A stretch of DNA of 50,109 bases from a virus. A program made the translations under genes and the position numbers. Below, piece by piece: positions 1-50,109 of this stretch (positions are counted from its first letter, which is position 1; each line of letters begins with the position of its first letter). The stretch lies in IMG/VR virus record IMGVR_UViG_3300025383_000034, positions 1 to 50,109 of that record; one strand, written 5' to 3'. A model generated the notes under the pieces. The model was given only the letters and a program-made list of their open reading frames with translations, ran no database searches and was not told where the DNA came from.

Positions 1-102
1 GTAGGAATTGGTTGTGTTACTAAAGGTATTACCGGAGTTTGATGGTTGACCAATCGGATCAACAGGACGTTCCGCGATATGGAAATTGCCGTCTAGCGCC
101 AC
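1..102 (-). CDS. Tail protein, N-terminal fragment (allele A), cut by window edge
   Basis: Only the first 34 codons are present; the rest lies left of the window. The start is GTG at 102, with an AAGGAG ribosome site five bases upstream. The sequence is a diverged allele of the start of the 759-residue tail protein at 39853-42132: both begin ALDG, share HIAERP and DPIGQP, and then differ. It is preceded on the minus strand by a terminator, as its counterpart is. It is therefore the same locus from a second haplotype rather than a broken gene. Confidence 0.8.
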   Translation of the reverse strand, partial: MALDGNFHIAERPVDPIGQPSNSGNTFSNTTNSY

Positions 103-128
103 ACTTACTCCTTAAATAGTTTCCAATG

Positions 129-152
129 AAAAAGCCCCGCCGTAGCGGGGCT
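129..152 (-). terminator. Rho-independent terminator, allele A
   Basis: A perfect 8-base-pair stem (AGCCCCGC at 133-140, GCGGGGCT at 145-152) with a CGTA loop is followed on the minus strand by a run of five T. It lies between the alanine-rich gene and the tail-protein start, so it would end the structural transcript. The other haplotype has a different stem sequence at the same place (42149-42170). Confidence 0.85.
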
Positions 153-169
153 GGTAATGCTGGTACTGC

Positions 170-394
170 TTACGCTGTCAGTGCTGCCACTTCGTCAGCG
201 GTTAGCCCCAATGCGGTGAGCTTGGCGATAGCGGCTGCTTTCGCATCTGCCTTTGCCTTCTCTGCTGCATCAGCGACTGCCTTGTCAGCGGCGGCTTGTG
301 CGGCTGCTGCCTCGGCTGCTGCAATTTCTTCAGCGGTTTGTGGGCGAGTGGTTACTTCTTTTGTCTCGCAGTTAATGTCGACTACATCTGCCAT
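170..394 (-). CDS. Small alanine-rich coiled-coil protein (allele A)
   Basis: The 74-residue product starts MADV and contains a long run of Ala, Glu and Lys from about residue 24 to 55 that would form a helix or coiled coil. It ends in LTALGLTADEVAALTA. The start has an AAGGAG site that lies inside the end of the upstream HNH gene, so the two are translationally coupled. The allele at 42254-42478 differs at only a few residues, mostly near the N-terminus. Its position at the end of the fibre operon suggests a small virion or assembly protein; I do not recognise a named family. Confidence 0.75.
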   Translation of the reverse strand: MADVVDINCETKEVTTRPQTAEEIAAAEAAAAQAAADKAVADAAEKAKADAKAAAIAKLTALGLTADEVAALTA

Positions 395-962
395 GATTGT
401 TCTCCTTGTTCAGTAGATGTGGTGCATACAACTCTAGTATTTCTAAAGCGTATTTAATTTTGTCTTCGGGTCTTTGTCCAGCGGGTTGTCTTATGTTCCA
501 CAACTCTAGGTTTTCTATTCTGTTGTCGTGGCGCACACCGTTTTTATGATGAACCTGTTCCCATTGGGTTAACGGTCTGCCAAGAAACTCGGACATTACT
601 TTCCGATGCTCCAGGACATAGCCGTTGCCAGCCGAATTTGGATTAGCAGGTTCGTAAATGCTTATATAGCCAGACCTGTTGACAATGCGAGAGCCTTTAA
701 TTACCTTGCCTGGCTTGGCATGAACATCGCCATAAAGAGCCATGCGGCGATAGTGCATTTGGCATAACCCTTGCGCGCAATGCTTTTTATCGCATCCATT
801 AACGGTGCAGGTTAGGTGCTTTACTTGCCGCCCACGGCCATTGCCCATTAAAGGATTGCCATATTTTTTGGATCTAGCCAAATGCTTTGGGCAATACAGT
901 TTTGAAGTTTTATCGCTGGTGCAACCTTCTACGGTGCATGGGTAACTATTGGTGTAACTCAT
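372..962 (-). CDS. HNH homing-type endonuclease (allele A)
   Basis: The 196-residue protein has two Cys-rich units near the N-terminus (CTVEGC at residues 9-14 and CTVNGCDKKHC near 52-62) that look like zinc-binding DNA-recognition elements. A C-terminal HNH core follows (QVHHKNGVRHDN, then NLELWN). This arrangement is typical of free-standing phage HNH nucleases that spread by cutting alleles lacking them. It sits between two structural genes and its end overlaps the next gene by 23 bases. The last 22 or so codons, including DKIKYALEILELYAPHLL, are nearly the same as in the different HNH gene at 42471-42887, while the rest is unrelated at DNA level. Confidence 0.85.
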   Translation of the reverse strand: MSYTNSYPCTVEGCTSDKTSKLYCPKHLARSKKYGNPLMGNGRGRQVKHLTCTVNGCDKKHCAQGLCQMHYRRMALYGDVHAKPGKVIKGSRIVNRSGYISIYEPANPNSAGNGYVLEHRKVMSEFLGRPLTQWEQVHHKNGVRHDNRIENLELWNIRQPAGQRPEDKIKYALEILELYAPHLLNKENNHGRCSRH

Positions 963-974
963 GCAATTAGTCTA

Positions 975-1502
975 TCACGAATTGCGAATGCCGTAGAGAT
1001 AGAAGGATGAATATTGAGCGTAAGAATCGCCGCTAACTGGGGTAAAAGTTATTGAAGTTACTGCCCCAGTATAGGACGAAAGCCCAGCGGATAATCCCAT
1101 AAATGTTGCGGTTCCATTATTTTCAATAACAAAATCTGAGGATATGGATTTATTATAAGAAGTGTTTGCGTAATTAGGAATATACAATTCACCATTACCA
1201 AACGTGCTTCCAGTTGCACCACCGCTAGGGTGATACTCGCTTAAATTTAACGAAGTTGTTGATGTTGAAGCAGAAGAAGGCGAGCCAGAACCTTGACCAA
1301 ATAAAAGTTTGGAAGAATAACTGGTGGAACCGCTTAGCGTAATTAAAGAGTTGTCTTGCAAATCGCTGCTTTGTGTGCCGCGAATTGAAAATGTTAACTT
1401 TAAATCGGTATAAGTCTGCGGAATTGACGAGAAGGTAACCGAAGCGGCTCCGCCAGAACCGACTACTTGGCTTGCGATGAGGTTATATGTTGAAGTTGCC
1501 AT
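975..1502 (-). CDS. Tail-tip/fibre protein paralogue 1 (allele A)
   Basis: The 175-residue protein is rich in Ser, Thr and Gly. It opens TYNLIASQVVG, continues with the family motif TFSSIPQTYTDL near residue 23 and closes YSSFYLYGI. Two further genes of the same family lie directly upstream (1503-1994 and 1994-2563), forming a tandem array. The counterpart at 42934-43449 keeps both ends but differs through the middle, as expected for a receptor-contacting surface. The fold is probably beta-rich. A fibre or tip role is inferred from composition, tandem paralogy and location. Confidence 0.75.
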   Translation of the reverse strand: MATSTYNLIASQVVGSGGAASVTFSSIPQTYTDLKLTFSIRGTQSSDLQDNSLITLSGSTSYSSKLLFGQGSGSPSSASTSTTSLNLSEYHPSGGATGSTFGNGELYIPNYANTSYNKSISSDFVIENNGTATFMGLSAGLSSYTGAVTSITFTPVSGDSYAQYSSFYLYGIRNS

Positions 1503-1994
1503 TTATGCCGCCAAAATTCCGTAGAGGGTCAGCGATGTTCCAGCCGCCATATTTGCGCTAACTAATAATGTATTGATTGCAGCGCTACTTCTCCACAATC
1601 CAACACTTGCTGTTGTTTCATTACCGGCACCACCAGTTCTCATCAAAATAGATTTATAAACTGAAGTGTTTGCGTAGTTTTGAAATTTGCAAATTATTGT
1701 TGATTGTCCAGAAGCGGCGGCGTTGATAAAAGCCTGTAATTGATTTGTTGAAGTGGTTCTATTTGAATTTGCAACTGAACCAGTTCCCGACACAAAAGTT
1801 TGAGAATAATTTGCCAATGGATCCGCTGAGCCATTTCCAAATTGAAAAATTGGATTTGTTGCGCTTGATGGGGCTAGATTTAATACCAATTCTAAATCGG
1901 TATAAGTTGTAGGAATAGAATTAAATGTGTACGACGATGCGCTTGACCCAAATGTTGTTGTTGCAATCGGTGTATATGTTTGTGCGCTAGCCAT
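1503..1994 (-). CDS. Tail-tip/fibre protein paralogue 2 (allele A)
   Basis: This 163-residue member of the same family has YTPIATTTFG near the start, FNSIPTTYTDL near residue 25 and LTLYGILAA at the end. It starts at ATG 1994, overlapping the stop of the upstream paralogue by one base (TAATG), so translation is coupled. The allele at 43452-43970 has the same first and last segments and a different central region. It likely contributes to host-receptor binding; no enzymatic motif is visible. Confidence 0.75.
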   Translation of the reverse strand: MASAQTYTPIATTTFGSSASSYTFNSIPTTYTDLELVLNLAPSSATNPIFQFGNGSADPLANYSQTFVSGTGSVANSNRTTSTNQLQAFINAAASGQSTIICKFQNYANTSVYKSILMRTGGAGNETTASVGLWRSSAAINTLLVSANMAAGTSLTLYGILAA

Positions 1995-2563
1995 TATTTA
2001 ACTCCATACAAAGCAAAGGAAGAATACTGCACATAAGGAGAATAGTCTGGAAGAATTGTAAAACTACTAATTGGGTCAGAAATATTTGATCCAGTCCCAG
2101 ACTTAAACCATACGCCCGAACCAATTTCTATTAAACCAGAACCATTAGCGTCTGTACCCATAAGGTACCGATGAGTTTTATATTTATTAGTATTTGTGTA
2201 ATCAAGAATATCTACAACATTTGCAGAAAAATATCCCGAAGCTCCGCCGGAACCACCAAGCCAGCCACGAGTTTGAGAAGCGTAACCGTAGGCAGTAACC
2301 GCTGAACCATTACCTTGTAACCAATGCTGAGAGTAGTTAGACCCTGTATCTCCATTAAATTGGATATTCATTCCGTCAGTAATAGCACCAGAACGACTTG
2401 TTTGCGCAATTATACGAAGTTGTAAGTGTGTATAAGTGCTTGGAATAGAAGAAAAAGTTATTGTGCTTGCCCCACCTGAACCAACGGTTTGCGTAGCAAT
2501 CGAAGTGTAGTTACCACCCAAATGCCCCGATATTCCAGAGGCTAATATGCCAGGTAGAATCAT
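1994..2563 (-). CDS. Tail-tip/fibre protein paralogue 3 (copy A)
   Basis: Starting at ATG 2563, which overlaps the upstream stop in an ATGA arrangement, the protein has 189 residues. A short hydrophobic Gly-rich lead (MILPGILASGISGHLGG) precedes the family core YTSIATQTVGSGG and FSSIPSTYTHL, and it ends YSSFALYGVK. The lead is not a convincing signal peptide. The copy at 43973-44542 differs by only one residue that I can see (Ser to Asn near the C-terminus). This gene contains the point where the two haplotypes become identical. Confidence 0.75.
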   Translation of the reverse strand: MILPGILASGISGHLGGNYTSIATQTVGSGGASTITFSSIPSTYTHLQLRIIAQTSRSGAITDGMNIQFNGDTGSNYSQHWLQGNGSAVTAYGYASQTRGWLGGSGGASGYFSANVVDILDYTNTNKYKTHRYLMGTDANGSGLIEIGSGVWFKSGTGSNISDPISSFTILPDYSPYVQYSSFALYGVK

Positions 2564-2916
2564 GCAATATCTCCAAGCACTAACCAAGTATTCGCAGCCG
2601 TCTGAATTGCAGAAGCGCCGCTGTACTGCACACGGGTCTTAGGAGCCGAAGCGGTTGAGCCATTGGAAACAATGGTTACGCCTGAGCCTTGAGTAATAGT
2701 CGTCTGGCCAGCGCCAGTCTGGGCAATGTTCAAGATAGTGCCGACTGGAAAAGCCACCGATGAGTTTGGTGGAATGGTGAAGGTGTTAGCCGATGCGTTG
2801 TTGATCGTAACAAGCGTATTGCTACCATCGCCAAGGACTGCGGTGTACGAAGCAGACTGGGCATTGACGTTGATGGTAGGCGAGACTGCGTTGTTATTGA
2901 GTAATGATACAGCCAT
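2560..2916 (-). CDS. Small beta-rich tail protein, paralogous to the C-terminus of the 255-residue protein
   Basis: The 118-residue protein consists of Asn/Thr/Ser-rich beta-like sequence: TFTIPPNSSVAFPVGT, then NIAQTGAGQTTI, ending in WLVLGDIA. The same succession (TLTIPSG, NIQQTGAGQVTV, FTLIGDIA) forms the end of the protein at 3230-3997, so the two genes share a module by duplication. This module resembles the ends of phage fibre proteins. The gene is embedded in a tightly coupled operon with one-base and four-base overlaps. Confidence 0.75.
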   Translation of the reverse strand: MAVSLLNNNAVSPTINVNAQSASYTAVLGDGSNTLVTINNASANTFTIPPNSSVAFPVGTILNIAQTGAGQTTITQGSGVTIVSNGSTASAPKTRVQYSGASAIQTAANTWLVLGDIA

Positions 2917-3230
2917 TAGAGCGTTACTCCTGTCGCAGTAAAGTCGGTGTTAGCCGTTGTGGAATACACTGAAAGTGTATCTCCAGTAGCTAACGTCCAG
3001 CCTGGGTTTTCGTGGATTGTGCTGTTGCCAGGTACGGTAAAACCGTAGTACTGGTAATAAGCCGATCCACCAGACTTAGTAATCGATACACGAATTGTAT
3101 CAGATGATGAGCCTTTGTTGCAGACAGTAAATGAGGAAACAATGCTGCCGTTGGTGCTACCTGTGACAAGTGTTGTCAAGGTAGTAGCCGATGGCGTGGA
3201 CTGTCCAAGAACGACGTATGCTGTTGCCAT
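2916..3230 (-). CDS. Small beta-rich tail/fibre protein
   Basis: The 104-residue protein is Thr/Ser-rich. It contains SSFTVCNKGSSSDTIRVSI and a GDTLSVYSTTANTDFTATG ending, the pattern of a small beta-sandwich virion protein. It overlaps both neighbours by one base. It probably belongs to the distal tail structure; a specific role cannot be read from the sequence. An identical copy lies at 44895-45209. Confidence 0.7.
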   Translation of the reverse strand: MATAYVVLGQSTPSATTLTTLVTGSTNGSIVSSFTVCNKGSSSDTIRVSITKSGGSAYYQYYGFTVPGNSTIHENPGWTLATGDTLSVYSTTANTDFTATGVTL

Positions 3231-3997
3231 TACGCAATGTCTCCAATCAAGGTGAAGGTGTTGGTTGCTACGCAGATAATGGTTGCAGCCGAGTATTGGG
3301 TACGCAGCTTGGTGCCTGTACCCGTAAAGGTTGATGTGCCGTCGTTGGCTACGGTTACCTGACCTGCGCCAGTTTGCTGGATGTTGACGGCTTGACCGAC
3401 GCTAAACACACCCGATGGGATAGTCAGGGTAATTGAGCCAGTATTGTAGAGCGTTACCAGCTTGGCTGCGTCAGCAGCTACAAGGGTGTAACTCGTACCA
3501 GTCTGAGCATTAATGCCCATGCTGATAACTGGCGAGGTAAGAACCGCTGAGCCGATGGTTGGGGCTGTGCCAAATACTGCCGATCCAGAGCCTGTCTCAT
3601 CTGGCAGCAAGGCTGCCAAGTTAGCCGAGGTTGGAGTTGTTAAGAATGTGCCAAGGGCACCCGTAATACCGTGTACGCCATTAGGGCCAGAGCCGATGTG
3701 CGCTCCAGCATCTGTCATATCCTGAGCTGTAATCACGTGACGGACAACAGCACCAGAGTTGTGAGCCTGAGCAGTGGTTCCGTTAAAGCCACGCTGAACC
3801 GTCAGGGTCAAACCTGAAATGTTGGTAACGAGTACCAGCTCTTCGGCAGAGGTGTTGTAGTCAACAGCAAGCACAAATGGAAAGCTGCCTGGGTAACCTA
3901 CAGTAGCTCCAACCACCATGGTGGTGGCAGAGTTAGTCATCGCCGAAGTGAGCGTCGTATCCTGCGCCGTAGCGCTGTAATATCTATTTTGTGCCAT
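3230..3997 (-). CDS. Tail fibre-like structural protein (255 residues)
   Basis: The N-terminal part (about 1-90) carries LTSAMTNSATTMVV and LVTNISGLTLTVQRGFNGTTAQAH, a pattern common at the base of phage fibre proteins. A Gly/Pro linker follows (GPNGVHGITGALG), then a C-terminal beta module shared with the 118-residue neighbour. The mix of an attachment domain and a variable-type tip suggests a fibre or its adaptor. It lies just downstream of the connector-like gene. An identical copy lies at 45209-45976. Confidence 0.75.
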   Translation of the reverse strand: MAQNRYYSATAQDTTLTSAMTNSATTMVVGATVGYPGSFPFVLAVDYNTSAEELVLVTNISGLTLTVQRGFNGTTAQAHNSGAVVRHVITAQDMTDAGAHIGSGPNGVHGITGALGTFLTTPTSANLAALLPDETGSGSAVFGTAPTIGSAVLTSPVISMGINAQTGTSYTLVAADAAKLVTLYNTGSITLTIPSGVFSVGQAVNIQQTGAGQVTVANDGTSTFTGTGTKLRTQYSAATIICVATNTFTLIGDIA

Positions 3998-4006
3998 CTG
4001 CCTGCC

Positions 4007-4897
4007 TTAGCGAGAGTAGTGTGTGCGTGGTGGATATTGTTCTTGCTGGCGACGAATTTCCACCTGCAAGCGTTGCTGGTACATCTGATAGAAATAGCGA
4101 GACATGTTGGTAGCAGAGCCAACTGGGTTGGACTGTTGCTGCGCATCCGCTTCAGCGGTGATGGCTGGGATACGGCCCATGTCAATATAGGCAGCTGAGC
4201 GATACGCTGCGCCAAGGATGATTACTTCACGGCACGACTCTGGCAAACCAGTCAATGTAAAGTCATCGTTATCGTTTTGTAGCTGAGTAGGCTTTTTGGT
4301 GTAGACAACCTGAACAGTACGACCTGGGATAATTCCATCGGAGATGGAGATAGTCTTGCCGCTGTTCCACGCTAGTGGGTTAGCTGTACGGTCAATGCGG
4401 TAGTGGCGAACTGGTAGCCATTCTAAAGAAGGCCCGATGGTCTGCCACGATACTGCCAAAGCGTCGATAGCTTCCTGCGGTAGCTGGTAGGTAGTACGAG
4501 CTGCAATGAATGGGAAGGTTGTGTAGTACACGCCAAACAAGTCTGGATAGATAGCGTCAATCGCTTCGTTAATATCCTTACGGATCATGGCCCGTGGGAA
4601 TGAAGGAGTGATGGTAACGCGTGTACCCGCAGTGTGTGGCACTGGGGTTGTATCTCTAAAACCACGACCATATGGCGGAATGGTCGCAGTGTTGGTGGTG
4701 CGGTCAAACGAGTCAACCCAGATTAGCTCTTCGTCAATTTCGACAATACCGCGTGTAAGGACTGTTCCATCGGCTACCGTAAAGGTAGTCGCTGTGGCAC
4801 TTAGGTCCGCAGTAAGGAATGTGGCTTGGTCCTGGCGAGAGGTATAGCCTGTGAGGGCTAGTGCCGTCTCATCAATTAAATCAGAGAATAAAGTCAC
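4007..4897 (-). CDS. Head-tail connector / adaptor-like protein
   Basis: The 296-residue protein begins MTLFSDLIDETALALTGY and has a beta-rich insertion (TFTVADGTVLTRGIVEIDEE) and a helical middle (MIRKDINEAIDAIYPDLF). It also carries the segment ESCREVIILGAAYRSA and ends in a Gln/Arg-rich helix. This helical-bundle-plus-tail layout fits adaptor proteins below the portal (the P22 gp4 or T7 gp11 role). The assignment is inferred from architecture and gene order. The GTG start overlaps the upstream stop by four bases. Identical copy at 45986-46876. Confidence 0.6.
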   Translation of the reverse strand: MTLFSDLIDETALALTGYTSRQDQATFLTADLSATATTFTVADGTVLTRGIVEIDEELIWVDSFDRTTNTATIPPYGRGFRDTTPVPHTAGTRVTITPSFPRAMIRKDINEAIDAIYPDLFGVYYTTFPFIAARTTYQLPQEAIDALAVSWQTIGPSLEWLPVRHYRIDRTANPLAWNSGKTISISDGIIPGRTVQVVYTKKPTQLQNDNDDFTLTGLPESCREVIILGAAYRSAAYIDMGRIPAITAEADAQQQSNPVGSATNMSRYFYQMYQQRLQVEIRRQQEQYPPRTHYSR

Positions 4898-5178
4898 GAT
4901 GCAATCCTTGCTGCTGCTTCTGCCTCGCCAATACCGTAGGTACCAGCCAGTGCGTTTAATACGCCAGGTGTGTCTAACTTGAGGTTCACTCCGCCATTGC
5001 GGTAAGCGTAAATCTGGTTGAGTGCGTCAATACCACGGGTTGCATTGTGGCCAGGGATGACAGCGTCAGCCCATTTTACGCAAGCACCGTTAAAGTCGTA
5101 CTGAGGTACGCCGTTGATAATAGTGCCAGCTAAACGGTTGATGTGATACACCGTAGACAACCCGCCGTAATTTGCCAT
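4894..5178 (-). CDS. Small structural protein of unknown role
   Basis: The 94-residue protein opens MANYGGLSTVYHINRLAG and has GIDALNQIYAYRN and LDTPGVLNALAGTYGIGEAEAAARIAS. It has no transmembrane segment or catalytic motif. The operon position immediately before the connector-like gene and the coupled start suggest a virion or assembly protein. Identical copy at 46873-47157. Confidence 0.7.
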   Translation of the reverse strand: MANYGGLSTVYHINRLAGTIINGVPQYDFNGACVKWADAVIPGHNATRGIDALNQIYAYRNGGVNLKLDTPGVLNALAGTYGIGEAEAAARIAS

Positions 5179-5346
5179 TTACTTGCCTTTCTTGGAATGG
5201 TATTTCTTTGTAGCCTTAACACCAGCGGCAATGGTCTTAACTCCAGCCACTTTGGTTAGGTCAATAACTTTGCCACTCTTATGCTTGACAACCACATCTT
5301 TGGTAATGGTGTGAGTCTTACCACCAACCTTGATTGTCTTTGCCAT
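5179..5346 (-). CDS. Basic 55-residue protein, DNA-binding-like
   Basis: The ORF starts at ATG 5346 (overlapping the upstream stop by one base) and stops directly before the next start. The product is dominated by Lys, Thr and Val: MAKTIKVGGKTHTITKDVVV at the start and KKYHSKKGK at the end. The strong positive charge suggests contact with nucleic acid, perhaps a minor virion DNA-packing protein. No known family is recognised. Identical copy at 47158-47325. Confidence 0.7.
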   Translation of the reverse strand: MAKTIKVGGKTHTITKDVVVKHKSGKVIDLTKVAGVKTIAAGVKATKKYHSKKGK

Positions 5347-5462
5347 TACTTAGTGCCGCCTACGCCCTTATATTCGCCATAAGGAGTTTTGGTTGGCTTG
5401 CCAGTGAGCTTCTCGTCAAGCTTGCCAATGGCGTTCTTATCGCAGCCACATTCTTTGCACAT
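5346..5462 (-). CDS. Cys-containing 38-residue miniprotein
   Basis: The ORF from ATG 5462 encodes MCKECGCDKNAIGKLDEKL and ends KGVGGTK. A CxxCxC motif at residues 2-7 could bind a metal. A longer upstream extension would overlap the previous gene in another frame, so 5462 is the better start. It is tightly packed between two basic small proteins. Identical copy at 47325-47441. Confidence 0.65.
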   Translation of the reverse strand: MCKECGCDKNAIGKLDEKLTGKPTKTPYGEYKGVGGTK

Positions 5463-5463
5463 A

Positions 5464-5634
5464 TTACTTACCTTTAACTTTCTTGAGGTTTGGGTTTTTC
5501 TTCTTTGCTGCTGGACTTGCATTACGAGCGCCAGCTGCAAGAATTGCACCAGCGTTCTTCATAGGAATACCTTGCTTCTTAGAAATAGACTTTGCCGCTG
5601 CGGCAAAACCCATACCCTTTTTTGCTGCTGCCAT
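5464..5634 (-). CDS. Basic Ala/Lys-rich 56-residue protein
   Basis: Starting at ATG 5634 (TAATG overlap with the previous stop), the product begins MAAAKKGMGFAAAAKSISKK, includes AGAILAAGARNASPAAKKK and ends KKVKGK. Its histone- or protamine-like composition is consistent with binding DNA in the virion. Function unknown. Identical copy at 47443-47613. Confidence 0.7.
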   Translation of the reverse strand: MAAAKKGMGFAAAAKSISKKQGIPMKNAGAILAAGARNASPAAKKKNPNLKKVKGK

Positions 5635-6030
5635 TAGAGCGCACCAACTTCCTTCATAGTGTTTGCGAGTGGTTTATCTATCTTTGATGCGGCTGGCATA
5701 TACTCTGCGTTGTACGCCGTACCAAGCTTGTCACTAGCAGCCTTAGCTTCCTGGACTGCCTTCATGGTTGTGCCTGCTGGCTGAATACCTTGTGAGCGAG
5801 CATCCGCGTAGGCGTTCAGCTCTGCGTTCCACTTCTTGTTGCTCATGCTGTCAGCTCGGCCAGCATCGCCTGTGCTTAGCTCTAGTGTGCGGAGCTTGCA
5901 GCCAAAGCAGCCATCGATATAATCAGTATGGTTAAGATGATCCGATGGTGTTTCTTCAACCACTGGCGGAGTTGTGAAAACTTCGTCGCATCCAGTGCAA
6001 CCATATTCAACGGGAATAGAGTTGTAACTC

Positions 6031-9094
<3,064 letters not shown>

Positions 9095-9102
9095 GCCTGC
9101 TC

Positions 9103-9360
9103 CTAAACCGTTGTGATGTTAGCGCCGTAACCAGCGTTTGTTAAAATCGTATATTCCGCCTGGGACAGTACATACTCATGTCCACCCAAGTAGCAGTAGT
9201 CTGCTGACTGAGTATCTTGTACGGCAGGGGTACGCGTACTAACTACGGCTGTACCGAATACAAGAATTGAATTTGCCCGTGGTAAGCGATAACGCCAAAA
9301 CAATATGCCAAAGCCCGCAGGGCCTTCTTCCACCGTAGGTGGTTTGAAAACATATGCCAT
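9103..9360 (-). CDS. Small virion protein downstream of the capsid gene
   Basis: The 85-residue protein begins MAYVFKPPTVEEGPAGFG and contains LFWRYRLPRANSILVFG. AAAGG precedes the start at a good distance. It has no recognised family. Its place immediately after the capsid gene, separated by a hairpin, suggests a small head protein such as a decoration or head-completion protein. Confidence 0.65.
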   Translation of the reverse strand: MAYVFKPPTVEEGPAGFGILFWRYRLPRANSILVFGTAVVSTRTPAVQDTQSADYCYLGGHEYVLSQAEYTILTNAGYGANITTV

Positions 9361-9388
9361 GTGCTACCTTTCAATAGGGGTGTTGCCA

Positions 9389-9412
9389 CCCAGCCCCACG
9401 TGCGAGGCTGGG
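9389..9412 (-). promoter_or_regulatory. Intercistronic hairpin after the capsid gene
   Basis: A perfect 7-base-pair stem (CCCAGCC at 9389-9395 and GGCTGGG at 9406-9412) lies in the short gap between capsid stop and next gene. There is no T-run, so it is not a classic terminator. It could stabilise the capsid mRNA or reduce read-through, setting the high capsid to low neighbour ratio. Confidence 0.5.
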
Positions 9413-9428
9413 AGACAACTAACTCAAA

Positions 9429-10472
9429 TTAAGAGTTGTGGATCGAAGATGTTGATTCGATACGAACCAAAGCTGCGTCACGGTAACGTGCCCAGCCAAG
9501 AACGCCGTACCATCCGATTGGACGGAAACGCATCAACTTATCAACGACTGGACCGAACACGACATGTGGCTCTTCAGCAACTGCTTCAGCCAATGCTTGC
9601 TTTCCAGCAACGAGTGTACGGAAGACGCGAACGCCACCAGTAGCGTAGACGTAAGACGATGTTCCGAAGGTGCCTGTTGCACCAGTAGAACCTGTACCGT
9701 CGGTTGTGTTGAACAAACGTGGTGATTCTACGAACATTGCGCCTTCGTAAGTTCCGATGGTGCCTGGCCAAAATTCAGCTGCACCTGTCTCGGAGAACTT
9801 GTGGTCATCGCGCCATCCGCCTGAGCCTGTCTCAGAACGAAGGTCGAATGAAACTTCTGGGTGAATACCACACCAGTAGTATTCTCCTTGACGTGGGACA
9901 GCCTTGTTTGCACGAAGCTTAGCCACTGCGGTACGAATATCGCGTGACTTGATTACGTCAGTGTTGCGGATTGTAGCCGCGGTTGTTCCGTTGGTGTATG
10001 AACCAGCGTAGGTTGAAACAAGGTTACCGTTAACTTCTGCGATAGCATTTGGGCCACCGATGAGAACGTTAAGGACGTTTGTGTCAAGTGAGTCAGCCAT
10101 GTTGAAGGCGATAATATCTGCAATCGCTGGGTCAACATCTGAGAGTGAGAACAACTCAAGCTTACGAGTTGTTAATGATGCATTTCCGTATTCAAGGAGA
10201 GATACGGAAATTGGGGTTGTGTTTCCAAGTGCTACTGCATCTGGATCAACATCTTCTGAGAGAGAAGAAGTTACTGCGGTCATGTCTGTGTAAATCTGGA
10301 ATACAACAGACGAACCTGGCATTGCTTGCTGTACTGGGCGCTTATCTGCAACGTCGCGGATAAGAGGAACAGCACGAAGGGCAAACTCTACATAGCGATC
10401 ATAAGCGGTCTGTACTAAGCCTGGAATACCAGCGGTAGAGCCGATTGAGTCGGTATATTGATTACCTGCCAT
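9429..10472 (-). CDS. Major capsid protein (N4-gp56-like family)
   Basis: The start at ATG 10472 (MAGNQYTDSIG) follows an AGGTG site; an upstream in-frame GTG would add three residues. The 347-residue protein has the features of this coat family: an N-terminal segment with FALRAVPLIRDVADKRPV, VVFQIYTDMTAVTSSL, the segment LLEYGNASLTTRKLELFSL, and DVDPAIADIIAFNMADSLD. It ends with VDKLMRFRPIGWYGVLGWA. It would form the icosahedral shell. It lies directly downstream of a scaffold-like gene, the usual order. Confidence 0.88.
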   Translation of the reverse strand: MAGNQYTDSIGSTAGIPGLVQTAYDRYVEFALRAVPLIRDVADKRPVQQAMPGSSVVFQIYTDMTAVTSSLSEDVDPDAVALGNTTPISVSLLEYGNASLTTRKLELFSLSDVDPAIADIIAFNMADSLDTNVLNVLIGGPNAIAEVNGNLVSTYAGSYTNGTTAATIRNTDVIKSRDIRTAVAKLRANKAVPRQGEYYWCGIHPEVSFDLRSETGSGGWRDDHKFSETGAAEFWPGTIGTYEGAMFVESPRLFNTTDGTGSTGATGTFGTSSYVYATGGVRVFRTLVAGKQALAEAVAEEPHVVFGPVVDKLMRFRPIGWYGVLGWARYRDAALVRIESTSSIHNS

Positions 10473-10518
10473 TTGCGTCACCTACTTTCTTTGGGTATAT
10501 TGTGCGTTGATGGGTTGT

Positions 10519-11010
10519 TTAACGACGGCCGCGGCCAGTAACCGATTGTCCGAATACCAGCATGTCAAGCTCTTCTCTTGTCTTAACGCCAGCCAACTTC
10601 GCCGCTGCGTCTACGTCGCGGGAAGGGGTATTTGCGTTTTGAAGAGAGGCGTTGATACGCTGCATCTCACGGGCAGTTGGGTTTTCTGGTGCTTCCGATG
10701 AAGCATCTTCACTCACGGTAAAACCAAACACATCAGCGTTCTCGTTTAACCATGCGTCAATCTGCTCAGGCGTACTTACGTCGCCAGGAATGAACTTGGC
10801 GATCTTTGTGGATACGCCTTTCTGTTCCAATACTTCCTTGACGGAACGACCACGAAGGTCTGCTTGAATGTTTGCTAGCTGTTCAGCCAGTTCCTTCTTT
10901 TCGCGCTCAGCGCGCTTTAATGCCTTGCGAAGATTAGCTGGGCCATTCTGGTCCTGCTGAACTTCATCAAGCTCTAGATCGTCTTCGTCTTCTTCGTATT
11001 GGTTTGCCAT
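10519..11010 (-). CDS. Scaffold / capsid assembly-like protein
   Basis: The start at ATG 11010 follows GGGAG. The 163 residues are highly acidic at the N-terminus (EEDEDDLELDE), then a charged coiled coil (LRKALKRAEREKKELAEQL), and end in a basic GRGRR. Acidic, helical and placed just before the capsid gene is the usual pattern for a scaffolding protein that guides shell assembly and leaves or is cleaved. The basic tail is the typical coat-binding end. Assigned from composition and order. Confidence 0.75.
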   Translation of the reverse strand: MANQYEEDEDDLELDEVQQDQNGPANLRKALKRAEREKKELAEQLANIQADLRGRSVKEVLEQKGVSTKIAKFIPGDVSTPEQIDAWLNENADVFGFTVSEDASSEAPENPTAREMQRINASLQNANTPSRDVDAAAKLAGVKTREELDMLVFGQSVTGRGRR

Positions 11011-11138
11011 GTGGCACTCCCTTTTCTGTTGGTTGGACGCAGGCCGCAGCATTTCCCAGGGGAAGGAATGTTGGCTCCTACTACCAGTCTGAAATACACG
11101 TCATCCATGCTGGTCAGTGGTGACGGAACTTGATGGGC

Positions 11139-12374
11139 TTAGGAAACGCCCTGGCTTTCTGTATAGAGGCTGCCCTTGGAAGCGCCCGAAGAACCAGAAA
11201 ATTCGTTAACTTCCTGTGCGCGCAAGCGAGCTAAATCTTGCTGAGCCTGAGCTGCGCTCACTCCATTGATATTGGAGTTGAATGTAGCTGCTGTCAAAGC
11301 GTTGCCGATATTGCCAGCGTTCATATTGTATGTGCTAGCAAGCGCTTGCTGCTGGCCAAGTTGAGAACCAATGGTTGTAAATCCTTGAGCTGCCTGCGCT
11401 TGGGTTACACCAGCGGCAGCAAGGGTTGCAGCGTTCTGTTGGTTAAGGGCAAGGTTTTGACGACCTGCTTCGCCTTGAATTTGAGAAGCTTGAACCTTCT
11501 GAGCGATGACGCTAGAGGCTGTAGCTGGGTCAAGAAGGTGACCAATCATGTCACCCTTTGTTAAACCAAAATTCTGCTGAAGCTGTTGCAAAGTGAAAGG
11601 GTCTGTTGCGGTTACAGCTGCTGTAGCAGCATCTACGCGCTGTTGAACTTCAGCTGGAGAAACGTCAGTGCCGATAAGGTTACCCAAGACTGCTGGATCC
11701 ATATGAGCAGCGTCCATGCCTGCACGGGCCATAACTGCCTTGTATGAGTTTTCAGTGCTGATATAGTCAGCTGGAGAAAGCGGCGTAAGGCCAGCCTTTT
11801 CGCGAGCAACGTTGCCAGAAAAGCGAGTATTCCAAGCGTTGGCTAATGCCACAACATTTGGGTCTTTAGAAGACGCAGCGGTTGGGTCTTGGATAAGGTT
11901 CTGAATTGTTGCAGCATCATAATTCTTTTGCTGCAATCCAAGGATAGCGTTTGATATAGCGCCCGTTGGGTCAATGCCATAGCCAGCCAAAGTGGACTGC
12001 AGAAGAGTTAAAGCGTTTTGATTAGTTATCTGCGTGTTGAGCGCAGCTTGACCAGCGGCTGCGTTTTGTCCAGCTTGAAGGGTGTTAATAAGCTTAGTCT
12101 GGTCATCAAGCTGTTTTTGAAGAGCTGTTAATTGAGCCGAATTATCGGTTGGCTTAATGTCATTTCCCGTGCCGCTACTTCCAGCGGTTGAACCTGTCGC
12201 TCCTTGCTTCGCAGGCGCGGCGGCAGATGAGGAAGATGCGGCTGGGGTAGATAGCGCACCAGTATAACCACCAGGCACATAACCATAATTGTTTGCGCTT
12301 GAGGCTGGGATAGCTGAAGATGGCTTTGCAGCTGGCGCAGGAGCGACAGCTCTATCAAGATTTTGATCAAGCAT
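11139..12374 (-). CDS. Internal virion-like protein, Ala/Gln-rich (411 residues)
   Basis: The ATG start overlaps the upstream stop (TAATG). The first 85 residues are low-complexity Ala/Ser/Pro. From there on the protein is helical and Gln-rich (QLTALQKQLDDQTKLINTL, AGLTPLSPADYISTENSYKA) and ends SLYTESQGVS. It is one of four consecutive genes (11139-19540) of similar style. In podoviruses this zone encodes proteins packed inside the head and ejected with DNA. That role is inferred. Confidence 0.65.
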   Translation of the reverse strand: MLDQNLDRAVAPAPAAKPSSAIPASSANNYGYVPGGYTGALSTPAASSSSAAAPAKQGATGSTAGSSGTGNDIKPTDNSAQLTALQKQLDDQTKLINTLQAGQNAAAGQAALNTQITNQNALTLLQSTLAGYGIDPTGAISNAILGLQQKNYDAATIQNLIQDPTAASSKDPNVVALANAWNTRFSGNVAREKAGLTPLSPADYISTENSYKAVMARAGMDAAHMDPAVLGNLIGTDVSPAEVQQRVDAATAAVTATDPFTLQQLQQNFGLTKGDMIGHLLDPATASSVIAQKVQASQIQGEAGRQNLALNQQNAATLAAAGVTQAQAAQGFTTIGSQLGQQQALASTYNMNAGNIGNALTAATFNSNINGVSAAQAQQDLARLRAQEVNEFSGSSGASKGSLYTESQGVS

Positions 12375-14233
12375 TATTGACCCGTCACCAATCCAAAGTT
12401 ACGAAGAAGAGTATTTGCTGTATCCATTAAGCTGTTGCGAGCATTGGTTGTTTGCAACCATTGTGGGTTTTGCTTAACTGATGTAGTAAAAGCATCAAGG
12501 CTAATAGGTGTTGTTCCATCACCTTGAAGCGCCTTTGTAACAGATGCGCCCAAGCCAGTGGTTGCACCAAGGTCAATGGTTGAAGGGTCTACTTCAAGCA
12601 AGTTCGCCGCTGCGTTAAGGTATGGGCTAGCCAAAGCTTGTACGGTTTGGCCTTCTTTGATGCGCTGCGCGAATGGCGCGTACATTGCAATAGCCTGTTG
12701 CTTAATATAGTTTTGCTGCTCTTCAAGGGTAGTATTTCCCTTTTGTACGCCACTGGCTGCATTAGCAAAGTAATCAGTTCCAGTGGCAGCTTGGCCACTG
12801 GTGAGATACTGTGAAGCTACGCCCATTTGGCTTGCATAGCTCTTGAGAGCATCAACGGTTGAACCAAGGGTACCGCCGTACACACCCTGGTCCGTCTTAG
12901 CAAATCCAGTGTGGTTAGCAACATATCTGTCAACGGTTGCCTGGTCTGGCATGTTGTTGTAGAACTGGCTGAAGAATGTATTTACGCCGCTTTTTGTATC
13001 TTTGAAGGCAGCATCAATAGCAGCTGGGTCAATGTTTCCAGCAGCATCTGTTGGCAATGCTGTACCAAAAACTGCTGGATCCAATCCTTGAGCAGTCGCT
13101 GACTGTTGAAGGATTTGAAGCTTGTCGTTGTACTGTTGCCCCCACGCCTGCTTGTTACCATAGTAAGCAAGCTCGCTGTCGCGAATAGACTGACCAATTT
13201 GGTCCCATGGCTTTACGCCAGTTTTTGGGTCAACGTAATTCTGTACAGTATCTGTAAATTTTGTAGCTGACCACTTGCCATCATAGGCTTGCTGAATAAT
13301 GTCGGCCATCCATGGAGTGGCAAGAGCCAATGCTCCGATAGGACCAAGGGTTTGTACAAAAGCAGACTTTGCGGCAGCAGCCTCATCTGGAGTTTGCGGT
13401 CCTGCAACTGGTCGGTTAGCAAGTTCCGCTGCGGTCAAAGGTGTATAAGCCGCTGGTACAGAATCTGTTTTGCTAGAGCTGCTAGATGAGCTTGATGATG
13501 AAGATGATTTTGGGGCAGCTGGCTGTGGCACGGCCGCAGCTTGCTGTTGGTTTTGACTTTCAGCAGCGCCAGCTGGGATGGTTATTCCACCAGGCGTTGT
13601 AGTTGGCTTAACTCCCGCAGCCGCAGCTGTTGTTTTAGCCTTTGCCTCAGCTGCTTGAATTTGGCTATCGTATTGAGAGCCATCTCCGCCCAAGTCAATA
13701 GCGCGCTGCTTTTTTTCATTCAGTGCAGCAAGGTCGCTTTGCGCTTGCTGAGCAGCGGTCTTTGCCTGGTCAGCAGTTTCCTTGCCAGTCTCTGTTGTCT
13801 TTAGGTCATCAAGCTGTTTTTGCAGCGGAGCCATATCAGATGTGGCCTGATCAAACTGAGCTTTAGCTGTATTGTAGCGAGAAGAGCCAACTGGGCTAGA
13901 CTGCATAATTGCAGCGTTGTAATTTCTTGTGCTTTCAAGCTTGTTGATTTGCTCGTTAAGAGTATCTAGCTGAGCGCCAGTATCAGGGGTTGCTGGTGCA
14001 GCTTTAGCTGCAGGCTTTGAAGGGTTAGCAGAATTGATGTAAGCAATAGCTGAATCTTGGCTAGAACCAACGGCAATTTTTGGGTCGGATGACGATACGA
14101 CTTTGCCATCGCGAATGGTGGCAATTTCGTTCTCACCACTCATTAAAACCTGGACTGTGGCAAATGGGCCATAATCCGAATCAAACTTTGTTTGTATGCT
14201 GTAGCCCTTTGGCAAACCTGTTTTATTAGCCAT
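12374..14233 (-). CDS. Internal virion-like protein with Ser tract (619 residues)
   Basis: The N-terminal 75 residues form a small domain (YSIQTKFDSDYGPFATVQV). A coiled coil follows (LDTLNEQINKLESTRNYNA and DLAALNEKKQRAIDLGG), then a Pro/Gln linker with a run of twelve Ser, and a helical C-terminal half. That half has LRNFGLVTGQ at the end and resembles parts of the downstream 411-residue protein in style. The stop and start overlap both neighbours. Probably an internal or ejection protein (inference from order, length and helicity). Confidence 0.65.
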   Translation of the reverse strand: MANKTGLPKGYSIQTKFDSDYGPFATVQVLMSGENEIATIRDGKVVSSSDPKIAVGSSQDSAIAYINSANPSKPAAKAAPATPDTGAQLDTLNEQINKLESTRNYNAAIMQSSPVGSSRYNTAKAQFDQATSDMAPLQKQLDDLKTTETGKETADQAKTAAQQAQSDLAALNEKKQRAIDLGGDGSQYDSQIQAAEAKAKTTAAAAGVKPTTTPGGITIPAGAAESQNQQQAAAVPQPAAPKSSSSSSSSSSSSKTDSVPAAYTPLTAAELANRPVAGPQTPDEAAAAKSAFVQTLGPIGALALATPWMADIIQQAYDGKWSATKFTDTVQNYVDPKTGVKPWDQIGQSIRDSELAYYGNKQAWGQQYNDKLQILQQSATAQGLDPAVFGTALPTDAAGNIDPAAIDAAFKDTKSGVNTFFSQFYNNMPDQATVDRYVANHTGFAKTDQGVYGGTLGSTVDALKSYASQMGVASQYLTSGQAATGTDYFANAASGVQKGNTTLEEQQNYIKQQAIAMYAPFAQRIKEGQTVQALASPYLNAAANLLEVDPSTIDLGATTGLGASVTKALQGDGTTPISLDAFTTSVKQNPQWLQTTNARNSLMDTANTLLRNFGLVTGQ

Positions 14234-14717
14234 TGAAACTTCCCTTGTACGAATCTGCCAAGTTGGACAATGCGCCCATGTATGTATTCATAATGTTGTA
14301 TTGGCTAGCTTCTGCCGTTCCACGCACAATGTTGGAGATAAAGGAAGCTGCATCTACTCCGCTGCTAACCTGGCTACCTGTAATATCTGCGCGTTTTCCA
14401 GTTGGGCCATAGCTAGTAGTTTCGCTAAATCTGCCAGGGTTGGCAGCTTCAGCTGCAAGAAGCTCTTGACCGTACTGAGCAATCTCAGCAGCAGTGGCGT
14501 TACGGCCAACGAGTTGCTGCATAGTTGCGTTGATAACGGCAGTAATGTCTGGTTGCGAGGTTTGAGTGGTGCTGGTGGTATTAGTATAAGTCTTCATGTT
14601 AGCATAAAGATTTGTACTTGCTGCCCCAGCTGCGGCGGCGTTCCAGCTAATTGCTGGAGTAGAACCAGTGTTGCCCGTTGTACTGGTTGTGCTAGTGGTT
14701 TTAGTAGTATCACTCAT
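14226..14717 (-). CDS. Small internal virion-like protein (163 residues)
   Basis: The first 60 residues are Thr/Ser/Asn-rich and probably disordered. The remainder is helical, with ITAVINATMQQLVGRNATAA and an SNLADSYKGSFNG end. The segment around ATAAEIAQYGQELLAAEA resembles helical segments in the two following proteins. It overlaps the next start by eight bases. It likely belongs to the same set of head-internal proteins; no enzymatic motif seen. Confidence 0.6.
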   Translation of the reverse strand: MSDTTKTTSTTSTTGNTGSTPAISWNAAAAGAASTNLYANMKTYTNTTSTTQTSQPDITAVINATMQQLVGRNATAAEIAQYGQELLAAEAANPGRFSETTSYGPTGKRADITGSQVSSGVDAASFISNIVRGTAEASQYNIMNTYMGALSNLADSYKGSFNG

Positions 14718-17700
14718 TAGAGCTTAGCCACCACCTTCCTGAATACTCCGTTGACAACATTGACAAGATTAGGGTTTTGAGCAGACACTTGATCCAAGTA
14801 GGTATTCCACTGGTCTAGCAATGCCGAGTGCATTGGTGTTGCCTTACCATTGATAATGGTTGCGTCTAGCTGAGGCTTAAAATCTTTATAGTTATTTAGC
14901 AAATCGTTAATGCCCTGTGATTGTGGGTCATTAGGCATTTTGCCTTCTTTTTGGATTTTGAGCAAAGCATCCATTGCCAAGTTGGCATTGACTACGCGGG
15001 TTGTGCCTGAGTAATCATTAAACCAAATGGGGTTACGCAATCCATAGTTTGCAGTAAATTGCTTCCACATTGCAGCACCTTGGCCAAGAGCGTAGGTGTT
15101 GTTTGTGGCGCGAGCATTGGCCATGTACTTCTGATAATCAGCATAGTCTGCGCCAATATCAGCCCATCCCTTTGCGATGTAAATAGCGTTCATAAAATCG
15201 CTTGGAGTGCGCTTTGAGCGAAGATGCTCTGCAAGCAATTCATTCTCAATCTTAGCTACATTGCCGCCTTGTGTATTTTGCGGGATGAGGTAAGCTGCTC
15301 CAGCTGCTAGAGCTGGGTCATTGATAAGTCCAGTGTTGTTCTTCAGCCAAGAAATTGTAGTATCTGACAATGGAACATTTGCTCCGCCAGTATCCTGGCT
15401 AGTAGCAGACACTGTATATGAAACTGCTTTACTGCCATGCTCTTCCAAGAACTTTGGCAAAGCTTGCTGCATGGTCAATCCCAAGCCGCCTTGAGCTACT
15501 GGCTTGAGCATGTTCAAAAACTCTGAACGGAATGACTGCAAATTCTTGGTGTAGTAATCGTTTGTCACGTTTGGTGACAATGGCAAGAAGAACGAGAAAA
15601 CGCCCTTGATAATCAAGTTTGACTTTGCGTTAGCATAAATCTTATCCATGATTTGCTGCTGCTCAAAAGCTGGGCGAGCTGCAAAATCTTCTGGAATTTG
15701 ACCACTGGCATATCCAGCGGCAATAGCAGAAGTGATGGAGTTAGCAACGTTCGTTTGCTTCTGATCCATGGTCATGCTATCCCAGATGTTACGCATGGAA
15801 GCGTTAGGGAACATAGCCTCTGTCAGTGTCTTTGGTGGGTAACCACCGCTGGCTGCATCGGATAGCGCAGTAAATACTGGGAAGCGCTTAGCCAGCTGCT
15901 CTAGAGCAATGTTGGCAAATGTGCCAGTTCCTGGCATTTTTATGTCAGGAAGAACTGTCAGCAAAGATGAGGTATTTCCACTAACAGACTCTGGCAAGCC
16001 AGACATTGAGTTAATGCCAAGGGCTTGAAGGCCGCGCAACATATTGTTTCCTACTTCACCAAGCAAAGGATAAACAATGTACTTGTTTCCATTAGCATCG
16101 GTGTGTACAAAACCAGGGTTATTTATGCCATGGTTAATCATCTGAAAGTCACGAAACGCCTGTGGGTTAGATGTGACCAAACGACCAACACGCTTGAGGG
16201 CCTGCTCTTGTGCAAAGTAGAACGGCATAAGGTTACGGTGCAATACCGCAAACTGAGAGCGCAACTGAGGGTTGTGAATCGTAGGCAGCATGTTTTCTGT
16301 ACCACGAAGCGCAGCTAATCTAACAGCCTCATCCTCATCAATCAATCCCAATGCCTTCATAGTGTCAGCTTCGCGCAAGGCTTGGCTGTAGAAGTGTGCG
16401 AACAATGGCTGGCGAGAGAGAAAATCCATGACTGGATTTACGGCAGTGCGAAAGCCAACATCTTGGACTTTCTGCATAATGTTGTCAAGGCTCGGACGTG
16501 CCTTGCGGCCCAGCACAACTGCTGGCCAGCTAGCGTTATTCAAGTCCTTCATATCTTCTACATATGTCTTATTGCCATTGGCGACATTGCGAAGAAATGC
16601 TGTATGTGTAGTGCCGTCTGCGCCTTGAACCATGCCACGCATGTGTTGGATTTGAGCAGCCGCAAAAGACTCTGGAGTAGCACGGCTTAGACCATCCATG
16701 CTGGTGCGATATTCTTGATAAGTTGTCTTATCTGCAATGCGCGCAGTATGAAGTTCTTGCACCTTTGCCCAAATTTGGTCAGCTTTTAAGCCTGGATTGA
16801 GCTTAGCCTGACGCAAAAAGTCCGCGGCAATGTCCTGGTGAAATTCACTATTTGCAGCCTTCTGCAAGTTCTGTGCCCAGTACTGCTTAAAGTGTGGGTC
16901 TGTCTGGCTTAAGCCAGCAAGTTCTTCTCCTGGACGCTTGCTGCGGCCAAAAGCTTGAATGAACTGATCCACATTGTCAAAAGCCGCAGCTTCCGCTGAA
17001 GCACCGTGGTCTGCCGCAATGCCAGCTGGTATGCCTTCGCTTCCTATTGAAGCATGCAGACGAGCAAGGTCATCAATCTTTTGACGCACTGAGTAAGGTG
17101 CAATCTTTGAAGAAGCAAACTTATCAGCAAGCCAGCCCACTGGATGAACCTTTGCCTTCAAATCTACGACAGATTTGATAGCGCTGTTGTAGCTAGCTGT
17201 TGAGCCAGAAGCTTTAATGGCTCCTTGCACAAGAGTCTTAAAGCCCTTTTCGCGTTCTGCTAATTCCTTGGTAACAGCGTTTTCATTTACCATGTCATTT
17301 GGCTTGTCAGCGACTGCAAGTTCTTCTGGAGTAAGCGCCTGAGTAATAGCGTCAGTAGTTTTGACTAGCTCTGGGCCAGACTTAAAGTGCGCGCCTTGAT
17401 ACTTTTCAGCCGATGAAGCAACAACGTTTCTTAGGTAGTCACCAAGACCACGACGAATAACCTGATGCAGCGCTTCTGCGCCAGCTACGCGCAAACCAAA
17501 TCCTGTTGAAAGCAGAGTCAGCGGAGCAAAGATGCGGTTGGTATAGTGCGTGAAAAAGTCATCCGCATGGTTGTACAAAATGCCGTAAGCTTTTGTAGCA
17601 CGAATAGCTTGGTGCATGGACTTTAAATCCATCATTGAGCCAAGATAGCGCTGTGAAGGGTCAAGAGCAGCGTTAACGGCATTGCCGTCAGCATCGACCA

Positions 17701-19540
17701 TATGGCCTAGTGGCTTACCGTCAAGAAAGCCGTACACGCCATTGGTAACTTCATCACCAAAGGTAGCGCGATGAACTTGTGAAAGTATCTTGTTGAGCAT
17801 GCCAGCTTCGTCAGGAAGGCCAGCCGCCTTGAGTACTTCTACCTGAGCGCCACGCAAAAGCGCTCTGCGCTCACCATCATCAGCTGCGGTCATTACCTTA
17901 GCGGCGTATTCTTTAGCCACATCTGAAGGCATAGCATAATTCAAAAGGTTATAGACAGTAACGCCAGCATTAGGATCGCGAAAGTCAATCTTTTCGCCAG
18001 TCTGCTTCATCAAGTCTTGGTTCATGGACAAAGCCTTCATGCCAGTAAAGGTGCGAACCTTTGCTGCCAATGCGTTCATCACATTGTTCTTTAGCTCTGT
18101 ACCGTTCTTAGCCATCCATACTGGCGTGTTAATCTTTGTGATAACTTCGCCGTTAGCATCGGTGGCTGCTGTCAGAACAGGCATGCCAAACTGGTTAATC
18201 TGCTGACGCATAACTGGATTACCAGCTTCGTCAAGCACCACATTGCCGTTTTCGTCAAGCGTCTGTTCCATCTTTGGAACCATGACGGTTGAGCGCTTAG
18301 GAACAAGAAAGTTCTTTTGCTCATTAAGAGTCGTTGCCTGTGTGCTGGAGCGAATACGCTCAGCCCCCCAGCGGTCAGAGAAAATCTTGCCCAGTGTGCG
18401 AGTAGGCAGCACCAATGCGCCAGTTGGCTTGGCAGCTTGTGCAAACTCATTGGAGTACATAGACTTGCCAAGCACGTTCAGTACTTCAGGTTCAGTCTTG
18501 GCTGCAGCTAAAGCGTTGGCCAATGGCGTGGTGATATTCGACTCTTTGTAGCGAACCTGAATATCGATGGGGTTATCCATGCTAGCAATGTCTTTAACCG
18601 CACCGCGGAACTGCCAGTTAAAAGTATTGTTGTAAGCATCCATCAAGTCAGCGCTAGAATTAACCTTTGGCGCTACGCTCTTGAGGAAAGACTCAACAGA
18701 AGGTGCGCGTGATGCAATAGGAAGAGTTGCCTTAACAATAGGCAAGCCGCTTTCGTCACGCATGACGGAACCATCTGGGTTTTTAGCTTCAGCTAAGTAC
18801 GATCCGTTCTTTACTTTGCCATAAATCTTGCCAACCTTGGCGATTGGGTCAGCGCTAAAGTCAAAAGAAGCGTCTGCAATACCAGAAACAAACTGACCAA
18901 ATCCTTGATTTGTGTTTGCCAGCGTGCCAAATCCTGGAATGTTGGAAAGACCATGAGCCAAATCGCGACCAAACGAAACGTTATAGTTAGGGTCGTTGGA
19001 CTTATTGAGCGAATCTTTGAAGCTAGGAATAACACGACCAAGGATGTTGCGCTCAAGAGCGCCAGCTGCTGTTGCTCCTAATACTGTTCCTTCTGGACCA
19101 AGTATTGTTCCCAGCGTTCCGCCAGCAATAACGCCAAGCGTTCCTAGAATACCAGCTGCTGGGCCGTGGTCCGCCCAAAGGCTATGAATAAACTTGTAAT
19201 CTTTTTGAACTTCTTGCAAAGGCTTGCTAGCCCAGTTTGCCAAAGTTCCAATAACGGGGGCTTTTCCGATAAAGCCAGTGACAGCACCAGCAACATCTTT
19301 TACGTCGGTCAGGATGCTATTAAACCATCCATGCGAACTGTAAGTGTTGAGGTGTGTGTTGACAGCATTTGCGGTCTGGGCAACAGAATCAGTTGCGCCA
19401 AGAGCGTTAGCTGTTGTTGGGTTGCCAGAAGCAATGGCGGCAGCTTTTACGCTAGCGTCTGCGCGAGGGTACGAATTAGCAATCTGGTTGGCCAAATCAA
19501 TGGATCCACCAGATGAAGGTAGCGGTGTAGTTTGTGACAT
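14717..19540 (-). CDS. Giant structural protein, probable ejection protein (1607 residues)
   Basis: This is the longest gene in the window. Residues about 85-170 contain hydrophobic Gly/Ala-rich stretches (VAGAVTGFIGKAPVIGTLA, then ILGTLGVIAGGTLGTILG) able to insert in membranes. The remainder is long, helical and soluble, with no visible protease, lysozyme or polymerase motif. Podoviruses carry one or more very large internal proteins that are ejected and help DNA cross the envelope; gene order (portal, small proteins, this gene, scaffold, capsid) agrees. A tape measure is less likely because no tail tube or sheath gene is present. Function inferred. Confidence 0.65.
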   Translation of the reverse strand: MSQTTPLPSSGGSIDLANQIANSYPRADASVKAAAIASGNPTTANALGATDSVAQTANAVNTHLNTYSSHGWFNSILTDVKDVAGAVTGFIGKAPVIGTLANWASKPLQEVQKDYKFIHSLWADHGPAAGILGTLGVIAGGTLGTILGPEGTVLGATAAGALERNILGRVIPSFKDSLNKSNDPNYNVSFGRDLAHGLSNIPGFGTLANTNQGFGQFVSGIADASFDFSADPIAKVGKIYGKVKNGSYLAEAKNPDGSVMRDESGLPIVKATLPIASRAPSVESFLKSVAPKVNSSADLMDAYNNTFNWQFRGAVKDIASMDNPIDIQVRYKESNITTPLANALAAAKTEPEVLNVLGKSMYSNEFAQAAKPTGALVLPTRTLGKIFSDRWGAERIRSSTQATTLNEQKNFLVPKRSTVMVPKMEQTLDENGNVVLDEAGNPVMRQQINQFGMPVLTAATDANGEVITKINTPVWMAKNGTELKNNVMNALAAKVRTFTGMKALSMNQDLMKQTGEKIDFRDPNAGVTVYNLLNYAMPSDVAKEYAAKVMTAADDGERRALLRGAQVEVLKAAGLPDEAGMLNKILSQVHRATFGDEVTNGVYGFLDGKPLGHMVDADGNAVNAALDPSQRYLGSMMDLKSMHQAIRATKAYGILYNHADDFFTHYTNRIFAPLTLLSTGFGLRVAGAEALHQVIRRGLGDYLRNVVASSAEKYQGAHFKSGPELVKTTDAITQALTPEELAVADKPNDMVNENAVTKELAEREKGFKTLVQGAIKASGSTASYNSAIKSVVDLKAKVHPVGWLADKFASSKIAPYSVRQKIDDLARLHASIGSEGIPAGIAADHGASAEAAAFDNVDQFIQAFGRSKRPGEELAGLSQTDPHFKQYWAQNLQKAANSEFHQDIAADFLRQAKLNPGLKADQIWAKVQELHTARIADKTTYQEYRTSMDGLSRATPESFAAAQIQHMRGMVQGADGTTHTAFLRNVANGNKTYVEDMKDLNNASWPAVVLGRKARPSLDNIMQKVQDVGFRTAVNPVMDFLSRQPLFAHFYSQALREADTMKALGLIDEDEAVRLAALRGTENMLPTIHNPQLRSQFAVLHRNLMPFYFAQEQALKRVGRLVTSNPQAFRDFQMINHGINNPGFVHTDANGNKYIVYPLLGEVGNNMLRGLQALGINSMSGLPESVSGNTSSLLTVLPDIKMPGTGTFANIALEQLAKRFPVFTALSDAASGGYPPKTLTEAMFPNASMRNIWDSMTMDQKQTNVANSITSAIAAGYASGQIPEDFAARPAFEQQQIMDKIYANAKSNLIIKGVFSFFLPLSPNVTNDYYTKNLQSFRSEFLNMLKPVAQGGLGLTMQQALPKFLEEHGSKAVSYTVSATSQDTGGANVPLSDTTISWLKNNTGLINDPALAAGAAYLIPQNTQGGNVAKIENELLAEHLRSKRTPSDFMNAIYIAKGWADIGADYADYQKYMANARATNNTYALGQGAAMWKQFTANYGLRNPIWFNDYSGTTRVVNANLAMDALLKIQKEGKMPNDPQSQGINDLLNNYKDFKPQLDATIINGKATPMHSALLDQWNTYLDQVSAQNPNLVNVVNGVFRKVVAKL

Positions 19541-19543
19541 AAA

Positions 19544-20029
19544 CTACTTTCCTAATAATGTTGCTAAACGCTGCAATGCTGGAGAAGCGTCTGGATGCAT
19601 AGCTGCTGATTGAACAACTTGCTTGGCAGATGCTCCAGGGGTAATAACCTGTCCTGGTTGAATACCAATGGCAGATAGTCCTGCACCAGCTCCAGTTGCT
19701 GCACCAGTAGTGACTGGCTCATTTGGGCGCTGTGTAGGGGCAGTCAATGGAACAACTGGTGGTTGTTGTGGCTGCGCTGGTTGTTGCTGTTGCTGTGCCG
19801 CCTGAGCCATCTGAGATGGCGATGTTGGGCGTGGAGATGGCGTAGCAGCCATCGGGGCACCGCCTTGGATCTGCATCATGTCTGTACCGTCGCCGTAATT
19901 AGGCATGCCAGATACATAACGCATTGCTTGCTTAGATGCAGGTCCGCCATCGGTGCGTTGGCTTAATGAGCCTGGGCCAGATTGCATAGCTGGTTTAGCT
20001 GGAGCTTGGTAGCCGCCTTTGCCTGCCAT
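19544..20029 (-). CDS. Pro/Gln-rich disordered protein (161 residues)
   Basis: The protein starts MAGKGGYQAPAKPAMQSG, has a central run of Gln and Pro and ends SPALQRLATLLGK. Almost all of it should be disordered apart from the last helix. It precedes the giant protein in the same operon. It may be a flexible internal head component or an assembly linker. Confidence 0.65.
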   Translation of the reverse strand: MAGKGGYQAPAKPAMQSGPGSLSQRTDGGPASKQAMRYVSGMPNYGDGTDMMQIQGGAPMAATPSPRPTSPSQMAQAAQQQQQPAQPQQPPVVPLTAPTQRPNEPVTTGAATGAGAGLSAIGIQPGQVITPGASAKQVVQSAAMHPDASPALQRLATLLGK

Positions 20030-20031
20030 AT

Positions 20032-20250
20032 TTACTCACCCTCTGTAATAGTCTCAATGGTACGGACAACATCATCGTGAAAAGCCCTGCGGCTAGCCAC
20101 GACATTTGCTTGATGTAAGAACACTTGCTCCATTACATCAAAAAACTTGGTAAAGCTAAGGACTAAATCCTTAATGAGATGGGTAAAGACAGCGACTACA
20201 TCCCAGAATGTAATCGGTTCATAAAACGCGTCGCTGTCTTCGTTATCCAA
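20032..20250 (-). CDS. Small acidic/hydrophobic protein (72 residues)
   Basis: The sequence MDNEDSDAFYEPITFWDVV leads into a hydrophobic helix (VFTHLIKDLVLSFTKFFDVM) and then HQANVVASRRAFHDDVVRTI. The hydrophobic part is amphipathic rather than a clear membrane span. It sits between two other small genes downstream of the portal. Role unknown. Confidence 0.65.
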   Translation of the reverse strand: MDNEDSDAFYEPITFWDVVAVFTHLIKDLVLSFTKFFDVMEQVFLHQANVVASRRAFHDDVVRTIETITEGE

Positions 20251-20253
20251 TTT

Positions 20254-20445
20254 TTACTTAGCGCCCTTGCTTGAACCTTTGGTTCCTGCTGGTTGTACGC
20301 TGTACTTAATGTCAGACTTGCCAGTCTTTGCTGGGCCAGCCTTCTTCTGGATTTTTACGCCTTGTGTAACAGCAGCAGATGAACCGTGTCCACCTTGCAA
20401 TGCTGGCTTTGGAACAGATGCTCCGAGCTTTGATTTTGTTGCCAT
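20254..20445 (-). CDS. Basic Gly/Lys-rich small protein (63 residues)
   Basis: The start at 20445 is set by an AGGAG seven bases upstream; a longer reading frame reaching back over the portal end has no support. The product starts MATKSKLGASVPKPALQGGH and ends KGSSKGAK. It is basic and low-complexity and could bind DNA in the virion. Family not recognised. Confidence 0.7.
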   Translation of the reverse strand: MATKSKLGASVPKPALQGGHGSSAAVTQGVKIQKKAGPAKTGKSDIKYSVQPAGTKGSSKGAK

Positions 20446-20485
20446 TGTTATTCTCCTATAGGGATTGGTTATCTCGCCAGTAACG

Positions 20486-22261
20486 TTAGGCTGGTGAGCG
20501 TCTGGATAATGACGCAGCAAGCTGCGGCGATCCAGAAGATGATAGGCCAGCGAGTAGAGATTGCAAAGCAGAGCCACCTTGGCCTTGTTGTGGGGCAGGC
20601 ATACCCATTGGTGGTTGCCCAGGTTGCTGTCCTGGTGCTGGCTGAGCTTGCTCTTCTCCTGGCTGTGGTGCAGGTGCAGGTTCTGGAGCAAATGCTTTAG
20701 TGATAATTTCTTCAATAGGGTTGCCGTTCTGGCGGCCCTGAATAACTTTTGCTATTGCTGTAATGACCTTGGATGGGTCACCACCCTGCATGGCAATTTG
20801 TGGAAGCGCATTAGCATAAGAAGCAACGGCAGCCATCAGGCTGTCGCGTAATTCCTCTACTTCAACGCGCTCTTCTTCTTGGGTGACGTTCATTTCCCAC
20901 GGCATTTGACGACGCAAAAAGTCGCGTGAGATAAGCTTATCGCCACGGGCTTGCAAGCCGAACACCAATGCACGGTTTGGATCAAGACCAGCCATCAAAC
21001 CGTAGGTCACATCGCAGGAGTAATCTCCCTTAATATCTTCCTTTGGAGTGTAGGTAATGGCATAAGGAGCGCCAGCGTTAATGCCGCGTACTTCCTTAGT
21101 AGCATCACCAAAGAGCTTCTCGTCCATCATAAAGCAAAGACGGATAACTTCCTTAAATGTCTCAGCAAAGACAGCTTGCGCAGTCTTGACCTGAGTATCA
21201 AAGCCACCCATGAGTGCCTGTACGCCACGACCAGTGACGATAGAACCTGACTGCTGACCAAGGCGGCCTTCTGGATAACGTGAACCAGTGCGCATTTCTT
21301 GGTCAAGAATTTCATTCTCTTGGAAAATGCCAGGTGGGATGTTTAGATCCACACGACGAATCTGCTGTGGGTTGGCAGAGCGAATAGTCGCATCTGGGCC
21401 AATCTCCAGAACGTTAACATCTGATGGCAAAGCAAATGGTGCCTGTACTGCCTTCTGCGCTGCTTCTAGCGAGAGTGACGCGAAGCGGGCACGGGCAACC
21501 TGTACCCACATAATGTCATCGAACTGTCCACGCTGATGCTCGTCTGAGTCAACACCTGGACGGAGCGCGATAGCGACAGGAATTTCACCAAGGTCATTAG
21601 CAACCTTTGAAAGAACAAAGTTGTTACGCTCTGGCAAGAACAGGACGAGCTGTTCCTTATCTTGGTAGCGATACATCTCCAGCATGCGCTCAGAGTTGCG
21701 GTTCTCGTACTGACCACGGATGATATTCTCATGTTCAGGAAAGTCGTTAATCAATTCACGGACTGTCTTGATGTAGCGCTTGCTGTAGGAGATGAGCTTA
21801 CCAAAGCGGTCAAACTCTGGGTATGCTCCAATAGGCGAGTCAATGCGAATCATTGGTCGCTTGTTCTCGTAGTCAGCTTCAATCAAAAATGGAAGAAAAC
21901 CAAAAGTCAAGTAACGGTCAGCACCTGAGTACATCAAGGTCTGAAGGTTGCATGTGTCGCGGTAGCCAGCGGCAATCATGGTGCGCTTGTCGGCACGACG
22001 GCGGGCTGCATCCGAGACGGTATTAGTCGTCATGCAGTTGAAGGCAGGAAGAGGCGCAATAACTTCAGCAACGTCGCGAGCTGCAACGTCAATGAAGTTA
22101 GCAATCATTGGCTTTGGATAGTCCTCAGAGAACATGCCAGGGAATACCTGGTCAAGCTTGCCCTGACGGATAGCCAGCAGATCATCATAGCGAGTATCGC
22201 GAGCGTAGTAATGCGCACGAAGCTTTTTGAGCTTGTCCGAGATTACGTCAATCTCTAGCAC
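20486..22261 (-). CDS. Portal protein
   Basis: The GTG start at 22261 overlaps the terminase stop by one base. The 591 residues have the look of a podovirus portal: ISDKLKKLRAHYYARDTRYDDL at the start in pieces, then ARDVAEVIAPLPAFNC, a region with IRIDSPIGAYPEFDRFGK, and DDIMWVQVARARFASLSLEAAQ. A Pro/Gln-rich, probably disordered C-terminus begins near residue 500. The protein would form the dodecameric ring through which DNA is packaged and to which the adaptor attaches. Placement right after the terminase supports this. Confidence 0.85.
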   Translation of the reverse strand: MLEIDVISDKLKKLRAHYYARDTRYDDLLAIRQGKLDQVFPGMFSEDYPKPMIANFIDVAARDVAEVIAPLPAFNCMTTNTVSDAARRRADKRTMIAAGYRDTCNLQTLMYSGADRYLTFGFLPFLIEADYENKRPMIRIDSPIGAYPEFDRFGKLISYSKRYIKTVRELINDFPEHENIIRGQYENRNSERMLEMYRYQDKEQLVLFLPERNNFVLSKVANDLGEIPVAIALRPGVDSDEHQRGQFDDIMWVQVARARFASLSLEAAQKAVQAPFALPSDVNVLEIGPDATIRSANPQQIRRVDLNIPPGIFQENEILDQEMRTGSRYPEGRLGQQSGSIVTGRGVQALMGGFDTQVKTAQAVFAETFKEVIRLCFMMDEKLFGDATKEVRGINAGAPYAITYTPKEDIKGDYSCDVTYGLMAGLDPNRALVFGLQARGDKLISRDFLRRQMPWEMNVTQEEERVEVEELRDSLMAAVASYANALPQIAMQGGDPSKVITAIAKVIQGRQNGNPIEEIITKAFAPEPAPAPQPGEEQAQPAPGQQPGQPPMGMPAPQQGQGGSALQSLLAGLSSSGSPQLAASLSRRSPA

Positions 22262-24162
22262 TATAAGTACCCCCCGTTAGCCGCTTGCTGTTCTTGTCGT
22301 CGTTGATATTCTTCTAGGTTAATCACCTTGCGATTTTCATTCTGCCATCTGGTAGCAAAAGGATTTTTCACAAAGGAGTGGCCGTAAGCACCCGCCTGGT
22401 TGATGTAGTCACGCATCTGCGTTTCCGCGAACCAGAGGGCCATGCAGCCGTCTTGCTTATTTTTAGTGCCAGGTGCCCACGTGATGAGCTGCTCTATGAG
22501 CGACTTAATGCCTTCATTGTCGGACCGTGGCAAATCTATAAGGTTGTTCTTTATGTGCGCACCAAGCTTGTCCATGGTGCCGAACAGTGGTGCCATTGAG
22601 GCAACACCAAACTCAGCGTCCATCTTGTTCGCACCTGTATAGTGCTGAACGAGGCGTATTCCGCGTGAAGCAAGGAAGCGGTTAATCTCTTCGTCCATGG
22701 TGAGGAACAACTGAAATGCGTTCTTCTCAATCACCCAGACCGATGGACGATACTTGTCCGTCCATTCAAAGATCAACTCGCGAATACGCTGGGGCGTAGG
22801 AGCTGGCATGCGTGATGCTTCTAGGATGTACCGCTTGCCTGTCGTCTTGTCGCCTGAGTAGGCGATGGAGAATGTATCTCCCGACATAGCTGGGTCCATA
22901 GAGCAGATGGTGTAGCTGCTGCCTAAATGTTGCGGGTGACCAGGCGCACCTGGTAGCAAAGGCCCAATGGCTCGCATGCCCGATACGGAACCGCGAACAC
23001 ACTCAGCCGAAAAGACTGCTTCGCTTTCCACGTCTTGCTGCTGGTAGACCATGGCCCATGTCTTTGGGTCAAGAACACCGCGACGCTTGCGTAGGTTATG
23101 TCCATCCCAGCGCGGATACAAACCGTCTGGCCCGATATTCGCATCGTCGCCTAACCACGGCTTGTCGCTTCGTGGCCATAGGGTAACCCAATCCTTTGGG
23201 TCATCGGCAAATTCAAGAACCGCTGGCATAGCCAAGTATGTCCATGGCGATGTGCCATCTGGATAACGGTCAGGGTTACGCATCTCGCGATATAGGTCAA
23301 TCGGATCGACGCGAGTACCCACGACAAGAATCTTGCCTGTGGGACCGACACGGGTTAAAACTTCCTGTTGTATCCAGCGAATCTGCTTTTCGTATTCGTT
23401 GGCGTTAGCCAAGGTCACGCAGTCGTCCAGAACAATCAAGTCAGCACGCGCACCGTAAATCTGTCCGCCGATGCCCAGCGCTTGTAGCGTAGGGTCTTTT
23501 TCACCCGAGTCGCGCTCTAGGTAAATCGCATCCTGCGTCCACTTATCTGCCGCTTCTTTGTAACCATCGGCAGGAGCATAACGACGCTGCAACTCAGCGT
23601 AGGCTGGTTGAGTCAGGCGCTGCTTGACAGCGTAGAGAAAGTCCTTAGCCATTGTCAAGGTCTTGGAAACAATCTTGATACGGATGTTCGGATCTATACA
23701 GATACGGTAGGTGATGTAGTCGATAGAGACAGTCATCGACTTGGCATGCTCAGGGGGCATGTTCACCAGGACGTAGTTGGGAAAGCCCTCTTCATAGGTC
23801 ATGCTGGGGTGAACCCACGCAGGCTTGCCTTCTTCCAACATTGAGATAATGTTGCGCTGGTGGTCAAAGGTCTTGGAGTTGAGGTACTTGGCCCGAAAGT
23901 CCTCAAAGCTGATGGACGCGTCTTCGTCGCTAATCACGCCGTCTCGGCGCTGGACGGCGCGAGCTAGGTCAACCGCCTCTTTGAATTGCGCGTCTGAGGC
24001 GCGGTAGTACTCATAGGACTTGATGGACTTACCTGTAGCCTTAACAGCATCTGCGATGCTGTAGCCCTTGGTAATCATCTCAACGATGACCTGCTTGGCC
24101 TGGCTGGCCGAGATAGTTGAGTCTGGCGCGATCTTGTACTTATTCGCCGATGGCTTAGCCAT
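22261..24162 (-). CDS. terL: Large terminase with built-in N-terminal helix-turn-helix
   Basis: The start at ATG 24162 (MAKPSANKYK) is preferred over an ATG nine bases upstream. Residues about 25-70 form a homeodomain-like helix-turn-helix (VIVEMITKGYSIADAVKATG, then YEYYRASDAQF), the kind usually found in small terminases. The ATPase follows, with a degenerate Walker A (MPPEHAKS near 135) and Walker B (LIVLDDC). The C-terminal RNase H-like nuclease shows its three acidic sites in SMDPAMSGDT, VWVIEKNAF and NKQDGCMALW. It pumps DNA into heads. No separate small terminase gene was recognised, so the N-terminal domain may recognise the packaging site. Confidence 0.92.
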   Translation of the reverse strand: MAKPSANKYKIAPDSTISASQAKQVIVEMITKGYSIADAVKATGKSIKSYEYYRASDAQFKEAVDLARAVQRRDGVISDEDASISFEDFRAKYLNSKTFDHQRNIISMLEEGKPAWVHPSMTYEEGFPNYVLVNMPPEHAKSMTVSIDYITYRICIDPNIRIKIVSKTLTMAKDFLYAVKQRLTQPAYAELQRRYAPADGYKEAADKWTQDAIYLERDSGEKDPTLQALGIGGQIYGARADLIVLDDCVTLANANEYEKQIRWIQQEVLTRVGPTGKILVVGTRVDPIDLYREMRNPDRYPDGTSPWTYLAMPAVLEFADDPKDWVTLWPRSDKPWLGDDANIGPDGLYPRWDGHNLRKRRGVLDPKTWAMVYQQQDVESEAVFSAECVRGSVSGMRAIGPLLPGAPGHPQHLGSSYTICSMDPAMSGDTFSIAYSGDKTTGKRYILEASRMPAPTPQRIRELIFEWTDKYRPSVWVIEKNAFQLFLTMDEEINRFLASRGIRLVQHYTGANKMDAEFGVASMAPLFGTMDKLGAHIKNNLIDLPRSDNEGIKSLIEQLITWAPGTKNKQDGCMALWFAETQMRDYINQAGAYGHSFVKNPFATRWQNENRKVINLEEYQRRQEQQAANGGYL

Positions 24163-24205
24163 ACATCTCACCTACCCTAAATATCCCGCCGCGACTAGCG
24201 CGCGG

Positions 24206-24379
24206 CCTATGGGTCATCAACCTACGGTTGGTAACCTGACGGGGCGGCTATGCCGACCCTATGGTAATCCCTATGGAAATAACTTAGGGGGCTGGGCGCA
24301 GCCCTGCCTGTGGAAAACGATATACCTATGGTCATATATATGATCTATACATACCCAAGCTCCGCTTGGTTACCATAGG
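24206..24379. repeat. Cluster of five CCTATGG iteron-like repeats
   Basis: CCTATGG occurs at 24206-24212, 24258-24264, 24270-24276 and 24325-24331, and inverted (CCATAGG) at 24373-24379. Two copies extend to CCCTATGGNAAT. Between them are perfect hairpins, for example 24289-24304 (GGGCTG/CAGCCC) and 24355-24369 (CCAAGC/GCTTGG). The cluster is gene-free and lies just outside the terminase start. It could be a replication origin, a packaging site or an operator array. Confidence 0.6.
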
Positions 24380-24388
24380 TTTATTTAA

Positions 24389-24408
24389 GGGGGCGTAGCC
24401 CCCGTTTT
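24389..24408 (+). terminator. Strong hairpin terminator in the control region
   Basis: A perfect GGGGGC/GCCCCC stem (24389-24394 and 24398-24403) with a GTA loop is followed by GTTTT on the plus strand. Rightward it fits a terminator. On the minus strand, in the leader of the terminase transcript, it lacks a good T-run and could act as an attenuator or processing site. Confidence 0.55.
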
Positions 24409-24490
24409 AGCTGTCGGGTTTTTTCCATGCTTACAAAACCCTCTATATATATTAAGGGTCAAAAAACTTGTTTTGTCCCGCTTTTATTTC

Positions 24491-24506
24491 TGTGAATTAC
24501 ATCACA
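24491..24506. promoter_or_regulatory. Crp/GlxR-type operator
   Basis: TGTGA-ATTACA-TCACA is a perfect palindromic-half match to TGTGA-N6-TCACA, the binding site of cAMP-receptor family regulators, including the TA in the centre preferred by corynebacterial GlxR. It lies between candidate divergent promoters in the gene-free control region. A host cAMP-responsive regulator could act here; this is inferred from the motif alone. Confidence 0.6.
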
Positions 24507-24512
24507 ATATCT

Positions 24513-24536
24513 AAAGTCAGTATTTTATACTACTTT
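24513..24536. repeat. AT-rich inverted repeat beside the Crp-like box
   Basis: AAAGTCAGTAT and ATACTACTTT face each other across a TTT loop with one bulge. It begins seven bases right of the Crp-like box. It may be an operator for a second regulator or a hairpin in the leftward leader. Confidence 0.4.
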
Positions 24537-24551
24537 CAGAAAAAAGATTTT

Positions 24552-24580
24552 TGTCACATTGGCCCGCAGATCCTATATTT
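24552..24580 (+). promoter_or_regulatory. Candidate rightward promoter (TTGTCA-N17-TATATT)
   Basis: The -35 TTGTCA at 24552-24557 and -10 TATATT at 24575-24580 are 17 bases apart. It would transcribe a long leader towards 25017. A weak hairpin followed by TTTTT at 24635-24668 could attenuate it. Identified by pattern only. Confidence 0.4.
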
Positions 24581-24599
24581 AGAAAAAATTGTTTGGTTG

Positions 24600-24629
24600 A
24601 TAGTAATACATAGTCACACTCACTGTTAA
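24600..24629 (-). promoter_or_regulatory. Candidate leftward promoter for the structural operon
   Basis: Minus-strand TTAACA (24624-24629), an 18-base spacer and TACTAT (24600-24605). It would start a leader of about 430 bases that carries the inverted repeat, the Crp-like box, the hairpins and the CCTATGG cluster before the terminase. Weak match at the -10, so tentative. Confidence 0.35.
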
Positions 24630-24944
24630 AATCCCCCGAGTCGATAGTTAGACTTTGCGGGCGTTTTTGTCTACATTTACACCGTAAGTTTAGACTTAGA
24701 CCGAGGATTGAGGCGCTCGGATTGTGCGCGATTGGTGGCTTATCTTGTGTATATAAAGGCTATTGGCTGGCGATTGGTAGTTGATTGGGGGCGCTTCGGG
24801 GCTGGTGGGATGACTGTCCCTACACAACCTGCACACAACCCACGGGATAATCAGACACAAGATAGCCCCCGACAACCCCCGAGGATCTGGCAAAATGGGA
24901 GAGTTTCGTTACCAAATTGTTATCAAAATATGCGTGAAGGTGGC

Positions 24945-24973
24945 TTGACACGCCTACACGGTAGGCGCATAAT
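24945..24973 (+). promoter_or_regulatory. Rightward promoter whose spacer is a perfect palindrome
   Basis: TTGACA (24945-24950), exactly 17 bases, then CATAAT (24968-24973): a near-consensus vegetative promoter. The whole spacer is an inverted repeat, CGCCTAC-ACG-GTAGGCG, which is where a repressor or spacer-binding activator would sit. It lies 44 bases before the first rightward gene, whose AAGGAG is at 25003-25008. This is the best promoter in the window. A 14-base piece (ACACGCCTACACGG) recurs inside that gene at 25119-25132. Confidence 0.75.
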
Positions 24974-25016
24974 TCGGCTATCGGCACAAGCCGACAGACT
25001 AGAAGGAGACTATAAA

Positions 25017-25196
25017 GTGGTGAAAAATCCCGTTAAATTGGATATGAGCAAGATTAGCTCAATAAGCACAAGCTATAGCGGAAAGATCCGCCTATGCACC
25101 ATTCAGTTTAAGAATGGCACACGCCTACACGGCGATTACGATACATTCCACGCTATCAACCGTGGCGAGCTTGTCTATCGTGGAGAGGTAGCTTAA
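25017..25196 (+). CDS. First rightward early gene, 59-residue protein
   Basis: A longer open frame extends back to 24708, but it would run through the promoter. The GTG at 25017 has AAGGAG eight to nine bases upstream and is the likely start. The product begins with two Val codons, KNPVKLDMSKISSISTSYSG, then KIRLCTIQFKNGTRLHGDYD, and ends NRGELVYRGEVA. It looks like a small beta-rich protein. Family and function unknown. It is the promoter-proximal gene of an operon of miniproteins, so a host-takeover role is possible. Confidence 0.7.
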   Translation: MVKNPVKLDMSKISSISTSYSGKIRLCTIQFKNGTRLHGDYDTFHAINRGELVYRGEVA

Positions 25197-25198
25197 TC

Positions 25199-25363
25199 GT
25201 GGTGTATATCGTCGAAATTCGCGGACGGGGCGTTATGCCATATGAGTTTAACTCTAAGCAAGAGGCGGAAGATTACGCCGTCACCATGACCGTCTGGCAA
25301 GGCGGACAGTATCGAATCTCCCGCGTACGTCGCGGATCGTTAAAGGCTAAGGTGAGCGCATGA
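25199..25363 (+). CDS. Small basic protein (54 residues)
   Basis: A GTG start two bases after the previous stop gives VYIVEIRGRGVMPYEFNSKQ near the N-terminus, then EAEDYAVTMTVWQGGQY, and a basic end RISRVRRGSLKAKVSA. The stop overlaps the next start (ATGA). The pattern of strand, helix and strand with a basic tail suggests a small RNA-, DNA- or protein-binding factor. No family recognised. Confidence 0.7.
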   Translation: MVYIVEIRGRGVMPYEFNSKQEAEDYAVTMTVWQGGQYRISRVRRGSLKAKVSA

Positions 25364-25479
25364 AGCGACAACACCCACCCGTCTATTATCATGTCCGCCT
25401 AGTGGTTCGGATAGCCTTCTACCTATCCCCCGCTATCGCGATTACTGTACTCATGCACGGCAAGGCATTTTTAGGCTAA
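25360..25479 (+). CDS. Membrane miniprotein (39 residues)
   Basis: The ATGA overlap couples it to the previous gene. After MKRQHPPVYYHVRLVVR comes a hydrophobic stretch, IAFYLSPAIAITVLM, ending HGKAFLG: a single membrane span with a basic cytoplasmic end. Function unknown; early phage membrane peptides often act on host envelope or secretion. Confidence 0.6.
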   Translation: MKRQHPPVYYHVRLVVRIAFYLSPAIAITVLMHGKAFLG

Positions 25480-25491
25480 TGCTGACGTACT

Positions 25492-25542
25492 TTCCACGGT
25501 TCGCGCCGTGGAAGGTGCGAGAGTCTTAGATCAAGCACTCTC
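25492..25542 (+). promoter_or_regulatory. Two hairpins in the leader of the 150-residue gene
   Basis: The first is a perfect 8-base stem (TTCCACGG at 25492-25499, CCGTGGAA at 25506-25513). The second pairs GAGAGT (25519-25524) with ACTCTC (25537-25542). Neither has a T-run. They fill the gap before AAGAGG and the start at 25563, so mRNA processing, stability or translational control is likely. Confidence 0.5.
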
Positions 25543-25562
25543 ACGACTAGAAAGAGGAAAAA

Positions 25563-26015
25563 ATGCAAGGTAAAGAGATTAAGAAAGTACTAGACACTAT
25601 TACAGAAGAAAATCTCACTAACGGTTCACTCGGTGAGCTATGGGATGAAATGCCCGACCACGTAGCGGGCAAGGATTGGGTGGGCGAGATTGCCGACATG
25701 GCATGGCGCGCTAAAGATTGGCTAAATGATGAGGACGACTACACCGAGGACACGGTCACCGATCCTTCTATTCATCTCGCCGACAGCGAGGTTGAAGACT
25801 ACTACAGCACCATAAATAAGCGCGTGCAGGCGCTCGCGCTATGGGCACGTCCTGAATTAGATGATGAGGTGCAAGAATTTTTCGGTGGCGAGGTTAATCC
25901 GACCTTGACCGATCTTAACTCTCACTATTTATTCGTAGCTATGCAAGGTCTAGCCTATCGAATTTTAGCCTATGCCTACAGCAAGGCTAGCGAGCTGGAA
26001 GGGGCGGAAGCATGA
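25563..26015 (+). CDS. Acidic early protein (150 residues)
   Basis: The protein is acidic and mostly helical: MQGKEIKKVLDTITEENLT at the start, then WLNDEDDYTEDTVTDP, a middle helix INKRVQALALWARPELDDEV and an Ala/Glu end. The strong charge raises the possibility of a DNA-mimic or a host-factor inhibitor, but that is speculation. AGAGG precedes the start. The end overlaps the next gene by four bases. Confidence 0.7.
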   Translation: MQGKEIKKVLDTITEENLTNGSLGELWDEMPDHVAGKDWVGEIADMAWRAKDWLNDEDDYTEDTVTDPSIHLADSEVEDYYSTINKRVQALALWARPELDDEVQEFFGGEVNPTLTDLNSHYLFVAMQGLAYRILAYAYSKASELEGAEA

Positions 26016-26224
26016 GCGAACACACACACGCACCCTACGGCGGGGTAGAAACTTACCCTCACGCGAAAATAGGCAAGTGCCTATGCGGGGTTGATTTAGT
26101 CTCCTACCTTGCCCCCGTAGGCGCTAAATATAATTGGGAAGATTGGGACGTTACCGCACTCGATGACCCGTGCCTATCGTGCGGGGGATACAATACGCCG
26201 TCATGTTGCGAGGCTGAAGAGTGA
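26012..26224 (+). CDS. Zinc-binding miniprotein (70 residues)
   Basis: Cysteines occur as KCLCG near residue 23, PCLSCGG near 54 and SCCEAEE at the end, with several His at the N-terminus (MSEHTHAPYGG), which suggests a treble-clef or zinc-ribbon fold. It is translationally coupled on both sides. Unknown partner; part of a series of five or more Cys-rich proteins in this operon. Confidence 0.7.
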   Translation: MSEHTHAPYGGVETYPHAKIGKCLCGVDLVSYLAPVGAKYNWEDWDVTALDDPCLSCGGYNTPSCCEAEE

Positions 26225-26520
26225 ACGCGCTCTATATATGCGCCGAATGTGATTGGTCAGATTCGGATCGCGACTACTTTACAGAAGATGACGGGGATAT
26301 TTATTGTTCTCTTCACGCCGTCGCGAACTTGTGCGGGGCGTGCGGACAGTACGATCGATCCACTAGCCACGCCTGCGACCTTGCGCCGTTTATCTCCTAT
26401 GAAATGGTGTGCCCCGATTGCGACTCACTCGCGACCCATATCACCACGCGAGCGCCGATTATCGCCTGCTCATGCGGGGGACAATTTACCCTTATCTCAC
26501 GAAAAGAGGCTGAACTATGA
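26221..26520 (+). CDS. Double zinc-ribbon protein (99 residues)
   Basis: The GTG start overlaps the previous stop. The N-terminal half has CAECDWSDSDRDYF and CGACGQYD; the C-terminal half has MVCPDCDSLATHI and ACSCGGQFTL. These are two CxxC...CxxC knuckles, as in rubredoxin-like or zinc-ribbon proteins that bind nucleic acid or RNA polymerase. Likely a regulatory or adaptor factor in early infection (inference). Confidence 0.75.
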   Translation: MNALYICAECDWSDSDRDYFTEDDGDIYCSLHAVANLCGACGQYDRSTSHACDLAPFISYEMVCPDCDSLATHITTRAPIIACSCGGQFTLISRKEAEL

Positions 26521-26711
26521 CCGAGTACGAATATGAAGTGAAATTTTATGGTAGCCAGTGGGTTATTAATATCTTGTGCTACCACGAACACGACAACGAG
26601 ATAGGAGACGTGCCGATTATCGATTGGGCGCTTACCGTAGCCGATCATAACGGGCTAACTATTCCACTGTATGAGTCTGTCTCGGTGGAGAAGACGGGGG
26701 TGTTATCGTGA
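26517..26711 (+). CDS. Small early protein (64 residues)
   Basis: It starts MTEYEYEVKFYGSQWVINI and contains DVPIIDWALTVADHNGLTI, an alternating strand pattern, ending EKTGVLS. It overlaps both neighbours by four bases. No Cys pair and no membrane span. Function unknown. Confidence 0.65.
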   Translation: MTEYEYEVKFYGSQWVINILCYHEHDNEIGDVPIIDWALTVADHNGLTIPLYESVSVEKTGVLS

Positions 26712-26851
26712 CCCTATCCGACCTTATACGCTGGCACAAGAGCGAGGCTAGCCTCTACGACCGCGAGGGTTATTTGGCCGAGCAACACTTCCACGAGAGC
26801 GCCGTGCAGGTACTGACCGCGCTAGCTTATGCCGAGCAGGTGAGCGCATGA
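26708..26851 (+). CDS. Small helical protein (47 residues)
   Basis: GTG start in a GTGA overlap. MTLSDLIRWHKSEASLYDRE leads into a helix HFHESAVQVLTALAYAEQ. It ends VSA, as does the 54-residue protein of the same operon (25199-25363), and the DNA there (GGTGAGCGCATGA) is the same in both, because it includes the next gene's start region. Function unknown. Confidence 0.6.
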   Translation: MTLSDLIRWHKSEASLYDREGYLAEQHFHESAVQVLTALAYAEQVSA

Positions 26852-26916
26852 CCGAGCCACTGTGCGGAGACTGTCTGCGACCACTGAAGGATCGGTGCCA
26901 TTGTCAGGACAAGTAA
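26848..26916 (+). CDS. Cys-rich 22-residue peptide
   Basis: ATGA overlap with the previous gene. The peptide MTEPLCGDCLRPLKDRCHC has two pairs of Cys plus one His: a minimal zinc knuckle. It is the last gene before a hairpin at 26925, so it may be a genuine micro-gene rather than chance; the overlap and Cys spacing support it. Confidence 0.5.
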   Translation: MTEPLCGDCLRPLKDRCHCQDK

Positions 26917-26924
26917 CCCGCAAT

Positions 26925-26971
26925 AAATAACCCTCGGCGTGCTTGACATGTCGGGGGTTATTTCATAATCT
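26925..26971 (+). promoter_or_regulatory. Hairpin terminator combined with a promoter
   Basis: AAATAACCC (26925-26933) pairs with GGGTTATTT (26955-26963), extended inwards by wobble pairs to about 13. The loop holds TTGACA (26943-26948), and CATAAT (26964-26969) or TAATCT (26966-26971) follow at 15 or 17 bases. The element could end the first early transcript and start the next. Two short hairpins (26981-26996, 27004-27018) follow in the leader. Confidence 0.55.
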
Positions 26972-27043
26972 CATCCATGTACGCCGACCGAGGCGTATTG
27001 GCAACGGCATATCGCCGTAGCTCAGCGACAGAAAGGTTATATC

Positions 27044-27250
27044 ATGTCGGATCAATTAATCGAACAAGCCAAAAAGGCGAACGAATACACGCATGCACAC
27101 TCGGAAGGTTTTACTGAAGGTTGGAACCTAGCCATTGCCGAGGTGTTAGGCGTTTTGGCAGACCGCTTGGACATTGTAAATCTATTAGAACGTGATTCAG
27201 CGGAGATTCAGATCATTATCCGCGCCGTAAAGCAAATGAGCGACAAATGA
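27044..27250 (+). CDS. Small helical protein (68 residues)
   Basis: The start follows AAAGG. The sequence MSDQLIEQAKKANEYTHAHS continues with FTEGWNLAIAEVLGVLAD and ends VKQMSDK, almost entirely helical. First gene after the promoter-hairpin element. Its FTEGWN segment resembles FDKGWNHG in the 57-residue protein at 33949. Function unknown. Confidence 0.65.
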   Translation: MSDQLIEQAKKANEYTHAHSEGFTEGWNLAIAEVLGVLADRLDIVNLLERDSAEIQIIIRAVKQMSDK

Positions 27251-27333
27251 TTGTCGTTATTCTGGCCTTTGTAGCTACACTCGCAGGCGTTGCCCTGGAG
27301 TTTGCCCTATCGTCGCGGGAGAGCGACGAGTGA
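27247..27333 (+). CDS. Membrane peptide (28 residues)
   Basis: ATGA overlap with the upstream gene and GTGA overlap with the WhiB gene. Residues 1-20 (MIVVILAFVATLAGVALEFA) form a single membrane span followed by a short charged tail. Its tight coupling to both neighbours argues that it is real. Confidence 0.55.
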   Translation: MIVVILAFVATLAGVALEFALSSRESDE

Positions 27334-27749
27334 TATTTAACTACGACCTACCCGCAGCATGTCGGGATATGGACGGCGATATATGGTTCCCAGAGGCTAT
27401 CCGCGTGAACGTGGGAGAAAAGCCAAAGCCAAAGTCGCAGGACATTATTGACACAACTATCCTGGCATTAGCTATCTGTAACACGTGCCCTATCCAACAG
27501 ACCTGCCTTCAGGCAGCCATAGATAACCGCGATGAGCATGGCATATGGGGCGGAACTTTCCCCTATGAACGCCACACCGTAGCGCCATATGAAAAGACCA
27601 TGGATCTTGGTTTTATCTGGCAATCAAAGCTACGCAAATTCGCAGAACAGAAAGGCTTAGTATGTCCACCACTCCCCGCACCAACGCCAGGGTATGCACC
27701 CGCAGAAAGTTTCTCTGCATTTCTCCCCTTATTGTCCTTGTCGTTATGA
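27330..27749 (+). CDS. WhiB-family regulator 1
   Basis: WhiB-like proteins are actinobacterial [4Fe-4S] proteins that bind the main sigma factor and steer transcription. Here the four cluster cysteines are at residue 11 (PAACRDMDG) and in ICNTCPIQQTC near residues 49-59, followed by the turn HGIWGGTFPYERH. The DxD-type segment MDGDIWFPE is also typical. The C-terminus is longer than usual and overlaps the next gene by 88 bases. Phage WhiB proteins can block host WhiB2 (known for mycobacteriophage TM4); the same role here is inference. Confidence 0.9.
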   Translation: MIFNYDLPAACRDMDGDIWFPEAIRVNVGEKPKPKSQDIIDTTILALAICNTCPIQQTCLQAAIDNRDEHGIWGGTFPYERHTVAPYEKTMDLGFIWQSKLRKFAEQKGLVCPPLPAPTPGYAPAESFSAFLPLLSLSL

Positions 27750-28102
27750 GCTGGATTAGTTTTTCCGTCAAGCCCGTGGCAGAGCGTATAGCAAGCCCTA
27801 AGAGCTACGCTAAGACCCTTTACAAGCGACAGGGTGGAACCGCTAAGCAGTGGGCCTGCCTAAATCGTCTATGGACCATGGAAAGTAATTGGCGCGTGAA
27901 CGCTGTCGGTGACAAGACAACCCAGGGCAGAGCTATCGGCATTGCGCAAGCGCTACCAGCAGAGAAGATGGCGCAGATGGGCAGCGATTACAAGGTGAAC
28001 TACCAGACCCAGATTCGTTGGGGCTTGTTGTATATCAAGCTGCACTGGAATAACGATTCATGTCTCGCGCTACGCCATGAGATACGCAAGGGGTGGTACT
28101 GA
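27662..28102 (+). CDS. Membrane-anchored lytic transglycosylase-like protein
   Basis: Residues 17-36 (LCISPLIVLVVMSWISFSV) form a signal anchor after a basic N-terminus. The domain starts QWACLNRLWTMESNWRVNA, with the catalytic Glu in the MESNW motif, then GIAQALPAEKMAQMG and TQIRWGLLYIKLHW. This is the small transglycosylase/lysozyme-like fold of actinobacterial resuscitation and aggregation-promoting-type proteins, which cuts peptidoglycan. It lies in the early operon between two WhiB genes rather than with the lysis genes. It could remodel the wall, block superinfection or help export; its role is unclear. Confidence 0.8.
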   Translation: MSTTPRTNARVCTRRKFLCISPLIVLVVMSWISFSVKPVAERIASPKSYAKTLYKRQGGTAKQWACLNRLWTMESNWRVNAVGDKTTQGRAIGIAQALPAEKMAQMGSDYKVNYQTQIRWGLLYIKLHWNNDSCLALRHEIRKGWY

Positions 28103-28368
28103 TGGATGAGCTATATTATCCTGCCATCGACCCAGCGGATGAGCTATGGAAAGACCAAGCTAATTGCGTTGGCATAGATACTGACCTATTCTTTACCAGC
28201 GGCGAAGGCCAAGGCGACGATCGGGACACTAAGAACCTGACTCGTATCTGCGCTGCTTGCCCCGTGAAGATAGAGTGTCTGGACTATGCTGTAAAGTATA
28301 GCCAGCTTGGTTGGTGGGGTGGAACTACCGAAGCAGAACGCAAACGTATTCGTAGAAAGGCACGATAA
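28102..28368 (+). CDS. WhiB-family regulator 2
   Basis: The start at ATG 28102 follows AAGGGG; an upstream GTG would add three residues. The 88-residue protein has its first cluster Cys in QANCVGIDTDLFF, the remaining three in RICAACPVKIEC, and the canonical GWWGGTTEAERKRIRRK end, which is the WhiB turn plus a basic DNA-contact tail. It is a complete WhiB of normal length, unlike the first. Having both suggests two separate effects on host or phage promoters. Confidence 0.92.
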   Translation: MDELYYPAIDPADELWKDQANCVGIDTDLFFTSGEGQGDDRDTKNLTRICAACPVKIECLDYAVKYSQLGWWGGTTEAERKRIRRKAR

Positions 28369-28508
28369 TGACATACGATTTTATGGCGCAGGAGTGGTAC
28401 GGATCATGCGGTGCGTGTGGCACTGAACTATTCGCACCAACCAAGGGCGCATACCTATTGCAATACTCCATACATACACACTCAAACGACTGTCTAGGGG
28501 GTTGGTAA
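28368..28508 (+). CDS. Cys/His miniprotein (46 residues)
   Basis: TAATG overlap with the WhiB stop. The sequence MTYDFMAQEWYGSCGACGTE has a CxxC, and SIHTHSNDCLGGW supplies His and Cys, giving a possible single zinc site. Probably a zinc-finger-like early factor. The next gene starts at the stop codon. Confidence 0.65.
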   Translation: MTYDFMAQEWYGSCGACGTELFAPTKGAYLLQYSIHTHSNDCLGGW

Positions 28509-28627
28509 TGAAACTTGTTTGTAAATTATTTCCATGTAAAGTCTGGAAAAAAACCATTGAGAACAATGAGTATTTAGTCAGCGAGTGCAGCTATTGCCTC
28601 AACCGATACGCAAAGGGGTTGGCATGA
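28508..28627 (+). CDS. Cys-rich miniprotein (39 residues)
   Basis: MKLVCKLFPCKVWKKTIENN and then SECSYCLNRYAKGLA: two Cys spaced by four, plus CxxC, a zinc-ribbon-like layout in a basic protein. The stop overlaps the next start (ATGA). Unknown function. Confidence 0.65.
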   Translation: MKLVCKLFPCKVWKKTIENNEYLVSECSYCLNRYAKGLA

Positions 28628-28794
28628 ATACCGAACAATTTATTGAGCCACATTGGGAAGCAGAAAAGCAAGCTATAGTGCTAGAGATTATGCACGGACG
28701 CGAAACTTACTCAGAGTATTGGCAACTTATGCAGGAGTTTGAGAGTATTCTTAGACAACAGATTGAGGACGAAAGAAAGAAGGATTTGGCATGA
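28624..28794 (+). CDS. Small helical charged protein (56 residues)
   Basis: The start at 28624 is set by the ATGA overlap; a longer frame upstream overlaps the previous gene without support. The protein (MNTEQFIEPHWEAEKQAIVL, then LRQQIEDERKKDLA) should be one or two long charged helices. Unknown function. Confidence 0.65.
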   Translation: MNTEQFIEPHWEAEKQAIVLEIMHGRETYSEYWQLMQEFESILRQQIEDERKKDLA

Positions 28795-28973
28795 GCGATT
28801 CTCATTATCAAACAGAGCTGGATGTTTTCTGCACATGGTGCGAGAAAGAGTTTAAGGACGTAATGGTGTGGGTGGGCGAAGAGTGGAATAGCTGGGATTG
28901 CCCCGAATGTGGCAAGCCAATGCTGGATGACAACCACGGGCGAAACAACAGCAGCTGGGCTAACCTGATATGA
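28791..28973 (+). CDS. Zinc-ribbon protein (60 residues)
   Basis: CTWCEKEF near residue 14 and CPECGKPM near residue 37 form a classic four-Cys zinc ribbon. The rest is polar, ending SSWANLI. Such ribbons are common in transcription or RNA-binding factors. Four-base overlaps on both sides. Confidence 0.75.
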   Translation: MSDSHYQTELDVFCTWCEKEFKDVMVWVGEEWNSWDCPECGKPMLDDNHGRNNSSWANLI

Positions 28974-29263
28974 AAGCTAAGCCAAGTGAGATTAAAAAGA
29001 TGGCTGCGCTACTGGAAACAGACGCAGATAGCAGCGAGGATATGGCTGTTAAGGTGTGGGAGTTAGTAGAGCAGATTACTGCTGCCCGTACAGCCTACAT
29101 GGCTGTCGTGGTACATCCGTCTATCAAGGTAGCTATCGCCATTGGCCCATACAACACACTCAACCAACTGCATAAAGACTATGCCAAGCATTGTGGTAAG
29201 ATAGACGACAGCTCGTATGGTATAGTTGCGACAGTACGCGATCCAAGTATTCCGTCAAGCTAG
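28970..29263 (+). CDS. Last rightward gene, helical protein (97 residues)
   Basis: MKAKPSEIKKMAALLETDAD begins a helical protein containing WELVEQITAARTAYMAVVVH and YNTLNQLHKDYAKHCG, ending DPSIPSS. No motif recognised. It is followed by a terminator at 29320-29348, which marks the end of the rightward operon. Confidence 0.65.
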   Translation: MKAKPSEIKKMAALLETDADSSEDMAVKVWELVEQITAARTAYMAVVVHPSIKVAIAIGPYNTLNQLHKDYAKHCGKIDDSSYGIVATVRDPSIPSS

Positions 29264-29319
29264 GGGGAGAACCTTCCTTAGTCGCGGTAGCTCAACCGTC
29301 TAGCGAATGAGCAGCATAG

Positions 29320-29348
29320 CCCCGCCAGAGCCTTTCCTGGTGGGGTTT
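29320..29348 (+). terminator. Terminator between convergent operons
   Basis: CCCCGCCAG (29320-29328) pairs with CTGGTGGGG (29337-29345), one G-T pair, followed by TTT. It ends the rightward operon. On the minus strand, just past the last leftward gene, it lacks a T-run. The 56 bases before it hold nothing I can assign. Confidence 0.75.
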
Positions 29349-29351
29349 GTG

Positions 29352-29531
29352 CTATCGCTTGGGATTATCAGTGGAGTAAAAACCACCAGCGTTGAACTTA
29401 ATAGGCACTACGCCAAAGACCTTGGACATAGGAATACCGCAGCACAATGGCGCTGCAATGTCATCATGGATAGAGCCTTCTACTTCTGTTTCAATGTTGC
29501 AGATACTGCAACGGTAATCATACTTCGGCAC
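29352..29531 (-). CDS. FmdB-like zinc-ribbon protein (59 residues)
   Basis: The GTG start at 29531 gives a protein beginning PKYDYRCSICNIETEVEGSI, with a second Cys pair in LCCGIPMSKVFG and the ending FNAGGFYSTDNPKR. This is the pattern of the FmdB family of single zinc ribbons, found widely in bacteria and actinophages and thought to bind nucleic acid or regulators. It overlaps the end of the sigma-factor gene by 14 bases and is the last gene of the leftward operon. Confidence 0.8.
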   Translation of the reverse strand: MPKYDYRCSICNIETEVEGSIHDDIAAPLCCGIPMSKVFGVVPIKFNAGGFYSTDNPKR

Positions 29532-30159
29532 TACTCTTCCTCTCCCATGGATCCTGTCCGCCTAGCTCTTTAATCAAGCGCTTTAGCGCGCTTTTAATTC
29601 TACGCTCAGAAGATGAGCGAGAGATATGCAACGACTCTGCAATATCCTCAAAGCTCAACTGCTCCTGGAACTTCATCTGCAATATCAACTGGTCATCTGG
29701 CTCTAGCTTGGCAAGCGCCTTGCGCACATCGAAGATAGAGATAATGTAGTTGCCACCCTCGCTAGGGTTACCACCACCACTGACCTTAGCCTTGGTTGGA
29801 TCCTGCGTAGGAACACTGTCTGACCAGACAAAGGGAAGCAACTCGCCAAGAACCTCAGCAGAATAGAACGCTTCGTCTCTTAATTCGTATCCCGCCGCTT
29901 GCGCTTTAGCTCGTCGGCAATACTTATCAGCATGGCGTTGCAAAGTTTTGGCCAGATACTTAACACCAGTGCGGTAATCTTCAGTATCTTGCGGATGATC
30001 AAGCCATTCCTTGACCTTGTTCTCACGGCGTAAGACCCAGACCAGGCACTCTTGTCTAACATCCGCAACATCAAAGTAAGTGTGGTATTTCTTGTGTACC
30101 TGCCGCGCAACAGTCTTTGCAATATCTTGTGCTTCATATAGCCACGTTTCGTTGGTCAA
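29518..30159 (-). CDS. Sigma-70-type RNA polymerase sigma factor
   Basis: The 213-residue protein has a region-2-like part (DVADVRQECLVWVLRRENK), a linker rich in Gly, and a region 4 with a clear helix-turn-helix (LEPDDQLILQMKFQEQLSFE, then DIAESLHISRSSSERRI). It resembles short sigma factors seen in actinophages. It would direct host RNA polymerase to phage promoters, probably the late ones. It is near the end of the middle operon, suitably placed to switch to late genes (inference). It overlaps the next gene by four bases. Confidence 0.85.
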   Translation of the reverse strand: MTNETWLYEAQDIAKTVARQVHKKYHTYFDVADVRQECLVWVLRRENKVKEWLDHPQDTEDYRTGVKYLAKTLQRHADKYCRRAKAQAAGYELRDEAFYSAEVLGELLPFVWSDSVPTQDPTKAKVSGGGNPSEGGNYIISIFDVRKALAKLEPDDQLILQMKFQEQLSFEDIAESLHISRSSSERRIKSALKRLIKELGGQDPWERKSSAEV

Positions 30160-30626
30160 TCTAATACCTCTGGATCATGTAAGAACTTCTGCGGTACGGC
30201 GTAGCAAGGAACGGGCATGCTCGTATCCCAGAACTGGTCTTGCAAGCCTTCCCAGCCCCATAGCCAGCCGACAATCAGCGCGGTATAGTGACCGTCAATA
30301 GTGACAAAGAAGTAGCGCCTATCGGGCGCGTCGTCCTTCTGAAAGAGTAGCTTGCCATGGGCATAGGCAGTAGAGCGAACCTCATGTCCACCCACGTCAC
30401 CCTTCTTGCGGTCCTTAAATAGCGTGGTAGGAAACTTATCCATCCAGCGCGCAACTGCTAGCTCTGCTAGTACGCCACCAATCTCACGGGCGATAGCCTC
30501 TGGCCATGTCTTGCTGACCTTGGACATTTCTGCACCGTTGTCACGGTTAAAGTTGTAACGCTCAACAGCCTCAATGGTTGCGTAGGTTACATCGCCAACA
30601 CTCAGACCAACTTTTACCAGCGCCAT
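30156..30626 (-). CDS. PD-(D/E)XK nuclease-like protein
   Basis: The 156 residues include an N-terminal helix with a conserved Glu (IGGVLAELAVARWMDKF), then KKGDVGGHEVRSTAYAHGKL, which has the GD...ExR layout of the restriction-endonuclease-like fold, and a strand RYFFVTIDGHYTALIVGWLW. The usual Lys is replaced by Arg, so activity is uncertain. Such proteins are common in phage replication operons. The start overlaps the phosphatase gene by 13 bases. Confidence 0.65.
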   Translation of the reverse strand: MALVKVGLSVGDVTYATIEAVERYNFNRDNGAEMSKVSKTWPEAIAREIGGVLAELAVARWMDKFPTTLFKDRKKGDVGGHEVRSTAYAHGKLLFQKDDAPDRRYFFVTIDGHYTALIVGWLWGWEGLQDQFWDTSMPVPCYAVPQKFLHDPEVLD

Positions 30627-31351
30627 GTTTTCTTATTCACGGTGAAAGATTTGTTAATGATTGGCACAAGCTGCGGGGTAACAGTTTTACCGTCTACATG
30701 CAGGATAGCAAAGCCTTGCTGCCACGTGAACAAGCCTGCTCGGATATAACGAGCATGCTTTAAGTTCATAAGGTGACCAACTTCCAAACCCCAAACAGTT
30801 TTTCCTTTACCAGCCCAACTCTGCGTCCAATGGGTAAGTCCCATTCGGTGCGTATGTCCGCAGACAACACTAACGCCTGCTCTCTTTGCAAGTCCAAGTG
30901 CAGTTGCTCCAGCAGTAGGCTGGATGTTGCCTTCATCTCCATGGACAAGTATCCAATTAGGCGCAAGTTCGTAGGGTTGATGGTGATATGTAATTCCAAG
31001 GTCGTCAAGCTTGAGGAACTTCTCAATCTCCAACTCAGGTAAGCCGAGCAATCCTGGGGCTTTAGATTTAAGCTTGTTATACAGTCTGTCACTGTGGTTT
31101 GACCTGCTGATATGCTTGATATTAAGTGACTCAAGTAGTCGGACGGTAATATCTCGGTGCTTTCCAATGTCATACTTCCACTCTCCGCCTGATCCTTCTT
31201 CCCATCGGCTGATTTGGGGAAAGTCAATCTCATCTCCAACGCTTACTACTTCATCTGGCTTGTATGCCTTAATGAACTTGGCGAGCGCCGTGGTGGCTTG
31301 CTCGTCATGGTATGGAGCTTGCAGGTCGCTAACGACCACTATAGTTTTCAC
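30614..31351 (-). CDS. Calcineurin-like metallophosphatase
   Basis: All metal-binding motifs are present in order: VVVSDLQAPYH (D9, H15), VSVGDEIDF, RSNHSDRL (a variant of GNHD), LVHGDEG and CGHTHRMG. The 245-residue size is typical. The two-metal enzymes of this family cut phosphoesters in nucleotides, nucleic acids or proteins. In a phage middle operon, roles in end processing or nucleotide turnover are possible. It is coupled to its neighbours by four- and thirteen-base overlaps. Confidence 0.9.
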   Translation of the reverse strand: MKTIVVVSDLQAPYHDEQATTALAKFIKAYKPDEVVSVGDEIDFPQISRWEEGSGGEWKYDIGKHRDITVRLLESLNIKHISRSNHSDRLYNKLKSKAPGLLGLPELEIEKFLKLDDLGITYHHQPYELAPNWILVHGDEGNIQPTAGATALGLAKRAGVSVVCGHTHRMGLTHWTQSWAGKGKTVWGLEVGHLMNLKHARYIRAGLFTWQQGFAILHVDGKTVTPQLVPIINKSFTVNKKTWRW

Positions 31352-31659
31352 TCAGGCCAAGTCCCGTCCAACACCATTAAAGCAATGGCGCTATAGTTGA
31401 GCATATCTAGGAAGCTATCGCGTAGCGATTCGTTCTTTGCATCTTTGCCTGTATCGACAAGGTTGTTGATACGAGCAAACTTATCCCACATGCGCACACG
31501 CAGTCCGTTGAGTGGACCGCCAGGTGACTGAGAGATATTCTTAGGACCGTAATCGTGGTGCTTCTTGAGAAGCAGGTTGCCAGCGCCATCGAAGATGGCC
31601 CACATGTTCACGCTAAAATCATCTACTGGTTCTTCAACTAGCTGGATTTTCTCGGTCAT
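31348..31659 (-). CDS. DUF1599 (nucleotide-modification-associated domain 1) protein
   Basis: The 103 residues hold the family pattern: LLLKKHHDYGPKNIS, then GLRVRMWDKFARINNL, and ESLRDSFLDMLNYSAIALMV. This small helical domain recurs in phages and near nucleotide- or DNA-modifying genes; its reaction is not established. Here it lies one gene away from the proteasome-like gene and two from the methyltransferase. Confidence 0.8.
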   Translation of the reverse strand: MTEKIQLVEEPVDDFSVNMWAIFDGAGNLLLKKHHDYGPKNISQSPGGPLNGLRVRMWDKFARINNLVDTGKDAKNESLRDSFLDMLNYSAIALMVLDGTWPE

Positions 31660-31846
31660 TCAACCTACCCCTTTTCATGGTCTTCTCACCTTTGTATATA
31701 TAATTATCTGTATTAGGATCTAAATCATAGCACACATATGTGATAGAAGTATCATCATATGAGATGGGCGATTCGATTTGGTCTAAGACCCAGAAGGCTA
31801 GCGATACTCGTCCGCCGTCAAGCGGACCGCCGATAAATTCTTTCAC
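31634..31846 (-). CDS. Small protein with GGPLDGG motif (70 residues)
   Basis: MKEFIGGPLDGGRVSLAFWV is a motif seen in many small phage proteins that begin with an F-x-GGP-x-DG strand. The rest (TYVCYDLDPNTDNYIYKG) is beta-rich. It overlaps both neighbours. Function unknown. Confidence 0.65.
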   Translation of the reverse strand: MKEFIGGPLDGGRVSLAFWVLDQIESPISYDDTSITYVCYDLDPNTDNYIYKGEKTMKRGRLNDRENPAS

Positions 31847-32400
31847 GACTCTTGGCTGTAAATAATCGCAGGCTCGGAAGTATTGTGATCGTACTGGCTG
31901 GCTATCTTGATAGCGGCTTTAATCTGCGCCACTGCTTCGTCAGCGGTCTTAGGTACGCCGTATGCAGAGAGAGCGCCTATGGCATAGGCAGCGCCAGAGC
32001 CAGCAGCATAGATGTTGCGCTTGTCTCTAGCCCATGTCCAGTCATCACCAATGGCATAGATAGTAGAGCTAAGCGAGACGAGAATAGTGTTGCCTATATC
32101 TTTGTCTGGCGTGTAGCCAATGTCCTCGTATTCAGCTTTCCATACGGGGATTAGTTCGGTAGTAAAGAACTTATCTAGCGCGTCAATGCTGCCATCGGTA
32201 GGCGGCTTAGGAAACGCAAAAGAGTGTTGCATAATCTGCGCTGTACGAAAGTCACCAGCGACAGCCAGGATGTACCCACTTTTTCTAAAAATTTTTCCAG
32301 CATTTTTGGGCAGGTCTACTATAGCGCCGTCGTCAATGACGCGGCTGTCAGCACCAATGACAGACCAGCCGTTGCCCTGTACCCCTGCAAGAGTTGTCAT
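31843..32400 (-). CDS. Proteasome/HslV-like Ntn hydrolase
   Basis: After loss of Met1 the chain would start TTLAGVQGNGWSVIGADSR. Counted from that Thr, Asp17 matches the proteasome beta/HslV catalytic Asp, and the Lys in NAGKIF (position 35) matches Lys33 allowing two extra residues. Further on, IYAAGSGAAYAIGALSAYG matches the conserved GSG segment of HslV (GSGGxYAxAAA). The length of 185 residues fits HslV without a propeptide. It is most likely an active threonine peptidase, possibly cage-forming. No partner ATPase (HslU) is seen. It could degrade host or phage proteins or process the capsid; that is inference. Confidence 0.8.
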   Translation of the reverse strand: MTTLAGVQGNGWSVIGADSRVIDDGAIVDLPKNAGKIFRKSGYILAVAGDFRTAQIMQHSFAFPKPPTDGSIDALDKFFTTELIPVWKAEYEDIGYTPDKDIGNTILVSLSSTIYAIGDDWTWARDKRNIYAAGSGAAYAIGALSAYGVPKTADEAVAQIKAAIKIASQYDHNTSEPAIIYSQES

Positions 32401-33113
32401 GTTTTAAGCCTCGCTTCTGCTATGTCGCAATACTCTTTGCTAATTTCGCTGCCAATATAGGTACGATTATGAAGCTTTGCCATCTTGGCCGTAGTGCCAC
32501 TGCCCATGAATGGATCATACACTATGCCCCCCCCCCTGCTCCATGAAAGGATATGGTCTTCTGCCAGCTGTTCTGGAAAGGGGGCTGGATGCTTTACGCC
32601 ATTAAAAGATGTGGTGTATTTCCAGATATTGTTGCGTGGTGAAAAATCAGGAACGGGATTTTTAAGTTTGCCTGAAAAATCTTTATGTCCAGCCCATTTA
32701 TTTGGCTTATCGCAGATAAGTTGATTGATAACTTTGCCCTTGGCAAAGATAAACATGTATTCAAAGATTTGGGTATAGCGATTACTGTCAGCCCGAGCAG
32801 GATAAGCGGGGCTATTTTTTTCATATATCATCGTGTCGTGTAACTTAAAACCAATAGACTTAAAGTACAATGCTTGCTTAAAGCTACTGCCAGTCTCGGA
32901 ACCTTTGTGAGTAGCGTCTCCTACTACCCAAACAACTACCCCGTCTGTTTTGGTTACACGGTATAACTCATTGGCTATAGCCTCAAAGTCAAACGAATAA
33001 CCATTGTATTCGCGCAAATCGTCGTACGGCGGTGAGGTTAAAGTTAAGTCAATAAAATTATCTTCCATACGAGCCATCGTGTCCAAACAATTTTCATTGT
33101 AAATAACGTTCAC
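32397..33113 (-). CDS. DNA methyltransferase (beta class) with a homopolymer tract
   Basis: Motif IV (TLTSPPYDDL near residue 26) comes before motif I (DPFMGSGTTAKMA), the beta-class order typical of N4-cytosine and some N6-adenine enzymes. VVWVVGDATHKG and PEQLAEDHILSW are further typical segments. The 238 residues form a complete enzyme, with no restriction endonuclease partner seen, so it is likely an orphan methylase that protects phage DNA. Just before motif I the gene has ten consecutive G (C at 32527-32536 on the plus strand), coding for GGG within RGGGIVYD. Loss or gain of one base would truncate the enzyme. Confidence 0.88.
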   Translation of the reverse strand: MNVIYNENCLDTMARMEDNFIDLTLTSPPYDDLREYNGYSFDFEAIANELYRVTKTDGVVVWVVGDATHKGSETGSSFKQALYFKSIGFKLHDTMIYEKNSPAYPARADSNRYTQIFEYMFIFAKGKVINQLICDKPNKWAGHKDFSGKLKNPVPDFSPRNNIWKYTTSFNGVKHPAPFPEQLAEDHILSWSRGGGIVYDPFMGSGTTAKMAKLHNRTYIGSEISKEYCDIAEARLKT

Positions 33114-33745
33114 GCAGCAATCCGTTCAAAGAACCAGTCCACGCCATTGGCTAGGTACAAATCATTCACGTCCTGATTGCCTGGCAGGTGAACTACGGTG
33201 GCTGTATTTAAATCTTCCTTGATACGCTTGGCTAGCTCCTGACCAGGGTTGCGACCATCTTCCTTTATGTCGTTATCAGCGAATATAAGTATTCTTTTAT
33301 ACGACTCAAATAGCTTTGGAAAGTGCTGCTTCCACTGAGAAACGCCAGCAACCCCAACAGCAGGTATGCCGACAAGACCACTAAGCACAACCGTGTCAAG
33401 CTCACCCTCGCAGATTGCGATTGTCTCTGACCTTTGGTGTAAATCCATGACATTGAATAGTCCTATCTTCTGCCCAGTGGGCCATAGATACTTGGGCGTA
33501 CCGTCATCTAGTCGTCGGAACTTAATGCCGACCACACCAGCAGGAGTACGGTAAGGGATGCTAAGCATGCCGACAGCCATCTCATGTCCAGCGCTAGGCT
33601 CCACGACGCTTCCAAGCTGGAAGGTACTTGCCACCTCTGGAGTTATTCCCCGCGCTTGAAGGTAAGCCAATGCCTGATCGTTTATGTTGTGTGCGTACCG
33701 TTGCGCTGCTTCCGTTAGCAAGGCTCTCTGCTCTGCGTTTAACAT
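33110..33745 (-). CDS. Primase TOPRIM subunit (split primase, part 2)
   Basis: The start at ATG 33745 has AAGGAG seven bases upstream, lying inside the zinc-finger gene. The protein has an N-terminal helical part (YAHNINDQALAYLQARGITP) typical of DnaG cores, then TOPRIM motifs IAICEGELDTVVLSGL and ILIFADNDIKEDGRNPG. It lacks a zinc finger and a helicase domain. Together with the separate zinc-finger protein it would make RNA primers. It shares its last four bases with the methyltransferase start. Confidence 0.85.
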   Translation of the reverse strand: MLNAEQRALLTEAAQRYAHNINDQALAYLQARGITPEVASTFQLGSVVEPSAGHEMAVGMLSIPYRTPAGVVGIKFRRLDDGTPKYLWPTGQKIGLFNVMDLHQRSETIAICEGELDTVVLSGLVGIPAVGVAGVSQWKQHFPKLFESYKRILIFADNDIKEDGRNPGQELAKRIKEDLNTATVVHLPGNQDVNDLYLANGVDWFFERIAA

Positions 33746-33965
33746 CACCAAACTCCTTTAAGTTCTCTTTACGTGCGACCAAATCATACACGTCTCCGAG
33801 CAGTTGGCACACTAGACAGTTGTACTTCTGCTCATCTAAGTTGTAAGCCGCGCTTGCGTGGCTGTCATCATGTACCACGCACTTGCATGGCACCCATCCA
33901 TAACGATCCGATACTGATACACCGTAAGACTCAAGCACTGCTGCAAGGTCAGGCTTGCTCGTCAT
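33594..33965 (-). CDS. Primase CHC2-type zinc-finger subunit (split primase, part 1)
   Basis: The 123-residue protein has the primase zinc site VPCKCVVHDDSHASAAYN followed by KYNCLVCQLLGDVYDLVAR, that is, Cys/His then CxxC as in DnaG. It reads in a different frame from the TOPRIM gene and overlaps it by about 150 bases; its last 40 or so residues (rich in Ser, Gly and Arg) come from this overlap and may be dispensable. It would bind the template and select the priming site. Confidence 0.85.
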   Translation of the reverse strand: MTSKPDLAAVLESYGVSVSDRYGWVPCKCVVHDDSHASAAYNLDEQKYNCLVCQLLGDVYDLVARKENLKEFGDVKRRAESLANGSSATVRTQHKRSGIGLPSSAGNNSRGGKYLPAWKRRGA

Positions 33966-34122
33966 AGTTTTTTCTTATATGTTCGGCTGCTTCGATGTAA
34001 CCATCCCTGCGCAGGAAATGAATGATAAGTTCTTTAACGTACTTCTGACTCAAAGAACGACCAGCTTTAACGCCATGGTTCCAGCCTTTATCAAAGGCTA
34101 ATCTTTCACCATAATCAATCAT
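33949..34122 (-). CDS. Small helical protein (57 residues)
   Basis: Start ATG 34122 overlaps the end of the resolvase-like gene, and its own end overlaps the primase gene start by 17 bases. MIDYGERLAFDKGWNHGVKA is followed by SQKYVKELIIHFLRRDGYIE. Predominantly helical, no motif recognised. Placement between recombination and primase genes suggests a replication accessory. Confidence 0.65.
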   Translation of the reverse strand: MIDYGERLAFDKGWNHGVKAGRSLSQKYVKELIIHFLRRDGYIEAAEHIRKNYDEQA

Positions 34123-34471
34123 GTATCTTCGCCCACTGTTCCAGGGTCTGCACTACCCATGCTTGGTCAATGCCTGCCATGCGGCGCTTGACGATGACAT
34201 AGGATGGTGGCACATCTTCTAGTCCTCTAGCCTTTGCATAATTCTGCGCTTCAACCGTAGCCTCACGCCAGAACTGGGGAAGATCCATCTTAGCCGTTGC
34301 CTTTAACTCAAACACGTAGGGCTTACCAGCGACGATAAGAACAAGGTCACCCTCGTCATTAGCGCCTGCCCTGGCAAGCCTTTCCGTGATTGCCTTCGGT
34401 AGTCTTCCCCTAAACCACCGAAGAACATCTGTCTCAAAGGCGGAGCCTTTGCGCTTACCGTATGTACTCAT
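34115..34471 (-). CDS. Holliday-junction-resolvase-like PD-(D/E)XK nuclease
   Basis: The 118 residues match the Hjc-like or RecU-like small resolvases: KGSAFETDVLRWFRG with the N-terminal Glu, RAGANDEGDLVLIVAG with the catalytic Asp, and YVFELKATAKMDLPQF with the ExK motif. Such enzymes cut branched DNA, as is needed to clear recombination joints before packaging. It lies in the replication operon, overlapping both neighbours. Confidence 0.82.
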   Translation of the reverse strand: MSTYGKRKGSAFETDVLRWFRGRLPKAITERLARAGANDEGDLVLIVAGKPYVFELKATAKMDLPQFWREATVEAQNYAKARGLEDVPPSYVIVKRRMAGIDQAWVVQTLEQWAKIHD

Positions 34472-34752
34472 TAGCAGTCGGCACTATTAGGTTCGGTGGT
34501 TATGGCGTTGTCGGTTTTGTAAATCATGGTACCGTTATTGCAAAATTCAGTTACGCCATTTTGAAGATTAACAACGCCATGTTGAGGCTTAGAGTTTTTA
34601 TTATGCTCGTTGGTTAAATGAATCGAAAGAACAATAATAAAGATAAACCAAACAAGCGCCAGCGGAAGAATAAACGGAGCTACCTTATCTCGCTGCGCTG
34701 CCTTCTGCCAGTAAATATCCCAAGGATTTTCTGGGCTTGCCTTCTGTTTCAT
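34471..34752 (-). CDS. Single-span membrane protein (93 residues)
   Basis: The start follows AAGGAG. Residues about 25-45 (VAPFILPLALVWFIFIIVLS) form one membrane span, preceded by a soluble N-terminus with Trp and charged residues. The C-terminal 48 residues, including CNNGTMIYKTDNAITT, would lie outside. One of few membrane proteins in the replication operon; function unknown. Confidence 0.7.
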   Translation of the reverse strand: MKQKASPENPWDIYWQKAAQRDKVAPFILPLALVWFIFIIVLSIHLTNEHNKNSKPQHGVVNLQNGVTEFCNNGTMIYKTDNAITTEPNSADC

Positions 34753-34862
34753 TTTGTCTCCTTCTCTACAGCTTCCTTGAATTTATCAAGCTTTGCATTG
34801 AGGCAGTCATCGCATTTGCACATGTGCAAAATTTCAAACCTAATAGCATCTGATTGCTTCAT
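34749..34862 (-). CDS. Cys-containing small protein (37 residues)
   Basis: ATG 34862 to TGA 34749, overlapping the next gene in an ATGA. MKQSDAIRFEILHMCKCDDC has CxCxxC and continues into a charged helix, KLDKFKEAVEKETK. Possible metal site. Function unknown. Confidence 0.6.
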   Translation of the reverse strand: MKQSDAIRFEILHMCKCDDCLNAKLDKFKEAVEKETK

Positions 34863-34996
34863 AGCCCAAGTATCTCACATAGGTCGGAAGCGTTGTGCTT
34901 CATAAGGAAACGACGCGCCAATGACATTTCCTCTGGGGTGTTGTCCACTAGGACAATATGTTCTGCGGTGACAAAGTAATCTTCTTTACTGGCCAT
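34859..34996 (-). CDS. Small acidic protein (45 residues)
   Basis: The start at 34996 (MASKEDYFVTAEHIVLVDNT) is preferred to a longer frame that runs back through the ATPase gene. It overlaps the ATPase stop by 11 bases and the next gene by four. Helical end (LARRFLMKHNASDLCEILGL). Function unknown. Confidence 0.55.
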   Translation of the reverse strand: MASKEDYFVTAEHIVLVDNTPEEMSLARRFLMKHNASDLCEILGL

Positions 34997-35807
34997 ACGC
35001 GTACCCAATCTGCTCTGTTGATCTGTAGTTATATACAAGCATGCGGGAAGCATCTGTCCATAGGGATACATACTGAGCGCCACTGGCGCTGTTCTTAGCA
35101 AAGCGGTTCTTAACAGCCGCAATTCTAAACTCACCTGTATAAGGCAGAAGGGCTACGGTAATAATCATTTCAGGCAGCTGAGAGATTTTACCTTGAATGG
35201 ACTTGCGACTCGGTGGCATATCTGCCTGACCCTCACCTTCGCTGGTGTGGTGTAGCAGGAATACCGCTGCCTCTGTCTCTCTAGCAATGTGGTGCATTGC
35301 CTTGGCTATCTCACGCAGACCAGACCATTCGTTTTCGTGCATAGACACAACGTTCATGGCATTGTCCACTATGAGCAGGTGGGGATACTCACCGTATGCC
35401 TCAGCATACGCGTCAATGGCTAGATAAATTTCGTCCAGAGTAGGTGACGGTGCAAAATCAAACTGAAGGTGGCTAATGCTATCCAGTTGATCCGAATAAA
35501 ACTGAGTGCCTTCTTCAGTGGCAAAGCCTTCTTCCACCGTTGATACTCTGTGACCGCTAATCATAGCGGCAGCGCGAATCGCAGTCGTGTAAGCATCAGT
35601 ATCAGCGCTGATATACAGCGTTGGTACTTTCATGTGAACGGCAAAGTGCAATGCCAACAATGACTTACCAGCGTTAGGAGCGCCAGCAATCATTGTCAAC
35701 TGCCCCCGCCTGAACCTAATCCCTTCGTTCTGAAGCGTTGGGAATAGGTCAGGCAAGATAGCATGGTCATTGGTTGACTTAGCCGCTGCTTGCGACAGCG
35801 ATAGCAT
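34986..35807 (-). CDS. RecA/DnaB-like ATPase (replicative helicase-like)
   Basis: The 273 residues contain one RecA-type core: Walker A MIAGAPNAGKSLLALHFA, a strand TLYISADTD, Walker B PHLLIVDNAMNVV, and AVFLLHHTSEGEG followed by IQGKISQLPEMIITV. It corresponds to the ATPase half of DnaB-family helicases (AAA_25 or gp4-like) without the N-terminal primase-binding domain. It would unwind DNA or load helicase, and the split primase genes follow downstream in the same operon. A RadA-like recombinase is the alternative. Confidence 0.82.
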   Translation of the reverse strand: MLSLSQAAAKSTNDHAILPDLFPTLQNEGIRFRRGQLTMIAGAPNAGKSLLALHFAVHMKVPTLYISADTDAYTTAIRAAAMISGHRVSTVEEGFATEEGTQFYSDQLDSISHLQFDFAPSPTLDEIYLAIDAYAEAYGEYPHLLIVDNAMNVVSMHENEWSGLREIAKAMHHIARETEAAVFLLHHTSEGEGQADMPPSRKSIQGKISQLPEMIITVALLPYTGEFRIAAVKNRFAKNSASGAQYVSLWTDASRMLVYNYRSTEQIGYAYGQ

Positions 35808-35810
35808 TAA

Positions 35811-36239
35811 CTATGCAGACTTAGTACGGCACTGGTTGGCGCGGTCAGGGCTGGTGCAAGAGTAGAAAGCGTTGTATGGCTTTCCTGTCTTAGATGACAC
35901 GCCACCCTGCACGAACTTCATTGGTCCGTGAACGCAGGTTGGTGTTGATCCTGCAATCTGCGGCTGAGCAGGTGCTGCTGCCACTGGTGCTGGTGCAGAC
36001 TTAGCTGCCCACACTGGCTCGTCTGATGCTACTGGTGTAGCGTTCAAGCCAACGACTGCATTGCGTACACCATTGGCATTAGCCAATGAGCCAGAGACTG
36101 CTGCGATTTGCGCAGCAGAGTCTTGAATGTTTGCCAGCGCTGCATCCAGTTCAGCCGCATCGTCAGCGTAGATGTTGATAAGCGTTCCGTCAGCCAACTT
36201 AAAGTTGACCTGGAACTTGGTGTTATTTTGTGCTGCCAT
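35811..36239 (-). CDS. Zinc-ribbon nucleic-acid-binding protein (142 residues)
   Basis: The N-terminal 50 residues are a strand-helix unit (KFQVNFKLADGTLINIYADD). The centre is Ala/Pro-rich and the C-terminus has a zinc ribbon: CVHGPMKFVQGGVSSKTGKP then FYSCTSPDRANQC. This C-terminal ribbon is common in actinophage proteins next to RecA-like ATPases and recalls topoisomerase zinc ribbons. A role in binding single-stranded DNA during replication is likely but inferred. Confidence 0.7.
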   Translation of the reverse strand: MAAQNNTKFQVNFKLADGTLINIYADDAAELDAALANIQDSAAQIAAVSGSLANANGVRNAVVGLNATPVASDEPVWAAKSAPAPVAAAPAQPQIAGSTPTCVHGPMKFVQGGVSSKTGKPYNAFYSCTSPDRANQCRTKSA

Positions 36240-36250
36240 ATTCTTTCTCC

Positions 36251-36916
36251 TTATTTTGCTTTAGCTAGTGGGTCAAAATCTTTGGCCAATGGGCCACCGA
36301 CGGCGTAACAATAGTCCTTTACGCCACATGTGCGACACGACATGCCGACATTGGGTAAAAAAATTTCTGCCTGTAAGCCGCGTTCAAACTGGGCAAACAT
36401 CTCCGTTAATACAGGAATGGTCCAGCGCTCAATACCTGCCGATGGTTCCAAGCATGCGCCACGTGCGTCATAGTATGCACCGTAGAGTGGGCGTACACCA
36501 TAGAGCATCTCAATGCAGGACGCGTACACGCCAAGCTGCAAGGATGAGTCAGGTGTGCTGGAGCCAGTCTTTAGATCCACGACAGTGAGTGAGCCATCGA
36601 AGTTCTCTAACACCATATCGGCAAAGCCTTTAATCTTTACATCGCCAAAGGCAACTTCAAAAGGAAGTTCTACCCCTGGCTTACCGTCAGGTGCAATCCA
36701 AATCTTCCACTTGTTGTTCACAAAAGACGATACAAAATCCTGAAGCATCTTGTAGCCGTTCTCGTCCCACCAAGCTTTATCTTCCTTGTTGGGATTGGCT
36801 ACAGTCTTGCGACCACCAGTGCGCCAGTCGTTTGGGTTAGTGCCAGTCTTGCGTTCTACATCACCAATCTGGTCAAGGAACGCTGTATCCCATAGGGCTT
36901 TTAGATCAAGACTCAC
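36251..36916 (-). CDS. Cas4/RecB-like exonuclease, catalytic part (split gene)
   Basis: The 221 residues include the PD-(D/E)XK core (KIKGFADMVLENFDGS, then LTVVDLKTGSS) and the helix QLGVYASCIEML. Near the C-terminus are CRTCGVKDYC cysteines like those that hold the iron-sulfur cluster of Cas4 and AddB-type nucleases. The N-terminal part that normally precedes this core (the GG-AFHE helix region) is instead encoded separately at 37444-37653. The GTG start overlaps the previous gene by 11 bases. It would resect DNA ends for recombination. Confidence 0.78.
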   Translation of the reverse strand: MSLDLKALWDTAFLDQIGDVERKTGTNPNDWRTGGRKTVANPNKEDKAWWDENGYKMLQDFVSSFVNNKWKIWIAPDGKPGVELPFEVAFGDVKIKGFADMVLENFDGSLTVVDLKTGSSTPDSSLQLGVYASCIEMLYGVRPLYGAYYDARGACLEPSAGIERWTIPVLTEMFAQFERGLQAEIFLPNVGMSCRTCGVKDYCYAVGGPLAKDFDPLAKAK

Positions 36917-37121
36917 TGGGCACTTCTTCTCCGAGAATAATTTTCTTTGCTTCTAGCAAGCCATCACGACGGCCCTGTGCCTTCTCGGATGTATCTTCAA
37001 CGTTATCGTTGAACGCAATCATAATGCGACGAGCAAGCTCTTTGCGCATGACAATTTCTGTTTCGACAAAAGCTTTCTGGAAAGCTTCCTGGCTAATTAC
37101 CTTTGCTCGTCTAGCACTCAT
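36906..37121 (-). CDS. Small helical protein (71 residues)
   Basis: The start at 37121 (MSARRAKVISQEAFQKAFVE) overlaps the previous gene; an ATG at 37139 is also possible but lacks a ribosome site. The protein is helical and charged: RKELARRIMIAFNDNVED and RRDGLLEAKKIILGEEV. It lies between the two pieces of the Cas4/RecB-like enzyme. Unknown function. Confidence 0.6.
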   Translation of the reverse strand: MSARRAKVISQEAFQKAFVETEIVMRKELARRIMIAFNDNVEDTSEKAQGRRDGLLEAKKIILGEEVPSES

Positions 37122-37236
37122 CGTCTTCGATCCATCCATCCCATTGTAGTTCTACTGAGTCAACTGTTTTCATAGACTGAGCCATTGCCCAGACGCTAAG
37201 CTTGTACATAAAACTGCCGTACCATGTTCTAATCAT
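37111..37236 (-). CDS. Small Trp-rich protein (41 residues)
   Basis: Starts at ATG 37236 in a TAATG overlap with GGAG upstream. MIRTWYGSFMYKLSVWAMAQ, then VELQWDGWIEDDEC: an amphipathic helix followed by an acidic end. Overlaps the next gene. No family recognised. Confidence 0.55.
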   Translation of the reverse strand: MIRTWYGSFMYKLSVWAMAQSMKTVDSVELQWDGWIEDDEC

Positions 37237-37463
37237 TACTCTCCCCGTTCTGGATAGGGCGCTTGTGCGAGGCTGGAGCATAACACACATTGCATATCTG
37301 TAAAGTACATGCCAATGGTGTTGTCGTCATGGAACTTGACTTTGAGGTGCCATGTGTCAGACCCGCATGGGCAGACACGGATAGGTCCTAAGCTGGTGTA
37401 GTCAGCCTTCTCGCCATGAACGACGACAAGGTTCTTAATTGGCTCAGGCTCTTTCTTCGCCAT
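37236..37463 (-). CDS. Zinc-ribbon-like protein (75 residues)
   Basis: RVCPCGSDTWHLKVKFHDD and YFTDMQCVLCSSLAQAP supply two Cys pairs in strand context, a zinc-ribbon fold. It starts MAKKEPEPIKNLVVVHGE and overlaps the N-terminal piece of the Cas4/RecB-like gene by 20 bases. Likely nucleic-acid binding. Confidence 0.65.
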   Translation of the reverse strand: MAKKEPEPIKNLVVVHGEKADYTSLGPIRVCPCGSDTWHLKVKFHDDNTIGMYFTDMQCVLCSSLAQAPYPERGE

Positions 37464-37653
37464 TGTTTTCCAACGTAGCTAGTAGGTACTTCTCCACTGC
37501 TTCGTGGAACGCAGAGCCGCCGACAAACCACCAGGCAGGATCGCCTTGGATAGCTTGACCGCGTTCTAGTTGCCAGGCTTTGCCGCAGCGCAGCCATGAG
37601 GTGAACGAGCTAAACGAACGGTGCCCAATGAGGGGCGTATCTGATTTATTCAT
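37444..37653 (-). CDS. Cas4/RecB-like exonuclease, N-terminal part (split gene)
   Basis: From ATG 37653 the product has 69 residues: MNKSDTPLIGHRSFSSFTSW, then LRCGKAWQLERG and WWFVGGSAFHEAVEKYL. This is how RecB-family phage exonucleases begin (S-x-S...C...Y/WxLER, then GxAFHxAxE), but it ends soon after. The nuclease core follows in a separate gene about 530 bases downstream. It is the first gene of the leftward middle operon. The start lacks a clear ribosome site; TTG at 37698 is an alternative. Confidence 0.65.
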   Translation of the reverse strand: MNKSDTPLIGHRSFSSFTSWLRCGKAWQLERGQAIQGDPAWWFVGGSAFHEAVEKYLLATLENNGEERA

Positions 37654-37724
37654 GGCTGAAGTGTAGCACCCGCGACCGACATTCCCCCATGCCTGCAAGG
37701 CGACACGCCCTATGAGGATACAAA

Positions 37725-37754
37725 TTGACGGAAAAAATTTCCTATGGTTATACT
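37725..37754 (+). promoter_or_regulatory. Candidate plus-strand promoter against the middle-operon leader
   Basis: TTGACG (37725-37730), an 18-base spacer and TATACT (37749-37754). It points right into about 110 bases without a gene that ends at the terminator at 37865-37892, crossing a hairpin GGCGC/GCGCC near 37787-37801. It could make a short RNA antisense to the leftward leader. Confidence 0.4.
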
Positions 37755-37817
37755 ATGAGCGTAGCGAATTACATAAATAGATACGGCGCTTCCAGCGCCT
37801 ATATATAATATATAATA

Positions 37818-37847
37818 TATATAATAATCAACTGATAATTCTGTAAA
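37818..37847 (-). promoter_or_regulatory. Candidate promoter of the leftward middle operon
   Basis: Minus-strand TTTACA (37842-37847), an 18-base spacer and TATATA (37818-37823), within a run of AT alternation. It would transcribe the nuclease-replication-sigma operon with a leader of about 160 bases. It lies just past the terminator of the lysis operon. Confidence 0.5.
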
Positions 37848-37864
37848 ATGGCATAAAAAAATAA

Positions 37865-37892
37865 CCCCCCGCTGTTAAGCGAGGGGCATTTT
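37865..37892. terminator. Bidirectional terminator between lysis and replication operons
   Basis: A nine-step stem (CCCCCCGCT at 37865-37873 and AGCGAGGGG at 37878-37886, one C-A mismatch, GTTA loop). It is followed by CATTTT on the plus strand and by TTATTTTTTATG on the minus strand. Leftward it ends the lysis transcript; rightward it would end the candidate antisense RNA. Confidence 0.8.
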
Positions 37893-37952
37893 CTACACGC
37901 TAGCCGTTTGGCCTATCCTTGCGGATTACACAGGGACGGTTCAAGCGCGATA

Positions 37953-38129
37953 TTACTTAGCGGCTGTCTTGAAATGGTTATATGCACCAACGGCGACAGG
38001 TCCGAGAACTGCTACAACAGCAGCCCAGGCTACAGCCTTGAGGTGATGGTTACCAGTCTGCCAGATAGATACTCCAGCAACGAGAAGCGCTGCGAGGTAA
38101 TGTTCTACGATAGCTTTATTGAATTTCAT
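37953..38129 (-). CDS. Holin-like membrane protein (58 residues)
   Basis: ATG 38129 follows AGGAG. MKFNKAIVEHYLAALLVAGV starts the first hydrophobic segment (about 10-24), and AVAWAAVVAVLGPVAVGAY forms a second (about 32-50), ending in a basic KTAAK. Two spans, small size, basic tail and a position next to the amidase gene fit a class II holin. It is the last gene before the terminator. Confidence 0.7.
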   Translation of the reverse strand: MKFNKAIVEHYLAALLVAGVSIWQTGNHHLKAVAWAAVVAVLGPVAVGAYNHFKTAAK

Positions 38130-38169
38130 GCTGTCTCCTATAGTGAGAAGCTGGATTGTCCCAGCCCTA

Positions 38170-38715
38170 CTACGGTACCATAGCTACGGCTTTTAAGTAC
38201 GCATCCCATGGGAAGTTTGCGCCTGGATCACTGTGTCCGCCAGCTATTTTTTTGGCAAGGGTAATGTCGTTATGTCCGCAAAAACCCGCTTTACCAGCCA
38301 GTACATCCTCTGGTGATAGCTTTACTAGGGGGATGTGGTTACGACGGGCTATATCGGCCGCTAGGGCCGCAGAAACGTGTAGTTCTGCAATGCTATAGCC
38401 ATCGCCCCATTGGGCTGGAGTTTGAGCCGCAAAGCCTGCATGCTCAATAGAAATAGACTCTTGGTTTAGAGCATAATCATCGACAGCCCATGCCGTATCT
38501 GTCTCTAAAACAGACTGGATAACCTGCTTGTCGTCACACATATAGTGGGCAGAGGCTTGTGGTGCTGTAGTGCCTGCAAACCATGCGGCTACTTGTTTGG
38601 CACGGCCTTCTGTTTCTGGCGTTTCCATGGTGTGAATAACGATCAGGCGTGGGGTATGACCAGCACGACCTTTGGTGTAGTTACGTGCTTGAATAAACGG
38701 ATACGTTACTGCCAT
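38170..38715 (-). CDS. N-acetylmuramoyl-L-alanine amidase (endolysin)
   Basis: Start ATG 38715 (MAVTYPFIQARNYTKGR) has GAGAGG five bases upstream; a longer frame starting at 38748 lacks one. The Amidase_2 pattern is present: LIVIHTMETPETEG with the first zinc His, SAHYMCDDKQVIQSV, ISIEHAGFA and a C-terminal HSDPGANFPW holding another ligand. At 181 residues it is a single catalytic domain without a wall-binding module. It would cleave the glycan-peptide bond of peptidoglycan at lysis. Confidence 0.9.
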   Translation of the reverse strand: MAVTYPFIQARNYTKGRAGHTPRLIVIHTMETPETEGRAKQVAAWFAGTTAPQASAHYMCDDKQVIQSVLETDTAWAVDDYALNQESISIEHAGFAAQTPAQWGDGYSIAELHVSAALAADIARRNHIPLVKLSPEDVLAGKAGFCGHNDITLAKKIAGGHSDPGANFPWDAYLKAVAMVP

Positions 38716-39185
38716 ATCAACCTCTCTGCTAAGTCTCCTGGGTTGCATACATCTGGGTTAGCGCAGACTGGAAAGCCAGCCTTCTGGTAGCACTCTGCTA
38801 CAAGTTCGGAGCAGATGTACCCAGCATGATTTGCAAGGTAGTGGAGAAACTTCTTGGGAAAAATTTTTACGCCTAACGCACGAAACGCAAGCATGAAGAT
38901 AATGCCAAAATTGTATGGCCGTCCGATTGCCAGGTTGGCATGATAAACAATCGCGTTGCGTTGTTCCGCAGACAGCTCTTCGTGCTGGTTCCATGCAACC
39001 AATGGGTAATCGCTAAGGTTGCTAAGAGCAACGCCAGTGGGATTAGCTTCCACAATCTTGCCATTACCAACATAGATAAACGCATGGTTCCAACGAGATA
39101 TTGTTCCTAACCGAATGAGCTTGCCGAAAAAACCGCCAGTGCGGACTACGCCATAGTCGCCTATGCGTGGCTCATAGCTTGTCAT
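38706..39185 (-). CDS. NlpC/P60-superfamily (YiiX-like) cysteine peptidase or amidase
   Basis: Start ATG 39185 follows GGAG and gives MTSYEPRIGDYGVVRTGGFF. The circularly permuted papain-like fold of this family is suggested by a His in RWNHAFIYVGNGKIVEAN and a Cys in AGYICSELVAECYQKAG. The 159-residue length suits it. It may cut peptidoglycan cross-links or lipids during entry or lysis. It overlaps the amidase gene by ten bases, so the two are made together. Confidence 0.78.
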   Translation of the reverse strand: MTSYEPRIGDYGVVRTGGFFGKLIRLGTISRWNHAFIYVGNGKIVEANPTGVALSNLSDYPLVAWNQHEELSAEQRNAIVYHANLAIGRPYNFGIIFMLAFRALGVKIFPKKFLHYLANHAGYICSELVAECYQKAGFPVCANPDVCNPGDLAERLIWQ

Positions 39186-39528
39186 CGTTCTCCAATAGGT
39201 CTTGGAGATGCTCAATCTCCTGCTTCTCTAACTTCAAGATGTGGCGGATAATCATTGCATCGCGCTTGGTCTGGCCAATCATGGCAATACCGATGATAAG
39301 TTCTACAGTAACTGCTAGCCATGAGGCTAGGTTCATCCACTTAATGTAAGCGTGAGTATCGGTGAACCAGGTAGGTTGCCACCACCAGACAAAAGTAACG
39401 CCAGTCCAAAGGATGACGAAGAACCAGTTGCGAATAATGCCCTGGATCTTCCAGCTAATCTGTTCAGAGAAGGTCAGCACATCGCCAGTAGCTTCGTGGA
39501 TGTATTTCTTCTTAAAAAGATTAATCAT
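39172..39528 (-). CDS. Two-span membrane protein (118 residues)
   Basis: ATG 39528 follows GGGAG. The first span is NWFFVILWTGVTFVWWW, the second MNLASWLAVTVELIIGIAMI, and a charged coiled coil follows (LKLEKQEIEHLQDLLEN). It is in the lysis cassette and could be a second holin, an antiholin or a spanin-like regulator. It overlaps both neighbours. Confidence 0.65.
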   Translation of the reverse strand: MINLFKKKYIHEATGDVLTFSEQISWKIQGIIRNWFFVILWTGVTFVWWWQPTWFTDTHAYIKWMNLASWLAVTVELIIGIAMIGQTKRDAMIIRHILKLEKQEIEHLQDLLENDDKL

Positions 39529-39838
39529 TATGCTCCCGAATATGCTGCTCAAACTTGCCATTGAGTGTGCCCAGGTCTACCGCTATATTCTGTTGCTTCT
39601 CTACCAAAGTCTCAATCATGGGGATGACGCGCTTGTTGATAGCATCGTTTAATGATCCGCCAGAGTTGGGCAAAACTTCATGCTTGATAACTTTAATATC
39701 CTCTTTGCTGTCCTTGTCCATGTCCTTGATGACATTCTGAACGCCATGCTTGAAGATGTACCAAATACCTGTGGCAGTAGCGCCAACGGTAAAGACAGTG
39801 TTGTAAAGGATGGTGGTTATATCCACTTTGGTAGTCAT
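39521..39838 (-). CDS. Membrane-anchored coiled-coil protein, DUF2746-like
   Basis: A single N-terminal span (ILYNTVFTVGATATGIWYIF) precedes a helical domain with HEVLPNSGGSLNDAINKRV, close to the LPN-GSSL motif of the actinophage DUF2746 family, and ends NGKFEQHIREHND. Such proteins occur in lysis cassettes of actinophages. Function not established. Confidence 0.68.
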   Translation of the reverse strand: MTTKVDITTILYNTVFTVGATATGIWYIFKHGVQNVIKDMDKDSKEDIKVIKHEVLPNSGGSLNDAINKRVIPMIETLVEKQQNIAVDLGTLNGKFEQHIREHND

Positions 39839-39852
39839 TCCTGGCCTAGCTT

Positions 39853-42132
39853 TTAGAGGTTAGTGGTACGGAATTGGATGTAGCAAATACCGCCAAATCC
39901 TTTGAAGCGACGGTCAGGTGGTGACATGCGAACAAAGGAGAGTGAGTCGATAACTCCCTGGACCGTTTCGTTTGTTGTAAAATCTTGCAGAACAACTACG
40001 TCTCCATTTGACTCAATGTTTTCCAGGGCGAACAATCTTTCGGCTGCATAGCCTTCATAGCCAAGGGCCATGTTGTAACGGTCCTGCTCAAAGTCATAGA
40101 CAAGAACGGGAACGTTGATAGAACGCTCACGACGTACAGCAGGTACGGCCTTGAGCTGATAGCCATTGAGTGTGCTGCCATGTAAGCCATCGCTGGTGCG
40201 ATAGAGCGTGAACCTAAAGCCAAGTGACTCAAGGGGCACGTCAATACCAGTGGTAATGTCTTGAGTTAGATCGTAGTTTTCGTCGATAGTTAAAAGGTCG
40301 TTGACATAAAGTGTTGGGTCAACGCTAGAGACTTTAACCTTGCCAGTAACAGGCGTGGTGATACGAGCCTTAATGAGCTTGAAGTGCTTGTCTTCCAAGG
40401 TAAGGTAGCGAATCTGACCAGTCTGGATATAGCCACTGGAGACAAGCTGACCCGATGAATTGGAGTTGGTTGGGTCTGTCTGAATATATACACCCTTGCC
40501 CTGGATGCTAAACATCATGCGGTTGGACTTGCCATAGACGGCAACATCCTGCGCAGTTCCTGTAACGCCAGCAGGCGCACGAAGGTTGGTGGCGTAAGCC
40601 ACTTGGTTAGCAGCAATTTCTTTGCCAAGGTCAAGCTTGACTAGGCCAGAAGACTTAGTGCCATCTCCGTTGTCGATATAGTTGCTAACGGTGCAATAGG
40701 CAAAGCGGTCATTAAAGGCAACATAGTTCACCCAGCCGTCAGTTCCCGATGGGGTGAGGTAGCTAGCAGTAGCTGGATCATAGCCCTGGGTAATAACAGT
40801 CATTGGGCCATAGGTAACATAACCAGAAGAGACAAAGCCTGACGTGTCGATAGTTCCTACACGCACACCACGGTTAGTTCCAAAGACCATGTACTTGCCA
40901 ACATACGAACCAAGGCTAAGGATAATCTCGCCACGTGGCATGTCAGCAGCAGTCAGTGCCTTGTTGAGCAATGGCACTGCGCCTGTTGTATCAAGGGAAA
41001 GACGATACACGCTAGACACATCACCAACATAGCCGCTGACATAGATGGCGTTAGGGCCTTCGCATACGCCAGTCCATACCCACTTGGCATTAGTGTGAGC
41101 GTAGATGGGGGTTGTGTTGTTTGTAGAAAGAACGATAGAGCCAGTGGCTGAGTTGTTCGGAGCCACGTTGGCGTTCTGGATATTTAGCGCTACCTGGTAA
41201 GGGGTAGGAACATCTAGTACTTCCCATGTGCCGTTGTAAGGAGAGCCAACGGATGAGACGGTAACCAATGATCCAGTGGTGAAATTGTGTACGCCAGAGG
41301 TAGTAATGACAGCTACGTTGCCTGTATAAGACATGCTGGCGTTGCTGTATGGTCCAAGCACTGTGCCAGTGACGGTGTAGCTGGTGATGGGGGTAATCTC
41401 AAAGAGGTAGTTATTTACGCCAGCGATAAGACGCTGCTTGACCCAGTTCATTTTCACGTTGGTAACAGTGCCAGTGTTGGCAGTTGGGTGAGTAAAGACT
41501 AATGTGCCACTGGTGCTGAGAGTCAGCGGGCCTTTGTAAATACCTGTAGCGTTAGCAACATAGTAATAGGTTCCATCGTGGGCAATGTCAAAGATTGCGC
41601 TAGAGCCACCCCATGTAACAGAGGTAGGGGCAGAGCCTTGTGTTACCTTGTAGACCGATGAGCCATCAGCAATAAGAGAAAAGTCATTGGTGCCATCGTT
41701 GCCACCTTCCATCATAATGTTGGTGCCGCTGCTGGAATACAGCAGGTCAACATCAGGGAGCAGGTCAACGCGACCAGTGTTAAATACTTCTACGCCAGCA
41801 GATTTGTTAAAGCGCAGGTTAACCGTGTCGCCTTCAACTGGCTCTTCGTAGCGAATACCAGCGCCATAATGGAAGCTAGACTGAGCGCGTAGCCACCAGC
41901 CAGTGAGTGTCTGCTCACCAGGCTCTTTCTGCATATCGACCTGTTGCTTACGGTACTGCGCAGTTTCGCGCTTGTAAGGGTACTTGTCGTTAATGCCAAA
42001 AAAGAATGGCAGGCCAGCAATGGCGCAGTCAAAGTTGTTGGATGTATTGACAAAGGTGTTGCCCGCCGTACTTGGTTGACCAATAGGATCCGCAGGGCGT
42101 TCTGCAATGTGCCGAAAACCGTCTAGTGCCAC
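39853..42132 (-). CDS. Large tail protein, beta-propeller/nozzle-like (allele B)
   Basis: The GTG start at 42132 gives 759 residues: an N-terminal arm with FDCAIAGLPFFFGINDKYPY, then repeated strand units such as SGTNIMMEGGNDGTNDFSLI, FDIAHDGTYYYVANATGIYK and VSGYVGDVSSVYRLSLDT. The C-terminal part has a second beta domain ending PDRRFKGFGGICYIQFRT. Repeats of this sort form a beta-propeller, as in podovirus tail nozzles or hub proteins. Allele A of its N-terminus is at 1-102. It probably forms the tube below the adaptor. Confidence 0.68.
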   Translation of the reverse strand: MALDGFRHIAERPADPIGQPSTAGNTFVNTSNNFDCAIAGLPFFFGINDKYPYKRETAQYRKQQVDMQKEPGEQTLTGWWLRAQSSFHYGAGIRYEEPVEGDTVNLRFNKSAGVEVFNTGRVDLLPDVDLLYSSSGTNIMMEGGNDGTNDFSLIADGSSVYKVTQGSAPTSVTWGGSSAIFDIAHDGTYYYVANATGIYKGPLTLSTSGTLVFTHPTANTGTVTNVKMNWVKQRLIAGVNNYLFEITPITSYTVTGTVLGPYSNASMSYTGNVAVITTSGVHNFTTGSLVTVSSVGSPYNGTWEVLDVPTPYQVALNIQNANVAPNNSATGSIVLSTNNTTPIYAHTNAKWVWTGVCEGPNAIYVSGYVGDVSSVYRLSLDTTGAVPLLNKALTAADMPRGEIILSLGSYVGKYMVFGTNRGVRVGTIDTSGFVSSGYVTYGPMTVITQGYDPATASYLTPSGTDGWVNYVAFNDRFAYCTVSNYIDNGDGTKSSGLVKLDLGKEIAANQVAYATNLRAPAGVTGTAQDVAVYGKSNRMMFSIQGKGVYIQTDPTNSNSSGQLVSSGYIQTGQIRYLTLEDKHFKLIKARITTPVTGKVKVSSVDPTLYVNDLLTIDENYDLTQDITTGIDVPLESLGFRFTLYRTSDGLHGSTLNGYQLKAVPAVRRERSINVPVLVYDFEQDRYNMALGYEGYAAERLFALENIESNGDVVVLQDFTTNETVQGVIDSLSFVRMSPPDRRFKGFGGICYIQFRTTNL

Positions 42133-42148
42133 TTACTCTCCCTAATCG

Positions 42149-42170
42149 TAAAGGCCGCCCGAAGGCGGCC
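42149..42170 (-). terminator. Rho-independent terminator, allele B
   Basis: GGCCGCC (42153-42159) and GGCGGCC (42164-42170) pair perfectly with a CGAA loop; the minus strand continues with TTTAC. It holds the same position as the unrelated stem at 129-152, so the function is kept while the sequence is not. Confidence 0.75.
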
Positions 42171-42253
42171 TATCCAAACCAAATACTTAATTCTTCAACC
42201 TTGCGGATTTTGTCCTCTGTGTCGTACAGAACAACAGTATCCTCTGGATCCAT
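42170..42253 (-). CDS. 27-residue ORF found only in allele B
   Basis: ATG 42253 follows directly after the stop of the alanine-rich gene (TAAATG), and the frame ends inside the terminator stem. The peptide MDPEDTVVLYDTEDKIRKVE ends LSIWFG. Allele A has no counterpart at 153-169. It is a candidate coupled micro-gene; short length makes chance possible. Confidence 0.45.
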   Translation of the reverse strand: MDPEDTVVLYDTEDKIRKVEELSIWFG

Positions 42254-42478
42254 TTACGCTGTCAGCGCTGCCACTTCGTCGGCGGTTAAGCCGAGAGCGG
42301 TGAGCTTGGCGATTGCCGCTGCTTTTGCATCTGCCTTAGCCTTCTCTGCTGCATCAGCGGCTGCCTTGTCAGCGGCGGCTTGTGCGGCTGCTGCCTCGGC
42401 TGCTGCAATTTCTTCAGCGGTTTGTGGGCGAGTGGTGGTAATTCCAGTCTCGCAATTAATCTCAATAACATCAGCCAT
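42254..42478 (-). CDS. Small alanine-rich coiled-coil protein (allele B)
   Basis: 74 residues, the same as at 170-394 except for a handful of changes near the N-terminus (MADVIEINCETGITTTRPQT here) and one Val-to-Ala. The identical Ala/Glu/Lys helix and C-terminus show strong conservation between two otherwise diverged neighbours. Confidence 0.75.
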   Translation of the reverse strand: MADVIEINCETGITTTRPQTAEEIAAAEAAAAQAAADKAAADAAEKAKADAKAAAIAKLTALGLTADEVAALTA

Positions 42479-42887
42479 TGCTGTTCTCCTTGTTCAGTAG
42501 GTGTGGTGCATACAACTCTAGTATTTCTAAAGCGTATTTAATTTTGTCTGGTATTCGTTGCCCTTTGGGCTGACGGGTATTCCATACCTCTAGGTTCTCG
42601 ATACGGTTATCCGCCCTATTGCCATTTATGTGGTGGACATTTTCCTCTGGCAATAATGTTCTTCCAAGATGCACTTCCATGAAGTGCCTGTGCTGGAGCA
42701 TACCTTTACCGTTGACTGTTATTTTGATATAGCCATCGGTTCCTGGTTTGGCGGTTCTAACCGTCACAAAGGTTGCATCTCCGTAACGGTGCCACCTATG
42801 GTAATGCTTCTTGCACATTCCCCAGGCGGCAACCTGTCTGCCGCACTGCTCTATCTGGCAGCCAGTCGTATCTTTAGGTTTTGGCAT
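42471..42887 (-). CDS. HNH homing-type endonuclease (allele B)
   Basis: From ATG 42887 (MPKPKDTTGCQIEQCGRQVA) the protein has 138 residues with one zinc-finger unit (CQIEQC, CKKHYHRWHRYGD) and the HNH core ENVHHINGNRADNRIENLEV. It is shorter and has one finger fewer than the HNH at 372-962. The last 25 residues and DNA are almost the same in both, so two different nucleases occupy the same site with a shared end. It overlaps the alanine-rich gene start. Confidence 0.85.
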   Translation of the reverse strand: MPKPKDTTGCQIEQCGRQVAAWGMCKKHYHRWHRYGDATFVTVRTAKPGTDGYIKITVNGKGMLQHRHFMEVHLGRTLLPEENVHHINGNRADNRIENLEVWNTRQPKGQRIPDKIKYALEILELYAPHLLNKENSNG

Positions 42888-42894
42888 AGCAGAA

Positions 42895-42924
42895 TTATAG
42901 ACCCTTAATCCGTACATCTGCCAT
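42895..42924 (-). pseudogene. Remnant 9-codon start (MADV...) ahead of the HNH gene
   Basis: AAGGAG and ATG at 42924 open a frame that reads MADVRIKGL and stops. The same ribosome site and MADV begin the alanine-rich gene downstream. This looks like the original start of that gene left behind when the HNH gene was inserted, the real gene now using a second copy. Alternatively it is a leader peptide for the HNH gene. Confidence 0.4.
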
Positions 42925-42933
42925 GATTGCTCC

Positions 42934-43449
42934 TTAGTGATTGGTAATGCCGTATAAGTAAAATGATGAGTACTGTACAAAGTTTCCAGAAGTGTTAACT
43001 ATAGTTACCCCATTGATCGCATAACTTGTAATCCATAATCCAGTTTGGATTGAAGAATAAGCAGTTGTTCCATTTGTCTCTAAAACACCATCCACGCTTA
43101 CTGATTTATTTGTAGTGGAAGTGTAATTTGGAATATATACATCATGGCTTGAAAATGTATTAAGTGTTGCGCTGGCACCATCAGCCGCATTTAAATAAAG
43201 ATTTGGGTTTGAATAGGTAGTTGGACTAGCGCCATTTCCTTCTAAACCTTTTGAACTTAAATTAGTGTCAGAAGTTGCACCATTAAAACGCAAATAAATT
43301 AAAGAATAGATATTTGCATTATCCCCTCGGGCTGAAATTTTAATTGCTAAATCGGTATAAGTTGTCGGAATGGATGAAAAAGTAATTGAAGAAACGGATG
43401 TTGCTCCGACTGTTTGACTCGCAATAAGATTATATGTTGAAGTTGCCAT
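42934..43449 (-). CDS. Tail-tip/fibre protein paralogue 1 (allele B)
   Basis: 171 residues with TYNLIASQTVGATSVSSITF at the start, SSIPTTYTDL and YSSFYLYGITNH at the end. The ends match the allele at 975-1502; roughly residues 35-150 do not align well. The pattern of constant anchor and variable middle is expected for a receptor-binding protein. Confidence 0.75.
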   Translation of the reverse strand: MATSTYNLIASQTVGATSVSSITFSSIPTTYTDLAIKISARGDNANIYSLIYLRFNGATSDTNLSSKGLEGNGASPTTYSNPNLYLNAADGASATLNTFSSHDVYIPNYTSTTNKSVSVDGVLETNGTTAYSSIQTGLWITSYAINGVTIVNTSGNFVQYSSFYLYGITNH

Positions 43450-43451
43450 AG

Positions 43452-43970
43452 TTACGCCGCCAAAATTCCGTAGAGGGTAAAGGTTGAGCCAGCGAGAATT
43501 GAACCACCAGAATAACTTGTTAAAGTTATGGCGTTAATTGCGGCGGTGCTACGCCACAGGCCAACTTCGGCACTTACGCCACGACCAGAAGCAGCAGCGC
43601 CATCTCTAAAAAGAAATGTTTTATAAGTACTTGTATTGGCGTAATTCATTAAATTTATTGTAGAAACATTGCCGCTATTTGTTGAATCGTTGCCATCGGA
43701 AGCATTTATTCTTATCCAGTTTTCGGCTTGTCGCCCACTACTGGCACTGCTTCCATTGCCAGCCAAAATTGTAACGCTATAATTACCACCAGTATCAACC
43801 GAACCGTTACCAACTTGCATATACAAAATTGTTCCAGCGGATGTATTTCCGTGATTACAAACCATTACCAAATCCGTATAAGTCGTTGGAATGGAAGTAA
43901 AGGAAACTGATGATGCGTTTGATGCAAGCGTCTGTGTTGCAATCGGTGTATATGTTGGTGCGCTAGCCAT
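43452..43970 (-). CDS. Tail-tip/fibre protein paralogue 2 (allele B)
   Basis: 172 residues, nine longer than the allele at 1503-1994. Shared blocks are YTPIAT, SIPTTYTDL, NYANTS, VGLWRS-AAIN and LYGILAA; the sequence between is different. Starts near the stop of the next paralogue with a two-base gap rather than the one-base overlap seen in allele A. Confidence 0.75.
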   Translation of the reverse strand: MASAPTYTPIATQTLASNASSVSFTSIPTTYTDLVMVCNHGNTSAGTILYMQVGNGSVDTGGNYSVTILAGNGSSASSGRQAENWIRINASDGNDSTNSGNVSTINLMNYANTSTYKTFLFRDGAAASGRGVSAEVGLWRSTAAINAITLTSYSGGSILAGSTFTLYGILAA

Positions 43971-43972
43971 AA

Positions 43973-44542
43973 TTATTTAACTCCATATAAAGCGAAGGAA
44001 GAATACTGCACATAAGGAGAATAGTCTGGAAGAATTGTAAAACTATTAATTGGGTCAGAAATATTTGATCCAGTCCCAGACTTAAACCATACGCCCGAAC
44101 CAATTTCTATTAAACCAGAACCATTAGCGTCTGTACCCATAAGGTACCGATGAGTTTTATATTTATTAGTATTTGTGTAATCAAGAATATCTACAACATT
44201 TGCAGAAAAATATCCCGAAGCTCCGCCGGAACCACCAAGCCAGCCACGAGTTTGAGAAGCGTAACCGTAGGCAGTAACCGCTGAACCATTACCTTGTAAC
44301 CAATGCTGAGAGTAGTTAGACCCTGTATCTCCATTAAATTGGATATTCATTCCGTCAGTAATAGCACCAGAACGACTTGTTTGCGCAATTATACGAAGTT
44401 GTAAGTGTGTATAAGTGCTTGGAATAGAAGAAAAAGTTATTGTGCTTGCCCCACCTGAACCAACGGTTTGCGTAGCAATCGAAGTGTAGTTACCACCCAA
44501 ATGCCCCGATATTCCAGAGGCTAATATGCCAGGTAGAATCAT
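43973..44542 (-). CDS. Tail-tip/fibre protein paralogue 3 (copy B)
   Basis: Same 189-residue protein as at 1994-2563, apart from one visible change (DPINSFTIL here, DPISSFTIL there). Sequence upstream of 44046 is diverging from copy A; from 44046 to 49562 the copies agree. Confidence 0.75.
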   Translation of the reverse strand: MILPGILASGISGHLGGNYTSIATQTVGSGGASTITFSSIPSTYTHLQLRIIAQTSRSGAITDGMNIQFNGDTGSNYSQHWLQGNGSAVTAYGYASQTRGWLGGSGGASGYFSANVVDILDYTNTNKYKTHRYLMGTDANGSGLIEIGSGVWFKSGTGSNISDPINSFTILPDYSPYVQYSSFALYGVK

Positions 44543-44895
44543 GCAATATCTCCAAGCACTAACCAAGTATTCGCAGCCGTCTGAATTGCAGAAGCGCCGC
44601 TGTACTGCACACGGGTCTTAGGAGCCGAAGCGGTTGAGCCATTGGAAACAATGGTTACGCCTGAGCCTTGAGTAATAGTCGTCTGGCCAGCGCCAGTCTG
44701 GGCAATGTTCAAGATAGTGCCGACTGGAAAAGCCACCGATGAGTTTGGTGGAATGGTGAAGGTGTTAGCCGATGCGTTGTTGATCGTAACAAGCGTATTG
44801 CTACCATCGCCAAGGACTGCGGTGTACGAAGCAGACTGGGCATTGACGTTGATGGTAGGCGAGACTGCGTTGTTATTGAGTAATGATACAGCCAT
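44539..44895 (-). CDS. Small beta-rich tail protein (copy B)
   Basis: Identical to the 118-residue protein at 2560-2916, with NIAQTGAGQTTI and the WLVLGDIA end shared with the 255-residue neighbour. Its role is the same: a probable distal tail component. Confidence 0.75.
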   Translation of the reverse strand: MAVSLLNNNAVSPTINVNAQSASYTAVLGDGSNTLVTINNASANTFTIPPNSSVAFPVGTILNIAQTGAGQTTITQGSGVTIVSNGSTASAPKTRVQYSGASAIQTAANTWLVLGDIA

Positions 44896-45209
44896 TAGAG
44901 CGTTACTCCTGTCGCAGTAAAGTCGGTGTTAGCCGTTGTGGAATACACTGAAAGTGTATCTCCAGTAGCTAACGTCCAGCCTGGGTTTTCGTGGATTGTG
45001 CTGTTGCCAGGTACGGTAAAACCGTAGTACTGGTAATAAGCCGATCCACCAGACTTAGTAATCGATACACGAATTGTATCAGATGATGAGCCTTTGTTGC
45101 AGACAGTAAATGAGGAAACAATGCTGCCGTTGGTGCTACCTGTGACAAGTGTTGTCAAGGTAGTAGCCGATGGCGTGGACTGTCCAAGAACGACGTATGC
45201 TGTTGCCAT
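44895..45209 (-). CDS. Small beta-rich tail/fibre protein (copy B)
   Basis: Identical to the 104-residue protein at 2916-3230, including the one-base overlaps with both neighbours. Probable small virion protein. Confidence 0.7.
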   Translation of the reverse strand: MATAYVVLGQSTPSATTLTTLVTGSTNGSIVSSFTVCNKGSSSDTIRVSITKSGGSAYYQYYGFTVPGNSTIHENPGWTLATGDTLSVYSTTANTDFTATGVTL

Positions 45210-45976
45210 TACGCAATGTCTCCAATCAAGGTGAAGGTGTTGGTTGCTACGCAGATAATGGTTGCAGCCGAGTATTGGGTACGCAGCTTGGTGCCTGTAC
45301 CCGTAAAGGTTGATGTGCCGTCGTTGGCTACGGTTACCTGACCTGCGCCAGTTTGCTGGATGTTGACGGCTTGACCGACGCTAAACACACCCGATGGGAT
45401 AGTCAGGGTAATTGAGCCAGTATTGTAGAGCGTTACCAGCTTGGCTGCGTCAGCAGCTACAAGGGTGTAACTCGTACCAGTCTGAGCATTAATGCCCATG
45501 CTGATAACTGGCGAGGTAAGAACCGCTGAGCCGATGGTTGGGGCTGTGCCAAATACTGCCGATCCAGAGCCTGTCTCATCTGGCAGCAAGGCTGCCAAGT
45601 TAGCCGAGGTTGGAGTTGTTAAGAATGTGCCAAGGGCACCCGTAATACCGTGTACGCCATTAGGGCCAGAGCCGATGTGCGCTCCAGCATCTGTCATATC
45701 CTGAGCTGTAATCACGTGACGGACAACAGCACCAGAGTTGTGAGCCTGAGCAGTGGTTCCGTTAAAGCCACGCTGAACCGTCAGGGTCAAACCTGAAATG
45801 TTGGTAACGAGTACCAGCTCTTCGGCAGAGGTGTTGTAGTCAACAGCAAGCACAAATGGAAAGCTGCCTGGGTAACCTACAGTAGCTCCAACCACCATGG
45901 TGGTGGCAGAGTTAGTCATCGCCGAAGTGAGCGTCGTATCCTGCGCCGTAGCGCTGTAATATCTATTTTGTGCCAT
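45209..45976 (-). CDS. Tail fibre-like structural protein (copy B)
   Basis: Identical to the 255-residue protein at 3230-3997: base-attachment part, Gly/Pro linker and the C-terminal module repeated in the 118-residue protein. Confidence 0.75.
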   Translation of the reverse strand: MAQNRYYSATAQDTTLTSAMTNSATTMVVGATVGYPGSFPFVLAVDYNTSAEELVLVTNISGLTLTVQRGFNGTTAQAHNSGAVVRHVITAQDMTDAGAHIGSGPNGVHGITGALGTFLTTPTSANLAALLPDETGSGSAVFGTAPTIGSAVLTSPVISMGINAQTGTSYTLVAADAAKLVTLYNTGSITLTIPSGVFSVGQAVNIQQTGAGQVTVANDGTSTFTGTGTKLRTQYSAATIICVATNTFTLIGDIA

Positions 45977-45985
45977 CTGCCTGCC

Positions 45986-46876
45986 TTAGCGAGAGTAGTG
46001 TGTGCGTGGTGGATATTGTTCTTGCTGGCGACGAATTTCCACCTGCAAGCGTTGCTGGTACATCTGATAGAAATAGCGAGACATGTTGGTAGCAGAGCCA
46101 ACTGGGTTGGACTGTTGCTGCGCATCCGCTTCAGCGGTGATGGCTGGGATACGGCCCATGTCAATATAGGCAGCTGAGCGATACGCTGCGCCAAGGATGA
46201 TTACTTCACGGCACGACTCTGGCAAACCAGTCAATGTAAAGTCATCGTTATCGTTTTGTAGCTGAGTAGGCTTTTTGGTGTAGACAACCTGAACAGTACG
46301 ACCTGGGATAATTCCATCGGAGATGGAGATAGTCTTGCCGCTGTTCCACGCTAGTGGGTTAGCTGTACGGTCAATGCGGTAGTGGCGAACTGGTAGCCAT
46401 TCTAAAGAAGGCCCGATGGTCTGCCACGATACTGCCAAAGCGTCGATAGCTTCCTGCGGTAGCTGGTAGGTAGTACGAGCTGCAATGAATGGGAAGGTTG
46501 TGTAGTACACGCCAAACAAGTCTGGATAGATAGCGTCAATCGCTTCGTTAATATCCTTACGGATCATGGCCCGTGGGAATGAAGGAGTGATGGTAACGCG
46601 TGTACCCGCAGTGTGTGGCACTGGGGTTGTATCTCTAAAACCACGACCATATGGCGGAATGGTCGCAGTGTTGGTGGTGCGGTCAAACGAGTCAACCCAG
46701 ATTAGCTCTTCGTCAATTTCGACAATACCGCGTGTAAGGACTGTTCCATCGGCTACCGTAAAGGTAGTCGCTGTGGCACTTAGGTCCGCAGTAAGGAATG
46801 TGGCTTGGTCCTGGCGAGAGGTATAGCCTGTGAGGGCTAGTGCCGTCTCATCAATTAAATCAGAGAATAAAGTCAC
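45986..46876 (-). CDS. Head-tail connector / adaptor-like protein (copy B)
   Basis: Identical to the 296-residue protein at 4007-4897. An adaptor contacts the portal, so lack of variation here, next to variable fibre genes, fits a structural constraint or a recent common origin. Confidence 0.6.
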   Translation of the reverse strand: MTLFSDLIDETALALTGYTSRQDQATFLTADLSATATTFTVADGTVLTRGIVEIDEELIWVDSFDRTTNTATIPPYGRGFRDTTPVPHTAGTRVTITPSFPRAMIRKDINEAIDAIYPDLFGVYYTTFPFIAARTTYQLPQEAIDALAVSWQTIGPSLEWLPVRHYRIDRTANPLAWNSGKTISISDGIIPGRTVQVVYTKKPTQLQNDNDDFTLTGLPESCREVIILGAAYRSAAYIDMGRIPAITAEADAQQQSNPVGSATNMSRYFYQMYQQRLQVEIRRQQEQYPPRTHYSR

Positions 46877-47157
46877 GATGCAATCCTTGCTGCTGCTTCT
46901 GCCTCGCCAATACCGTAGGTACCAGCCAGTGCGTTTAATACGCCAGGTGTGTCTAACTTGAGGTTCACTCCGCCATTGCGGTAAGCGTAAATCTGGTTGA
47001 GTGCGTCAATACCACGGGTTGCATTGTGGCCAGGGATGACAGCGTCAGCCCATTTTACGCAAGCACCGTTAAAGTCGTACTGAGGTACGCCGTTGATAAT
47101 AGTGCCAGCTAAACGGTTGATGTGATACACCGTAGACAACCCGCCGTAATTTGCCAT
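46873..47157 (-). CDS. Small structural protein of unknown role (copy B)
   Basis: Identical to the 94-residue protein at 4894-5178, with the same GTGA overlap into the adaptor-like gene. Confidence 0.7.
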   Translation of the reverse strand: MANYGGLSTVYHINRLAGTIINGVPQYDFNGACVKWADAVIPGHNATRGIDALNQIYAYRNGGVNLKLDTPGVLNALAGTYGIGEAEAAARIAS

Positions 47158-47325
47158 TTACTTGCCTTTCTTGGAATGGTATTTCTTTGTAGCCTTAACA
47201 CCAGCGGCAATGGTCTTAACTCCAGCCACTTTGGTTAGGTCAATAACTTTGCCACTCTTATGCTTGACAACCACATCTTTGGTAATGGTGTGAGTCTTAC
47301 CACCAACCTTGATTGTCTTTGCCAT
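47158..47325 (-). CDS. Basic 55-residue protein (copy B)
   Basis: Identical to 5179-5346: Lys/Thr/Val-rich with KKYHSKKGK at the end, probably nucleic-acid binding. Confidence 0.7.
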   Translation of the reverse strand: MAKTIKVGGKTHTITKDVVVKHKSGKVIDLTKVAGVKTIAAGVKATKKYHSKKGK

Positions 47326-47441
47326 TACTTAGTGCCGCCTACGCCCTTATATTCGCCATAAGGAGTTTTGGTTGGCTTGCCAGTGAGCTTCTCGTCAAGC
47401 TTGCCAATGGCGTTCTTATCGCAGCCACATTCTTTGCACAT
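47325..47441 (-). CDS. Cys-containing 38-residue miniprotein (copy B)
   Basis: Identical to 5346-5462, with the CxxCxC site at residues 2-7. Confidence 0.65.
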   Translation of the reverse strand: MCKECGCDKNAIGKLDEKLTGKPTKTPYGEYKGVGGTK

Positions 47442-47442
47442 A

Positions 47443-47613
47443 TTACTTACCTTTAACTTTCTTGAGGTTTGGGTTTTTCTTCTTTGCTGCTGGACTTGCA
47501 TTACGAGCGCCAGCTGCAAGAATTGCACCAGCGTTCTTCATAGGAATACCTTGCTTCTTAGAAATAGACTTTGCCGCTGCGGCAAAACCCATACCCTTTT
47601 TTGCTGCTGCCAT
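47443..47613 (-). CDS. Basic Ala/Lys-rich 56-residue protein (copy B)
   Basis: Identical to 5464-5634, protamine-like in composition, starting in a TAATG overlap. Confidence 0.7.
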   Translation of the reverse strand: MAAAKKGMGFAAAAKSISKKQGIPMKNAGAILAAGARNASPAAKKKNPNLKKVKGK

Positions 47614-48009
47614 TAGAGCGCACCAACTTCCTTCATAGTGTTTGCGAGTGGTTTATCTATCTTTGATGCGGCTGGCATATACTCTGCGTTGTACGCCGTA
47701 CCAAGCTTGTCACTAGCAGCCTTAGCTTCCTGGACTGCCTTCATGGTTGTGCCTGCTGGCTGAATACCTTGTGAGCGAGCATCCGCGTAGGCGTTCAGCT
47801 CTGCGTTCCACTTCTTGTTGCTCATGCTGTCAGCTCGGCCAGCATCGCCTGTGCTTAGCTCTAGTGTGCGGAGCTTGCAGCCAAAGCAGCCATCGATATA
47901 ATCAGTATGGTTAAGATGATCCGATGGTGTTTCTTCAACCACTGGCGGAGTTGTGAAAACTTCGTCGCATCCAGTGCAACCATATTCAACGGGAATAGAG
48001 TTGTAACTC

Positions 48010-50109
<2,100 letters not shown>

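Follow-up and report, generated by a model that had tools for sequence, protein, structure and literature searches.

A fixed set of three paralogous phage genes as a putative heterotrimeric fibre tip with reassorting subunits

What do three adjacent paralogous phage genes encode when, between two strains, one stays nearly constant and the other two differ widely: a row of separate tip proteins, or the parts of one structure? The question is raised by the window, by which we mean the whole 50,109-base virus contig IMGVR_UViG_3300025383_000034 that was analysed. The initial annotation had described three adjacent genes with a common sequence plan, and this description stands; each of the two copies in the window comprises three paralogous open reading frames on the minus strand (Table 1), and 22 alignment columns are invariant in all six copies, including Y6, I9-A10, S26-I27-P28, T30-Y31-T32, L34 and L169-Y170-G171. 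No Pfam or PHROG family was found for the six trio proteins of the window; the names alpha, beta and gamma, with delta for a gene downstream, are given here to widespread proteins that lack a family in Pfam or PHROGs.

Table 1 Features of the two array copies, in window coordinates
Feature	Position	Strand	Basis or remark
alpha, copy A: first transcribed, 189 aa, N-terminal leader MILPGILASGISGHL	1994..2563 (ATG at 2563)	-	ORF; alpha class by tree and HMM
beta, copy A: 163 aa, begins directly with the domain, overlaps the alpha stop by 1 nt	1503..1994	-	ORF, class profile
gamma, copy A: 175 aa	975..1502	-	ORF; AlphaFold2 all-beta monomer
HNH endonuclease (HNH_3), copy A: between gamma and delta	372..962	-	PF13392, 34.3 bits (cut-off 24.8); phrog_20891
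delta, copy A: 74 aa, Ala-rich, helical-looking	170..394	-	Family downstream of nearly all trios
alpha, copy B: one amino-acid change from copy A	43973..44542	-	ORF comparison
beta, copy B: 172 aa, about half identical to copy A	43452..43970	-	ORF comparison
gamma, copy B: 171 aa, less than half identical to copy A	42934..43449	-	ORF comparison
HNH endonuclease, copy B	42471..42887	-	PF13392, 37.6 bits; start codon by eye, ORF extends to 42980
delta, copy B	42254..42478	-	Translation; DNA 90% identical to copy A
Zone from ~100% A/B identity (backbone and alpha) to unrelated beta/gamma alleles	1994..2067	n/a	A/B alignment

Two array copies at the ends of one contig

Self-comparison of the contig gave a 99.0% match between positions 1885-8022 and 43861-50001 at an offset of ~41,976, that is, a unit of ~41.98 kb with an 8-kb overlap at its ends; related contigs of 41,939, 42,276 and 42,802 bases fit a unit of ~42 kb. 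By its layout the window is a circular or terminally redundant phage genome of ~42 kb, unrolled past its own start, and because the contig ends overlap, the two apparent haplotypes are the two ends of a single contig. Between 2068 and ~7600 the two copies agree throughout; the final ~75 nt of the third gene along the contig contain three differences, after which identity drops abruptly. The right-hand overlap differs also at 7600-8022, inside a collagen-like repeat gene (7134-8750), so this gene too is variable between the strains. The sequence suggests two co-assembled strains that have alpha and the backbone in common and carry different beta-gamma alleles. Another contig, IMGVR_UViG_3300025390_000012 (L089 and L159; 48,607 bases), holds two copies of a phrog_7578 gene ~41.97 kb apart, and its ends are just ~74% alike over the tail region; this points either to two phages within a single contig or to a replacement that goes deeper.

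Terminase, portal and major head protein are recognisable in the window. The closest cultivated terminases, ~45% identical, belong to Streptomyces phages of the Beephvirinae (for example, Manuel), which have a similar gene order of terminase, portal and a ~1600-aa protein; they differ from the window in the trio, as tblastn found no member of the alpha, beta and gamma family in any cultivated phage. Among GTDB genome contigs the only match (L321, CAIXTG010000145.1) is in a MAG called an uncultured actinobacterium, a weak hint at the host that is consistent with the Streptomyces-phage-like terminases. The structural block of the window also includes a family 2 glycosyltransferase (PF00535; 6031-7119), placed between the collagen-like fibre gene and a phrog_7578 gene.

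Two genes with constant ends and replaced middles beside one nearly unchanged gene had been claimed, and this is largely what the copies contain; the unchanged gene, alpha (~99% identical), is first in transcription order, not third as had been stated. To place these differences, nucleotide identity between A and B was compared, segment by segment, with 300 random pairs of the same class. In beta, the first 33 codons were 0.747 identical (random 0.594 ± 0.066; 98th percentile), the middle 0.491 (45th) and the last 11 codons 0.818 (91st); the corresponding values in gamma were 0.667 (93rd), 0.476 (28th) and 0.727 (72nd). The beta and gamma middles are therefore as unlike as those of unrelated alleles, while the ends are a little more alike than family-wide end conservation predicts, clearly so for beta only. 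Four-fold sites in the first and last segments (identical at 10 of 17 and 5 of 7 in beta, 8 of 15 and 2 of 4 in gamma) are far from identical, and so the ends were not recently shared between A and B. Across the whole family the mean frequency of the majority residue falls from 0.69-0.73 over the first 33 columns to 0.49-0.53 in the middle and rises to 0.79-0.81 over the last 11; constant ends around a variable middle are thus mostly a property of the family, with some extra likeness of the ends in this pair. The bodies of the two HNH genes differ as well, and the ~300 bases that follow (the HNH end and delta) are 90% alike, which suggests that the endonuclease was exchanged together with beta and gamma.

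Alpha, beta and gamma as a set

To see how the genes are arranged elsewhere, IMG/VR was scanned with alpha, an upstream gene, a beta profile and a gamma profile, two reference loci were added, and arrays with at least half of their domains exactly shared were merged, which gave 215 unique arrays; each scan comprised its best 80 loci, making this a sample of at least 215 rather than a census. Arrays with more than 700 nt on both sides numbered 144, the 71 near contig ends being omitted. Among them, 133 had the order alpha-beta-gamma, six had two such sets, one had three, one was beta-alpha-gamma, two were alpha-beta-gamma with one weak domain ~1 kb upstream, and one appeared as alpha-beta; the last (L189) is truncated by its contig end, its beta ORF ending at 6314 of 6357. 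All 143 judgeable arrays from these sampled relatives thus consist of one, two or three complete alpha-beta-gamma sets. The same held in the scans that did not use alpha as query, at 48 of 49 arrays for beta (the exception again being L189) and 38 of 38 for gamma, and sequences inserted between subunits, HNH_3 endonucleases in seven of the seven tested, leave the set intact. The two weak upstream domains (L263 363-3326 and L270 2450-2938) are distant single relatives, at 41 and 35 bits; that of L263 caps a collagen-repeat protein at its C end and may be of a homotrimeric ancestor type.

Class membership follows gene position. On a FastTree phylogeny of 246 domains, in which the alpha and beta branches have weak support (30 and 80), the gene-position label needs three changes, against a minimum of two and a mean of 116 after shuffling. 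Profiles built from the first 82 sets separate members of the classes by a median of 90 bits, with a smallest margin of 16, and five loci with the order beta-alpha-gamma still have one gene of every class. In the sampled arrays, alpha, beta and gamma behave by sequence as three fixed, non-interchangeable classes that are always found as a set, and two features expected of an obligate heterotrimeric tail-tip complex, three distinct paralogues encoded together and clades of same-position proteins, are found here.

The ends of the proteins carry further clues to what they do. Leaders of at least 10 aa are the norm in alpha (209 of 217 proteins) and rare in beta (14 of 218) and gamma (14 of 212); at all five swapped loci it is beta that has the leader and alpha that has lost it, so the leader belongs to the first gene and not to a class. 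An fn3 stalk before alpha scored over the cut-off in two of three proteins tested (L176 and L207) and just under it in the other (L183), and L084 has a fusion across two sets, with an fn3-like segment (below the cut-off) linking gamma of the first to alpha of the second. C-terminal extensions of ~240-380 aa are confined to beta (14 of 218 proteins) and gamma (24 of 212), with none among 217 alpha proteins; four of five tested contain Gly_rich_2 (PF21722), which had no match in the trio proteins of the window, and the fifth (L227) had a weak fn3 match only. These adhesin and stalk fusions are our main argument for a fibre tip, and it is mainly from their presence in relatives that we infer receptor binding.

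Delta, an Ala-rich protein of 70-80 aa with the pattern I-E-V-N-C-x-T-G-E-V...L-T-A-E-E, is encoded within 2.5 kb downstream of 109 of the 113 arrays with enough flank (for example, L166 8918-9148), and in the window it lies beyond the HNH gene. It had no Pfam match over the cut-off and only weak matches to PHROGs of unassigned function. From its position, size and helical look, our guess is a chaperone for fibre folding or assembly, for which the fibre chaperone gp57A of T4 would be the analogue.

Exchange of subunits with borders in the gene ends

We wondered whether the behaviour of the two window copies, with one subunit kept and two replaced, is general. Among 203 distinct sets (5,050 sampled pairs per subunit), nearly all pairs were 30-65% identical and almost none 65-75%. 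A subunit at 75% or above was shared by 27 pairs, a few of which are not independent, as L015 and L016 are near-duplicates: alpha alone was common to 10 pairs, beta alone to 5 and gamma alone to 9, with 1 pair sharing alpha and gamma and 2 sharing all three. Exactly one subunit is therefore common in 24 of the 27, the window copies being one of the alpha-only pairs. As alpha can stay unchanged while beta and gamma are replaced, co-adaptation at the interfaces cannot be tight.

The borders of exchange were located by pairwise BLAST of 194 array regions, taking tracts of at least 82% identity and at least 200 bases. Of 166 tract ends inside arrays (132 pairs), most fell near the gene ends, 97 within the last 17 codons and 57 within the first 40; a further 3 were intergenic and 9 mid-gene, where uniform placement would put 62%; BLAST runs through the conserved ends, so exact borders are blurred there, and borders in mid-gene would not be hidden. 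This count omits same-locus pairs, except the two copies of the window, and L015/L016, one contig of which ends in the array; an independent subset of 80 tract ends comprised 40 in last codons, 32 in first codons, 3 intergenic and 5 in middles. A sharp view of such a border comes from L018/L028, which are 96-97% identical over alpha codons 13-33 and 28% over the next twelve. A changepoint test on 62 five-prime and 66 three-prime pairs (29 of each independent) located the breaks around the array ends, between ~30 codons outside and 31 codons inside; it omitted pairs similar at codons 41-60 and is blind to mid-gene breaks. That cassettes are exchanged with breakpoints at the conserved blocks, as had been proposed, is thus supported by the 157 of 166 tract ends that avoid gene middles.

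A peak of dN/dS in the middles had also been expected, and here the prediction failed: within allele lineages, pooled omega over 23 comparisons was lower in the middle (0.145) than in the ends (0.183), by which we reject intragenic positive selection. One comparison, beta of L043/L019, had an omega of 12 at a dS of just 0.003. Selection within shared alleles is purifying.

Could the mosaics, including the two haplotypes of the window, have arisen in metagenome assembly, as chimeras joined at short blocks of conserved sequence? The relatives are without exception metagenomic, the window contains two strains in one contig and the borders fall in conserved blocks; yet beta alleles shared alone have diverged since exchange, with dS of 0.20 (L204/L210), 0.57 (L222/L221), 0.62 (L261/L196) and 0.69 (L217/L258), unlike chimeras formed within a sample, and an independent contig matches window positions 3210-11897 at 100% over 8,688 bases, though it ends before the array. 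With dS at 0.2-0.7 in four of five beta-only pairs, we take the exchanges to be old rather than artefacts of assembly, which makes chimerism a very improbable general account; one low-dS pair, L049/L128, has a dS of 0.027 and could be a chimera. Contig ends showed no clear pile-up at the array across 80 anchor loci. Constant ends with a variable middle also bear a superficial similarity to the targets of a diversity-generating retroelement or a DNA invertase, an origin to which we give next to no probability: whole middles with insertions and deletions are replaced, rather than adenine positions, and the beta and gamma alleles are unrelated, not inverted. A retroelement was in addition rejected on the absence of reverse transcriptase (PF00078) from the record (0 of 1; controls positive in 4 of 14).

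A candidate fibre tip and its counterparts

Structure prediction supports the beta fold that had been expected. AlphaFold2 predicted the gamma monomer of copy A as all-beta with 12 strands (pLDDT 86.6, pTM 0.85), and the L176 trio, read through its stops as a single chain, was also modelled by AlphaFold2 (pLDDT 82.6, pTM 0.82), with values below 50 only in linkers, short loops or ends; its trio alignment had 27 rows, its placement was checked, and it was the best placed among 25 random draws, while alignment A6 was set aside because it appeared to align lone domains with the trio's alpha portion. For three well-folded domains in arbitrary placement we estimate from the pTM formula an expected pTM of ~0.36, so at 0.82 the model is confident that the three domains pack together. 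This supports trimer-like packing in the predicted model, which, as a tethered chain of paralogues, cannot separate a heterotrimer from three homotrimers.

The gamma model had 120 matches in BFVD at E ≤ 0.001, many of them uncultured phage proteins and some annotated as glycine-rich, fibronectin, collagen or side-tail-fibre repeats. Foldseek returned no PDB match to the gamma monomer at E ≤ 0.001, and the best VIA matches, to fructofuranosidases, reached a Z of 7.6; profile searches of PDB sequences were empty or gave single chance matches, and kinship to a solved structure was rejected on these results. For the trio model, 157 PDB matches had E ≤ 0.001; TM is under 0.3 among the 50 listed, with probabilities that are low except for the two-domain galectin-8 (0.97), and we gave these matches no weight. 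Foldseek found no assembly similar to the trio model in the PDB.

Taken together, the sequences lead us to infer, with fair confidence, that the trio forms an obligate heterotrimeric fibre tip, with subunits that reassort by recombination in the conserved gene ends. Alpha, beta and gamma would be non-interchangeable, paralogous subunits that join 1:1:1 into a beta-sandwich heterotrimer, sited distally on a phage tail fibre or tip. The first gene, alpha, would supply the leader or stalk by which it is fixed to the virion; the other two would complete the trimer, and in relatives they also bear adhesin domains; delta may help folding or assembly. Each subunit would be drawn from a very large pool of old, stable alleles, and homologous recombination in the conserved gene ends (the first ~33 and the last ~11 codons) would replace one or two genes at once, perhaps sometimes helped by the neighbouring HNH endonucleases.

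Three other readings bear on this model. The trio could be a stack of three different homotrimers along the fibre, with alpha at the base, then beta and gamma, and every layer essential; this likewise predicts one gene per class and duplication of whole sets, and the L084 fusion of one set's gamma to the next set's alpha would suit it, but the five beta-alpha-gamma loci, with the leader moved from alpha to beta, would require the stack to have been rebuilt, and a gamma layer would have to accommodate the adhesin extensions that beta also bears, so we think it unlikely. We regard as equally unlikely a structural or decoration complex of the tail or capsid without host recognition, whose variety would be neutral divergence and recombination: the dominance of purifying selection in both middles and ends fits it, as do window proteins without a known binding domain, whereas backbone DNA that is 82-97% identical stops sharply at the array, where trio alleles are ~47% identical, and Gly_rich_2 and fn3 fusions of adhesin type argue against it. 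The model implicit in the initial annotation, an expandable array of separate receptor-binding proteins with one receptor each, does account for alleles of each gene being swapped independently; it is largely refuted by the set rule and is now highly improbable, since the classes do not substitute for one another and only whole sets of three occur, two of them with the distant weak extra domain.

Most phage receptor-binding fibres are described as homotrimers, with specificity changed by swapping the tip of one gene. Building on the heterotrimeric model, we hold it possible, if tentatively, that recognition is combinatorial: phages with different backbones would draw alpha, beta and gamma independently from old, purified allele pools into one asymmetric tip, and the combination of three subunits would set host specificity, as paired antibody chains do, with the gene ends serving as trimer core and as recombination joints. 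If true, a heterotrimer of three independently reassorting chains would multiply the available specificities and explain why environmental phages with near-identical backbones differ strongly in their tail tips; it also predicts 1:1:1 assembly of arbitrary allele combinations.

Among domains with a similar setting, the Gly_rich_2 tail domains, for which S16-type gp38 polyglycine adhesins are a comparison system, sit C-terminally on beta and gamma relatives, whereas the trio core forms an all-beta sandwich of its own. Collagen-stalked trimers of the C1q/TNF type resemble the trio in the all-beta sandwich and, through the weak L263 domain, in capping a collagen-repeat protein; the VIA matches include C1QL2 (Z 6.3), and as Z below 8 is common in unrelated sandwiches and the monomer had no PDB match at E ≤ 0.001, kinship is unsupported.

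Heterotrimers of three tandem tail proteins are already published (PMC12724248; PMC13252515). In the virophage DSLV2, three consecutive paralogue-like tail proteins form a 1:1:1 heterotrimer by co-expression, native PAGE and EM, and same-position proteins cluster in trees, as here (PMC12724248). They differ in coming from a virophage and in containing the PF07484 collar domain, to which none of the six window proteins matched at E ≤ 0.1, and by this test the trio is not of the DSLV2 family; the accessible part of that paper does not describe gene-by-gene reassortment with borders at the ends (PMC12724248). In the actinobacterial mycobacteriophage Mysterious, three adjacent products, gp35, gp36 and gp37, form a fibre-like heterotrimer in the baseplate by cryo-EM (PMC13252515, preprint). 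By the accessible description, to which the likeness is limited, each has a beta-sandwich-like core as in this trio, and they differ in belonging to a siphophage baseplate and in their beta-hairpin arms and C-terminal extensions (PMC13252515). Sequence searches of the PDB with this family returned no relative, in a copy that may lack the Mysterious entries. As far as the open-access PubMed Central literature shows, what is new here is the family itself, the strict set rule over 143 arrays, the delta gene, a leader that moves with gene order, and a reassortment of individual genes whose borders lie in the conserved ends.

Follow-up and report, generated by a model that had tools for sequence, protein, structure and literature searches.

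We suggest that the perfect palindrome TGTGAATTACATCACA, located at positions 24491-24506 of a viral DNA stretch of 50,109 bases (the whole of which is further called the window), is an operator for a Crp/GlxR-family regulator of the bacterial host, and that it quite probably works as a class I activator site at the promoter directed to terL, the gene of the terminase large subunit. Host Crp would bind TGTGAATTACATCACA at about -61.5 of this promoter and would help the host RNA polymerase to start from a -10 box, TATATA, that is accompanied by no consensus -35, whereby terminase and structural genes would be switched on. In Beephvirinae of the Streptomyces type host Crp would take the equivalent place at the late promoter, usually with two sites in tandem, whereas phages of the Planktophila type would use it at an early promoter. 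The site itself, its conservation and its spacing were observed directly; from these we infer that Crp binds and activates, and that cAMP may be required. Viral gene expression is, in this sense, probably tied to, or powered by, host Crp.

The operator, which as a palindrome is assigned to no strand, was annotated on the basis of its dyad match and of its conservation among window-like phages. The location and the ten-position Crp match given in the original prediction are exact: TGTGAATTACATCACA agrees with TGTGA-N6-TCACA at all ten positions, and 24491-24506 is the sole occurrence of this dyad in the 50,109 bases at up to one mismatch, as well as the single match, at up to two mismatches, to the pattern that includes a central TA. 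Ten fixed bases are expected by chance about 0.05 times per 50 kb window. The lower value quoted earlier, 0.003 per window for twelve fixed positions, is arithmetically correct; the central TA on which it depends was chosen post hoc. Across the whole collection the exact 16-mer occurs in 48 stretches, part of them from the phage family of the window, a count that tells little by itself. Taken by itself, the window copy is modest evidence and no proof of function, suggestive and not conclusive.

Conservation was analysed in three TerL-based collections, comprising window-like phages (clade A), E7-like phages (clade B) and Manuel-like phages (clade C). In clade A, where the loci counted (n=72) were those with 360 nt or more of sequence upstream of terL and up to one mismatch was allowed, the dyad is present upstream of terL in 71 loci, being perfect in 57, and 453 kb downstream of the terL start in the same loci contain no perfect copy. 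Among 49 distinct sequences the columns of the arms are 84-100% identical, nine of ten of them 98-100%, while the central six bases occur as 19 different hexamers, and this combination of near-invariant arms with variable centres means that the arms have been kept by selection. The central TA of the GlxR variant TGTGANNTANNTCACA is found in the window copy, but only 10 of the 41 distinct sites of clade A have T at position 8; not conserved among close relatives, it adds no weight to the chance estimate.

Closest among the records are E7 and F5, isolated phages of 'Ca. Planktophila' (OX376640/1, labelled 'Caudovirales sp. ct2KA10'), whose TerL is 47.6% identical to that of the window, and TerL of the Streptomyces Beephvirinae is 44-45% identical to it. 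A perfect site was found up to 1.1 kb upstream of terL in 40 of 55 loci of clade B (E7, F5 and relatives) and up to 700 nt upstream in 52 of 72 loci of clade C (Manuel, other Beephvirinae and relatives), so that the check for conservation in related phages, which the original prediction had proposed, has a positive outcome in every clade; in about a quarter of the loci of clades B and C the stretch searched contains no perfect site. Perfect copies are absent from 349 kb downstream of the terL start in clade B and from 321 kb in clade C, which makes none in 1.1 Mb of downstream DNA of the three clades pooled. These counts come from loci that are related within each collection, hence not independent. 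Since coding sequence makes up most of the downstream controls, the upstream regions were also scanned for all 5-base dyads (spacers 0-12), which were ranked by number of loci, and TGTGA with spacer 6 came first in clades A and C and second in clade B, after an AT-repeat dyad. On the strength of the conservation and the downstream controls a chance origin of the site is rejected. Clade C sites are usually tandem, with start-to-start distances mostly of 55-57 bp. A further perfect site of the Crp type is found in phage E7 at 1251-1266, where it precedes a small gene of the early side by about 77 nt.

In the window the site lies in a gap of about 850 nt which separates terL (22261..24171, minus strand; phrog_38, E=5.7e-64) from rightward small genes, including two for WhiB-like proteins. 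Probably starting with ATG at 24162, preceded by an AGGTGAG ribosome site, terL is the first gene of a leftward structural block with portal and tail genes, the portal protein being encoded downstream of it (20486..22261, minus strand; phrog_104, E=4e-22). Its leader of about 275 nt (about 24163-24440, minus strand) is rich in hairpins and carries CCATAGG-type repeats, found also in relatives; the leader alignment is too variable for a claim of covariation. Neither Rfam nor tRNA scanning gave a match in the window. On the plus strand a promoter-like TTGTCA-17-TATATT (24551..24579), with a TATATTTAGAAAAAA part conserved among clade A phages, and the element CTATATTTAGAAAAAAT...GGTKGATAGTA (24573-24605), strongly conserved in the same clade, both stand at varying distances from the Crp site. 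A strong promoter-like TTGACA-17-CATAAT (24945..24973, plus strand), about 440 nt from the site, directly precedes the first rightward gene (start 25016/25019).

The terL-ward promoter has its predicted -10 box, TATATA, at 24444..24449 (minus strand), within the conserved CCTTAATATATATAGAGG (24440-24457), and this box puts the predicted start at about 24437. Its spacing is practically fixed in clade A, with 39-40 nt from the end of the site to the start of the AT box in all but three of about 70 loci listed, whereas on the rightward side the conserved CTATATTTAGA box lies anywhere from about 45 to 132 away from the site. The original prediction regarded the site as a switch between two divergent promoters. 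What stands of it is a conserved Crp-type operator between terL with the structural genes and the divergent small-gene side; the switch itself is not supported for the clade of the window, given the variable rightward distance. As the near-fixed spacing concerns solely the terL-ward promoter, the site looks like one for class I activation of the promoter that serves the structural genes.

The value of about -61.5 for the dyad centre was derived by taking the hexamer whose end lies 47 nt away from the site, in alignment with the TATAAT of Streptomyces phages, and adding seven nt to reach the start; choice of the neighbouring hexamer would give about -59.5. The TATAAT-like boxes of Streptomyces-type phages are at a distance from the site equal to that of clade A, and in clade C it is the downstream member of the tandem that keeps the clade A distance from an TATATATATAAT-like box, the site centre falling in both clades at about -60 to -62 from the predicted starts. 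Clade B has no terL-ward box like that of A and C, and its site, judging from the spacings, is tied to the early promoter rather than to the terL-ward one: in 33 of 36 cases the start of early-side TTGAC[AT], in the opposite direction, is separated from the site by 11/12, 21/22 or 31/32 nt, which looks like the helical phasing expected for an activator touching the polymerase. The spacing thus agrees with that of class I Crp promoters (about -61.5, fixed or phased), for starts that are predicted, and the arrangement in each clade would be the one needed by an activator that contacts RNA polymerase.

The same geometry bears on two other functions of the site. Crp might act as a repressor, shutting off the late (or early) promoter as long as Crp-cAMP has not dropped or a phage factor has not displaced it, for which repression of pir in phage T1 by cAMP-CRP offers a precedent (PMC6737242), the true activator site being then possibly a second conserved dyad, described below. 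We consider it unlikely, since a position of about -61.5 at near-fixed distance, clear of the -35/-10 region, and the helical phase kept at several distances in clade B are both signatures of an activator. It is very improbable that the dyad serves as a signal for packaging or replication and resembles the Crp site only incidentally: it is indeed found upstream of terL, and in Beephvirinae about 300 nt or less from the genome end, but the spacing is near-fixed to the -10 box while terL lies at variable distances (260-350 nt in clade A, 240-1090 in clade B), and in clade B the phasing is to TTGACA.

Between the Crp site and the -10 box clade A has a second dyad, GCGGGAYAAA-N5-TTTRTCCCGC (24455-24481, minus strand; -42 to -17), whose first arm GCGGGACAAAA (24471..24481, minus strand), conserved in this clade, occupies -42 to -33, the expected -35 region; clade C has at the corresponding place a different dyad, of the TGTCC...GGAC type. 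These second dyads suggest a further factor, perhaps a phage sigma-like protein or WhiB, which in clade A may even be the main late regulator. A sigma-70-like protein with region 4 is encoded in the window (29518..30159, minus strand; PF08281, E=8e-11) and is a possible partner in late transcription. One may suppose that the Crp-type palindrome is itself bound by a phage-encoded regulator and not by host Crp, taking into account that WhiB proteins occur in all three clades, that the window has the sigma-like protein and that most phage proteins are unannotated. We find it improbable, as no cNMP-binding domain is encoded by the window, Manuel, E7 or F5, by a search in which C. glutamicum does match PF00027, and as the dyad, together with an extra base of the Streptomyces type, fits the host Crp consensus. 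A phage-encoded Crp is rejected on the same search of these four genomes. With no Crp in the phages examined, the ligand is presumably, and most likely, Crp of the host.

The host of the window phage is almost certainly an actinobacterium, as judged from the two WhiB genes. These genes, an actinobacterial host marker, are both on the plus strand, at 27330..27749 (domain 27354-27578; PF02467, E=1.2e-15) and 28093..28368 (domain 28147-28347; PF02467, E=1.4e-16), and PF02467 matches among 14 control genomes were confined to Corynebacterium, from which the host assignment follows. E7, F5 and Manuel have one WhiB domain each. The sole match in the genome collection is a 5.7-kb clade A contig within a betaproteobacterial MAG lacking WhiB, which has probably been misbinned.

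Crp is reported in Streptomyces, and the S. coelicolor Crp consensus is GTG(N)6GNCAC (PMC10033298). Its extra base is present in 51 of 55 clade C sites (30 of 33 distinct 16-mers; chance 0.46) and in 35 of 41 clade A sites; the window copy is without this extra C/G. C. glutamicum GlxR and M. tuberculosis CRP are able to act on E. coli CRP sites, and S. coelicolor Crp reportedly does not bind them (PMC5449483), which sits awkwardly beside the perfect TGTGA-N6-TCACA in Streptomyces phages. For the freshwater Nanopelagicales a literature search on Crp gave nothing useful.

Sensing of the host's carbon or energy state through Crp could be what the phage gains, as originally proposed, and Crp could also serve simply as an abundant activator. 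There is a considerable, though less than even, chance that host Crp is an abundant constitutive activator which replaces the -35 element and provides promoter strength and not information. The terL-ward promoter of clade A, with no TTGAC[AT] near the site and no recognisable -35, would depend on an activator; binding to DNA in the absence of cAMP is on record for some CRP orthologues at some promoters (PMC5449483); and late use in clades A and C versus early use in clade B fits the borrowing of a handy activator. Nothing decisive speaks against it; binding and activation are common to it and to the class I operator reading proposed above, from which it differs in cAMP dependence only. Rather tentatively, we may suggest that in a widespread lineage of lake and soil actinophages a cAMP-Crp gate on a key step of transcription has been kept while TerL diverged to about 45% identity, so that infection would advance or pause by the energy state of the host. 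The step so gated would be the structural genes in two of the groups and the early genes in the third.

Control of phages by Crp is already known from E. coli phage T1, whose pir, dam and recE promoters are under cAMP-CRP control (PMC6737242). The likeness lies in host Crp acting directly on phage promoters and coupling development to host metabolism, as it would do in our phages. In T1, which infects E. coli, CRP represses a regulator of lysis, whereas the phages described here have actinobacterial hosts, an activator-like placement of the site at the terL promoter, and conservation of the site across three phage groups. The site also resembles lac-type class I promoters of E. coli, with TGTGA-N6-TCACA at about -61.5 from the predicted start and a poor -35, and differs from them by belonging to a phage promoter with a TATATA/TATAAT box, by the second dyad in between and by tandem sites in clade C. 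With the actinobacterial regulons of C. glutamicum GlxR, M. tuberculosis CRP and S. coelicolor Crp it shares GTG-N8-CAC or, in most clade A and C sites, GTG(N)6GNCAC; the known targets of these regulons are host genes, and in the literature searched no phage promoter target of actinobacterial Crp/GlxR was found. The Planktophila phages LanE43-AprE7/AprF5 (PMC10202952) and the Streptomyces Beephvirinae Manuel, Immanuel3 and WRightOn have TerL 44-48% identical, WhiB and a Crp-type site upstream of terL, differing from the window in that E7 and F5 have the site tied to the early side and Beephvirinae have two tandem sites. No report of Crp sites in actinophages was found in the open literature, subscription papers being mostly outside its coverage, and as far as found such sites are apparently unreported.

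A host Crp box that belongs, conserved and at precise spacing, to the main promoter region of freshwater actinobacterial and Streptomyces phages offers a link, open to direct test, from the carbon or energy signalling of the host to the expression of lytic genes, for which laboratory systems exist (Streptomyces lividans with phage Manuel, and 'Ca. Planktophila' LanE-43 with E7/F5), and it provides a promoter model for annotation of phages of clades A, B and C. This phage family infects lake and soil actinobacteria, among which the freshwater hosts are abundant.

Positions 2068-7583 of the window are repeated at 44047-49562 as 5,516 identical bases with an offset of 41,979, and the preceding stretches (1-2000 versus 41980-43979) do not match. 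In our reading the genome is circularly permuted and about 42 kb long, and the record runs beyond one full length of it, probably joining two variants. A collagen-like tail fibre gene (7134-8750, minus strand) carries 9/18/27-nt repeats and varies between the two overlapping copies of the record.
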